The position numbers and the translations under genes are program-made. The notes beneath the pieces are model-generated. The model had not been told where the DNA came from and did not search any database. It saw nothing but the letters and a program-made list of their open reading frames with translations. From Semisulcospira habei (lineage: Eukaryota > Mollusca > Gastropoda > Semisulcospiridae), in NCBI GenBank assembly GCA_036245525.1, contig BTPG01000007.1, forward strand, positions 121,744,172 through 121,808,171: a stretch of 64,000 nt of DNA. Direction: 5' to 3'. Shown piece by piece: positions 1-64,000 of this stretch; position 1 is the stretch's first letter, and every line of letters begins with the position of its first letter.

Positions 1-651
1 ATTAACCGGGACACTACTGGCTGCACTCTTTACCTGGCGGGGATGTATTGCAGGTCCGCGCGCTTGCTGACAGGTTGTTCCTCGCTGGTTGTGCCGTTGT
101 CTTGCGAAAGTTCACCTTACCAGGACAGGGTCCCTCAGGCCCACACCCGCGTGCCTTCGGTTTTTGGCATGTTGCAGGGGCCTTTGGATGACCTGCACAC
201 AGCACGGACGTTACAGTGACCGTCGGACTCGTACAAGGTCTGTCTACCATGTGCCTCCGAACCTTGGTGTGACGTCTGCGCCACATGACCTGGACGGCGC
301 TGGTCTCACCTTGGAGCTTCTATCGGCGAGAGCGCCCGACGCCTATGACTGGTTCCAGACCTGCTGAGATACCGGCGGCTATCCCCGGTACTCCGACCAC
401 TCGAGTTCCGACGAGTGGACTGTGAGATCACCATGCCGGACGCGTCAGTATAGTGTGCAGGAGGACGTGCTCTTGGACAAAGCCTTCTGACGGACAACCG
501 GCCTCCCTACAGAGCACGCTGGTCCCAACTTGTGTTTTCCGGCGCGAACGCCCGACACCGGTGACTGTTCCAGACCTGAGGACGTACCAGCTGTTCCGGT
601 TCTCCAGCCTCTCAAGTTCCGACGGCCCTAGCATCGGGGGATCGACACGTC

Positions 652-930
652 GGACACAGCTTGGTAGTGTGCGGAGTCGGGAGCTCGAGGCGTTGATTCC
701 CAGGAGGGAACACGCTTGGACCAAGCCTTATGCCAGGCAGAGAACCCTTCTCGCTACAGAGTTCGGTTCGGAGAGACGTGCTTCGTGCCGTCCATGGTCA
801 ACCGATCCCCACTCGTCTCCTAGGAAGGCCTTGGATCCTCCTCGGCCGCTGCGAACCCGCCTCGCCACAGAGTCCGGCTCGCGGAGACAATCTCACACGC
901 ACACCACGTCTCGATACGTTCGGGATCTGC
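652..930 (+). repeat. Internal direct repeat of DIRS copy 1, first unit
   Basis: The segment starting GGACACAGC...GGTAGTGTGCGGAGTCGG is repeated at 3589-3870 with a few substitutions. Both units continue through the same CCAGGCAGAGAACCC and CACACCACGTC words. It looks like a duplication inside the element rather than a gene. Confidence 0.8.
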
Positions 931-1108
931 TCTTCGATCGAACTCGGGCCGGCTGCTAGTGGTTGCAGGGTACTGTTGGTGGCCAGCCAGCAGGGCGGAG
1001 GTGCCTGTCTCCGTTCCTTACCGCCCGAGTCCTTGACGATCTTGTGGAGGGATTGCTACGCGGACCGCTCCAGTTATTGCGCGGAGAGGGGTTCTCGACG
1101 CGGACGTT

Positions 1109-1498
1109 GCCCCACCCGGGTCTGCCCTGGGGGACTTGGGTGGGGTTAGGTATTTTTTAGTTCCCAGGGTCACCCTGGTCAGCCCCACAGGGTGGGTTTT
1201 TCTCTCTATTCTGGGGCATGTGTTTCTGTCTACCCTTTGTCCATTCACCTGTATTTGCCTTTTTAAAACTCTCCCTACTGTCTGCACTGCCTGTAGCTCT
1301 TGATATTGGATGTGTGTTGCTAAATGGTCTTAGCTTTATTTAGGCCCCATGTGTTAAGTTTATTTAATGTATTTGACCGGCTGGCGACATACATTCAATG
1401 TTCTGTTTAGTTGTTTTTTTTTCACAAGCAGTGCAGGCACGTCCTGAGAAAGCCTTCTTGCTGTCGGGACGTTAAGCAATGTACAATCAATCAATCAA
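1109..1498 (+). repeat. SINE-like retroposon (family A) with target-site duplication
   Basis: About 390 bp running from CCCACCCGGGTCTGCC to a (ATCA)n tail after GTACAATCAATC. It is flanked by perfect 14-bp repeats TCGACGCGGACGTT (1095-1108 and 1499-1512), the mark of target-primed retroposition. Other copies in the window are at 14058-14440, 19922-20277, 29225-29465 (truncated), 29598-29976 and, on the - strand, 53494-53882. It has no evident coding capacity and no clear tRNA head, so it could also be the 3' tail of a LINE. It inserted into the DIRS element after that had become resident. Confidence 0.85.
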
Positions 1499-1510
1499 TC
1501 GACGCGGACG

Positions 1511-1981
1511 TTATAGGAGGGTACGCACCTGGACATAGCCTGCGGTCAGGCGGAGACCCACCTCGATACAGAGCCCGGTTCGCAGAGTCACGCTGTCCCG
1601 CCAGATCCCGAAGGTAGAAACGAGCGAAGGTAGATTCTGCTCGCCAGCCCACCGCTGCCACGATGTCCTTGACAGCGCAGTTCCGGTCGATGCGACGCTC
1701 GTGGCCATGGCGCGTACTTCGTGTGCGCGGATCTTCAGTCTCTGCGCTACTCGTGGGGAGAGATCCATGTATGCAGTTCGTATTACCCAGCGCAGCCAGG
1801 AGGAGATCGTCTGGGCTGTGATATCAGTCTTGCCCTGTCGTATGGGCAGGGAGAGGCGGCACGACTGGAAATCCACTTCACTCAGGATCGGATCTCCGCT
1901 CTTGCTCTCCTGCACGCGAGGAGGGACCACTCTGCACCTTTGGATGCCCGTCCATCTACGAATCTCCCTCGTTGGAGTCAA
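1511..1981 (-). pseudogene. DIRS tyrosine recombinase, C-terminal fragment, inverted
   Basis: On the - strand the 156-codon open frame carries the word DITAQTISSWLRWVIRTAY followed by KIRAHEVRAMATSVA. This is the C-terminal catalytic region of a DIRS-type tyrosine recombinase, with the H-x-x-R of HEVR. The same region occurs on the + strand in copy 2 near 9475-9600. Beyond TSWQRW the similarity to the family decays and the catalytic Tyr region is not kept. The orientation is opposite to the rest of the element, so it is a rearranged remnant. Confidence 0.7.
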
Positions 1982-3588
1982 CCTTCCGACACTCTAGGTC
2001 TACACTCCGCTATCTCTCCGCTGCGGGCGTGCTTAGGAGTTGCCGTTCTTCACGTCGCTCCAGGGATTCTCTCCTGCCTCGCTCGTCGATCCCTTTCGCG
2101 CCCGGCTGCCGTTCGTCCCTTTCCTCTCCACCTCACTCAGCCCTTCCCCTTCTTCGTGCTCCGGCCTGGCTGCAGTTGCTCCTCTTCTGGACACCCGACC
2201 CCCTCCGGTGGTTCTCGGGGAGGATGCTGTCGTTACTTCGCCTTGCTCGGACCTGTTTACCTCCTTGAGGTTACAGTACACGGTTCGACCCAGTTGTGCA
2301 CTAAATACTCCTTGGAGATCTGACGACTCACTAACTGGTGGCCTTACGCGTGAGTTGCAATTACTTAGTTAGTGGAAGTACTCTGACTTCGCACGGGTGG
2401 TAAACGGGTCTGCGAGCGCTTCGGCTTCTGTCTCCCCTGGTGCCCTCTCGGATACAGCTCGGAGCGGGCAGCGGCTTCCGGACTTCGTGCTAGGCGCTTC
2501 GACTACCCTGCGCTTCTTCTCTCGGTTCGCGGATCTTCTTCACCCCCATGGAGTTGCCGGCTGTTGGCTTCCCTCGGTAGGACCGGTGCTCGGGAGGTCA
2601 CAGGAGTTTGCCTCCCCTTCCGGCGGTGGATCCGCTCTTGACTCTCCTTGGGACTAGACGACCTCTCTCGTCCGTACCTCCCTTCGTGTCGTGAGATTGA
2701 AGAGCTCCTTACCCTATCCTTCGTTCTCCAGGTCGTCGACTCCTGGCGCCGAGTGGGTCGGCGTGATGCGGACGGACCCTCTGTGCTGACAACTCGACCG
2801 AGCCAGTTCTTGGGGAGTTCCTGGACTTCGCTACGGGAGCAGACCGGAGGAGGCTTCTAGAAGCTTCGCTTCCGCTGTGGGACTATGGCGCAGCTCCGTC
2901 TCCCTGGGGTCTAACCAACTCGACATCCCCCCTGGGCACCCAGGAGTGCACTGAGTTCCGAACACGTGGTACTGCTGCGGCTGTGCTCGCGGTTGGACGG
3001 CCCAGCCACTACTCGGACGTCGGATCTACTCTCCTTCGGTCTTCTCTAAGCCCGGCTGCCTCTGCTACGCCTCCTACTACCGTGGTTTTTCTCCTACTCC
3101 AGCCTGGCCTTCGGACCTCGCGGTCAAGAGCGTGAACGGCTTGGATCTGACGCAGACTAGTAGGTCACCTTCTCGGGGGAGGGCTGAGCCAACCTGTTTA
3201 CCCGATGGATCCAGTTGCTACACGCAGTTTGCACCAGGATGCCTTCGGAGGACCGGCGCACTGGCGAGATGGCTTCGCGGACCTGTTCGCCACTAGGTGG
3301 GTTCACTGGCGTGCCCTGTGTTTTGAGGATTCGCCCTGCCTTTGTGGATTCGCCCTCCTGGACGAGACATCGACGCTTTGGCCTAGCCTGGGACGGTTGC
3401 TCCGCTCTTCCTGGTCGTCACCCCGTTACTGGGTTCCGGTCCTGTACCTCTTCCACTTCTCCTCGCCGCGGACCCCCGCTACTGCTTCCCGCTTCTGCAA
3501 GGTGCTCCTGCAGCCGCGACGCTTGCTGTTTCGCTTTGATGGGGCCCCTACTCCTTCGCCTTCGTGGGTGGCGGCAGGCCCTCAGCGT
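1982..3588. other. Non-coding remainder of DIRS copy 1
   Basis: This pyrimidine-rich, GC-rich stretch has many short open frames on both strands. None shows a recognisable domain or codon pattern. I read it as decayed internal sequence of DIRS copy 1. Confidence 0.5.
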
Positions 3589-3870
3589 TGGACACAGCAA
3601 GGTAGTGTGCGGAGTCGGGAGTTCGAGGCGCTGGTTCCCAGGAGGGAACGCGCTTGGACCAAGCCTTATACCAGGCAGAGAACCCATCTCGCTACAGAGC
3701 TCGGTTCGGAGAGGCGTGCTTCGCGCCTCCATGGTCAACCGGTCCCCACTCGTCTCCTAGGAAGGCTTTGGATCCTCCTCGGCCGCTGCGAACCCGCCTC
3801 GCCACAGAGTCCGGCTCACGGAGACATTCTCACACGCACACCACGTCACGACACGTTTCGGGATCCTCTC
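3589..3870 (+). repeat. Internal direct repeat of DIRS copy 1, second unit
   Basis: Second unit of the block at 652-930. The two units are about 2.9 kb apart and differ by scattered point changes, so the duplication is not recent. Confidence 0.8.
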
Positions 3871-4329
3871 TTCGCTCGAAGTCGGACCACCACCCTCGCT
3901 CTCCCTCGCGAGCGTAACAAGGATCGAGCTTCTCCTCGTCATTAGGAACGGCAGCACTGAAGCTACAAGTCAGACGATCTTCCTGACTACGCTCAGTCAT
4001 GCGATCCGATTCCAGGATCCCTCCCTCAGCGAGCTTAGAGGCTAATTACGTCCTATCAGCTACGTACAGGGCCACGAACGTCATGGTCGTCAGGAACTGT
4101 GCTGTCTTCCACATCGTGGCTGCTGTAGGGCTGGCGGGCATGTTCTCTCGCCCACAGAGTTTCCCAGCCCAGCGAGGCTACTCGCTCTGGTGGGGGAGCT
4201 GCTCCGGGGCTCCTCTTCCTCCTGGCGCTTCAGCGCCGTAGGTTACACCTCCCCAGGGTCGTTGGGGAGGACGGCCCTTGGGGCCCCAAGGTGTGCTAGT
4301 GCGCGGCACCCTCCTCCTATTCGTGATTC

Positions 4330-4690
4330 TCCCATAAGGTCATGTCATCGGTAATGTTTTTGATGAAACAAATGCATTTTTCTTTAAAAGGTATTTTTAA
4401 GAAAAATACTTACCGATGACATGACTCGGACGACCCTCCCACCGGCCCCGCTTGCCGCTGGTAAGCTAAGTATCCTGACTGAGGAATTATGGGTACTCGG
4501 TTCCGGATGGGGAGTATCGGGAGACAACTCTTGGCCCCCTCGGGGTTCCCCGAGTGCCTCCCGGGTTGTGTGTTAACACGAGTTCTTAGGCTAGAATTGA
4601 GTAAGTAGTAGACACTCCCATAAGGTCATGTCATCGGTAAGTATTTTTCGAAAAAATACCTTTTTAAAGAAAAATGCATTTCTCTTTCGT
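4330..4690 (+). repeat. Right terminal structure of DIRS copy 1 (internal complementary region plus end repeat)
   Basis: CATGTCATCGGTAATG near 4336 and ACTTACCGATGACATG near 4430 form a short foldback. The inner segment ending ACTTACCGATGACATGAC is then the reverse complement of the segment beginning GTCATGTCATCGGTAAGT near 4626, about 190 bp further on. The same arrangement appears at 9862-10230. An internal complementary region next to the right inverted terminal repeat is characteristic of DIRS1-group elements, which use it in a circular-intermediate replication scheme. Confidence 0.75.
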
Positions 4691-4723
4691 ACGTCGTATA
4701 TTCTGACACCCGACACCCATTAA

Positions 4724-5063
4724 CGGGTGGCTAGCGCCAGTTCAGCGACACTACGTTTCGCTTCTACTTTGTTGTACCATTGCGTGCCTGACGCTCATCT
4801 TAGCTTGGCGGGTCCCCTCTTGCCCTCGCAGTTAACGTGGCTAACGCCAGTTGTTCAGCAGCACTACGTTTTGCTTGTACTTTGTTGTACCATTGCGCGC
4901 CCGACACTCGTCTTAGCTTGGCGGGGCCCCTCGTGCCCTCGCCGTTTACGGGTGGTTAGCGTCACTTTTGGTCAGCGGCGCTTCGTTTTCGTTTGTACTT
5001 TGTTGTACCATTGTGCGCCCGACGCTTGTCTTAGCTTGGTGTGGCCCCTTGTGCCCTCGCCTT
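4724..5063 (+). repeat. Three tandem units of about 112 bp in the DIRS leader
   Basis: Each unit contains TACTTTGTTGTACCATTG followed by CTTAGCTTGG and a ...TGCCCTCGC end. Units begin near 4724, 4837 and 4948. They precede ORF1, so they lie in the leader. Copy 1 does not show this array because its 5' end is outside the window. Confidence 0.8.
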
Positions 5064-5599
5064 TTTTAGCGTGTTGTGTCGGACATGTATTGCAGTTGAT
5101 TCGACCAGAGGCACCTTTGTCGCTTGTATTATGCTCTAAGGTGCCCACGCTCGGTCGCCTAGCATGCCTGATATGTGTTGCAGCTCCCAGGTGCTTACAT
5201 GCTCCCTGTGTGGCGACTTCTAGTGGCCGATGGATGACCATACGGTCTTCCTCCCCTGTGCTGGCTGCTCCTCGGACCACCTCTGTGATGTCTACTCGTC
5301 CTGGCCCGAGCTACAGTGGTCTCACCTTTGAGTTTCTACCGGCGCGAGCGCCCTATGCCAGCTAGCGACCGACCGGCTCCTTGCCGCCCCCATCCGCTTC
5401 CGGAGAAGTGACTGCTCCTCCCCGACCCGGCCTTTTGGAATGGACGACATGTCGGACACACGCCAATGGTGCTTACCACAGGACTGCGTCCACTGCCAAG
5501 CCCGCTGACCCTTCCGAGGGGTCTAAATGCCGGCAGAGTGCCCGCCTCATTAAGCCCGGCCTTTAGCATCGCACCCTGCGCCGTGCCTTAGTAACTGGC

Positions 5600-7015
5600 A
5601 GTCCTCGTATGTCTCTCCTCGAAAAGCCTGCTGACTCCTCTGAGGGGTCTAAATGCCAGCAGAGCGCCCGCCTCATTGAGCCCGGCCAGCAGAGACTCGC
5701 GCCCCGGCATTCAAAGTCCAGCCATGGACCCGACGCCTCCCGTTCCACCACCAGCTCCAGACACTCTCGCTCGTCAGAGCGCTGTCGGAAGGACAGGACC
5801 ACACATCATGATTGCGACTGCAGTCTCTGACCCTCCTCGTCATCGCGCGCCGCTTCATCGCGCGCTCCCTCCTGATCTGTTCCCTCGCCCCGACGCTCTC
5901 GACGCCGTTCATCTTCTCCCCAGAGGCGCCCCGCCAGGAGTTTGCCTGGGAGGGATCGTCGTCCCCGCTCCCGGCATCGCTGTCGTTCCCCCTGTGACAG
6001 ACGCCCGTGCGCACCAGCCCCCCGTCGCCTCGCCGCGCCTCGCTGTGTTCGTCGCCCCCTCGCCGTCGACACGTCTTGTCCTTGGAGAGCCGTGGGCCAC
6101 GGGATAGCCGTTTTACGTCTCGTCGGGCCCCTGCTGCTGAGGTCTCCTCCCACGCGCCCTTTCTCCCCATGGACGACGAGGCTCTGAGTCTACTCCCCGA
6201 GGACTTCATCTCGGCCCTGTGCGACGTTGACAGCCGCTCGCCCTCGCCCCCGCTCCTGCGACGACCCAGACTCCCCTAGGCTTCCGTCGGCTTCTCGTGC
6301 GGAGACGCTGCTGGCCCTCGATGAGGCCTCTCGGATCATCGCCGCGACCCTTCCTGCAGACGCCTGCCCCGCTTCCCGCCCCCTCGAGAGGAAAGGTCGT
6401 TGCTTTTGTCAACGCGGGCCATCAAGTGAAGAAGTTCAAGTCCCTCCCCCAGCCGCCCAGCTTCAAAGACCTGCGAGATGCCTTCTCCGCCCTCCTCCAG
6501 CAAGCCGCCGGTTGCGTTGCCGATTTCTTCTCGGACCATAGGTGGCCAGCCGGACTCCGCGACTGGTAAGCAGGCCATTCCTAGTCGTTCTCCGCCACTC
6601 TCCCTCCGGTGGATCATCCGGCCTTGGCGCAAGTGGGCGGCCCCACTCAGCTCAGACGTTCTTTCCCCTGAGGGTTGGATAGGACAGCTACCCTCGTCCG
6701 TAACACCTTGGCTTGTTTGGGGTTCCTGGAGCTCCTGACCCAAGCCTTCGTTCGCCGCATTGAGGACGCCTGGCATCCATCGATCACACCCCTTCTGGGA
6801 GACCTACTCGCTCTCGCGGGAAGTGGCCAACCGGGCGACATACCATTCTTCGGTCAACGCCATGGCAGCCGCTGTCCATAGTCACTTGATGCGTCGGGAT
6901 TCCTTGCTTCTAGCCTGCCGTGGGATGCCTCCTGATCTGCGTACTCAGCTGCGTCGGGCCCCCATTGGAGGTACTCTGCTCTTCAGCGACTCGTGGCATT
7001 ATCGGTGAAGGACAT
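5600..7015 (+). pseudogene. DIRS ORF1 (gag-like) remnant
   Basis: Pieces of a gag-like ORF are scattered over all three forward frames. There is a basic, serine-rich stretch near 5700-5810 (SRHSRSSERCRKDR), an acidic piece MDDEALSLLPEDFISALC near 6170, FKDLRDAFSALLQQAAG near 6460, and LRTQLRRAPIGG near 6940. The pieces follow each other in the order expected of one protein, but frameshifts and stops separate them. The assignment rests on its position before the RT and on the basic and helical composition, because gag proteins of DIRS elements are poorly conserved. Confidence 0.55.
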
Positions 7016-7125
7016 CAGATCCGACCACTGGCACCGCAACGCTGCCACCCACCCCGCGCTTTCCAGCTGCTTCCCGACGACCCCTGGATACGCTCCACCA
7101 TTGCCGATGGCCTCCGGTTTGTCCT

Positions 7126-8750
7126 TTGCTCGCTGCCGCTGCTACGACGCTCCCCCCTTGGACTGAGATTCCGAGCGTCCAGCTCAAGGCCTCCGCCCTG
7201 CGCGGAGAGGTCACTTCCCTTCTGCAGAAGGCCGCCACAGAGGTAGTGCGGCACCCCAACTCTCCGGCCTTCTACAGCCGCCTCTTTGTTGTGCCTAAGC
7301 CAGGCAGGAAGTGGTGACACGTCATCGTTCTCTCGGCCCTGAACAAGCATATCTCGTCCCTGATCTTCACGCGGAGACCGCCAGGGCCCTGAGGGCCCCG
7401 TGCAGCCCGGAGACTTCGCGGTCAGTCTGGACTTGTCCGACACCTATTTCCACGTCCCGATGCACCAGGCCTCCAGGAGATACCTCCGTTTCGCGTTCAA
7501 CCGTGTGGTCTACCAGTTTCGGACCCTCCCGTTTTTGGTCTCGACCTCAGCCTTTGGGTGTTCACCCGCTTCATGGACGCCGTAGTGGCCAAGGCCCAAC
7601 GGTCGTCTTCCAGTCCGACGTCGAACTACTTAGACCACCTCCTCCTCCGCAACCAGTCGGAGGCCGACCTGACGGACAGGGACGCTCTGCTTCACCTGCT
7701 TTCGCGCTTGGGCTTCCTGATCAACTCGGGCAAGTCGGACCTCACTCCTCCACGCCGTTTTGTCCATCTTTGCATGGAATTTGCAACCGACCTCAACCGA
7801 GTACGTCTACCAGAGCTGCAGATACAGAGGATTGCCACCCTAGCCAGCCAGTTAGCCCAGGAGGATGCGGCCCCCGCCTGAGTCTGGCTTCAGCTTCTTG
7901 GCATCATGTATGCTGCTGCGGATCTTCTTCCCCTCGATCGTCTTCACTCCCGGCCGCTACAGCTGCACCTGCTCCTTTTGCGTCTGTCCTCCGGCGACAT
8001 AGCTGCCCGGGTGCCAGTGACTCGGATGCTGCATCTCCGTCTTTGGCGTTGGGCGGACACTTCTTGGCTCGCCTTGGGAGTCCCCCTGGCTTCTCCGCTC
8101 CCGCAGCTCTCCCTCTGTGTCAATGCAAGCAGTCTGGCAAGCCCTCATGGTGTGGGAAGCTCACCTGCATCTACCAGGAGCTTCTCATCCTCTCAGACAT
8201 GACGGTGGTGTTCTTTCAGAAACAGGGCGGTCCCCTGACCTGTGCATGCTCCTCTACCGTCTGATGCGCTGGTGCGAGGACCGCGGCATTTCTCTCCAAG
8301 CCCGACACATTCCAGGACACCTGATCATTTTGGCTGACAATCTCCTGGCGTGGCCAGTTTTGCGCACGGAATGGACGTTCTGCAGGGACATCTTTCGGAT
8401 GATCTGCGCTCATTGGGAGACCCCTATGATCTACCTATTTGCCACGAGGTGGAAATCACCAGCTTCCCCTCTTCGTTTCTCTGATCCCCTATCCCCTTGC
8501 CTGGGCGGTCGATGCGCTCTCCATTCCCTGGGACGGTCTCATCGCGTACGCTTACCCCCCCGACGGTTCTCGTCCCCAAAGTGCTCCTCAAGCTTCGAGG
8601 ATGCAATTCGGTCGTCTTGTTGGTCGCCTCGTTCTCCTGGAACCGCTCTTGGACCACCGACCTCCTCGGCCTCGCCACGGGTCCCCCCTGCTGCTGCCTA
8701 TGCCGAGCACCATGCTCAAGCCAGCCGCTGTTCCACCTGTGCCCCTCCTT
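7126..8750 (+). pseudogene. DIRS reverse transcriptase / RNase H remnant
   Basis: The reverse transcriptase starts with LRGEVTSLLQKAATEVV and FYSRLFVVPKPGRKW (7200-7315). After a frameshift it continues with GDFAVSLDLSDTYFHVPMH (about 7410-7465), which is the conserved LDLSDAY-type motif of DIRS RTs, and RRYLRFAFN. The expected YxDD box reads YLDH near 7629, so a catalytic aspartate is lost. RNase H words follow: DMTVVFFQKQGG near 8200 and ARHIPGHLIILADNLLAWP near 8300. The DIRS-typical LFATRW stretch is near 8440. At least four frameshifts break the frame, so no functional protein can be made. Confidence 0.85.
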
Positions 8751-8760
8751 CACACTTGGA

Positions 8761-9756
8761 GATTGTGTGGCAAGAGCAGTGGAGGCGATCGCTACTGCCC
8801 GCAGACTCTCGACCAGAGGTGTCTATGAGGGAAAATGGCGAGTCCTGTGCTCCTGGTGCGACGACCAGCGTCTCGCCCCCACCGAACTGACGAATCCCCA
8901 GCTCGCGGACTTCTTCCTCTGGCTCTTCGGAGACCAAAGCTTGGCCCCTATCACCATCAAAGGGTACCTGTCCATGTTTGCCGACACCTACCGGAACCTT
9001 GGCTGCCCGGACCCCGGCAACTGCAAAGACCTCGCCGGCCTTATGACTCACTTCGGCCTGCAGTGTCCAGTCCCCCGCTCGCTCATTCCTCGCTGGGACC
9101 TACCCTGGGTACTGACGTGGCTTAACTCTGCCAGATTCGAACCGCTGCCTTTGGCCCGCTTCGCGGATGTGACTCGTAAGACATGCCACCGCGGCCCGAG
9201 TTAGCGAGCTACACGCGTTGTCGGCGCGCCCTGCCTGCCTGCAGTTCATAACGGATGGTTCCATGCAGCTCCTCCCGGACCCTGCCTTCCTTGCCAAGAC
9301 TAGGTCTCCTCTGACCGCGCCACAGGTGATTCGGCCACTGAGAAAGATGGACTTTCCCCGGGAGACCAGGCAACAAGATCCTGTGCACGCCCTTCACGTT
9401 ACCTACGCCGACCCAAAGCTGTTCGGAGAGGACGCTCAGGCCTCTTCTACCATTGAACCCAGGCAGAACTGACATGACAGCCCAGATGATATCTTCCAGG
9501 CTACACTGGGTCATACGCTCCGCCTACCAGGACCTCTCCCCACAGGGAGCTTAAGTTACGCGCACACGAGGTACGAGCCATGGCCACGAGTATCGCGTTC
9601 GACCGGAACTGCGCTGTCAAAGACATGGTGGCGGCCGTGGATTCGACCTTCACCCACTTCTACCTCAGGGATCTGGCAGGCCAGCGAGACAACCTCGCAC
9701 TGGTGGGGGACATCTTTGCGGCGCAACACTCCCTCCCGGTGCCACAGGCGCTGTAG
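8761..9756 (+). pseudogene. DIRS tyrosine recombinase remnant
   Basis: The N-terminal core-binding half is open from about 8761 to 9180 (CVARAVEAIATARR, RLAPTELTNPQLADFFLWL, ITIKGYLSMF). After frameshifts the C-terminal half shows LKLRAHEVRAMATSIAFDRN near 9550 and the catalytic tyrosine context FTHFYLRDL near 9655. It ends at a stop at 9754-9756. Tyrosine recombinases cut and rejoin DNA through that Tyr, with Arg/His-x-x-Arg residues. The HEVR box and Tyr are still readable, but they are in a different frame from the N-terminal half. DIRS elements use this enzyme in place of an integrase. Confidence 0.85.
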
Positions 9757-9861
9757 GTACCCACTTGGCTAAAATTGCCGGGAGTTTGCAACAGGGAGGT
9801 CGGCTCTGATTTATCCCTTTCGGGGGAGTGTTTTGAACGCGGCACCCACCTTATCGCAATT

Positions 9862-10230
9862 CTTCCTACTAGTCATGTCATCGGTAATGTTTTTGAGGAA
9901 ACAAATTAATTTTTCTCTAAATTATATTTTTTCGAAAATTACTTACCGATGACATGACTCGGAGGACCCTCCCACCTGGCCCCGCTTGCCACTGGCGAGC
10001 GAAGTATTCCAACTGGTTGCTCTACCATGTGACCCAGAACCGGTAGGGCAGGGACAGGAGACAACTCTCGGCCCCTCTGGGGGTTTCACAAGTGTCTCCC
10101 GGGTTGTGTTGTAACACAGTTTCTTAGGCTAAAATTGAGCAAGTAGTAGACGCTTCCTATTAGTCATGACATCGGTAAGTATTTTTCTAAAAAAAATATA
10201 TTTTAGAGAAAAATTAATTTTTGAGGTGAT
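9862..10230 (+). repeat. Right terminal structure of DIRS copy 2
   Basis: It has the same plan as 4330-4690: a foldback GTCATGTCATCGGTAATG...TTACCGATGACATGAC, about 190 bp of spacer, then GTCATGACATCGGTAAGT with A/T-rich sequence complementary to the inner arm. The spacer words (GGAGACAACTC, TCTCCCGGGTTGTGT, AAATTGAGCAAGTAGTAGAC) match copy 1 closely. Confidence 0.75.
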
Positions 10231-12312
10231 TTTAGAAAACAAATCGCCTAAACGAAAGGTTAGAGCTGCATCTAAACTTGGGACACCGTAGCATCTGAAA
10301 CATCTTACCAAATCATTTCACCACAAAAGCAAGAACAGTTGTTTTCCAGTAGTTAAGCACAAGCAAGGTATATAAAACAAGTGAAACAATATGGCAACCA
10401 AAAAACAATAAAATTATATTAGTTGCATCTCCTAAATATTACACTTGTTTGTTATGACGTTTCAGATGTCACGGGACACCATGAATGAAAAAAACTTGTT
10501 TTTAGGTGTCATTTCCAGTTCTGGTCTGGTGGACATGCAATCATTGATATCTCATAAAATATAGATATATAAGAAAAATATTGCAAACACTAATGGTAAT
10601 GATAGGCAGTTTGATCAGGATTGGCTTCTATATTTACCAGCAACTTGATACTAGAGGTGTAAAAGTGTGGGTCCGAGGGTATGGAGCAGAGGTACAAGGC
10701 TTGTGTACACAAGATGAATGTTTATTTGTAATGTACTTGTTCAGTTTTATGTGTATTAATGAATGCTTTAGTTGAACTTTTAAGAAATAGTGAACTGTTA
10801 AAAAAAAAAAAAAACCACCCCCCCAAAAAAAAAAAAAAAAAAGCAAGCAAACCTAGACTTACCCCCAGAATGCTCGGCAATTTGTAAAAAGAAAGCAAAC
10901 ACAGATGGTTCACTACACTAATAAATTAAGCTCTCGCGGACGATGCATTTTTTTTTATTTAGTCTTTTCAAAATCCTAAAAGTATGCTCTTTCATGTTTC
11001 CGATGCTGCATGGGACTTAACACAAAAATGACGTCCCATGACACGTCCTAAACAAACTTCACCTAACTTAGAATTTTTTTTTAACGTTTTAAGGCATTTA
11101 GAAAAATCACTGCACGATTGATGAACACTATGCATAATAATATGTTGCACGAGACACGGTCGAGTAAGCGTAAGCACGGTCTCTTTAAAAACTGTTATCT
11201 GCTATAAAAATACAAGCAAATAATGATTTAGATTGATGCATGGAACATAAAAGAATATAAAAATGCCAAGCTGTAATGCAGATGGTCCAAGATAATTGGT
11301 AAAATTTGCAAGCGTTTCAGACGCACGGTGGTCGGAAGTCGGGATGCGTCACTGTTTTTTGCGTACCAGGGCTAAAATGTATATGGATTTTCTGTGTAAA
11401 CAGCATCAGTTTGTGTGCAATTTCCCGGGGAGTTCCCTCAACACAAGCAAACTGGTCGGAAAGCGAGTTTTGAACAAGTTTCTGCGATTGTTTTGGGTTG
11501 CATTTCAGACATGACATTTGAGACACTGCGATATAAAAATTTTCTCAGCATCCAAATCTTTCGAATATTTGTAACCTATTATGGTGCAAAATGAAGTATT
11601 TTGGGTATAGTTTGTTGATGCACATAGTGGACAAGCTGATTTTATCTTGTTGCCAACTTTGGGAAAGTGGAAAAATATGTTGCAGTGGGACACTTCGTTG
11701 TGTCCGAAACGCCACTTTTCATCCATAACTGTGTCAAAATCTAGTTCTAAAGTGGAAAAAACCCAGTTTAGCACTGATTTTTCAATGTATGAAGCTTAAA
11801 TTTAAAAAAAAAAATTTCTTGTAATGACACACTGATGTAATCTTCATTTGCGTTAACCCACTGAAACCGTTCATCTTTAGGAAAGCCATTTTGGGCAACT
11901 ATTTCAACATTTTACTATCAGTTCACAATTAAATTCATCATGCAGATTAGCCAAAATATACAAAATTATACATTAACATTATCTTAATGCATTGCAACAA
12001 CAGATGTCACTACATGCCTTATTTTGATCGAAATCGGAATAGCACCACACTGACCCCCTTTTGGTGCTGAGTACTGTAGATGAACTCACCTATAGGACAA
12101 GTCCATCTTTTTTTCTGCATCTAAAGTTTATGAGCCGAGTACCCCCGAAAATACATGTCCAACTGACACTTTATCCGACTTGCTATAAGGGAAGTTGGCT
12201 GTACCCGAGTGCTCTGGTCAGTACGGTTTTTGTTTTCTCTTTGAAAATATAAGGATTATTGTAACTTATGTAAGATATTTTATAATTATTTTTTACTTTT
12301 TGCTTTTCCCAG
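10231..12312. other. AT-rich non-coding DNA upstream of the PhnD-like exons
   Basis: No splice-bounded open frame with family similarity was seen. The stretch holds homopolymer runs (A and C near 10800-10842). It is probably intronic or 5' flank of the gene whose next exon begins at 12313, with the DIRS pair upstream perhaps in the same intron. Confidence 0.5.
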
Positions 12313-12458
12313 GAAGAAATACAAGGATTTCCATGCCCTGAAAGGCTGCCGCTGGGCGTACAATGATGACATATCCCTTAGTGGCAATATCATGGTGCTT
12401 GCTGAACTGAAGAAACTAGGCTTTAATGCCAGCTTCTTTGGACACATTCTCCAGTCAG
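12313..12458 (+). CDS. PhnD-like gene, exon (penultimate but one)
   Basis: The acceptor is TGCTTTTCCCAG and the coding frame is +2 nt from the previous exon. The exon encodes 48 residues from KKYKDFHALKG to FFGHILQS. The donor is CAG|GCAAGT: the only junction that keeps the frame into DYKVDAAAIDS uses GC, because a GT five bases upstream leads to an immediate stop. Confidence 0.8.
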
Positions 12459-14689
12459 GCAAGTCAAACCAGCAAACAAAAGGTCCTCTGACCGATGTCA
12501 GTAGCAGTTGGTTCATGCTGTGCATGACGTCGACCCATGGATCTTTTGCTGACTGGCCACACGTTATTGGTCGCACTTTCTTCTTATTGCTACTAATAAT
12601 GCTAGATAATGTTGTGTAAGGTGGCCACCCATCTAAGGTTACAATTTTTGGCTCATGTGCGAAGCAAAAGGTTTGGGCCAGTGGTCGTCCGTCCGCCGTC
12701 GTCCGTTGTAAAAACTTTAACGTTGGCATTTTCTCGGAGACTATTCAAGCCAGTCTTCAAACTTGGCTGAAGGATAGTTTGTGGCAAGACCTTTCCAATT
12801 TGAGTGACCTCTCACAAAAGACAAGGTCACAGGGGATCAGGGAATAGGTAAAAAATAGCTGTTTGGACATTATTTATTTTTTCTCAAATACAATTGACAG
12901 TTTCAAACCCGAACTTGGTACAAGGATTCTTGATGGGAAGACCTTTCTATGCATACTAATTTGGTTGATCCCTCGAAAGGTCAAGGGTCACAAGCTCAGG
13001 AAATAGATATGAATCGATGAAACTTTATTTTACAACGGTTAAGGCATTGACATCGTCATTGACACAGCCATTTTACAAACCTGCTGTTAAAGGAAATAGG
13101 TAAACAAGATAAGGATTTCATCCCAAAGTCTACCGTGTTTGCAGCTCACATGCATTTTTCTTTTATGAACATTCAGAGTTGTTCATATTTTTAACTCATT
13201 CAAGACGTCCCGCCTCCAGATGTGCAGCATAAGCCACGTATCCGGAGGCGGCATGTCTCGAACGTGTTACGCTTATCCTTCTGATCCATTTCCCTCCTCT
13301 CTAAGCCAATCTTTGATCAACACGCATGCCGGCGCACACAAATAAAGATGGTCACACGGCGCTTCTCGCCATTAGAACGCTCTGTGGGTTTGTGTATCGG
13401 GAGGAATTCTGAAGAATAATAGCACGAGCAGCAAAATGTCACTATAAGCTTAACATCATGGCATCGCTAGTCTCATGATGCTGTGTACATAGTGAAGCAT
13501 TTGATGTTTCATGTCACTCAATTTACGCAGCCTCTTTCAGGGCTGACTGTTTTCTTCCACACAGCCTCTATACAGTCAGCCCTGAAAGTCTAAAATTTTG
13601 CCCACCAGCCTTTGGCTAGTGACTTGCAAGTTTTACTAGCCAAACTGAAAATGTTACTAGCCAAAACTGAAAATTTTACTACTGAAAATAGCCCCCCAAC
13701 TCAACAATATAATGTACCACAAGTGTTTGACGCCCAATGTTAGAGACTGTTTTCTGCCCAGAGGCATTGAAAACAAATATTTGAACAGACAATCATAACC
13801 AAGTTAATGTTTATGTCCTGACTTCAGGCTTTTGATAGTATCAAGTGGAGAAATAACTGACAAAATCCCCATGTGAACTGTGGTGGGATTTTTTATTTAT
13901 TTATATTTTGTAAGTAGAGCTGGGCTTCTGTTTGCACAACAGGTTATCCCAGGTATAAATTATAGAGGGTACACAGACCCCCAGACTAGCATTATAGAGG
14001 GTCCGCAGATTTATTTAAGAAAAACTGCATCATCTGTATGTTCCTTAAAATAAATTACCCACACCCGGGTCTGCCCTGGGGGACTTGGGTGGGATTAACT
14101 ACATTTTAGTTCCCAGGGTCAACCTGGTCAGCCCCACAGACAGGGTGTGTTTTTTCTGGGGCATGCGTTTCTGTCTACCCTTGGTCCATTCACCTGTATT
14201 TCTCTTTTTAAAACTCTCCCAACTGTCTGCACTGCCTGTAGCTCTTGATATTGGATGTGTGATGCTAAATGGTCTTAGCTTTATTTAGGCCCCATGGCGT
14301 AGGTTTATTTAACGTATTGGACCGGCTGGCGACATAATTCAATATTCTGTTTCTTTTTTTTTTTTCACAAGCAGTGCAGGCACGTCCTGAGAAAGCCTTG
14401 TTGCTGTCGGGACGATAAACAATGTACAATCAATCAATCATTAAAATAAATTATCTCATTTCGCTCTCTCCTCTTTAAATGTGTTGTGACAGTGTGTGTG
14501 TCCTTTCCATGATCTGATTCTTTAACTGGTGAGCTATCGCGCAAAACCTGTCTCCCTAGCTCTCTCACACACAGAAAAAAAGATCTCTATTTATTTATTT
14601 GTATGATCGTTTGATAATGTATTGTAACAGAGAATATAGCGTTTTCTGCTGAACGCGGCAGATTGACAACCAAAGTGTGACTTGTCTAA

Positions 14690-14725
<36 letters not shown>

Positions 14726-17700
14726 ATGTGCTGTGTGTGTGTGTGTAAACTGATGTACTTCAAAGTTAGTTTCAACCCGTTTAACCACTCAGAACTGAGA
14801 CGTGTTTCTCCAATGTTTGCCTAATAACTGTGTACCAGAAGATGGCTCGACCACGATTAAAAAAAAACCTGACAAACTTATTTCTGTTCAAATTTCTGTC
14901 GGACTTGCTTTTTGAGTTTGCCTCAGTGCACATTGCGCATGCCATTCGAGTGCCGTCGAGCTTTAGCCATGGAAATACACTCAGCACAGCCATGGACTCT
15001 GAAAACTGTGTCGTAGCGGCGGTGCCACACACAGCCCAGGGGTAGCATTTCTGGTACTGTCGCTTGTCGATGGAGATGACGATGTCGAAGTGCAACTTTC
15101 TTCTTAGCGATTATCAAGATCAGACGGTGCCGGATTAAAGAATCCGAAGCATTCCAGCTCTTCCTTTGCTTTTTCTCCGCCACTGATGTACAACTTCGTT
15201 CTAGATCGAAAGCGAAACGCACGATGCCGTATCCCATAATAGTATGTACGGTGACGTCACAGCAAGTACCGCGTTCAACATGTAGCGCGCACTTTGTAAT
15301 AACATGCTGACACCACACATAAACTAACAGTTTGCCCGCCCTGTGACACTCGCACGGACGCAGGCGTCGGGTCGATTCTGAACGCAGCCGCGACTGAGCG
15401 CGCCGCTAAACGAACCAATTCGTCACTAAAAATAGAACGACTGTCACCGACCACTGTTATGGTACGCACAGTTCGAGTGACGTGTTCAGCTACCGCCGCA
15501 AAGTGATGTAGGCGACTCGCGGTGCGGTCAGGTCACGCGCTGGCGTACCTGATGTTCGGCTGGCGGTTAGCCGTTGGATTGAAAAACGCACGAGCGCACT
15601 CGCATTTGGCGAGTGAGTATTTTTTTTTACTCGCCAAATAAAAAATTCACTCGCCATGGCGAGTAAATTACTCGCCATTTTCACTGGATCCAAAATTTGC
15701 AAAAATGAATTATTATTCAAAAAGTTGAAAAGGTACTGACAACGCTGGATTACAAACTCATCCAATGTCTATTTCAAAGCTAGCTATCCAAAATTCCAAG
15801 TGGCTAGAACGAAAATTACCGACTCGAATGTGGGTCAACTGACTTCCTGTAAGCGGTCTTCCTAAATCAAACTGTCAGAGAGAGCTTCACTTTGTGTCAG
15901 TTCATGTATAACAATGTTGTCTGGTGCTTTGCGTCAGTTCAGCAACAAAGCATAACAGCAACAATGTATAATGTGGCTTGTGCGTTTACGTCGCTGCCAC
16001 TGTCTGAAGTAGAGAATTCTTCGTGTCGACATTATTTTCTGCGATAAATAATTTTTTACAAAAGCATTGAATAGATACAAAGCTGGTTAATAAACTCGTC
16101 CAATATCTTTCTTGAAGATAGCTGTATTTAAAATTTCAAATGAATATACCACAAATAAACGGCAATTTTACTTTTTTAATGAGTAATCCAATCTAAAACT
16201 GCTGAAAAGTACTCCGCAATACATTTTGAAAGAAGCATTTCCTAAATTCTCAGACCTGTACATAAACAGACACAGGAAAAACTCGTGTCTTCATACACAC
16301 ACGCACGGCATTTCCTGCCAAATGTACGTTCAATAGCGTGGTTCGGCGTAGCTAGGCATGACATAATTTTTATCGTGTTACTCCACTGTCAGAGTTTGTG
16401 TGCCTGCCTATGTTTGTCATTTGCATGCTACAGAATGTGCTCTGACCAGCCCTATCTCAAAGTCTACAGTATTTTCAATACAGTAGACAAAACAAAAAGA
16501 CATTTTGACAAAAGATGTTTTTTTCTCAAATACCGCTCACAATTTCAAACCCAAACTTATTACCGAGATACCTGATAGCAAGACCTATCTGTGCATACTA
16601 ATTTGGATGAGCCCTCGAAAAAGGTCAAGGGTCACAAGAGATCGGCAAATGTTTGTGAGGGGAGGTTATTCGATTAACTATGCTGTTTTTGGTGTTTTAA
16701 TGGTGACCTGATCCTTATAAGAATGTCCGATGTTTTCTAGGTTCCCACATGAACTCCCTGCAGATGATTCTGGACTACAAGGTGGACGCTGCAGCCATTG
16801 ACTCCAACACCCTGGCCACCTACAGAATGGAGTTTCCGGAGAGGGCTGAGCAGATTACCAAAATAGCCTCGTTCGGACCCATGCCCATTCAACCCATAGT
16901 CTTCAACAAACATTTGCCAGGTAGGTGTTTGCAGCCCTTTTGTGTCACTTTCCCTGAGTTTTCATGGTAATCAGCCCCTGAAGTATAATTCCACCATTTC
17001 TCCCATCCGTACCCACCCCAGCCACACCAAAGAAAAACACAAACCTGACCATGAACAGCATTGGAGCCAAAGTACTTGTTCTGTCATCCTGAAAATCTTA
17101 GCCCATTTAGCCCCAATGCCCTATAGCAACAGATGGATGCCAAGCTAATCTGGCACTACCCTTGAATCATCTCCTGCAACTGGTACATAATTGTTAACAC
17201 ATATCATACTGAGGCTAAAAGCTTCAAATTTGTACACTGCCATAAGCAAGCTACATTTTAGTACTTGGAGATAAGGATATAAACCAATGGCTTTAGTTCA
17301 AGGGTGGTGCCAGAATAGCTTAACGTCTAGAGGCGCCAAGCTATTCTGGCACCACGCTTGAACTATTTTAGTCCAACTTTTTTCATACACTGGTGAATTC
17401 CGAATAAGGGTTAATGACACCTCCAAAATTGAGGATTTGTGGCCTTGGGGCTAAATGGGTTAAGCTGTTTAGCTTAACCACTTGACTGATAAAGAAGATA
17501 ATGTGAAGCCAAATGGCTCTCATTTTAGAATGGCGGTTACAGGAACTGAACAAATTTATGTGACCTCGGGGTGGTGCCTGCTGTGTTTGGTGTTTGAAGC
17601 ATCAATCTGATCTAGTACTACCCATGATTTGTGGTTTTATCCGTCTCACTTTGTGGTTTGTCAGGTGCAAATGACAGCGACAGTACATGTTGTGATGTTC

Positions 17701-18778
17701 ATGAGCCCGCTCAGTTGCGGGCGCTCGTGAGCAGGTTTTCCACTAGGATTCAAAATTATCGCAACAGACAGCATGACAAAAAAATGCATCCCAGGCGCTC
17801 TACAGGCCGCCGCGTATTTGAAACTCAGCAGGGATAAGTTTTGTTTTTTCTGAAGATTTGTCTATCCTGGGGCCGGACAGCCTTCTATTTTTTCTGTTCC
17901 TCTTAAAATTTGTGCATCAAATACAGAGAATTTTCCGTTAACTCATTCAGCCTGACGCACGTATTTCCCAAATTTTGGAGGCGTCATCTAAGGACTATGC
18001 ACCTGTTGCAGGAGATAGATCGACCATGATAATTCAAGGGTAGTGCCAGATTAGCTTGGTGCCGACAGGCGCCAAGCTAATCTGTCACTACCCTTGAATT
18101 ATCATGGTCGACCCATCTCCTGCTGTAGTGCGTCAAAGCTGAATGGGTTAACGGAAAACCTGATGAGAATCTATGCTTCTTTCTAACACCAGTTTGTAGC
18201 CATGTTCCTTGGATGACTGGGGCTCTTTGCATTGAATTAACTCTTTTTATCTCGATACACCCATTTCTTGAAAGAAATTTTACTATAATAGTTTAAGGGT
18301 GGTGCCAGAATAGCTTGGTGCCTCAGGCGCCAAGCTATTCTGGCACTACTCTTGAACTAAAACGCTTATCTCCAGATCTGTAAAGTAGCCTTCATAGGAC
18401 GAGCAAATTTTTTTAGAAAGAAAATCAGCCTCAGGATGTAATGGGCTAACAAAGATTTGAGAACACAGTACGTGTCCACTGGTAGTGAAGGGGTTAACCA
18501 TCTTCTGCAGGCAGCCGCTGGTTCCGTAAACAGCAGCAGCAGCAGCAGCTGCATGCTGAAGGAGCTAATTTGTGTGCATGCTGTGTGTGTTGTCAGATGC
18601 AAGGAAGAAGCAGATAACTGAGGCACTCCTGTCGATGCACGCGAAGCCAAAGTGGGGGGACCAGCTACGTCATTTTGGGATCACACAGTACATGACTGTT
18701 GACGAGTCCCTGTACGACATGGAGACGGGAATCCAGGACCTCGTCCGTGATCAGTCAATCACCCCAGCTTACTATTAA
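12313..18778 (+). CDS. PhnD-like (phosphonate-binding family) protein, C-terminal 168 residues, three exons
   Basis: Exons 12313-12458, 16741-16920 and 18597-18778 join in frame (phases 1 and 1) to encode the C-terminal half of a protein like the substrate-binding components of phosphate/phosphonate ABC transporters (PhnD family). Diagnostic words in order are FHALKGCRWAYND (the LKG-K-RVAFVD region of the family), the GSH motif created at the first junction, DYKVDAAAIDS (family: KVDAAAVDS), a proline-rich IASFGPMPIQPIVFNK strand, and ARKKQITEALLSMH. The protein ends ITPAYY. The N-terminal half and any signal peptide lie upstream and were not found in the window. Bacterial PhnD binds phosphonates in the periplasm. 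What an animal homologue binds is unknown to me, and no transporter partners are visible here. The first intron has a GC donor. Splice junctions and family both look reliable; the function is open. Confidence 0.8.
12640..13020 (+). repeat. Dispersed repeat in first visible intron
   Basis: Words such as TGCATACTAATTTGG, CCCTCGAAAGGTCAAGGGTC and TTTCTCAAATAC recur in the second half of the same intron at about 16490-16650 with similar order. Neither copy codes for anything recognisable. Confidence 0.6.
13191..13270. repeat. Foldback element, family II
   Basis: An 80-bp imperfect palindrome starting TTAACTCATTCAAGACGT and ending ...GGCATGTCTCGAACGTG. Related copies are at 39692-39771, 43602-43685 and 57898-57977. 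Confidence 0.75.
14058..14440 (+). repeat. SINE-like retroposon, family A
   Basis: A full copy with a (ATCA)n tail and a 13-bp target duplication TTAAAATAAATTA at 14045-14057 and 14441-14453. Confidence 0.85.
14693..14747 (+). repeat. (GT)n microsatellite
   Basis: Two GT runs separated by CATGTGCT. No further structure is seen. Confidence 0.95.
16280..16700 (+). repeat. Dispersed repeat, related to 12640-13020 and in part to 51835-51920
   Basis: The first part (CAAATGTACGTTCAATAGCG, then TGACATAATTTTTATC) resembles 51840-51900. The second part, after 16490, matches the repeat in the upstream half of the same intron, including AAAGGTCAAGGGTCACAAG. Confidence 0.6.
16741..16920 (+). CDS. PhnD-like gene, penultimate exon
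   Basis: 180 nt with acceptor TGTTTTCTAG and donor CCAG|GTAGGT. It completes the GSH motif and encodes HMNSLQMILDYKVDAAAIDS through FNKHLP. Both junctions are phase 1. The ATG at 16749 is internal and not a start codon. Confidence 0.85.
17098..17463. repeat. Degraded family I foldback interrupted by a second TTAA element
   Basis: GCCCATTTAGCCCC at the left and GGGGCTAAATGGGTTAA at the right are its ends. The half with GCCAAGCTAATCTGGCACTAC is kept, and the opposite arm is eroded. A complete element, 17194-17414, sits inside it. Confidence 0.65.
17194..17414. repeat. Family I foldback, subfamily c (TTAA to TTAA)
   Basis: 221 bp from TTAACACATATCATACTGAG to AATAAGGGTTAA with the inner hairpin TTCAAGGGTGGTGCCAG. 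A close relative with the same outer sequence is at 30866-31089. Confidence 0.8.
17938..18151. repeat. Family I foldback, subfamily a (TTAA to TTAA)
   Basis: 214 bp from TTAACTCATTCAGCC to GCTGAATGGGTTAA. The hairpin arms hold GACCATGATAATTCAAGGG and AGATTAGCTTGG. The flanks TTTTCCG and CGGAAAA extend the palindrome outside the TTAA. Confidence 0.85.
18236..18450. repeat. Family I foldback, degraded
   Basis: The hairpin core lies at about 18288-18363 (GTGCCAGAATAGCTTGGTGCC with complementary arm). The outer sequence resembles subfamily c. The ends are not sharp. Confidence 0.7.
18597..18778 (+). CDS. PhnD-like gene, last coding exon
   Basis: The acceptor is GTGTGTTGTCAG. The exon encodes ARKKQITEALLSMH, then WGDQLRHFGITQYMTVDES, and ends PAYY with TAA at 18776-18778. 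A clear AATAAA was not found close downstream, so the 3' end of the transcript is unknown. Confidence 0.85.
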
Positions 18779-18941
18779 TTGTAATAACTTTGTTCTGTGA
18801 TTATAAATTGGCATATGAACTTGCTTAGTTCAAACAAATGTGTATTTCTGGTCCTATTGCCGTTACATTTCTATGTACTATGGTGGGTAAAATTGAACGA
18901 TGATCACTTGGTGATCATATGAGAACTACCTTTACTGCAAG

Positions 18942-19003
18942 AGGCATAGATCTTCATAAAACCCCTGTGGTCACAGGAATTCATGAGGGTCTGTGCCTCT
19001 TGC
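18942..19003. repeat. Foldback element, family IV (short form)
   Basis: AAGAGGCATAGATCTTCAT at the left and TGAGGGTCTGTGCCTCTTGC at the right form an inverted pair. Related copies are at 46527-46592 and 49886-49942. Confidence 0.7.
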
Positions 19004-19921
19004 TGGCTCCTTACATATCTGCTTTCCTCATGCAGATCAGTTACCAATATTTCAACCTGTGATTGTTTCAGAGGTATTTATTACTCCTCACCAGGCAACT
19101 CTGGCAGTACCTTTGAATTATGGTTGATCTATCTCCTGCAAAATGCGTAGTTATTAGGGCTGAGTTGGTATACCACGCCCTGTGCCTAGGCGAAATGCAC
19201 TAACGGCACCATTGTTGCGATTTTGGCACTTGTCCGGTTGCTCGGACTGATACTGTGCACTAGACTGGCTTAGAGCGTGTGCTTTCTGAACTTGCAATGA
19301 GCAGTCTCTGACAAAGAATCACATGACATTTTACTATCAAAGCACTATTACTATAACTACATGTATCGTGGTCGATCTATATCCCTTTGTAGTGTGTGTG
19401 AGAATTTCACACAATACAAATTGCAGTTGACAGAGTGGCGCTTAGCAATACCCTATAGCTAGAACGTACGAGACCACGTGTGTTTAAGCCTACCTGTGCA
19501 TGCAGTTCTAGTACACAGGACCAGTCCGAGTGACCAGATAAGTGCATCTGTACATTTCATAAGCTCTGATTACCTTCGCATGAATGAGTCGGTTAACTTT
19601 GTCTTCTACACTCACCTCTTGGTTGCACTGGTTCCTCAAGCAGTAAGAAGTCTTCGGGAGATTTTATTAAAAAACAAAACAAACTACCTTTTTGTTTATA
19701 ACTATATTATATTCATTACAAGGGGAAACTCCTCTGTTCAAGGCAGGATCAGGGATTGAAGTGGTAACCAGGACTGTTTATTTATTGGCATTGCCGGTTG
19801 AAATGTTGTACCAAAGCTAATACTTGACAACTAGTCAGGTTGTATATTTTGTACTAATTTTTACATGTATCTTGTATGTATTATGTCATGGATACTTTTT
19901 ACCTCATTTCTGCATGTAGCC

Positions 19922-20277
19922 CCACCTGGGTCTGCCCTGGGGGACTAGGGTGGGGTTAACTACTTTTTAGTTCCCACGGTCACCCTGATCAGCCCCACAG
20001 GGTGGGTTTTCCTCTCTATTTTGGGGCATGTGTTTCTGTCTACCCTTGGTCCATTCACCTGTATTTGCCTTTTTTAAACTCTCCCTACTGTCTGCGCTGC
20101 CTGTAGCTCTTGATACTGGATGTGTGTTGCTAAATGGTCTTAGGTTTATTTAGCGTATTAGACCGGCTGGCGACATACATTCAGTATTCTGTTTAGTTTT
20201 TTTTCACAAGCAGTGCAGGCACGTCCTGAGAAAGTCTTGTTGCTGTCGGACGTTAAGCAATGTGCAACCAACCAACC
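19922..20277 (+). repeat. SINE-like retroposon, family A
   Basis: A copy with an (ACCA)n-like tail. The target duplication ATTTCTGCATGTAGCC / ATTTCTGCATGCAGCC lies at 19906-19921 and 20278-20293 with one mismatch. Confidence 0.85.
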
Positions 20278-20530
20278 ATTTCTGCATGCAGCCAATGAAA
20301 CTGTACTGTGCAGTGCTGGTGGTTGCATGCACAATAGGATTAAACAATGGCAGGGGTGGATTGGGGTGTTCGATGATCTGGAACATCTTCAACCAAAGCC
20401 CCCTTTGCCCACCCACCCACCACCCTGATCTACCCCTTGATTGAATTACATGTACTTCAGCTTGATGATTGTTATTATGGATAGATATTGGCTACATGTA
20501 TATTATCAGTTGTAAGTGTATGTTCTTGTG

Positions 20531-20734
20531 TTAACTAATTCTACCCCAGACACACCACAGGAAGATAAGGATCGACCATGATAGTTCAAGGGTGATGCCA
20601 GAATAGCTGGGCGCCAAGCTATTCTGGCATCACCCTTGAACTATCATGGTCGATCTGTGTCCTGCACTGCAATGCAGTCTGCAGAGGACAACAGCAAAAT
20701 TTAAGGATTTTGGTGTTGGGGTAGAATGAGTTAA
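20531..20734. repeat. Family I foldback, subfamily b (TTAA to TTAA)
   Basis: 204 bp from TTAACTAATTCTACCCC to GGGGTAGAATGAGTTAA, with the core AGGGTGATGCCAGAATAGC. Confidence 0.85.
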
Positions 20735-21060
20735 TGCATGAAAATTACTAATGTACCTAGATCTGAGAGAAACTGTTCACCTACACACAGTTTGTTGATG
20801 CTTTACCATCCTGCGAAAAGAACTTGCACTCTATACTTTATAAGTTGAGCGAAATTGAAATTGGCAAAAGGGTTGAGGATAGTGCCTTTTGGCACCAAGG
20901 TCATCATGCATTACCCTTGAACTGTAGTAGTGTGCTCATCTCTGATGTAATTCATGGGAAAATATATATTTGCTCAGCATGACGTGCATCTTGTTTCATT
21001 ATTTTTGTTGACTTAGCGGAACCTTCATACTTAAGTTGTATATATTTTGGGCTGTCCATA

Positions 21061-21170
21061 GTGCTTTATGTCGAGGTAATTCCTGCAGCTGTTGGTAGCG
21101 CTTTTTGGCGAGGACTCCTGCAGGAATCGCTGCAACAAAAAGGGCTGCCAACATCTGAAGGGTTTAGTTT
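21061..21170. repeat. Family III foldback, rearranged
   Basis: It contains TCGAGGTAATTCCTGCAG and GACTCCTGCAGGAATCGCTG around GTTGGTAGCGC, related to 39481-39571 and 42244-42326. The arms are imperfect. Confidence 0.5.
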
Positions 21171-21275
21171 TTCAATAAATGTGTTGCCCACACCAAGACC
21201 GAGTTCTGTTTTAACCCCCGTGTACATGCAGACACCGGTAACGCAAACAGAACCAGTGGCTGCTTGCGCATGGGG

Positions 21276-21469
21276 TTAACCCATTCAGCCTCGACGCACA
21301 GCAGGAGATGTGTCGACCATGATAATTCAAGGGTAGTGCCAGATTAGCTTGGCGCCAACAGGCGCCAAGCTAATCTGGCTTTACCCTTGAATTACCATGG
21401 TCGATCCATCTCCTGCAACTTGTACTTACTCCATAACTGACACCTCCAAAATTTGAGAAAATGGGTTAA
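21276..21469. repeat. Family I foldback, subfamily a, reverse orientation
   Basis: TTAACCCATTCAGCC to AAAATGGGTTAA. The longer outer segment (CACCTCCAAAATTTG) lies on the right side, so this copy is flipped relative to 17938-18151. Confidence 0.85.
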
Positions 21470-22708
21470 GCAGAAGTTTAATTTTCTGCAACATGTCATG
21501 TCGCAAGACCCTTTCATAGCTACTCTTGGCTACAGAAAGAATGAAGCGAGTTCAGTTCACTTCTGTCTTTAAATTGCGGAGAGATGTATAAAGTTGATGA
21601 CGGAAATGAATAAGTACACTTAAAGTGCAGTTAACCGGAATAAGTAACTTGGAAACCAATAAGTAAATGTAAAATGTTTTAATTTTAAAATAATGAACAG
21701 TCAAACCTGTATAGGGCAACCACCCCAATGAGTATATCGGCACAAAAAAGGTAATCAAATGTGACGATATTTTCACCTGCATCTGCTGTTATGTAATATT
21801 TTTTTTCACCTGCGGATTAATGGATTGATGGTTTGGAAAATATTTGAAGAATGCTGTTGAATGGCTTTGTTACACAATTGCTTAAAAGTATAATTTGTTT
21901 TCATGAATAAAATCGTGCAGAGTTAATTGTTTGTGATTGTGTATGCATAACATGTGTGACGTTATTGGTTTATGTCTAGATAATAACCATATAAATGCAG
22001 ACTTGTACAGATCGACACATACACACGCATGCATGAGAGTACTTGCTCTATGACGCACTAGCAAATCCAGACAAATGTTTTAAACAGCAAAAACGCCTTC
22101 AGTGCAGTGCTTTTTATTTGGTCACAACTTGAGACGATAATTAAAAGTCACTTTTTCTCGGTGTAAAAAAGCAGAAAAAAAGATATATGCATGCCAAGGT
22201 AACTTATATATGCATACAATACGTTAATCACAGGTTTACATCATTTGCGCGATTTAACAAAACCAGGGAACATTTGAAAATGTAGGTATAGTGTCGACAA
22301 AACGATGTCATTTTCACACACGTTTTTGGAGTAACCACGGACAAGGCCTGGGGTTGGTTGGTTTGCTTTTTTTTTTTTTTTTTTTTTTGCGATTGCGAGG
22401 GAGGGCTCTACATACAGCGCGCGGAGGCTGAATACGGTTTTCATAATCCAGCCGTGTGCATGCAGCCACCGATACTGTCAATAGTACCAGTGGCTGCATG
22501 CACACAGGGAGATAGAAATGACAAGTGTTATTTTTTGAGGGTGCAATGGAATCGTCGAATGCCTTTGATCGTTTTCTGATCAAACTGTACGATAAATTAT
22601 TCAGTGGATTTCTTTGTCGAGCTGTATTTCTGCACATTGCATGGATTTAACACACCGAGTCGAAGCCGCCAATCCTACATTTGCTGATACCATTACGTGA
22701 CAGTTCAC

Positions 22709-22812
22709 GAGACATGTCGACCATGAAAGTTCAAGGGTGGAGCGAGAATTGTTTGTTTCCTCCAGGCGGCCAAGCAATTCTGGATCCACCAATGAACTAC
22801 CATGGTCTATTC
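22709..22812. repeat. Family I foldback, degraded
   Basis: TCGACCATGAAAGTTCAAGG on the left and GAACTACCATGGTCTATTC on the right. The core has many substitutions. Confidence 0.6.
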
Positions 22813-22859
22813 ATATTTTGTTGTAACGCCCCTTGAAAGTCTTTGTCTCTGTGGGGCCG

Positions 22860-23040
22860 TTAACCCATTACATCCTGAAGCTGATTTTTTTTAATCGCTT
22901 GTCCTATGCCGAAGACTACCGTAGGAGATAGACCAACTGTTTTAGTTCAAGGGTGGTGCCAGAGTAGCTTGGCGCCTCAAGCGCCAAGCTATTCTGGCAC
23001 CACCCTTGAACTATCGGTCAAATTTATGTCAAGCAATGGG
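22860..23040. repeat. Family I foldback, subfamily c
   Basis: It starts TTAACCCATTACATCCTGA. The hairpin arms are TTCAAGGGTGGTGCCAGAGT and the complement before CTATCGGTC. It lies about 100 bp beyond the stop codon of the BRICHOS gene. The right end is uncertain. Confidence 0.7.
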
Positions 23041-23139
23041 TGTATCAGCCGGATGCATACATAAACTGTGTAGTAAAACCAACTAACCAACCATATGTAT
23101 CTGTTGTGTGTCAACGCAGGACTGCATGAAAGTTAGCCT

Positions 23140-23336
23140 TTAACAGCCGATTTTCTTTATAATGGTTTCGCATTTCTCCGTAGTGGAACACTTGTTTTCG
23201 TGGCGCAAGCACTTGTTTCTGCGGAAGAGCCAGCCATACTTGACGCAAACCTCCTGGCAACAGCAGAGAACATTCTGACACACGTGGGAGGTCTCCTCAA
23301 CGCATCTCTTCTTGCGGTTCTGCACTTGGCTGGCTT
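23140..23336 (-). CDS. BRICHOS gene, exon 6: furin site and ten-cysteine peptide
   Basis: Acceptor TGTTCGATCCAG, phase 1. It encodes EASQVQN, RKKR, then the peptide with cysteine pattern C-x7-C-x4-CCC-x3-C-x11-C-x6-C-x5-C-x8-C, ending IGC and TAA. By my count the peptide has nine Lys/Arg against six Glu, so it is mildly basic. The pattern does not match the defensin or big-defensin spacing that I know. Confidence 0.85.
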
Positions 23337-26300
23337 CTGGATCGAACAGATTGTGGAAGAGGGAACACAAGTAAGTGATAACAAAATAATTATTATGTCC
23401 TTAGGATGATACAACATTAACAATCCAGTAAGCAAAGGTCCTCCGCCGACCCACGTCGGCTGCAGAGGGCCCGCGGCGCACGACTGTGCGCGGGCCCACT
23501 GCGGCCATCGTGGGCCAGCACAACTTGAAGATGTTTTGCTACTGCGAGGAATAAATAGTTGAATATATACATTTGTTTGTTATAAGACAGGGGCGGATCA
23601 GTTAACTCGGGAGGGGGGGGGGGAGGGTGTTAACAACTTTTTTTTTGGGAGCTTCAATTACAGGGACACGATGATAGTAGTTTTGATTAATACAAATGAG
23701 TCCGCTGCGCCACCGCCGCGTGCGCGCCAACGCCTAATGAGCTCAAGACCGTATTCTGCATTGGTCAAAGCTACTATCATCGGGCCCCTATGCCTTCAAC
23801 CTCGTACAATATGCCTTCCCGACGCTACACCTTCCAGTGGCCGAAAAATCCAAACTAAACAACAGGGGGGGGGGGGGGGGGGTAACTTTTTATAGCATTT
23901 TAAACAATTTGGGGTTTCCGGGTACCCCAGATCCGCCCCTGCACAAAAGAGGTGCAATTTTCCCTGTGCACAACATACAACAATAAATTAGCTCTTTTTT
24001 AAGACAAAAAAAAAAAAAGTTGCATGCTAACACCATCATCAGGGTTGTCGAGGGGGGGGGGGGGGTCCGCCGGGAAGCCCTAGGCCATTCCCCCAACCCC
24101 AGATCCGCCCCTGAAACATGTCTACTTACCGGCGGCGGGCACCAGCTGTACAATGCGAAGGCCTCCACAGAACTCGGCAAGCTCAGCGGACAGGTCAGAG
24201 GCGCTCAGTTCACTCCCTGTGCTGTACGCACGGGCAGCTGACACAGTCTCGTTCGGCTGTAATCAGTTAATCAAAACAATCAATCAATCACGCCAACAAT
24301 CAGCTAATATGTCGATCAAGCAACCAGGCAATCGCTGGCTCGCTCACTCGCTCGCTCCTTTGACTCACTCACTCGGCATTAGCTCGATCAATCCGTCAAC
24401 AGTCAGGCAGTCAATTGTCAGAGAAACAGCTAGAGTGACGACCAATTTTCAACCAACGTAGGATAACCTGACAGAAATATCAACGACTTAATTGCGGTAC
24501 TGATGTAATATAACAACCACCACTGATCATCACTCAGTGTCGTCGTTGTCGTGTATGTTTGGAAGGCATCATTTGTCGTTATCGTCGTCAACAGATACCA
24601 ACTTTAACAGCTCAGCACAAAATAACGCCTTAACTCATTCTACCCCAACACCGAAATCCCCAAATGTTGCCGTTGTTCTCTGAAGACTGCATTGCAGTGA
24701 AGGACACAGATCGACCATGATAGTTCAAGGGTGATGCCAGAATAGCTTGGCGCCCATAGGCGCCAAGCTATTCTGGCATCACACTTGAACTATCATGGTC
24801 GATCTTTATCTTGCTGTGGTGTGTCTGGGGTAGAATGGGTTAAATATGAACACGGATATAAATAGATCCCACCAGAGGCAAACAGTCACACGGATTGTCT
24901 CTCTCGGTCCGCTGCCGCTGACCCGCGGCAGCGAACCGAGGGAGACAACCAGTGTGGAGACACGTTAGAACTTTGGGACCCCTCCTCCCTCATCTCCAAC
25001 CCCTTCCCCTTATCTTTCCGTACGCGGGGGGTCAACAAGCATCTATAACGTTTGCAGTTTGGTGGTATTTGAACTCAGCCACCAAGCGTTCACAAAATGT
25101 AAGCAATAATTTTTTAGTTAAAACTCATTCTACCCCAAGACCGAAATCCCCAAAATTTGAAGTCGTCCTCTGAAGACTGCGTTGCAGTGCAGGACACAGA
25201 TCGACCATGATAGTTCAAGGGTGATGCCAGAATAGCTTGGCGCCCATAGGCGCCAAGCTATTCTGGCATCACCCTTGAACTATCATGGTCGATCTTTATC
25301 TTGCTGTGGTGTGTCTGGGGTAGAATGAGTTAATTAAATATAAATCAACGTACGTTGACCCACTCAACGCCATGTTTGCATCTCTGATAATGGCTTCTCG
25401 TCTCTCCTTCAGAGATGTTTCGGACATAGCACACGTCCGGTTGGCTGGACAGTATAAGTCCGCTTTTCCTCTGTAAACACACAACAAGAAATATGTTTCA
25501 GTGAAAAAGGTTCGTTTCTGTGTGACGCAAGGCTATACCACGAATAAAGTAGTTATCTTTGTAGACAACGAACACTGTTAGAAGGGGTACTAGATATACA
25601 CCAGCGCGCTATTAATTTTAACTCTTAAACTCCCAGAACTAAATGACTTTCATTCTATCGTATGAAAGTCATTTAGTTCTAGGAGGTTAAGAGTTAAACG
25701 ATATCTTTTTCGTGTGCCTGTTACTCCTGAATGAATGAACACAGCTTAAATAAATCATATCATCACAAGCGTCCCAGTAGCCCTTTTGTTGACAGAAATT
25801 TCTTAATAGGGACGGCACGCGCCGCCTCCCATCTGGTTTCACTGAATGCCGGGCCGGAGAGGGGTGGGTTGGGGGTTGGGCGGCCGTAGGTCAACACTGA
25901 CCTGTACTGAAACACAACCAGAGCAGGGCAAATGCACTGACCCAGATCTTTAGTTCACGGCTGCAAAGTCTGGTAACTACTGACTCTGAGACATTCGTCT
26001 CCCAAGCGTAAAACTCAGCCTTTTCACGTCGGTAATGCCGACTACTGGCTCCATTGCTAACGACGCAGTCGGCCATCTTTGTTTTTAACTCTCGTCAAAT
26101 GCTTTTCTTTTTATAACGTTTCTTGTGGGTTTTTTTTTATCTATCGCCTATTTCATTCAAAATGTGATTTTGCAAAATAAACAAAAAGTGATAAAATTTC
26201 ATTTAAAAATGGACAGCAATTAATGAAATAGTTTTTGTTTTGAGTGTATTTTGGGCTGATGCTGCTTAGTTTCGGAGGGCACTGACGTGGAAATTAGCAA

Positions 26301-26775
26301 AGTCGTCTCTGGTACACTCTAACTAGGGAACAGAACTAAATGGAATGTGCAGGGAGAATTTAATCACTGAAGATTTTGGAGTCCGGGAAGACTCATATAA
26401 CCCACCAACACGCACGCTGCAGTTCTGTACAGTTTCCCATCCTGCCCCCCCCCCCCCCCCCCTCTTTGCCTGAGAAGAAATAGATTCACATTAGCCCCTA
26501 CCAGTCACAGGGGCTCGTGAGATCCTGTCCTGTATGCCAAACGTAATCCACCCCAGATGTTCCTATGAATGTGGACGCGGTCAGTGTCCAGTAGTGATAG
26601 CCACACAGCCCCACATGTGGCCCTCATTGCTGGAAACCGATCTGCATCGGATGTTTATACTAACAGAGTGAACTGAGGGACTAAAAGCCCTAAGCATGAA
26701 ATAGAAGGATAGGTGATTTTAATTGTAGCACAGTCTATCCCCTCTTTATTCCATTGGACTGAATGTGTGTGTGTT

Positions 26776-26826
<51 letters not shown>

Positions 26827-26849
26827 CCAAGCCGTAATTTTCACACACG

Positions 26850-26932
<83 letters not shown>

Positions 26933-29531
26933 TCAGTGCATTCTACATTTTTATGTTCAGCCCTTTTGGCCACGGTATACAGTGCCGTTTTCGTACTGTC
27001 CAGTCTCTTAGCTATAGTCAGTCCCAGGCATCCCTTAATATTTCAAGGATCCCCTAAAAACACTACCGCCCACCAGCTGCACATTTGCCATGCACAAAAT
27101 AACAACAACAACAAAAACCTGCACATTGACAGTCTCATTTCTTGGTTATGAACCCGATTCCTTACCAACCCCACACCCAAGCACAGCTGAAAGCAGCGTG
27201 CATTTGTCTCCAAAATCAGATTTTTATATAATGACTCGTGTGAACAAAGTAATGACTGACCTGTGTAAATAAATAGATGAATAATATTGTTTGTTCGTGT
27301 CAGTGCTTGTTTGTTGTTGGGTTTGTTTGTTTGTTTTTCTCGGTGCCACATGCTTATAAAAAATTAGCCAGGCTTTTCTGTGGTGCATTTTCCGTATTTC
27401 ATGTTCAATCGCTCCCATTTTCATACCCATGCTGCGCGGCTGTACTATTTCTGTTGATATCTGTAAACATATGATATAAATGCAAACGTTTTTCATTGGG
27501 ACTTGAAAGTGTTTTTGCATGATTCTGCAGGAACAATATAAGGTTGGGAAGGGATACTGATATGGTCCTAAAACTGTGCCGTCATTTTAGGTGGTTCAGT
27601 TATCCGGTAAAGTAATTGTGTGTTGTAGTGTGAAGTGAGTCACATAAATGCCACTAGTCTAAGAGTAATGTGGCTGAATGATAGTGGTTGTGCAATGATA
27701 TTGTGTCTGTGGGTGTGTTCAGGTTGATTCTGGCTTTAGCAACAAAAAGAAAACAAACAACAACAACAAAAAAACTGAACCCCAGAGTATGGTACTTCGG
27801 AAATGCCAAGAAGCTGGAGTACACTGAACATAATAAACTGGACTGACAGGGTTTGGCACTAGACGTGGAACTTTTTTCAAACAAAAACTAAGCAACACAA
27901 CTTGCAGGGTCTTTCAAAGTACTTTATGAGAATAGTGTCATAAATGTGTTCAGAGTTTGGGTGAAAACTGTGCGAGAAAAATACTGAGGTAGATAGCTTT
28001 TACAGTTGGTCTTGCTGATACTGACGCGGTAAACTTGGTCATTAGGGTTTCTGTTAAATCTAGTGTTTACAATGTTTTATGTATGTTCATCGGATGCAGT
28101 TGCATGACCTGAACGTTTTGATGCAAGCTAAGTCTAGGTGTTGTGAATGGGAGGAAAATTATTGAATTAAAAAGGTGACCTGAAATTTTTTTGGAAAAAA
28201 AATTATTTAAAAAAAATATATAAAGTATTTACACCTGCTTTTTAAAGATATCGATAAAAATAGTACAGCCGCAGTATGGGTATGAAAATGGGAGAGATTG
28301 AACATAAAATACGGACACGAGAGCCGATAATGTGCTTTTCCCGCGATTTTTTTCAAGGGCGATAACACATGTTTAAATTGGAATACAAAAGTTGTATTTG
28401 CATTTCTGGACTCAGTACCACATGGGCTATCAAATGGCACCATAAAAAAAAAAATGACCAAAAATGTGCCTTACATATCACGTTAGGGTTATAACCCTAG
28501 CTACAATCTAACACTAAAAATAATGGTAACCCTAACCAAACTTTGGCCCTTAGGGTTTCTATCAAATATAGGGCTAACAATGTTTTAAATATGTCCATCG
28601 GATGCAGTTTCATCAGCTGCTTAAAATGATGTTGAAAACAGCCAGATCGCATGGAAACTGTACAACTTAAATACATTTCCCTCTGCAAGTCATAATATAT
28701 AGTGAGAAAATTCATGCTATGAAGAAAATTTTTCAGTTTCAGCGTTTTCCGTCAATTTTCTTATTCAGATATATACAAAATCTCCTCACAAACCATGGTG
28801 TCAAACAAGCACAAGTGAAAAACATTTGGTTAATTTTTTATAATTTTTTTAGTGATTTTTGGACTTAGAATAATTTTCAAATTTTGCACACTGAAATTTT
28901 TTTATTTTTCATGTGATGGACTTGAAAATTGGTGAGCATCTTTCATGTGACTGACTGATTTAAACGATCATCAAAACAGGGAAATTGGACGGAAACTGTA
29001 GAAGTAAGATGTCTTTTCATATCCAAGTCATAATATATAGTGGTGTATTTTGTCCTAATAAGAAAATTTTTTAGTTTCTGCGTTTTGAGTCAGTTTTCTT
29101 TATTAGAAATATACCGCAAGATCTCACAAACCATGATTCTAAATAGCGCATCTTTTTTAAGATTAGTTTTTTTTTATTTTATTTTTTTAGTGACATTTGG
29201 TATAATCAGTCATATTTATACACCCCCACCCGGGTCTGCCCTGGGGGACTTGGGTGGGGTTAGGTATTTTTTAGTTCCCAGGGTCACCCTGGTCAGCCCC
29301 ACAGGGTGGGTTTTTCTCTATTCTGGGGCATATGTTTCTGTCTACCCTTTGTCCATTCACCTGTATTTGCCTTTTTAAAACTCTCCCTACTGTCTGCACT
29401 GCCTGTAGCTCTTGATATTGGATGTGTGTTGCTAAATGGTCTTGGCTTTATTTAGGCCCCATGTGTTATAAATATACCGCAAGATCTCACAAACCATGAT
29501 TCTAAATAGCGCATCTTTTTTTTTTAAGATT

Positions 29532-29564
<33 letters not shown>

Positions 29565-30561
29565 TGACATTTGGTATAATCAGTCATATTTATACACCCC
29601 CACCCGGGTCTGCCCTGGGGGACTTGGGTGGGGTTAGGTATTTTTTAGTTCCCAGGGTCACCCTGGTCAGCCCCACAGGGTGGGTTTTTCTCTATTCTGG
29701 GGCATATGTTTCTGTCTACCCTTTGTCCATTCACCTGTATTTGCCTTTTTAAAACTCTCCCTACTGTCTGCACTGCCTGTAGCTCTTGATATTGGATGTG
29801 TGTTGCTAAATGGTCTTGGCTTTATTTAGGCCCCATGTGTTAGGTTTATTTAATGTGTTTGACCGGCTGGCGACATACATTCAATGTTCTGTTTAGTTGT
29901 TTTTTTTTCACAAGCAGTGCAGGCACGTCCTGAGAAAGCCTTGTTGCTGTCGGGACGTTAAGCAATGTACAATCAATCATATTTATACACTTATACCTTA
30001 GGGTTTCTATCAAATATAGGGTTAGCAACCGTCGGGGGTTCTTTCTCCGGGTACTCCGGCTCTTCCTCCCCCTCCACTTTGGTATCAGTTTCAGCCAACT
30101 TAATAAAATTTCAAATACAAAACGATTTCCAAATACCGTGTAGCTCGCTTGAGCTTGCCCTTAGCACCACGTGAATGTTCTGTGTTTACGTACAGTGTGT
30201 GAGTGAATGCGTGTGATTCACGTGAGCGTGCTTGTTGGGTTCAGTTCGCGGCTACATTCTGCGCATTGAGTTATATTATAAATATGAGAAATGCGCCATA
30301 TAAATGCTATGCATTATTATTATTATTAACCCTTATCAATCGGAATACACCAGTGTGTGAAATAAGTTTCACTTAAATTATTCAAGGGAAGTGCCAGAAT
30401 ACTTTGGCGCCAAGCTATTCTGGCACCACCCTTTAACTAAAGCCATTGGTCTACTGACATCCTTAGCTGTAAGTACTATATGTAATCCTATGTAATTTGT
30501 GTTAATGTGAAATCGTGTTTATTGCCTTTATGTTTAGACCACAATAGTTACTAAGGCATAC

Positions 30562-30642
<81 letters not shown>

Positions 30643-33600
30643 ACGTGAGTAGCTTAATTATATTTTAATGTGTTTAATGTTCTTCCTTTAATGTTGCGCG
30701 GCACCGCAACGATTTCCTAATGTATTGTTACATATAGCAATAAAGTTCTATCATCATCATCTATCATCATCATCATCATATAATGTAGCTTGAATATGGC
30801 AGTCAGGTCAACTGAAGCTTTTAGCATCAGTCTGATATGGGTCAATATAGTCTTAACACACACAGTTAACCCATATCCTACTGAGGCTAAAAGCTTCAAA
30901 TTTGTGCACTGCCATATGCAAGCTACATTATAGTATTTACAGATAAGGATATAGACCAATGGCTTTAGTTCAAGGGTGGTGCCAGAATAGCTTGGCGCCT
31001 AGAGGCACCAAGCTATTCTGGCACCACCCTTGAACTATTTTAGTCAAACTTATTTCACACAGTGGTGTATTCCGAATGATAAGGGTTAAGACCTAGCGGG
31101 AAGGGGTGTACAACTTGTAAAGTGTCCATCTCAGTGATTTTGCATTGGTCACCATCATTTTAATCAGTCGCCCGTCACTTAAAACATGCTCAGCACCACT
31201 GAAGTCTCAAGTGCCAAACTAAAGCGGCTGGGAAATGTGCTCAGTAAGTTCCAAAATCACATAGGAAAGAGCATCTTACTTCTACAGTTTCCATCAGATT
31301 TTGCATTTGTAAGCATACTTTTAATCAGTCAGTCACGTGAAAGATGCTCACCAATTTTAAGTGAATCACATGAAAAATAAAGAAAACCAGTTTCAGTGTA
31401 AAAATTTGGAAATCAACCTGAACACACCCACAGACACAATATCATTACACAGCCACTATCATTCAGCCACATTACTCTTAAAACAGTAACATTTATGTGA
31501 CTCCCTTCACCATACAACACACAATTACTGACTATATAACTGAAACCACCTGAAAATGACGGCACAGTTTTAGTATCACATATCCATTCCCAACCTTTTA
31601 CACCCGTATTATCTATTGTTCCTGCAGAATCATGCAAAAACACTCTCAAGTCCCAAGGCCAAAAACGTTTGGATTTATATCAAGTATGACCTACCCTGAC
31701 AATAAGTAAAAAAAAAAAAAAAAAAAAACCACCTCAAGGATGGCGTGCATTAAGTAAGACCACAGAAGTAAAAAATTCCCTCATGGTCTCTGGCTGTATG
31801 GCCTTACTAGGAAAATATTACTAGGAAAATAAAATATTATGATCATGATCTACGAGTGTGATTGAGTGGCTGCAAGTTGCACCATAGGTGAATTTCCTGT
31901 ACATAAAGTCTTTCGAACAATAAATTAAATTAGCTGCTTTATTGATTTATCCCAATAGGTGAGGTAGCAGGGATAATATTGGCAACCTAGAAACGTGTAC
32001 AACACATGCGGACCACTCTTTATTCTAGTCACACTGTGACCTGTGAACACGGCATCCATGCTTGCGCGTAACAGCTCTTCCCCTCCCCGGGCGTTATAAG
32101 TTTGAGCATGTGTTCAGTCTTATGCTAAAACCTGACTTTGTCCGCTCTGAGAAGAACTGCGCAGTTCGTTTGCGGCAGCAGGTTCTCAGTAGCCTTTGTA
32201 AATGCAGGGGCAAATGTACATATATGCTAGGACTAGAAGCGGTATATTGGCCTGTCTCCTGCACGGTTTCAGTTTCAGCAAGCATACTGGCCTGCAATAC
32301 CAGCTTGGTGAAAATACATAGATTGTAATGAGTCTGTGCAAGTTTTGAAAACCTTCGGTGGTAAACCTCTCTCGTGATTTATACTATAGTGCTCCTCAGT
32401 TCCCGCATCAGAGTAGGGTTTGTCTAACGTGTAAACCCCGAGGCGGCCGGCGAATTTTCGCAAACGAATGCGGGCGCTTTTGTGTACGTTAGAAGCCTAG
32501 TTCCTGGCTTTAGGTTTCAAATGAATGGCCAAACAAACGCATACTTTGATTGTGCAGCATCAAATCTAACGCTCGTAGCACGTGAGGTCAACACAATACA
32601 CTCAAACAAAAGTAATTTATCAATAGCTGACCATTTAAAGCATTCTAAATAAAACATTTGATTTTAAACACTTCGAAACATTGCTACAAGTTTCCTGGCA
32701 ATATAGCAATAGATTATCAATTTCCACAGTATCACATAAAAAAAGAAAAACAACCGAAGAGAGTAAAACCAAGATGTCGGACCGCGTCGTTAGCAATGGA
32801 ATCAGCGATCGCTTTACCGACTTGAAAAGCTGAGAATTTTTACAAAGGAAGGCCTCAGAGTAAAAATAGACTGTACAGAGACCTCCGGAAAGGGTTGGGA
32901 ATTTGTTTACAGTACACATAAACACGCCGGCACGACCAGGGAGCGATAAAGCGGCAGCGGCGAGCTGTTAAAGCGGCCGAGGCGTTGACAGTTTCTGTCG
33001 TTATGTTGGGGTAAGAGGCAGTCTGGCACCAGATTCTAGCGAGGCCTTGTTTCGGCATGCCTAAACATCTGGGTCACGGACATTTGACACTGCTCTGGGT
33101 GTATCAATTTACAGGTCAGTGTTGGCCGGACAGGTCGTAGACCCACCCACCCCCACCGCCCCCCCTCCCACCCCCACCCCTGCCCGGCATTTAGTGAAAC
33201 CAGATGGGAGGCGGCGCGTGCCGTCCCTATTAAAATGTTGTCTGTCAACAAAAGGGCTACTGGGACGCTATATAGGAGCTTGTGATCAGTTGAAATAATT
33301 TTTAAAAAAAGAAGCATTTATATGGTCTGTGTTGCAATACGTGAAGAAAAATACTGCCGCTTGAGATCAGCTGTCTTTTAACTCCTTTACTGCCAGTGGG
33401 CAGAGACTGTGTTTTGGAATCATTTTAAATTTCATGTCAAATATCCTCCGGCTTCATTGAAAGAACATGAAAACAAAGCGGTTTCAGCAGAACGCATAGA
33501 TCTTCATGAGCTTTTTATCTGCGAATGCCCATTGCAGTTCATGTTTTCACGACAGTATAGGAGCTCAGTACTCCCCCCTCCCTCCCCCCCCATCCCGCCC

Positions 33601-35865
33601 CCCCCCCCCCCCCCCATCCCTTCCCGACGCTAGACCTTCCAGTAGCCGAAAAATCAAAACTAAACAACAAAGGGGACCTTTTCATAGCATTTTAAACAAT
33701 TTGTGTGACGCAAAGCTAAACCACTCAGATGTCCATACTCAGATAGATGAATGAATGACAGAGCCGGTGGCTGTATGCTCAAATAAATGAATGTTTGAAT
33801 GCTGCTAATGACTGTTATATATGTATGTACCCACTCCATATTTTTTCCCCTTCTTTGACACTATTGTACTGGTATATTGTACAACAAGCAAATTAATTAT
33901 TCATGAGCTTGCTCGATATACTCCCAAAGAACCTTGCGGCCCTGGCAAAGTTGTTGATGGATTCTCGAGCCAGGGTCTTACGAAATAAAACACAAAATAC
34001 TGTTCTGCTGCAACACTAATGCATCCTTTTCAACTATGACAACGTTAACACTTTGATTAATTTTAAACTTGCCGTTCTTCACCCATGCCGAAGATACGTT
34101 TTTCGTCCGTGTACGTGCCATCGCTGCTATCGTGTGTTTCGGCACTCGCATTGAACGTGAAAACCATTAAAAAGCGATAAAGACACTAAACTATAACTTA
34201 AAACCTTCATTGTTGTAGATATGTAACGCAAAACTCATAGAGTCGCAAAATGCAACATTTCAAGATAAAAATAAAAACCCACCGAAACTGTATTAGCGTA
34301 GGAGGTAGACGGAACAGCCAAACGCTCAAATCACGCAACACAGCTCCCTTGTGTCAATACTATTGTCCTCTACTTCACATAGCACTTATAGTGGAGTCAT
34401 GCTTTCTTGTTTGTTCGCTACTATTTTTTTTCTTTTTCAAGTTATTATCCCCATTGCTGCTATGGGTGTTTCGTTGCTAAATTTTGCTTATGATTTTAAC
34501 TGAATTAAAATCATTTTGTGAATATGCATATGTTTTGCTTCGGTGTGTATGATGAGTCTCCGTATGCAAACCTAAAATGATCGAACAGAGTGGAGGGCAC
34601 GAAGCGAAGGTAACGTTTTGTTTTGGACTGGGTACATACATTATATTGAGCAGCAATTTGCGAAAACAGACAGATGTGATTACTTGGCCCGATCAAACTG
34701 TCCTCGTCGTATGACTCGGACATTCTGATTCGGGTCTCGTAATCACATCTGCCTGTTCAGTATCGGCACTATATCAGTCAAGCAAAATGCTGCTCAATAT
34801 ATAATATAATATCAGAAATTAGCACACACCGCTCCAAAGTCTTTGAAAATGCTGCTGGTTGAGCCGTCAGATAGAGTTGTAGTGTCCTGTAGAAAATGAC
34901 ACTCCTCATCAGCAACCAGGGACACGTTGACTGAGCTTCCGTCCATCAGCACGGCGCTTCCCACCTAGTACACGACAACGACGAGATGAAATCACACATC
35001 ATTTCCGACAGTACTCCACACATAAACCCACTCCGTGAATACACCGGAAGTACACTTCATTTCAAATGAGACTACTACGCATCTCATTTGAACAGAAGTG
35101 AACATGCTTCGTACTCCCGGCCGAATGGTTCTTTCTGGGTAGTATTCCCACAAACGATGCGGGATTAAATAAACTTAACCCATTCAGCGCTGACACACTA
35201 CAGCAGGAGATGGGTCGACCATGATAATTCAAGGGTAGTGCCAGATTAGCTTGGCGCCTGTCGGCGCCAAATTAATCTGGCACAACTTTTAATTATCATG
35301 GTCGATCCATCTCCTGCAACTGATGCATAGGCTTTAGATGACGCCTCCAAAATTTGGAAAATACGGCCGTCGGGCTGAATGAGTTAAATAAACTTAATAG
35401 CATTGAATTTATCTTAAAAAAAAACAACAACAGTGCTCATGTTTTTTCACCAGTTAAATAGTAGTGGAAATATGTCCGTCTGCATGATGAAAAATAACCA
35501 TTTTTAAAAAAAATTGACATCTTTGGGTTTCGGTAGGTAATTTAGTCGCCATGATTCCTGCAGGAATCATCTCAACTAAAACCGCTACCGCCCCAAAGGG
35601 TTAATTTCGAAACTTTCCATACCGTAACGACTGGTTCTTGTGTTGACACCAGGGTCACTGAACACACCAACAGCAGCAGAGAGATCTGAAATGAACACTT
35701 AATGAATCAGACTAAGCACAGTGACGTTAAAATCTAAAGACACGAACCAGTTAAGATGTCACAACATGTATTATTAATAATTTCCTAGATTTAGCAGTTT
35801 AGTTTTAATGATGAGTCCAACAGTTCCTAGCGTGACGGATGCTGATAGTGTCCCGCGTGCGCGCA

Positions 35866-35933
<68 letters not shown>

Positions 35934-36871
35934 CTAGTGCAGGGTTTTGTTGGTCTTTACAGAAAGTGTGCTCATTTTGTCTGTGATTTTTATAACTTAT
36001 TTTTGCTATTGTGTTAAGTCTGTAATAAGGGTCTCCGTTGATGAATGATTTCCCTTTCGAGGGATTAATAAAGTAGATTGACTTAAACTTCCCCTAAACC
36101 TCATATTCATTGGCAAAATGGCATCTCTTTAATTGGTTTAACTCATTCAGCCCGACGCAAGTATTTCCCAAATTTTGGAGGCGTCATCTAATGACTATGC
36201 ACCATTTGCAGGAGACGGGTCGACCATGATAATTGAAGGGCAGTGCCAGATTAGCTTGGCGCCTGTCGGCGCCAAGCTAATCTGGCACTACCCTAGATTA
36301 TCATGGTCGACCCATCTCCTGCTGTAGTGCATCAGGGCTGAATGGGTTAAATAGTATTACCGCATAAACGTTTTTGTATCTCTTCACGCTATCTCCAGTT
36401 GGATTCTTCTCTACATTTTGCAGTCACCTTTTTGGTCCTGATTTTTTACATTTTGCCCGCTTGGCAGTCACTGAACTTTTAATGTATACGTATCCACAAT
36501 AAGCAACACCAACATCGGAAGCAAACTGCGTCGTACAACATTTTCATTTGTGTCCTTTTTGTACTGGTCTGTTATATTGGACCTTGTGGCTGTAGGCCGC
36601 AAGGTCCAAAATCACATACCAACACACATTTGACGATAACCGTGTTGACGATCAAAAACAAAACAAAACACTAGTCGCAAATCACCGAGTGCTGTTTGGA
36701 CGTTGAAGGCGTCCCGCATCAATAGCTGAGAACGTGTCGTATAGCATTGCCAGCGGCATCGCATTACGACACTTTCGCAGCTATTGATGCAGGGCGCCTT
36801 GAAAATTAAGCTGGAACAGACTAAGACTAACTAACAGACAATACGAGTATCAAAATCTCACTTACCGACAT
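23140..36871 (-). CDS. Secreted BRICHOS-domain precursor with C-terminal ten-cysteine peptide, complete, six exons
   Basis: Exons 36871-36866, 35685-35623, 34964-34830, 25470-25354, 24256-24130 and 23336-23140 join in frame to give 214 residues. Residues 1-17 are a signal peptide (MSISLLLLVCSVTLVST). The BRICHOS domain spans about 24-145 and shows the three conserved residues of the family: Asp65 in IFKDFGA, Cys82 in PDVCYV (17 residues on; about 16 in pro-surfactant protein C) and Cys137 in AELAEFCGGL. Cys45 and Cys99 may form a second pair. Sequons lie at Asn36, Asn86 and Asn109. RKKR at 157-160 is a furin-type site followed by a 54-residue peptide with ten cysteines. BRICHOS domains act as intramolecular chaperones for a C-terminal segment, and in annelids some such precursors release antimicrobial peptides. 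The family assignment is from motif recognition; the role of this peptide is unknown. Confidence 0.85.
23425..23520. repeat. Family V foldback, partial
   Basis: It starts CCAGTAAGCAAAGG and holds GGCCCGCGGCGCACG...CGTGCGCGGGCCC-like complementary words. The right terminus (TTTGCTTACTGG) is missing. Relatives are at 40208-40328 and 45663-45753. Confidence 0.65.
23589..23940. mobile_element. Non-autonomous DNA element with AGGGGCGGATC inverted ends
   Basis: 352 bp bounded by AGGGGCGGATC and GATCCGCCCCT, with G-rich runs inside. The inner part (CTTCCCGACGCTACACCTTCC, AGCATTTTAAACAATTTG) recurs at 33600-33710, and another right end closes at 24112. It lies in intron 5 of the BRICHOS gene. Confidence 0.7.
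24040..24112. repeat. Right-end fragment of the AGGGGCGGATC family
   Basis: A poly-G run followed by CCCCAGATCCGCCCCT, the same terminus as at 23940. The fragment ends 18 bp short of exon 5. Confidence 0.6.
24130..24256 (-). CDS. BRICHOS gene, exon 5: end of BRICHOS domain
   Basis: 127 nt, acceptor ACTGATTACAG and donor CCG|GTAAGT, phases 0 and 1. It encodes PNETVSAARAYS through AELAEFCGGLRIVQLVP with the second conserved BRICHOS cysteine. Confidence 0.85.
24630..24843. repeat. Family I foldback, subfamily b, intron 4 of BRICHOS gene
   Basis: 214 bp from TTAACTCATTCTACCCC to GGGGTAGAATGGGTTAA. It is nearly identical to the copy at 25118-25333 in the same intron and same orientation. Confidence 0.9.
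24887..24956. repeat. GC-rich hairpin
   Basis: CTCTCGGTCCGCTGCCGC and GCGGCAGCGAACCGAGGGAG are complementary arms around a short loop. The flanks CACACGG and CCAGTGTG extend it. It lies between the two subfamily b copies. Confidence 0.75.
25118..25333. repeat. Family I foldback, subfamily b, second copy in intron 4
   Basis: TTAAAACTCATTCTACCCC to GGGGTAGAATGAGTTAA. It ends about 20 bp from the donor of exon 4. Confidence 0.9.
25354..25470 (-). CDS. BRICHOS gene, exon 4: first conserved BRICHOS cysteine
   Basis: 117 nt, acceptor GTGTTTACAG, donor AAC|GTACGT, phase 0 at both ends. It encodes RKSGLILSSQPDVCYVRNIS through HGVEWVN. The preceding DFGA and this exon together give the family pattern D-F-x-x-x-x-x-G-L...C-Y-V. 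Confidence 0.85.
25618..25697. repeat. TTAA-bounded hairpin
   Basis: 80 bp with arms CAGAACTAAATGACTTTCAT and ATGAAAGTCATTTAGTTCT around TCTATCGT. The ends are TTAACTCTTAA and TTAAGAGTTAA. It is almost a perfect palindrome. Confidence 0.85.
25768..25905. repeat. Dispersed repeat, inverted relative to 33110-33250
   Basis: GCGTCCCAGTAGCCC, GGGACGGCACGCGCCG and CATCTGGTTTCACT occur here. Their complements occur in reversed order at 33180-33275. Similarity continues upstream (GTCGTTAGCAATGGA words at 26050 and 32788). Confidence 0.75.
26765..26931. repeat. (GT)n and (CA)n facing arrays
   Basis: About 58 bp of GT repeats, a 20-bp spacer, then about 88 bp of CA repeats on the same strand. The two arrays are complementary and can fold back. 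Confidence 0.95.
27540..29050. repeat. Dispersed repeat, inverted relative to 31200-31680
   Basis: Segments near 27560-27730 (TGGCTGAATGATAGTGG, TGTGTCTGTGGGTGTG) and 28900-29000 (GGTGAGCATCTTTCATGTGA) reappear as complements near 31420-31600 and 31320-31370. No open frame is recognisable. Confidence 0.65.
29107..29826 (+). repeat. Tandem duplication of about 360 bp including part of a SINE
   Basis: ATATACCGCAAGATCTCACA begins near 29110 and again near 29471. Both units run through the same SINE-A 5' part. The first unit stops inside the SINE at GGCCCCATGTGTTA. The second SINE copy (29598-29976) goes on to its tail and shows the target duplication TCATATTTATACAC at both ends. Confidence 0.85.
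29598..29976 (+). repeat. SINE-like retroposon, family A
   Basis: Full copy; target repeats TCATATTTATACAC at 29584-29597 and 29977-29990. Confidence 0.85.
30326..30470. repeat. Family I foldback, degraded
   Basis: It starts TTAACCCTTATCAATCGGAA. The core AGTGCCAGAATACTTTGGCG joins directly to CCAAGCTATTCTGG, so the loop is lost. The right end is unclear. Confidence 0.65.
30487..30780 (+). repeat. Retroposon family B with internal (GT)n and (ATC)n tail
   Basis: GTGAAATCGTGTTTATTG, then TAAGGCATACGG, a long GT run (30562-30641), then GTTGCGCGGCACCGCAACG, GCAATAAAGTTCTATCATC and an (ATC)n end. The same order occurs at 63346-63658. AATAAA next to a simple-repeat tail suggests a LINE/SINE 3' end. 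Confidence 0.75.
30866..31089. repeat. Family I foldback, subfamily c (TTAA to TTAA)
   Basis: TTAACCCATATCCTACTGAG to ATAAGGGTTAA, 224 bp, with the common hairpin core. Confidence 0.85.
31200..31680. repeat. Dispersed repeat, inverted partner of 27540-29050
   Basis: It carries complements of segments in that interval, for example AACACACCCACAGACACAAT near 31420 and TCACGTGAAAGATGCTCACC near 31330. It is non-coding. Confidence 0.65.
33110..33250. repeat. Dispersed repeat, inverted partner of 25768-25905
   Basis: AGTGAAACCAGATGGGAGGC and GCGCGTGCCGTCCC are complements of words in the partner. The inserted C-rich run differs between the two. Confidence 0.75.
33378..33510. repeat. Family IV element, one half
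   Basis: It starts TTAACTCCTTTACTGCCAGTG and reaches GCATAGATCTTCATGAGC. The opposite arm is replaced by other sequence. Related starts are at 39896, 44376 and 46245. Confidence 0.6.
34636..34803. repeat. Long imperfect palindrome next to exon 3
   Basis: TATTGAGCAGCAATTTGC, CAGATGTGATTAC and GGCCCGAT on the left have complements GCTGCTCAATATA, GTAATCACATCTG and ATTCGGGTC on the right. It ends 27 bp from the coding end of exon 3. Confidence 0.75.
34830..34964 (-). CDS. BRICHOS gene, exon 3: N-terminal half of the domain
   Basis: 135 nt, acceptor GTCGTGTACTAG, donor GCG|GTGTGT, phase 0 at both ends. It encodes VGSAVLMDGSSVNVSLVADE through SSIFKDFGA with the conserved aspartate. The donor deviates from GTRAGT, so it is weaker than the others. 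Confidence 0.8.
35175..35387. repeat. Family I foldback, subfamily a, intron 2 of BRICHOS gene
   Basis: TTAACCCATTCAGCGC to GGGCTGAATGAGTTAA. The core is TTGGCGCCTGTCGGCGCCAA. Confidence 0.85.
35521..35604. repeat. Family III foldback in intron 2
   Basis: GATTCCTGCAGGAATC at the centre, with GGTTTCGGTAGG...CCGCTACCGCCCC arms and the right end AAAGGGTTAA. It ends 18 bp from the donor of exon 2. Confidence 0.7.
35623..35685 (-). CDS. BRICHOS gene, exon 2: signal peptide core
   Basis: 63 nt, acceptor GTTCATTTCAG, donor ACG|GTATGG. It encodes ISLLLLVCSVTLVSTQEPVV plus T, with hydrophobic core LLLLVC and a likely cut after VST. Confidence 0.85.
35870..35926 (+). repeat. (GT)n microsatellite
   Basis: Uninterrupted GT run. 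Confidence 0.95.
36138..36350. repeat. Family I foldback, subfamily a, intron 1 of BRICHOS gene
   Basis: TTAACTCATTCAGCCC to GGGCTGAATGGGTTAA, 213 bp, intact arms. Confidence 0.9.
36563..36626. repeat. Hairpin with GGACCTT arms, copy 1
   Basis: GTTATATTGGACCTTGTGGC and GCCGCAAGGTCCAAAATCAC are arms. A second copy lies at 37515-37580, so two copies flank exon 1 of the BRICHOS gene. Confidence 0.7.
36708..36798. repeat. Hairpin about 70 bp inside intron 1
   Basis: GGCGTCCCGCATCAATAGCT and AGCTATTGATGCAGGGCGCC are complementary, with GTGTCGTA/TACGACAC continuing inward around a short loop. Confidence 0.8.
36866..36871 (-). CDS. BRICHOS gene, exon 1 coding part (Met-Ser)
   Basis: ATGTCG followed by GTAAGT. 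The start was chosen because it supplies the only Met ahead of the signal-peptide exon in frame, lies next to a consensus donor, and is preceded by a TATA box at a fitting distance. Confidence 0.75.
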
Positions 36872-36968
36872 GCTGTCAGTTGCTGGTTATTTTATTTTTT
36901 TTCCCTTTTTACTCAGCACCGCCTGAAGCTCTGAAGATGAAGATACGCCAGAGACGCAAACCAGTCCA

Positions 36969-36975
36969 ATTTATA
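36969..36975 (-). promoter_or_regulatory. TATA box of the BRICHOS gene
   Basis: TATAAAT in the context AGTATAAATTGG, about 100 bp upstream of the ATG. Transcription would start near 36940 and give a leader of about 70 nt. A TATA promoter often goes with inducible or tissue-restricted genes; that is inference here. Confidence 0.6.
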
Positions 36976-37514
36976 CTAAGTTTTACGGGTGTGACAGAGA
37001 ACGAGTGAATGACAGTTAATAAAGACCACTTCCTTGTTTGATAAACAATGTAAATGGACTGTAGTCCGGAGGGTTGTTACAGTGCGGCATAATGCGCGCA
37101 AACAAAAATCGGACCAAACTGTGAGAACTTCAATGCGAATAATATATAAAGACAACTTCCTTGTTTGTTAAATTAAATTAATCGAATGCAAGTGTGACAT
37201 AAAGGTACACCTTAATTTTATCGCATAAAGGCGTTTATTACAGATTAATAACAACATAATTATGCAATCGAGTGAGTTGAATGAAACTAAAGTGTCCGTT
37301 GACTCTTACGTACGGTCAACACTGGTGCTGATTGGGTGCGGCAGCCTGTTCTATGCAGCTTGATTGGTCGGAGTCTGATGTACGTCAGAGCGCGCCTTCC
37401 TCGTTAAACCCGGATTTTTAAGTATGTGCGCATAGTGTGCTTAGTTTCAGCGGGGCATTCATTAAGAGCCTAACCGGACGTATCTGTTGCTCGAAAACAG
37501 TAGCAAATTAAAGT

Positions 37515-37580
37515 GTTCTGGTCTGTGATTTTAGACCTTACGGCGTACGCGTAAGGTCCAAAATCATAGACTAGCACTCG
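37515..37580. repeat. Hairpin with GGACCTT arms, copy 2
   Basis: GTCTGTGATTTTAGACCTTA and TAAGGTCCAAAATCATAGAC form the arms. It lies about 540 bp upstream of the TATA box. Confidence 0.75.
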
Positions 37581-37749
37581 TTCCGCAATGAATCAGTCAA
37601 TCTGCTGTAAACATGTCTATGTAAATAAATCAAGAAAGAGTACTTTGTTCAAAATGTGTCAGATGCAGTCAGATAATTTTTTTTTAAAATCAGGTTGTTG
37701 TTTTTTTTGTTTCGTATGTTTGCGCGGTTTTCGTTTGATACGTTTTAAG

Positions 37750-37810
37750 TGTAGTGTAGTGTAGTGTAGTGTAGTGTAGTGTAGTGTAGTGTAGTGTAGT
37801 GTAGTGTAGT
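37750..37810 (+). repeat. (GTGTA)n pentanucleotide array
   Basis: About twelve perfect copies of a 5-bp unit. Confidence 0.95.
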
Positions 37811-37936
37811 ACAGGTATGCACATCAAGTTCATCCTCACACACACGCAAGCTCAAAAGCACATAAACAAACAAACAAGCAAAACAGTAAACAACAACAGC
37901 AACAAAAACAGAAAATACATCCACAGGAAGAGAGAT

Positions 37937-38030
37937 ATTTTAGTTGGTAGTTCAAGGGTAGTGACAGTTTAGCTTGGCGCCCATGAAGGCGCCAAGCAAA
38001 TTTGGTACCTCCCGTGAACTACTAATATGA
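37937..38030. repeat. Family I hairpin core without the usual outer segments
   Basis: TAGTTCAAGGGTAGTGACAG and the complementary arm ending GTGAACTACTA flank TTGGCGCCCATGAAGGCGCC. No TTAA boundary or known outer sequence is seen. Confidence 0.7.
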
Positions 38031-38316
38031 TGTTTACGCCCATACGAAACTAAATCAAAAGTGTATCAACTATATCACGACATATTCTGTTCAGCAGTTT
38101 GCCCTCTTCACTGCAGGAACTAATCAAGCAATACCCAAACACAAAAGGCATCTGCGGGACTCAAGTGGATCTACATACCTCCTGCTTGTCTCTTTTGCAT
38201 CAGCGTGCTTCAGTCAGAAAAGTTCAGTGGAAGCGAATCGAATGGCAGTGCTATCATAGTGTGTGTAATACTTTATACGTGTACATTTCGTACCTCTGTT
38301 GGCATCAGTGAGTCAG

Positions 38317-38529
38317 TCAACACATTCTGCCCCAGGACCGAACCCGCCAAATTTTGAAGTTTGCCCTCTGAAGGACTGTATTACACTCCTAGAGACAGAT
38401 CGAGCATGATAGTTCAAGGGTGGTGCCAGAATAGCTTGGCGCCTATGGGCGCCAAGCAATTCTGGCATCATCCTTGAACTATCATGCTCGATCCATGTCT
38501 TGCTGTGGTGTGTCGGGACTGAATGGGTT
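38317..38529. repeat. Family I foldback, subfamily b
   Basis: GTCAACACATTCTGCCCC to GACTGAATGGGTTC. Both arms carry the variant GAGCATGATAG / CTATCATGCTC in place of GACCATGATAG. Confidence 0.8.
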
Positions 38530-39124
38530 CACTTCGTACAATGCTTGCCTCGTGTAAAACTGACGCAGGAGCTGGTTTCCAGTACAGTGAAACATGTTTT
38601 GCGTGTGTTGTTTGTTTTGTTTTGTTTTCTCGAACTACGTTTTTGTTCATAAGTATATCCATTGCAAAGGAATCTTCTCTGTTTCAAGGCAAAGTCAGGA
38701 ATTGAAGCGGTAACCAGTACTGCGGCTTACGTATTGGCCTTATCAGTTGAAATGTTATAACAAAACTAATTGACTTTACCAAAACTACTAGAAGTTGTAT
38801 GTGGTAGTAAATGTACTTGTTTTCATCTCTACGTCACACGACCAATCTCTTTAGTATAAACCGTACCATGTGACCGGGATACAAAAAAACAAACAAACAA
38901 ACAACCTTGTAGCAAATAATGGCCCGCTTTTTGTAGCCCTCTTTCCGACGCGTCTTAGATGCCAGTTTGTTTTATAAAAGATCACCAAAACGTTTGAAAG
39001 TACAAACTACAAAGTTACTTAGTGTTGTTCGAAACAGCAGGCACACTACTGGAGGCGGCAACGTTATGAAAGATTTTAAATTACGTCATAAGTATATTAT
39101 GTATAAATGTATATTCCTTTGTCG

Positions 39125-39376
39125 TCAGTCATGTCTGGCGTGATCCTGGTCGGAAGATTTATTTTTGATTTCTTTTACGAAAACATATGAAGGAATGAAA
39201 ACAAATACGTTATTGGTAGCAGGGGCTTGCTGCACGGACCTTTGTAGGCCTTCGGGAGGTCAAAGAAACCATTGTACCCCTCAGGCCTTCGGCCTTCAGG
39301 GTTCAATGGTTCATTTGACCTCCCTCAGGCTTACAGTTACACGGGTCTATGTATCAAACCCCTGCTACCAATAACT
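39125..39376. repeat. Foldback element family VII, copy 1
   Basis: Inner arms TTATTGGTAGCAGGGG and CCCCTGCTACCAATAA enclose GGAGGTCAAAGAAACCATTG and its complement. The left flank words (AGGAATGAAAACAAAT, TCATGTCTGG) match the flank of 60457-60690 in reverse orientation. Confidence 0.8.
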
Positions 39377-39480
39377 TATAATGTATCATGTATTTATATG
39401 TCATGAACACTTTGTGAACCCCCTTGTGCATGCCGCCACATGTATTGTACACGGTACCGGTGGCTGCAAGCACAATTGGC

Positions 39481-39571
39481 TTAACCCTTTGACTGTCAGT
39501 AGTGGTATTTGTCGTTATGATCCTGCAGGAATCATCGCGACAAAACCTTATACCGACAGCCAAAGGGTTAA
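39481..39571. repeat. Family III foldback (TTAA to TTAA)
   Basis: TTAACCCTTTGACTGTC to GACAGCCAAAGGGTTAA with central GATCCTGCAGGAATC. Confidence 0.85.
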
Positions 39572-39691
39572 ACAATCGCAGACGTTTGTTGTAGTGTGAG
39601 GTAGTCTGGAACATCTTCAACCAATCCCCCTTTGCCCATCCTCCCCGGACCCTGATCTACCCCCTGATTGAATTGCATGTGCAACATATGC

Positions 39692-39771
39692 TTAACTCAT
39701 TCGAGACGTGCCGCATCCGGATCTGCGGCTTATGCCGCGTATCCTGAGGCGGCACGTCTCGAATGAGTTAA
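39692..39771. repeat. Family II foldback (TTAA to TTAA)
   Basis: TTAACTCATTCGAGACGTGC to CACGTCTCGAATGAGTTAA, 80 bp. Confidence 0.85.
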
Positions 39772-40207
39772 CACTGACGATGTTTAATTTGTAACTGTAG
39801 ATATTGGCTACATGTACAGCAGTTGTCAATGATTCGGTGACAGTTTTAGGTCCTGGAGGCTGATTCAGCTGTTCAAAATCCAAGAACGTTTACATTTAAC
39901 CCCTTCATTGCCAGTGGACGCAGATTTTGTTTTTGAAATAATTGGAATGTTAACGTCAAAGATGCCAAGCCGTCAAAGGAACGTGGATAGACAGCGGTTT
40001 CTCCAGGAGGCATGGATCCTCACTAGCCCCCGGCGCATACTCGCTTTTCCGTCACAGATCTCTATATCGGTGCGCGCGCCATAGGCAACTTGACACACAC
40101 TATCACACCATCTCCGAGGCCCTCAAAGCTCAAACTACCAACCTCCCACGGCTCAGATAAGACTCTTTCAACTCGAAGGGGAGACAGCAAGTCCATACAA
40201 TGAATTT

Positions 40208-40328
40208 TAGGCCCCTCCCCAATGCGCATCGAGCCGCCGTCGGCCGCCGTTGGCCCGCGCACAGGCGGCGTGCGCGGGCCAACGGCGGCCGACCGTTCGT
40301 CGGCCCGATGGCCTTTTGCGCACTGGGT
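40208..40328. repeat. Family V foldback
   Basis: CGGCCGCCGTTGGCCCGCGC and GCGCGGGCCAACGGCGGCCG are perfect complements around ACAGGCGGCGT. The outer ends (CCCAATGCGCA, TTTTGCGCACTGGG) are less exact. Confidence 0.8.
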
Positions 40329-40691
40329 TACTGCCACCGTAGCTGAAAGCGGCTTCTTGACGGCTTTTTCTTCTTTGTTTGGGTCAGAGTTGTCCTATTC
40401 TAGCGTGGCATTCTCAACGTGCTGTTCTCACACTCGCTTGTCGCTTGATTCTTGTCGTGGCCCCACATGATTAAGCACAATGATGTTACGGTCAGTCCGT
40501 CTTCCATGGCTTGTGGCCCATTATTGATGGTCCAGTCATCATCGTCATCTTCCTCACTGTCGTCTTATGATCACCGTCGTCGTCATCATCATCGGCGAAG
40601 GTCCACTGGATTTGCCGTCCGTCCGCGTCAAACTTGGAGCTGCTGTTGGCTCTGATCCCGGATCTCCTCCGCCGCGTTGAGCAGCACCTCA

Positions 40692-40758
40692 CCCTGTTAG
40701 AACAGGGACGTCACTCCTTTGTCATCTGACGAAGGAGTGACGGCCCTGTTCTAATAGG
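40692..40758. repeat. Hairpin
   Basis: TAGAACAGGGACGTCACTCC and GGAGTGACGGCCCTGTTCTA with a short loop. Confidence 0.8.
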
Positions 40759-41001
40759 ATGGCGGCACCATGGCTTGCTTGTTTCGATCTTAACTCTGCT
40801 TGTACTTCTTCAATGGGTTGTCGTTCGTTTAGCTTCTTTGTCAGGTTGTACTTCATATCACATGCATGTACATGGGGCAGTGTGCAGAAAATGTGTGTGC
40901 TGCAAGTGTCCCGGCTCAGGCCGATGTCAGCTCGTGGAGGCCGCATTGATACCTGTAGGGGTCTACTGTGCCGGTTGTATCAGTTGTGACAGAGGAACGG
41001 A

Positions 41002-41086
41002 GTAGTGTGTGAGTGTGTGTGTGCGAGCGTGCGCGCGCGTGTGTGTGTGTGTAGGTATATGTGTGTGTGTATGTGTGTGCGTGTGT

Positions 41087-41118
<32 letters not shown>
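41002..41118 (+). repeat. Imperfect (GT)n array
   Basis: GT repeats with CG and TA interruptions, ending in a G run at 41119-41132. Confidence 0.9.
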
Positions 41119-41120
<2 letters not shown>

Positions 41121-41338
41121 AGGGGGGGGGGGGCCAGTAAACAGAAACAACATACACGTATAGATTTACTAGTGAATTTTATCTTCTCGTATTCAGACAA
41201 AAGTGACATTTGCCTGCAGCCATTAGCTATGGAGAGCCATCCTGTTTAGACAGGGCCGTTATTGCTTTAACGAGATGTTAGAGACTATGGCCACTTCCGC
41301 GAAAGGTACCATACGACCGCTCGCATCCTTTCCTTTAG

Positions 41339-47580
<6,242 letters not shown>

Positions 47581-48398
47581 CTGAACAGGAAAATTATTGG
47601 TTGGTTGGTTGGTTCAGTTGTCTGGTTGCTTACCTGCTTGCTTACATGTTTGTTTGCTTGACTGACTGAAAGATACTCAACGTGCAACTGAGCATCAATG
47701 ATACTCAGGAAACGTTTAACTAAAAGTCGTCATGTCCCCTGCTACACGATTCCAGGTCGTGGCCTGCTAGTCAAAGGGGAATAACTTGTCTAAGTTTGAC
47801 ATGGACGACGCGGAGGTTGTCTCTCTTACCACAAACGTGACTGATCGATCTAAATACTATCACAGATTACTTGCCGGAGAACCCTGCTTGCATCTTTGTT
47901 TGAGGAACACGGATGAGACTGAGCCCAACAAGAAGCATGGATCATATGAGCCCCGGCAAATGCGGGGATTCTTAAAAAACTATGAATCTTGTTCTGATTC
48001 GAGTATTGCTCGCTGTGTAATGTCATGGGAGAGGAGGGGGGGGGGGGGGGAGGGGGTGGTGGTGGGGGTTGGGACTGCCGCCCCCCCTTTCAGGCCCCCC
48101 CCCCACCCCACTCTCCACGCCCCCCCCCCTCCCCCATGACAAAGTTGGGAGTTCGGGCTGCCAAACCCATACTGCTTCCCCTCCCCTTTCAGCACTACAA
48201 TTTTTTTTTTCAAGAAAAAATTGCAAAATAATTTTTTTCTCCAAGATATTAGTAAAATTATATATTTTTTATTTTTTACTGGAGAAAATAAAAATAAACA
48301 CTTCTGGATAAGAAAATGCCTCCCCGCTCCCCATCAAAGAAATGTATCTTACTACGCCACTGCCGATGTTTCCAAAAATGTTGCATTTCTCCATTATA

Positions 48399-48503
48399 TA
48401 CTGCCCGAGCAAAAGAAATGATACATTTGTGGAACAATCGGAAACACTAAAGTCAGTGTTTTCGATGGTTCCGAAAATGCCGCATTTTTTTTTGCTAGTC
48501 ATT
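48399..48503. repeat. Mariner-like foldback, degraded
   Basis: TACTGCCCGAGCAAAAGAAA and GCATTTTTTTTTGCTAGTCA ends, related to 52948-53043. Confidence 0.65.
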
Positions 48504-49885
48504 ATATTTGGCTATTTGGTTGCATGCCTGGCCGGCTCTCCGTCTTGGGGGAGAAAAAAAAACAAGATGGCATGAACCATAACTCACAAAGTCCCTTCTA
48601 TATGAGAGCTGTCTTCGCTGTCACTGTGAAGGGTCCATACCTTTTGTCTTTGACTTGATTCTGATGTTGAAATATCTCCTTCTGAAAAAGCCTCGCAGAT
48701 GTGTCAATGCGTCATAGTGAACTCTAGAAGGGGCGCGCGCAGTGCATACGCATCATTGGTTTGTCAAACGTCATTTGTCATGACGCATTTTGTTTGTTTT
48801 TGTTTTTACGTAATTTTATATTTAATGCGAGATGAGTTTCGCTTTCGCTTCAAGACTTGCGAAAATGGTGACAAAACTAGAATTTCACGGTACAATCTCA
48901 GTCTTGCTGATGTGAACTTGTGAGCAGCCGGTGTTGATGGGTGAATAAGGTTGGGGAAATAAGAAGCCGAAGCAGAGGTCGCGTTGACGTACTTTATTTG
49001 CGGTTTATCAAATAAGCAGAAACAACACGGATATTCCAGTGGAGATACAGTTGAAGCCAAGCCAATGGCACAGAGTGATGGCAACTACACGGTCAGTGGG
49101 GCGACTAGTTTAGGACAAAGACATCCCGCGCTCGCTAAATCCAACTTATTGTCCCACTGGCACAAAGTGATCGCGCTGGCTCCTAGGGAGCTTAAATACT
49201 GGCCTCGCGAGCCACAAAGACTTCACGGCGCGGACCGAAAAATGGTTACAGATAGACCGAAGAATGGGTAAATCTGTGCTGCCTATGTACTACAAAAAGC
49301 GCCATAACTCAATAATTACTTAGCGCAAAAGCTTGGGGTTTAAAGTATAGGACAGAAAATGTGAATAGCGAAAAACTACCGTAAACTATATTTTAGAGGG
49401 AAGTCCTAGGCCGGAATTTATTATTTAATTTCAAAGTGTGCTAAGAGAGCTCACTGAAAATTGTAAATGTAAGAAGATCGCTAATGAAACTATGGTGGTC
49501 ATAAAATTACTAAACACACAAATTATGAGTATAAGGGGAATTTCAGGAGGAAACTGATGTGAATTACGGATTCTCGATCGGTAAAGCCGTTAAAAAGTTA
49601 AAGAGGCTAGAACACGGACTAACTAGCACAGCCTTCGAAGTACTACAAAATTACTAGCTGGCTGACTTTACAAGGCTGGGTTGCGGCCCTTGACTAAGCA
49701 TGGGTAGCGCAAAGGCTAAGGGACTCAGCTGGAGGGACCGCGTCAGCAGGTTAATAATTTGTGTGAAATCAGGTTGACTTTACCTAGCTACATGCTTACA
49801 AAGTACACCTGCATGCTCATCTGAAAGCGCGTCGAAGTGTGTATATGCGTGTGCGTGAGTGCACGCGCGCGCTACATTTATCCTC

Positions 49886-49942
49886 TTGAGGCATAGATGT
49901 TCATGCGCCCTCCGGGCACATGAAGATCTATGCCTCTTGGAG
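49886..49942. repeat. Family IV short hairpin
   Basis: GAGGCATAGATGTTCATG and CATGAAGATCTATGCCTC around CGCCCTCCGGGCA. Confidence 0.85.
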
Positions 49943-49969
49943 ATGCGCTCATATATGTGTGTAGGAGAA

Positions 49970-50183
<214 letters not shown>

Positions 50184-50583
50184 GTCAAATTTAGAGTATC
50201 AGTGCCTGGGTAGTGACGGAGCTTTCTCTGGAAGTGAAGATTTTTTACTGTTTTAATTCTTTTCTGAAAAGAATTAAACGTTACTAAAGGAGTTGAAATG
50301 ATACAAAGCTGGCTAACAAACTCATCCAATGTCTTTCTCCAAAGTAGTCATATGCAAAAGTTCAAGTAAATATGACAAAAATTACGTACCCTAATCTGGG
50401 TCAACCGACTTTCTATAAACGGTTGTTTATGTCTTCAATGAGACATTCAATTACAATATGCTCGGAGGCTCTCTTAGCCACTCACTTAAAGTATTTCGCC
50501 AAGTTTCAAGCTTGTGTGTACAGAAATATCGGAAATTCTCTTGTTTACATACATACGTTTCTTGGCTTGACTTCGCGAAGATT

Positions 50584-51600
50584 TTATAGGAGTTGACCAC
50601 GACGTCTGCAGGCTTGTTCGTGGCTGCGGAGGCCAATCCGAGACAGGCAGGTTCGACCGCAGTGGCTGCAGGGGAAGGTATGGCCAGGGTTCTGAGCTGC
50701 GGCATCTCTGTTTTTTCTCCTGAGCCGCTTGACCTTAAGGCTAGCTCTGTGAGAGTCCTCAAAGGAGACAGCTGCCTTGTAAATGGTGGAGCGCCAGGTG
50801 TCACGGTCCGCAGCAAGCGAAGACCACTGGTGGTGGTCGATTTGGCAGGCACTAAGTGACTTCTTGAGACAGTCTTTGTATCTCTTCTTTGGTGCCCCTC
50901 TGTCACGGTGTCCAGTAGCAAGCTCGCCGAACAGTGTGATCTTTGGTAGGCGATGATCCTCCATCCTGGAGACATGCCCCGCCCATCGGAGCTGTGTCCG
51001 CAGCAGCAAAGCCTCGATGCTCACAGTTTCAGCCTGTTCAAGGACCTCGACGTTGGTGACATAGTCACTCCAGTGAATGCCCAGGATGGTACGCAGGCAG
51101 CGCTGGTGGAAGCGTTCGAGGAGTCGTAGTTGGCTGCGGTAGAGGGCCCAGGACTCGGAACCATACAGCAGGGTGGTGAGGACCACAGCTCTGTACACGC
51201 TGATCTTGGTGCCTGTTTTCAGCTGTTGATTGTGCCACACCCGCTTGAAAAGTCGCCCGAAAGCGCTGTTCGCTTTTGCCAGCCTGCTGTCAAGCTCCTT
51301 GTCCAGCTTGGCGTCCGACGTGATAATGCAGCCAAGGTAGGTAAACTGGTGCACTGACTTTAGTTCAGACTCGCCAATGGTGATGTGAGGAGGGCGATAC
51401 ACCGTCTTGGGTGCCGGCTGATGGAGGACCTCTGTCTTTTTCAGACTGACCTCGAGTCCAAAGAGCTGGGCAGCATCTGCGAAGCAAGACGTGATGCGCT
51501 GCAGGGCTCTCTCTGTGTGTGCAACGAGGGCAGCATCATCAGCAAAAAGCAGCTCATGAATCAGTTGGTCTAGGGTTTTCGTGTGGGCCTGCAGTCGTCT
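50584..51600 (-). pseudogene. Non-LTR retrotransposon, C-terminal half of reverse transcriptase, 5'-truncated
   Basis: An open frame of about 340 codons shows the RT catalytic box LLFADDAALVAHTE, then LKKTEVLHQ, the thumb region FTYLGCIITSDAKLDKELDS, the STLLYGSESW-like TTLLYGSESWALY, and ILGIHWSDYVTN. It has a C-terminal zinc finger FPCSHCGRTCLSRIG...SHEQAC. This arrangement is typical of the RT part of RTE/I-like LINEs found widely in invertebrates; I do not assign the clade firmly. The frame is intact from the FADD box to the stop. The N-terminal RT and endonuclease are gone and the 5' end runs into a CA-rich repeat, so it is a 5'-truncated insertion. Confidence 0.85.
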
Positions 51601-51602
51601 GT

Positions 51603-52165
51603 CTCGCACACACACGCACAAACATACACTCACACAAACGTACAAACGCAAACACAGTCACACACGCCCGTAGGCCCCCAGGCACAAATCTCAGTCGATC
51701 GATCTACGCGTGTGCGTTTGCGTGTATGTTTGTGTGTGTGTAGGTGGGTGCGTTGATGTGTGTGACTACAACAGTTTGTGACCCCATACGTACACACATA
51801 CATACATACGCACATACATACGCACATACGGCGCTTCGCGTCAAATGTACGTACAGCAGCGAGGTTAGCGTAACTAGACATGACGTAATTTTTATCTTGT
51901 TTCTTTAATTGTTAGAGGTTTAGCCTACCCGCCTTTGACATTATGGACATGCTATTAAATTCGCCCCACCGCGACCCTTTATATAAGTCCCTTATATAAA
52001 TAAAAGGGTCTTAAAAAATAAACGCGATGAAAAATGAAAAAAAATGAACGCTCTGGCGTAGATCGATCGACTGAGATTTGTGCCTGGGTGCCTACGGGTG
52101 TGTGTGACTGAGTGTGTTTGCGTTTGTACGTTTGTGTGAGTGTATGTTTGTGCGTGTGTGTGCGA

Positions 52166-52217
<52 letters not shown>

Positions 52218-52303
52218 GCGTGTGCGTGTGCGTTTGCGTGTATGTTTGCGTGTGTGTAGGTGGGTGCGTTGATGTGTGTGACTACAACAGTTTGTGACCC
52301 CAA
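51603..52303. repeat. CA/GT-rich block with direct and inverted duplications
   Basis: 51603-51705 is the inverted complement of about 52055-52165 (GATCGATCGACTGAGATTTG and its complement). 51715-51786 is directly repeated at 52231-52303 (GGTGGGTGCGTTGATGTG, CTACAACAGTTTGTGACCCC). Confidence 0.85.
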
Positions 52304-52689
52304 ATACATCGAATACATGCATGCAAACACGCAACTGCCCAGTTAAAACGCAAAATAAATTACAATAAATTTTTTACACATTTGCATGTGACGACTCATT
52401 TTTAATGCTTGATGTTCGACCGCAAATTTCATCTTAACATCTGCATTGGCGTTGTGTTGGAAGCAAGTGTAAGTGCAAAGAATAACAAAATGCTGAGAAA
52501 CCGACAGTTGACTCCGCTTGAGAGTAAACTGGTAAATAAACAGATCTGATCCAGGCAAAGTGCAAAATAAATGAACAAATAAATAAATAAATAAAAAAAA
52601 AAATAAAACTCGCTTTTTTGCAAAGATGCCATTGTGCATTTGTTTTAGGTTTTTCTTGGACAAATACTTCTTGACTGTTTGAAGCCTGG

Positions 52690-52947
52690 CAGTAATTTGC
52701 TATTATTTCATGTTCGGTCCGATCCCAAAAACGATATGGATGTCAGATTACTGGTCTCTCCATGTCCGCCCGGCCGGTAAGCTCGACTGGGTGCGGAAGG
52801 TCTGCACGAAGATGGATTGCAAGCCGTTGCCAGTCGTCAGCATGACTGACGTTAATAAACGCGACTTAAGTGCTAACGTTGAAGTTTCCGGTACAGGGCA
52901 GCTATGGCCAGTAGTTACCATGGTGGTCTCTGGAGTAGAAGAATATA
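52690..52947 (+). other. Open stretch of uncertain coding status
   Basis: About 80 codons are open after an ATG at 52710 (LDWVRKVCTKMDCKPLPVVS). There are no clear splice sites and no recognised domain. It ends in the mariner-like element. It could be an exon remnant; I cannot say of what. Confidence 0.2.
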
Positions 52948-53043
52948 TACTGACGAGCTAAAAAAATGCGACCATTTTCGGAATCATCGGAAACACCAAA
53001 GTGTTTCCTTCCGAAAATGTCGCATTTCTTTTGCTCGTCAGTA
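52948..53043. mobile_element. Mariner-like foldback, best preserved copy
   Basis: 96 bp, TACTGACGAGCTAAAAAAAT to ATTTCTTTTGCTCGTCAGTA, with GGAAACAC/GTGTTTCC in the middle; nearly a perfect palindrome. Sibling copies are at 43898, 44325, 48399 and 58374. Confidence 0.85.
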
Positions 53044-53276
53044 TCACGTTGTCTAGAACATGGACCTATGCGTCGTTATAGTAAAACGGGATAACTCTGC
53101 AGCATCAATGTGATAGGTCAGCCGACATGAACTTGATCTGTTCCTTTGCATTTGAATGTTGTAAAGCGTTATTGTTACTTGCGCGATTAGAAATGGAAAT
53201 AACTGTGAAAAACTAATTTAATTATCCAAGCATATGATACAAAAAAACATTTTTGAAGGCAATACGACTCCAAGGT

Positions 53277-53343
53277 CAATCGAAGGGGCGCTGCCACTAC
53301 CCTCGCGCTGGCGCGAGGGTAGTAGCAGCTCCCCTTCTATTGA
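53277..53343. repeat. GC-rich hairpin
   Basis: ACTACCCTCGCGC and GCGCGAGGGTAGT, extended by CAATCGAAGGGG and CCCCTTCTATTG. Confidence 0.85.
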
Positions 53344-53493
53344 CTTCTTTAATTCTATTCCGTTACAGACCGCGGGACATGGCAACCACTGGGAATGATG
53401 GAGCGATTAACACTAAGTGCGTGGAGGCACGGCAACGGGACTAATCCGCCCAAAGAAGTAGAGTTATTCTAAGCGAGCGGCTGGTCCGGAAGA

Positions 53494-53882
53494 TTGATTG
53501 ACTGTACATTGCTCAACGTCCCGACAGCAACAAGACTTTCTTAGGACGTGTCTGCACTGCTTGTGAAAAAAAAAAAAAAAAAACCCCAACTAAACAGAAT
53601 ATTGAATGTATGTCGCCAGCCGGTCCAATACGTTAAATACACCTACGACATCGGGCCTAAATAATTTAGCAACACACATCCAACATCAAGAGCTACGGGC
53701 AGCGCAGACAGTAGGGAGAGTTTAAAAAAGTTAAATACAGGTGAATGGACCAAGGGTAGACAGAAACACATGCCCCAGAATAGATGGGAAAACCCACCCT
53801 GTGGGGCTGACCAGGGTGACCCTGGGAACTAAAAAGTAGTTAACCCCGCCCAAGACCCCTAGGGCAGACCCAAGTGGGGGTT
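53494..53882 (-). repeat. SINE-like retroposon, family A, reverse strand
   Basis: The (ATCA)n tail lies at the left. Target duplication GGTCCGGAAGA / GGTCCAGAAGA at 53483-53493 and 53883-53893 has one mismatch. Confidence 0.85.
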
Positions 53883-54562
53883 GGTCCAGAAGAAGAGGGG
53901 GGTAAAAACCGACAATTAAACGGCGAGTTTGTAGTGAAGACTAACCAGCTCTTTGACCGACGCAGAACTCAAACGGGCACTGTGAGCACCTAGTATGAAA
54001 CGATGCAAGGCAGCATTAGCTAGATAGTAAACTATCGGGACAGCAACTACAGGCAAGGGAGAAAAAAACACGAATAGGGCATCAAGGAAAGTCTAAGTCC
54101 GAACACTGAAGGTATTGCAATGTCACGACCCCGCTTCCGGGGCGCGAATTATGAGCGGTAACACTCGAGATACACCCAACCCATACTAACACAAACCTAT
54201 CACAAACACCAGAGGAACAATGACGACGACATTTATTACATGTAACCCTAACAATCAGCCAACTATTCTCATTCAATCCTAACCACAAACTCACGCATCA
54301 TTAACACACACACACCCATCCAAACTCCCCAAATCGAATATCTATTATACACAATACTAAATAACAAATGTATAACAATTATCCCTTATAAAATACAAAA
54401 GACTAAGAAAGCTAATGTATAATAACGACTAACCTTAATAATACCACCGAAAACACAAACTGAAAAGCTTAAATCAACAGCCAATGGACCCCGCCGGAAG
54501 CACAAGCGTAAGGCGCTAACGCCAGTTAGACCAACGCCTTTACTTCCGCGAAGAGTCCCTTA

Positions 54563-55058
54563 AGGCCCCGCCACACTTGCCGGTTGTGCCCCGATTTTGA
54601 AGCCGATTCCGATCCGATTGCGATCGGATGACGTTATATATCCGATCCGATCGCAATCGGCTGGGAATCGGGTGTTTAGAAACTGCTCTATTTTTCCGAT
54701 CCGAATCGGCCCCGATTGCAAGCTTCAACCAATCAGAGCGCGTCTCGCAAAGCACGTCGTTTCAGTTTGCAAATGGCGGAAGATCAGTCAAGCACCTTCG
54801 TTGCCGATGTTTCGCCCGCCTCAGTCTTCCCGAATATGATGCAAAACTGCTCATAATGCAAGCATATCATTAACACTGTCCAAACTAGCAGCCATTTCGC
54901 TGAACATGTACGACCTTGATCATCGATTCAAACCGGTCGGCTAAATAAAGTCGGGGAATGTGTGGCAGTGCACACGTTTTTGCAGTCCGGTCCGATCACA
55001 CTCCGATTCGAAATTGCTCAAGAATCGGCCTCAAAATCGGGCATGTGTGGCGGGGCCT
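54563..55058. mobile_element. PIF/Harbinger-type non-autonomous element, copy 1
   Basis: AGGCCCCGCCACAC to GTGTGGCGGGGCCT ends with TTA on each side, the 3-bp target duplication of PIF/Harbinger elements. Internal words CCGATCCGATTGCGATCGG repeat. Confidence 0.75.
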
Positions 55059-55061
55059 TTA

Positions 55062-55607
55062 AGGCCCCGCCACACATGTCGGTTGTGCCCCGATTTTGAA
55101 GCCGATTCCGATCCGATTGCGATCGGATGACGTCATATATCCGATCCGATCCCAATCGCCTGGGAATCGGGTGTCTAGAATCTGCTCTATTTTCCCGATC
55201 CGATCGCAATCGGCTGGGAATCGGGTGTTTAGAAACTGCTCTATTTTTCCGATCCGAATCGGCCCCCGATTGTAAGCTTCAACCAATCAGAGCGCGTCTC
55301 GCAAAGCACGTCGTTTCAGTTTGAAAATGGCGGAAGATCAGTACCACCAACGTTGCCGATGTCTCGCCCGCCTCTTCCCGAATATGATGCAAAACTGCTC
55401 ATAATGCAAGCACATCATCATCACTGTCAAAACTAGCAGCCATTTCGCTAAACAGGTACGACCTTGATCTTTAATTCAAGCCGGTCGGCTAAAAAAAAGT
55501 CGGGGAATGTGTGGCAGTGCACACGTTTTTGTAGTCCGGTCCGATCACACTCCGATTCGAAACTGCTCGACAATCAGCCTCAAAATCGGGCATGTGTGGC
55601 GGGGCCT
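55062..55607. mobile_element. PIF/Harbinger-type non-autonomous element, copy 2
   Basis: Same ends as copy 1. The three bases between the copies (55059-55061) and after it (55608-55610) are TTA. It contains an extra internal unit of about 50 bp (CTGGGAATCGGGTGT... twice). Confidence 0.75.
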
Positions 55608-57265
55608 TTACAGCACATGGCTCCTTAAGTAACAGTACTTCAAACAGCACAATATCAACTAAGTGATAAACAAAGCATGCGTACTAACACACAAACGAAG
55701 ATCAAGAAAAATGAATATATCTTGCAAGCTACTAAATCTCCCCAGCGGGAGCACGAACGACAAGTTCGAATCATAAATTAACGCTTTTGCAAAAGACATT
55801 CGTAGCACAAGGCTCCTTTAACTAACGTTTCAGAATAAACAATATCACGTACACAAATGGATGAATACTCCTTAATTTAACCCAACTTGAATACACTCAA
55901 TATATTTCACGTCACGGGACCTTCTCGCCGGAAGCACAACCGTTAAGCGCAGCTCAACTTGACGCTCTTGCTTCCGCGTTAAGGCCTTCCGTAACACAGG
56001 CTGCTTTTAAGTAATACAATCTCTTGAAAACTGTACGTTACTGTGACAAAGCTCCTCTCACAATACTGTCTCTACGAGGAGATGAATTAAATCTCACAAC
56101 ATATGACGTTGTTTACAAGATTGTATACAACTAAAACTGTACTTAAACAGGTTAGAAACAATAATTAGATGGGACGACCCGACCTGACTAAACACGAGGC
56201 GTGCCGCGACACTCACAACAGCAGCCAGGTAGGGTGTCGTAGCCCCACAAGGCGGAGTGACAGTCAGTACCACCGTTGGATTAGGATAGGAACCAGATTT
56301 GGAATTGGATGCACTAAAACATAGGTGCAAAAATACACATAAATAACTAACAAAAGAAACAGGGCAATCCCATCACCCTTCCCGCGACTTTAACTGCCGT
56401 CTTTTAGGTTCCCTTCACCTCTTTCCCGCAACAACTCGATCTCAACAGAATACATATTTGCACGTCACCACATGACTCACTTCCGATATTTACACTCCTG
56501 CGCTAAATAGTGAAATGGCCCTAGTCGCCTGCTCGGTGTTAAACCCCAATAACTAATTCGACGCTAACTACTCTAGAAACTACAACATACACCAAATGGC
56601 ATTCAATTTTACATTCTATCCTTACACTTGCCCCCCGAATACACTGTGACTAACCAAAATAATAATAACGGAACAAGCAAACACAAACACCCCCCCCCCC
56701 CCTCTCTCCCGAGCAAATGGCCACAAAAGAATTGTTGTGCGCACTTAACTGTCATCCGTGAAGACGCCCCAGCTAGGAAGAAGACAAACAAGGACAAGAC
56801 AAGCCAGGGGTTAAGTCGTCGCAGCTCTTCTTCTCGTCTTAGGATACTGACTCCCGGGCTCGACCAGGGCCGTCCCCCCCCTCCGCCCCCCCCCCCCCCG
56901 CCCCCCCCCCTCAGAGACTACGTTGAAAAGACGACTGTTCTCGTTCGCAGCTGGAATGCGACTCTACTCGTTCGCTGTTGGAAATGCGACTGTCAAAAAA
57001 ATTTGGATATCGTACGGTTAGCAAAAAGAGCTCACTGAATGCTGTGATGTGAAAACACGTGAAGCAATAACCACCCGATGGCGTCAGACCGAGCGATCGC
57101 GTGTGTTACGCCGACCTGCAAACTCCCGCACGGCAGCAAATACTCGTGTACAGGCCAAATACTAGACACCTAATGCTATCGCTACCCGGTGACTAACTAA
57201 ACCCTGTCACCCCTCTAAACTTACTCCCCTACAAAAGTGGGCGAAAAAAAACCCGTGTCGTGACA
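55608..57265. other. Remaining LTR-like DNA, non-coding
   Basis: No domain was recognised. It includes C-runs at 56692-56702 and 56876-56910. Confidence 0.4.
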
Positions 57266-57419
57266 TGCACCAAAGCCTGAACTGGACCAAACATATTTCT
57301 AAGTCGGGACTGAGTGAAAAAGTGAAAAAGTCGACACCAGGTAAATATAATTAGAGTCCTAAACGGCGAGGAAAAGTTCTAAGTCGGAACGGCTAGGAAG
57401 CGACAAGGTCCAAAAGGTG

Positions 57420-57633
57420 TAACTCATTCAGATCAACGGCCGTATTTCCCAGATTTTGGAGGCGACATCTATTGACTATGCGCCAGTTGTAGAAGATGGA
57501 TCGACCATGATAATTTAAGGGCAGTGCCAGATTAGCTTGGCGCCGACAGGCGCCAAGCTAATCTGGCAGTACCCTTGAATTATCATGGTCGACCCATCTC
57601 CTGCTGTAGTGCGTCAGGGCTGAATAGGGTAAA
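57420..57633. repeat. Family I foldback, subfamily a
   Basis: TAACTCATTCAGATC to GGGCTGAATAGGGTA with intact inner arms; the TTAA ends are mutated. Confidence 0.8.
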
Positions 57634-57897
57634 AATAATACCAAGTCCGAACTCGGCTAGGGAATGACAGAGTGAGTCTGAATGGGGGAGGGGAGGGGGA
57701 GGGGGGGGGGGGGTGGTAGGGGGGATAATTCGAAAGTTGCGACGTTAATTTTAAGTTTGAAAACTAGCAACGGCAGAGTCGGAAAACTTCAATACTACGC
57801 TGCCCAAGGAACCCCTCTCCCCAAAATCGTCTATGTTCAAAATCCTAGAAAAATCCGGCAAGACTTCATTGCCTTAGCCATCTTTGAGTGAATCTAA

Positions 57898-57977
57898 TTA
57901 ACTCATTCGCGGCCAGCCGCATCCGGATGCGCGGCTTATGCCGCGCATCCGGATGCGTCTGGCCACGAATAAGTTAA
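57898..57977. repeat. Family II foldback (TTAA to TTAA)
   Basis: TTAACTCATTCGCGGCCAG to CTGGCCACGAATAAGTTAA with ATCCGGATGCG arms. Confidence 0.85.
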
Positions 57978-58059
57978 GACATGGACTACGTATTACAAAC
58001 ATGCACCAGGGTTCAGCTATCACAATTATGAAATGAACACGCTCTATAGCTAGTTTCTG

Positions 58060-58262
58060 TGTGTGTGGGGAGGGGGGGGGGGGGGCGGGGGGGGGGGGGG
58101 AGGTTTTAACGGGGAAGTAGAGGAAAGAGAAAGCAGATGAAAGGTGAAAAGGGAAATGGTGTGTGTGTGTGTGTGGGGGGGGGGGGGGGCAGGAGATGAG
58201 AGCGGGGGGGGGGGGGGGAGGGGGCGGGGGGGGGGGGAGGGGGGGGGGAGGGGGGGGGGGAG
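58060..58262 (+). repeat. Poly-G rich block
   Basis: Several runs of 8-14 G separated by short spacers and one GT run. Such DNA can form G-quadruplexes. Confidence 0.9.
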
Positions 58263-58373
58263 ACTGTCGGTGACAGAGCGGTTCACTACAACAAAACAAC
58301 CACTTAGGTTATTGTCTGCCTATCATATAGGTCTAATGATTATAGACCACCACAGCTGTCCGCTACTGAACTA

Positions 58374-58473
58374 TACTGACGATCAAAAGAAATGCAACAT
58401 TTTGGAAATCATCGGAAACACTAAAGTTTTTCGGGTGATTAAAAAAATGGCGCACTGTTTTTGCTCGTCAGTA
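58374..58473. repeat. Mariner-like foldback, family VI
   Basis: TACTGACGATCAAAAGAAAT to TTTTTGCTCGTCAGTA, with ATCGGAAACACTAAAG inside. Confidence 0.8.
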
Positions 58474-59014
58474 TAGTACACATACAATAAAAAAATATTG
58501 GAAAAAAAAAATCCCCAAACAAACAAGTATAATCTATTTCCGTGACGGCTGCAGTGAAGCGTGTGCACATATACACCTGTTACCAACATTCTATTTATTG
58601 GACAAGTTCCATGCACTCGGTGACACATATGGTGTTTTGTTAAAAAAAAATTCAAATCTGTTGCGAAAGCGTCAGTTTTCTAATCGATAACAAATGGGCG
58701 AGTGGAGCGCGAGTCGGATGTCTCTTTTAGTTGTAGGCAAATAAACGAGCAAACTGCTAAATGACATGTTTATAAATCAGTCCCTCGGCGCAGCCACGTT
58801 ATCTGATAGTCTATAATTTGTTTTTATTTGAAACTAGGAGGCGTGAAAAAAACATATGCTTCTAAAGCACCCCAACCCCCCCCCCCTCCCCCGCCCCTTT
58901 TTTTTGGATCGCGAGACGGACAGGGGGCGGTCGCAAGTTGGACAGTGTGCCAAACATGGCATATAAATACTATGTGCTTGTTGAACATTATCCTGTGTGG
59001 ATTAACACTGAGTA

Positions 59015-59450
59015 TTAACCGATTCAGCCCGACGGCCGTATTTCCCAAAGTTTGGACGCGTCATCTAATGACTATGCACTTTTTGCAGGAGATGGATCGA
59101 CCATGATAATTCAAGGGCAGTGCCAGATTAGCTTGGGAGGCAAGGTCTGGCGACATGATGCCGTTTTTGGTTGTTGTTGTCAGACTGAAGGTCCCATGTC
59201 CCCCATCCACCCACCCGCCGCAGGTAACTTAACCGCTCCTATACCACTCCAGTTTTTGTTATGGAATGTGTGCCTGTTTTTGCTAATCATCTTAACAAGA
59301 ATTAAAGATTGTTCACTTTAAAAAAGGTGGAAGCTTATCTGGCACTACCTTTGAATTATCATGGTCGATCCATTTCCTGCAACACGTGCATATTCGTTAG
59401 ATGACGCCTCCAAAATTTGGGAAATACCTGGGTCGGGCTGAATGAGTTAA
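59015..59450. mobile_element. Family I foldback, subfamily a, with a foreign insert in place of the loop
   Basis: The ends TTAACCGATTCAGCCC and GGGCTGAATGAGTTAA and both inner arms are present. The TTGGCGCC loop is replaced by about 195 bp (59135-59330). That insert ends ATTAAAGATTGTTCACTTT plus six A, like a polyadenylated cDNA 3' end. Confidence 0.8.
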
Positions 59451-59918
59451 ATATGAGATTTGCATCACCTTACAATGAAAATCTCGCTTTTCTAAAAAAA
59501 ATGGACATACTGGCTTCGGCCATTATAACGGTATAATTTGTATTGATTCGTGTTGGATTTTTGGCACGTGGATTTTTGGAATGAAAATTACGATAGCCGT
59601 CTCAATCGCCCAGCTGTCTGTTGGCTATCAATGGTCAAATGGTCAGTAACACCCCCCCCCCCCTGCCGGTATTATCCACCCACACACCCCCTACCATAGT
59701 TGCTAGAAATGTTTCCTTACATGTGCTGCTGTACTTACATGTATCAACCAATTTCGATAATTTCTGGTGTTTTGTGTGAAAATAAAGTATATGTGCGCAA
59801 CAGATCACTAGTCAGTGTCCATCCGTTCAGCTGTAGGCGTGTCCATTCGTTAGTTACCGGTTGTCGTGGTCCGTCCAACAATGTTATGTAAATACGGCAT
59901 TTTCAATTGCAAAACAAC

Positions 59919-59992
59919 AACAACAACAACAACAACAACAAAACAAACAAAACAACAACAAAAAAACAAAACAAAAACAATTAAAGCCACAC
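59919..59992 (+). repeat. (CAA)n and A/C-rich simple repeat
   Basis: CAA units followed by AAACAAAACAA-like sequence. Confidence 0.95.
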
Positions 59993-60456
59993 ACTTAAAA
60001 TAAAAATGACAGCAATTTTTTTGGTGATAAGTACTTTCTAAATATAACTTTATGGATGACTTGATTGAAGGTCAAGGTCAAGCAAGGTCAAATATTGCTT
60101 AAAATTTGTATTTTTCTAGCATCCTTTTTATGTTGGGGCCCACGTGCATCCCCAAACACAAATTAATCAGCCAGGCTGGTTTTATCATGTGCCATCGGAT
60201 GTCAGTGCTCAACAAGTGTACGCTGTACCCTAAAGGTCCGTAGGGATGCATTAGAGATACAGACCTTGCTATAACGATACTCTCAGTCTCGCTCTCCCCC
60301 GACCCAGCATACCCTCGAAAAAATACCAATATCAGCATTGTTTAGAATTCGTCTCTGTGCCCTAAATCATGTTGCATGTTTTTATATATCTTCAGCTACA
60401 GAAATGAAAATTATTTAATGGTCTTAAGTGACAGTTTCTGTACATATACTACAGTT

Positions 60457-60690
60457 ATAAGTTATTGGTAGCTGGGGTTCCTTACATGGGCCCTTGTAGG
60501 TCTGAGGGAGATCAAAGGAAACATCGCACCCTAATGGCCGAAGGTTCATTTGACCTCCCGAAGGCCTACAAGGGTCCGTGCAGCGAAACCACGTTACCAA
60601 TAACATATATTTGTTTTCATTCCTCCACTATTTTCGTAAATGAAATCAAGCTGAAATCGTCCGACCGGGATCACACCAGACATGACTGAC
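60457..60690. repeat. Foldback element family VII, copy 2
   Basis: TTATTGGTAGCTGGGGTTCC and GTTACCAATAA-type arms enclose GAGATCAAAGGAAACATCG and TTCATTTGACCTCCCG. It is inverted relative to 39125-39376. Confidence 0.8.
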
Positions 60691-61149
60691 GTCAAAAGAA
60701 TATGGCGGAGGAGCCCCGATTATGAAACGGTGCCTATTATAAACATCCTGATCCCGTCGAAACGGAATAACTTTTCACAATTCTGTCTGTGCAGTAATAG
60801 AGAGCTACTTTACTGAGCTTTATTTCCGGTACAAGAATGTCAGGCGTGATGAAAACGAAAACACGCCGAGAAAATGTTATTTTTGACCCTTCTGCTTCTT
60901 GTTTTTCGCCAGTTTAAACATCTGCATCAGCACTCAGGTTTGTGATTAAAAAAACCCCCACTCTTGTCACGAAGAGCAGTATTCGGTGATCAGATAACCA
61001 GCGGCATTCGTTTGGTTGTCTTTTTGTTGTTTTGGAGGCACGCATTTTCCTGGAGAGGTATCATGATCCTATTATGAAACACAAAGAGCACCTAATATGA
61101 AACGTGTTTCACATTTAGAACAGTGTTTTATACAAGGAGCAGTGTTTGT

Positions 61150-61768
61150 CTAGAGTATTTATTGGAAACCATCCAGCCAGTTTAGTCCATATTTCAGATG
61201 TTGATACTTTTTCTCAATACAGAGTATCCCACACCAGGACAATGTATGCCATTTTCCGGACAATGTTGCTATAAACGCCGAAACGTTTTGATCCAAATGA
61301 CAAATTGTAATATTTTGTGAAGATACAGAGTGTTGCACACCAGAATCTTTAACTGCCTTAAAGGCAAAGGTCACAGCGGCCATATTTGTTTTGTGCGGAT
61401 TTGTGTGCTAGACAATATCTCAAAAACCGTTTGGCCCATTCAATCCAAATTTTAGATAATAGTATTTTACCACATCACACATTGCCATCAGTCTTAACTG
61501 CGCCTCTACCTCAAGGTCAAGGTCATAGTTGCCATATTTATTTTGCAGATTATTGAGCAGAGAATACATCTGAACCGCTGTACTGATTTGATTTCATTTT
61601 ATAGGAAATGATGCCTTACCCTCATATGTCATGTCTTTAACAGAATGAATTTACGATCTGTAATGTGAAGGTCGCAGAGGTCATATTTGTGTTAGCCGTT
61701 GTGCAGGCAATATATCTGAAACCACAGGCCCGATTTTTTTCCCAAATTTTGCTTGATGATATTTTGAC
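61150..61768. repeat. Degenerate tandem repeat of about 140-155 bp
   Basis: GGTCACAGCGGCCATATTTG, GGTCATAGTTGCCATATTTA and GGTCGCAGAGGTCATATTTG recur near 61376, 61519 and 61669, followed by similar AATATCTCAAA-type words. It is non-coding. Confidence 0.6.
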
Positions 61769-61912
61769 TTAACCCCTTCACAACCGATAAACTCTCAATA
61801 GGTCCATCTGCAAGCCATATAGATCCTCATGAGCCCCTCGGGTGCGGTGGCTCATGGCGATTTTGGCTCTTGCTGACACAACTGACATATATTTATTTGA
61901 CGGTTGGGACTG
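61769..61912. repeat. Family IV element, degraded
   Basis: TTAACCCCTTCACAACCG at the left and GACGGTTGGGACTG at the right. The core is ATCCTCATGAGCCCC / GGCTCATGGCGAT. Confidence 0.6.
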
Positions 61913-62250
61913 AAATAAGAAAGATTACAGAGCAATATTTGCGTCCAGTGGTAGCGATGAGAATAAGACAGATATGTCTAAACCAAGTTTATGTCGCTAC
62001 ACCACTTCAAGATGACGCGCACAGTTGTTGGTTATGTTTTCAGACAGACAAAATGGCGCATTACTGTCTGCCGGGAGGGAGTGGGGCTAAAAGTAGTTCC
62101 AAGAGCGAACCTTGTTGGCTTAGGTGTGACAGCAAATGTGCAACAGTATAAATGTAGTCACCAATCGCCCATGCATCCCCTTTTCAGCCGTCGTGTGTGT
62201 GTGCGTGCGTTTGTCTAAGGCAATTTCTTAGGAGCTACAACATACACATC

Positions 62251-62807
62251 AGGGTCGGATCCAGGGGGGGGGGGGGAGGCAGGGGGGTCCATCTCCCCCC
62301 TCCCACCCCCGACCCCAAATTTGTGAAAATGCTTTAACAAAGTCTCTTTTTGGAGGTGTTTGGAATTCCCCCCCCCCCCCACTGTTGGTTGATATTTTGG
62401 CGAACGGCTGAGCGGACCGCCTCCCCGTTCCCCCTCCCCCCACCTACCCGTCGTTTGATATTTATATTTGAGGGAACGGCTAAGCTCTAGCCCCTGGAAG
62501 CAAGGACTAGTACCTCTCCCCCCTCACCCATCGTAGATAGATTTTTCGGAGCCCGGAAGCAAGGTCCGTCGCATACCCCCCCCCCTCCCCCCCTACTAAT
62601 ATTTCGGCGCCTGAAAGCAAGGTCCGTCGCCTACCCCCCCCCCCCCCCACCTCCTCACTGTTTGATTTTTTGGCGCCAGGAAGCAATTTTTTCGGCCCTC
62701 GCGGAAACAAGATCTAGCGTGGTGGGGGCCTTTTGTATCAGGTTCAATGTCCCAAACAAGAAGTTGCACCCCCTCCGCCCCCCCCCCTGGAGCTGTGATC
62801 CGGCCCT
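62251..62807. repeat. C-rich element with AGGG(T)CGGATC ends
   Basis: AGGGTCGGATCCAGGGG and CCTGGAGCTGTGATCCGGCCCT are inverted ends. The middle has tandem units with GAAGCAAGGTCCGTCGC and poly-C runs. It resembles 23589-23940 in plan. Confidence 0.65.
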
Positions 62808-62929
62808 GCACATCTACCATTGGAAATGCCCAAAATTCATATGAGAATTTGACATTCGTTTGGTACCGATAGGTCGATATTTGGGGTGTAGGCTGACAGA
62901 CTACGACAGCCAGTCGGCAATGGGCTCCT

Positions 62930-63071
62930 AAAGCAATAAAAAGGGGCGGAAGGTTGTGTTCGGAACAGATCTGCCTCTGCTGCTGAACATCACAGAGAGA
63001 AACCCTGCTGATTTCCTGTTAGTCTGACCAGTGCAAACGTGGACCGGAGGACTTTCCACTCAACTCTGTCG
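62930..63071 (+). promoter_or_regulatory. Possible promoter and untranslated first exon, + strand
   Basis: CAATAAAAAGGGGCGG near 62935 resembles a TATA-like box. About 100 bp of unique sequence follows and stops at a consensus donor CTGTCG|GTAAGT at 63071/63072. No ATG-started frame of note is present, so the exon would be untranslated. The next exon would lie beyond the window. Confidence 0.3.
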
Positions 63072-63345
63072 GTAAGTACAGTATTTCTGCACGATCAAAA
63101 CTGGCAGGTTCAGGAACCCTGTATATATAGGTATATAGTACGCAACATAGATTATATGCAACATGGATTATAGAAGGAATAGTTGATGCCGACAGTGACC
63201 TAAATAGCCTGCTCTCAGCGGGGAGTGCCTGCATAACACAGCAGCAAGTGGCTGGCCAAACTAATGTGTAGGCCTGGAAATAGGGCTAACTACACTGCTG
63301 TGTCTATGATGCTAGTGACGTGTTCAGTTTTATATTACGATATGT

Positions 63346-63658
<313 letters not shown>

Positions 63659-64000
63659 ACCTTGTTCATACGTATGATAGGAAAAGTGAGCTTATGTACT
63701 GGGGCATTGGTTGTCCATCTGTTGTTTGTCCACTGTCGTCAGTTATAAACTTTTAAAAGTTTTTATTCCTACGTCACACGACCAATCCTTTTAACTCAAA
63801 CCGTACCATATGAAGAAAAAAAAAAAATCATCATCTAGCGTCTAATGGCGAACTTCTTGTAGCCTTTATTCTTGTAGCCCTTAGTGTTGTGCGGTTTTTG
63901 TATATGGTTATTTTACTATTTTGCCCTAATCAGTTCGTGTCAAGACTGGCATCGCATGATTTTCGGAATGATTAGAAAATAGTCAGAGCGCTCAGAATAG

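Follow-up and report, generated by a model that had tools for sequence, protein, structure and literature searches.

The minus strand of the window, the 64,000-nucleotide stretch of Semisulcospira habei DNA that was analysed, carries a six-exon snail gene for a secreted precursor, and the locus is a member of an expanded caenogastropod multigene family of such precursors. The precursor has a signal-like N-terminus, an acidic prodomain that is probably a strongly diverged BRICHOS domain below Pfam detection, a furin-type motif and a C-terminal peptide with ten cysteines. We propose, with a confidence that stops just short of even, that these are BRICHOS-type precursors from which a disulfide-rich defence peptide would be released. 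The features of the gene, and the places of its family, are given in Table 1.

Table 1. Coordinates of the precursor gene, its coding features and the related loci.
Feature	Position	Strand	Remarks
Whole gene, six exons	23140-36871	minus	
Exon 1	36866..36871	minus	Met-Ser only; matches the start of relative P0001
Exon 2	35623..35685	minus	residues 3-23; completes the signal-like N-terminus; signal peptide assigned by eye only
Exon 3	34830..34964	minus	residues 24-68; first strands of the prodomain
Codon of conserved Asp65 (exon 3)	34839-34841	minus	
Exon 4	25354..25470	minus	residues 69-107; phase-0 intron on each side
Codon of Cys82 (exon 4)	25429-25431	minus	
Exon 5	24130..24256	minus	residues 108-149 and first base of codon 150
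Codon of Cys137 (exon 5)	24167-24169	minus	
Exon 6	23140..23336	minus	linker, RKKR, ten-cysteine peptide, stop; compared with P0001-P0003
RKKR, residues 157-160	23305..23316	minus	furin-type motif; predicted cleavage
54-residue peptide	23143..23304	minus	Cx7Cx4CCCx3Cx11Cx6Cx5Cx8C, read from the sequence
Family loci	window; two near C7:127.3 Mb; six in C7:155.1-155.54 Mb; three in C1:164.2-165.0 Mb		

The coding sequence of 645 nucleotides, spread over 13.7 kb, translates into 214 residues. All five introns are of the GT-AG type, and their phases (0, 0, 0, 0 and 1) agree from exon to exon. The first-pass annotation had read a chain of six exons with matching phases; its span is fitted exactly and the chain is shared by the relatives described below. 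The translation likewise bears out the reading of RKKR followed by a 54-residue, ten-cysteine C-terminal peptide. The pro part encoded by exons 3-5 is acidic (charge -7.8 and pI 4.7 from residue 20 to RKKR); the peptide has a charge of +2.8 and a pI of 8.4. Richness in cysteine is not in itself sufficient proof of a gene, because the window holds 11 further open stretches with at least ten cysteines per 54 residues, nine of them VC-type dinucleotide runs and two not.

Evidence for transcription comes from a search of 5.8 billion proteins, which gave three full-length relatives: P0001 (93% identical and of the same length as the window precursor, on a contig of 1223 bases), P0002 (72%, 985 bases) and P0003 (53%, 955 bases). 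Their source label, 'lgn', presumably stands for Logan assemblies. Since the gene extends over 13.7 kb and these contigs over 955-1223 bases, the source must be either spliced RNA or an intronless copy. An intronless copy in the snail's own genome is disfavoured because two protein searches of that genome gave only exon-sized matches among those listed. Judged from these sequences, the exon chain is transcribed in the relatives, and the window copy is presumably transcribed as well. The join of exons 3 and 4 across an intron of 9.4 kb, on which the first reading depended, is found in the spliced relatives on their short contigs. With a ten-row alignment as query, P0005 was gained and, counting P0004 from earlier, three proteins of Batillaria attramentaria (P0004, P0006 and P0007); the seven relatives P0001-P0007 are all of the hits of this search at E<=10. 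Every relative with a species name is from B. attramentaria, a caenogastropod.

In the 1.98-Gb genome of the snail itself there are 12 related loci, the window included, on our own grouping of protein-search matches; some of the 12 are weak or single-exon matches. Thus, the C7:127.36 locus has a best E of only 1.3e-4, the C7:155.512 locus (E 0.015, one stop) is a match only, and at C1:164.977 the peptide exon is the sole match. At C7:155.541, the last two exons were not found in the 20 kb examined downstream. A match on C2 (E 6e-4, 32%, three stops) was left out of the count. In the copies that were read, with the help of tblastn rows at E<1 in one round and, for some queries, at E<0.5 in another, exon limits and phases are as in the window gene wherever both ends are visible; locus L009 has one apparent GC donor, and the three C1 copies have exons that look disrupted or altered and seem partly decayed.

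The cysteines were compared in 12 members, a set that omits the three C1 copies, C7:155.512 and C7:155.541, and whose members are not independent in that it includes near-orthologous pairs (the window gene with P0001, and L012 with P0003). Ten cysteines are present in eight members, eight in three and seven in one gene model. It is exactly the first two of the CCC run that the eight-cysteine members lack: within the main clade both are found in 8/12 and neither in 3/12, one gene model being incomplete there. Vicinal disulfides are rare in secreted peptides; the joint presence or absence of these neighbouring cysteines across the sequences suggests that one may be formed here. The spacing of the remaining core, Cx7Cx6Cx3Cx11Cx6Cx5Cx7-8C, is nearly mirror-symmetric, and would therefore suit nested bridges in a long hairpin. 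Structure model 2 places strands in the peptide at residues 168-174, 177-188 and 191-198, with low confidence. The loop from C180 to C192 comprises 13 residues, among them Tyr, Trp and Phe, and its Gly-Trp is invariant (12/12 members). The cleavage motif is uneven, with RxKR in three of the 12, a dibasic site in two, KR one residue earlier in three and none in four, and the peptide charge ranges from -3.0 to +4.7, some members not being cationic. It is suggested, a little more tentatively than the proposal as a whole and at rather less than an even chance, that the family comprises caenogastropod-specific, expanded BRICHOS-type precursors missed by Pfam, in which the cargo forms a four-rung disulfide ladder around the invariant Gly-Trp loop.

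The scheme envisaged is as follows. The signal peptide encoded by exons 1 and 2 would direct the chain into the secretory pathway, where the acidic prodomain of exons 3-5, a putative BRICHOS fold invisible to Pfam, would prevent misfolding or aggregation of the disulfide-rich part encoded by exon 6. A furin-type protease would then cleave after RKKR and release the cationic 54-residue peptide. This is predicted to be a long hairpin in which the eight-cysteine core forms nested disulfides (1-8, 2-7, 3-6 and 4-5) around the aromatic Gly-Trp loop, with the additional adjacent pair placed within the CCC run. By analogy with the alvinellacin family of annelids, the released peptide is most likely an extracellular host-defence agent; this is the weakest step.

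The layout that the first-pass annotation had likened to annelid BRICHOS antimicrobial precursors is indeed present: a signal-like N-terminus (by eye), a pro part, a basic site and a C-terminal peptide. The annelid precursors of alvinellacin, arenicin, capitellacin, nicomicin and the HfBRI peptides share with it the signal, the acidic Asp-Cys-Cys pro part, the basic site and the C-terminal peptide. Preproalvinellacin also has five introns, carries its antimicrobial peptide on the final exon and exists in six or more gene copies, the alvinellacin peptide being more conserved than the chaperone part (PMC5431198); the five introns, the peptide in the last exon and the multigene family are features in common with the window gene. 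Most annelid precursors have short cargoes with 0-4 cysteines, whereas the window family has a domain below Pfam detection and a fixed eight- or ten-cysteine cargo pattern. The earlier view, by which the peptides set free in this way carry two to four cysteines, was nevertheless too narrow. The respective papers give 11 cysteines for each of the annelid HfBRI-75 and HfBRI-91 cargoes, the function of which is not known (PMC10745061), four disulfides for AmBRI-44a (PMC11767717) and eight cysteines for chondromodulin-I (PMC3492907). HfBRI-75 and HfBRI-91 are likened to the present peptide by cysteine number alone, their cysteine pattern not being in the text compared. OAF (Out at First) is a secreted, remote BRICHOS member with a 70-residue cargo and four predicted nested disulfides in a hairpin (PMC9714404). 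It resembles the window product, as proposed here, in these respects but differs in its Pfam profile (PF14941), which has no match in the precursor, the relatives or the rows of alignment A3.

No report of a gastropod BRICHOS gene was found among the titles and abstract beginnings of the matches listed from the open literature, which in three of the searches were 20 of 33, 20 of 42 and 10 of 535, subscription papers and preprints lying outside this search. The claim that a ten-cysteine cargo is undescribed holds only in part: cysteine-rich BRICHOS cargoes have been published, but no description of this snail family or of its pattern was found among the matches listed. The novelty is smaller than was first claimed, in that the precursor scheme is known; what is new is the gastropod family, the strongly diverged prodomain and a cysteine pattern of its own. 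If the proposal is correct, the annelid BRICHOS chaperone-plus-cargo defence scheme would reach snails in a Pfam-hidden form, and a BRICHOS-type prodomain would serve a cargo with far more disulfides than the short hairpins that are the usual objects of study.

Alternatively, the same precursor logic might deliver a tissue-signalling or matrix peptide comparable to chondromodulin-I or tenomodulin, the disulfide-closed aromatic loop being its active face. This is the main rival to a defence function, although we regard it as rather unlikely. Antiparallel segments joined by disulfides surround an aromatic loop in chondromodulin-I, and a 13-membered ring is described for tenomodulin (PMC3492907), to be compared with the 13 residues from C180 to C192. 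The likeness, by description and layout rather than by sequence, is that of a BRICHOS protein with a cysteine-rich C-terminal part, eight cysteines and a disulfide-closed aromatic loop. The invariant Gly-Trp, the non-cationic members and the conservation of the peptide (pN 0.19-0.22 versus pS 0.70-0.79) would all be consistent with such a role. However, chondromodulin-I and tenomodulin, whose mature part is longer, are membrane proteins of type II, whereas the window precursor has a signal-like N-terminus, and a private, expanded gastropod family would more often be expected of a defence function than of a tissue signal that is conserved.

Both the prodomain and the peptide are under purifying selection. 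In comparisons of the window gene with L012 and L009, the prodomain gives pN values of 0.31 and 0.33 (dN/dS 0.33 and 0.34) and the peptide 0.20 and 0.19, with pS of 0.60-0.79 over both parts. For the peptide, dN/dS comes to 0.11 in the comparison with L009, whereas saturation of the synonymous sites (pS 0.79) leaves it undefined for L012. Between L012 and L009, pN is 0.22 in prodomain and peptide alike, so that the peptide does not in every case surpass the prodomain in conservation. The window gene and the C1 copy L024 give a dN/dS of 0.81 over 39 codons.

For the prodomain, the first-pass annotation had claimed a BRICHOS domain with the conserved Asp and two cysteines 17 and 55 residues apart. 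The spacings are as claimed (D65-C82 and C82-C137), and the four full precursors that make up alignment A1 retain all three residues; the corresponding distances in human ITM2A are 16 and 59 (PMC2751770). The profile match that had been expected was not obtained, Pfam BRICHOS (PF04089) giving nothing at E<=10 in the precursor (0/1), the relatives scanned (0/4) or the rows of alignment A3 (0/10). Searches of Pfam and of PDB sequences, whether started from the precursor, from its profiles or from a profile of the peptide, returned chance-level rows only. Profile-profile alignment to one BRICHOS reference fell into the expected register, but 43 of 200 shuffles scored as high, and the alignment used was shallow (Neff about 2). 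The structure model of P0001, in which the propeptide is large and folded, appears to have the BRICHOS element order, with Asp65, Cys82 and Cys137 at the family positions; the family fold is defined as b1' b2' b1-b4, a1, b4', a2, b5, with a disulfide between a2 and b4. The match to the proSP-C BRICHOS structure (2yad) was shared: for model 2 it is among the top matches, tied with the LolA and EPDR1 (ependymin-like) folds. It also led the matches of AlphaFold model 1 (four sequences), a weak hint only, given the poor model (mean pLDDT 46.5). Foldseek gave nothing at E<=0.001, and 2yad was not among its best 50 rows.

It is conceivable that the prodomain instead has a different open-sheet fold, like that of LolA or related to ependymin, and resembles BRICHOS by convergence. 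The unmatched BRICHOS profile and the equal scores of LolA and EPDR1 for model 2 agree with this reading, but we consider it unlikely: the Asp and both cysteines lie at BRICHOS positions in the model, among the tied rows the rmsd is lowest for 2yad (70 aligned residues), intron positions and phases agree with those of a BRICHOS gene, and the Pfam families of ependymin and LolA are likewise unmatched in the precursor, the relatives and the A3 rows. Remote BRICHOS homology, for which the element order, the tied proSP-C match and the intron positions make a fairly strong case, is therefore likely, though not proven. A glandular toxin-like peptide with an unusually large propeptide is very improbable: the signal-pro-cysteine-rich layout would suit it, as would the occurrence of a multigene family in the genome of a caenogastropod, but the peptide is conserved rather than fast-evolving, and the model shows a large, folded propeptide.

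The comparison of intron positions is independent of fold prediction, and uses one reference gene with splice sites read from DNA. A genome-wide search with the BRICHOS profile matched a single place, outside this family, at C7:4.42 Mb, where one exon reaches 28.8 bits, the cut-off being 25. We take this gene, from its likeness, to be ITM2-like; it is Pfam-positive, whereas the window precursor gives no BRICHOS match, and the distance between the two sequences precludes a significant alignment. A possible further ITM2-like exon in L038 was dropped, its frame and splice sites being ambiguous. The upstream exon of the ITM2-like gene, linked by splice phase and the Asp-Phe motif, ends in ...VVWHDFDK, and the next exon reads NLTAIVDPTHLTCYIMPLN...MKLK; the corresponding pair in the window gene is ...IFKDFGA and RKSGLILSSQPDVCYVR...EWVN. 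The exon with the first cysteine is thus flanked in both genes by phase-0 introns, after Asp+3 and Cys+24 in the ITM2-like gene and after Asp+3 and Cys+25 in the window gene. If the homology is true, intron positions together with predicted fold would offer a route to further hidden families. The exon itself has 37 codons in the ITM2-like gene and 39 in the window gene.

Five palindromic hairpin repeats, which have a GGCGCCAAGCT-type core in common and GGTCGA-type ends, sit inside the introns of the precursor gene or just beyond it. By appearance, all five derive from a single small mobile element. Repeats of another type (GGCCATCGGGCCGACGTCGGCCC) were noted by eye at two eight-Cys family members in the same genome, where inverted copies lie either side of the peptide exon in both cases.

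Elsewhere in the family, exon 5 occurs twice in almost the same form in one member on contig C7 (L017), with approximately 3 kb between the copies; this is a partial tandem duplication. Three copies on contig C1 (L021, L024 and L028/L029; 164.2-165.0 Mb) have altered or disrupted exons and are probably decaying.

Features in the window and at family copies
Feature	Location	Strand	Contig position	Match
Hairpin repeats	window 22943-23013, 24703-24810, 25189-25304, 35203-35317, 36208-36322
Dermatopontin exon	window 43531-43896	minus		PF14704, E 3.4e-10
Dermatopontin exon	window 44542-45048	minus		PF14704, E 1.9e-10
Open frame	window 50584-51657	minus		RVT_1, 29.3 bits (cut-off 29.6)
Peptide exon between inverted repeats	L031 250-620		C7, 127.29 Mb	by eye
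Peptide exon between inverted repeats	L034 1-500		C7, 127.36 Mb	by eye
Exon 5, two copies	L017 3783-3905 and 6742-6858		C7, 155.10 Mb

A dermatopontin gene, of which two exons matched the profile, adjoins the precursor gene on the same strand. The 5′ part of the window is rich in repeats and holds several long open frames (3151-9204, plus strand), three of which gave no Pfam match at E≤0.01. The frame matching the reverse transcriptase profile RVT_1, just below the cut-off, is probably a retroelement remnant.
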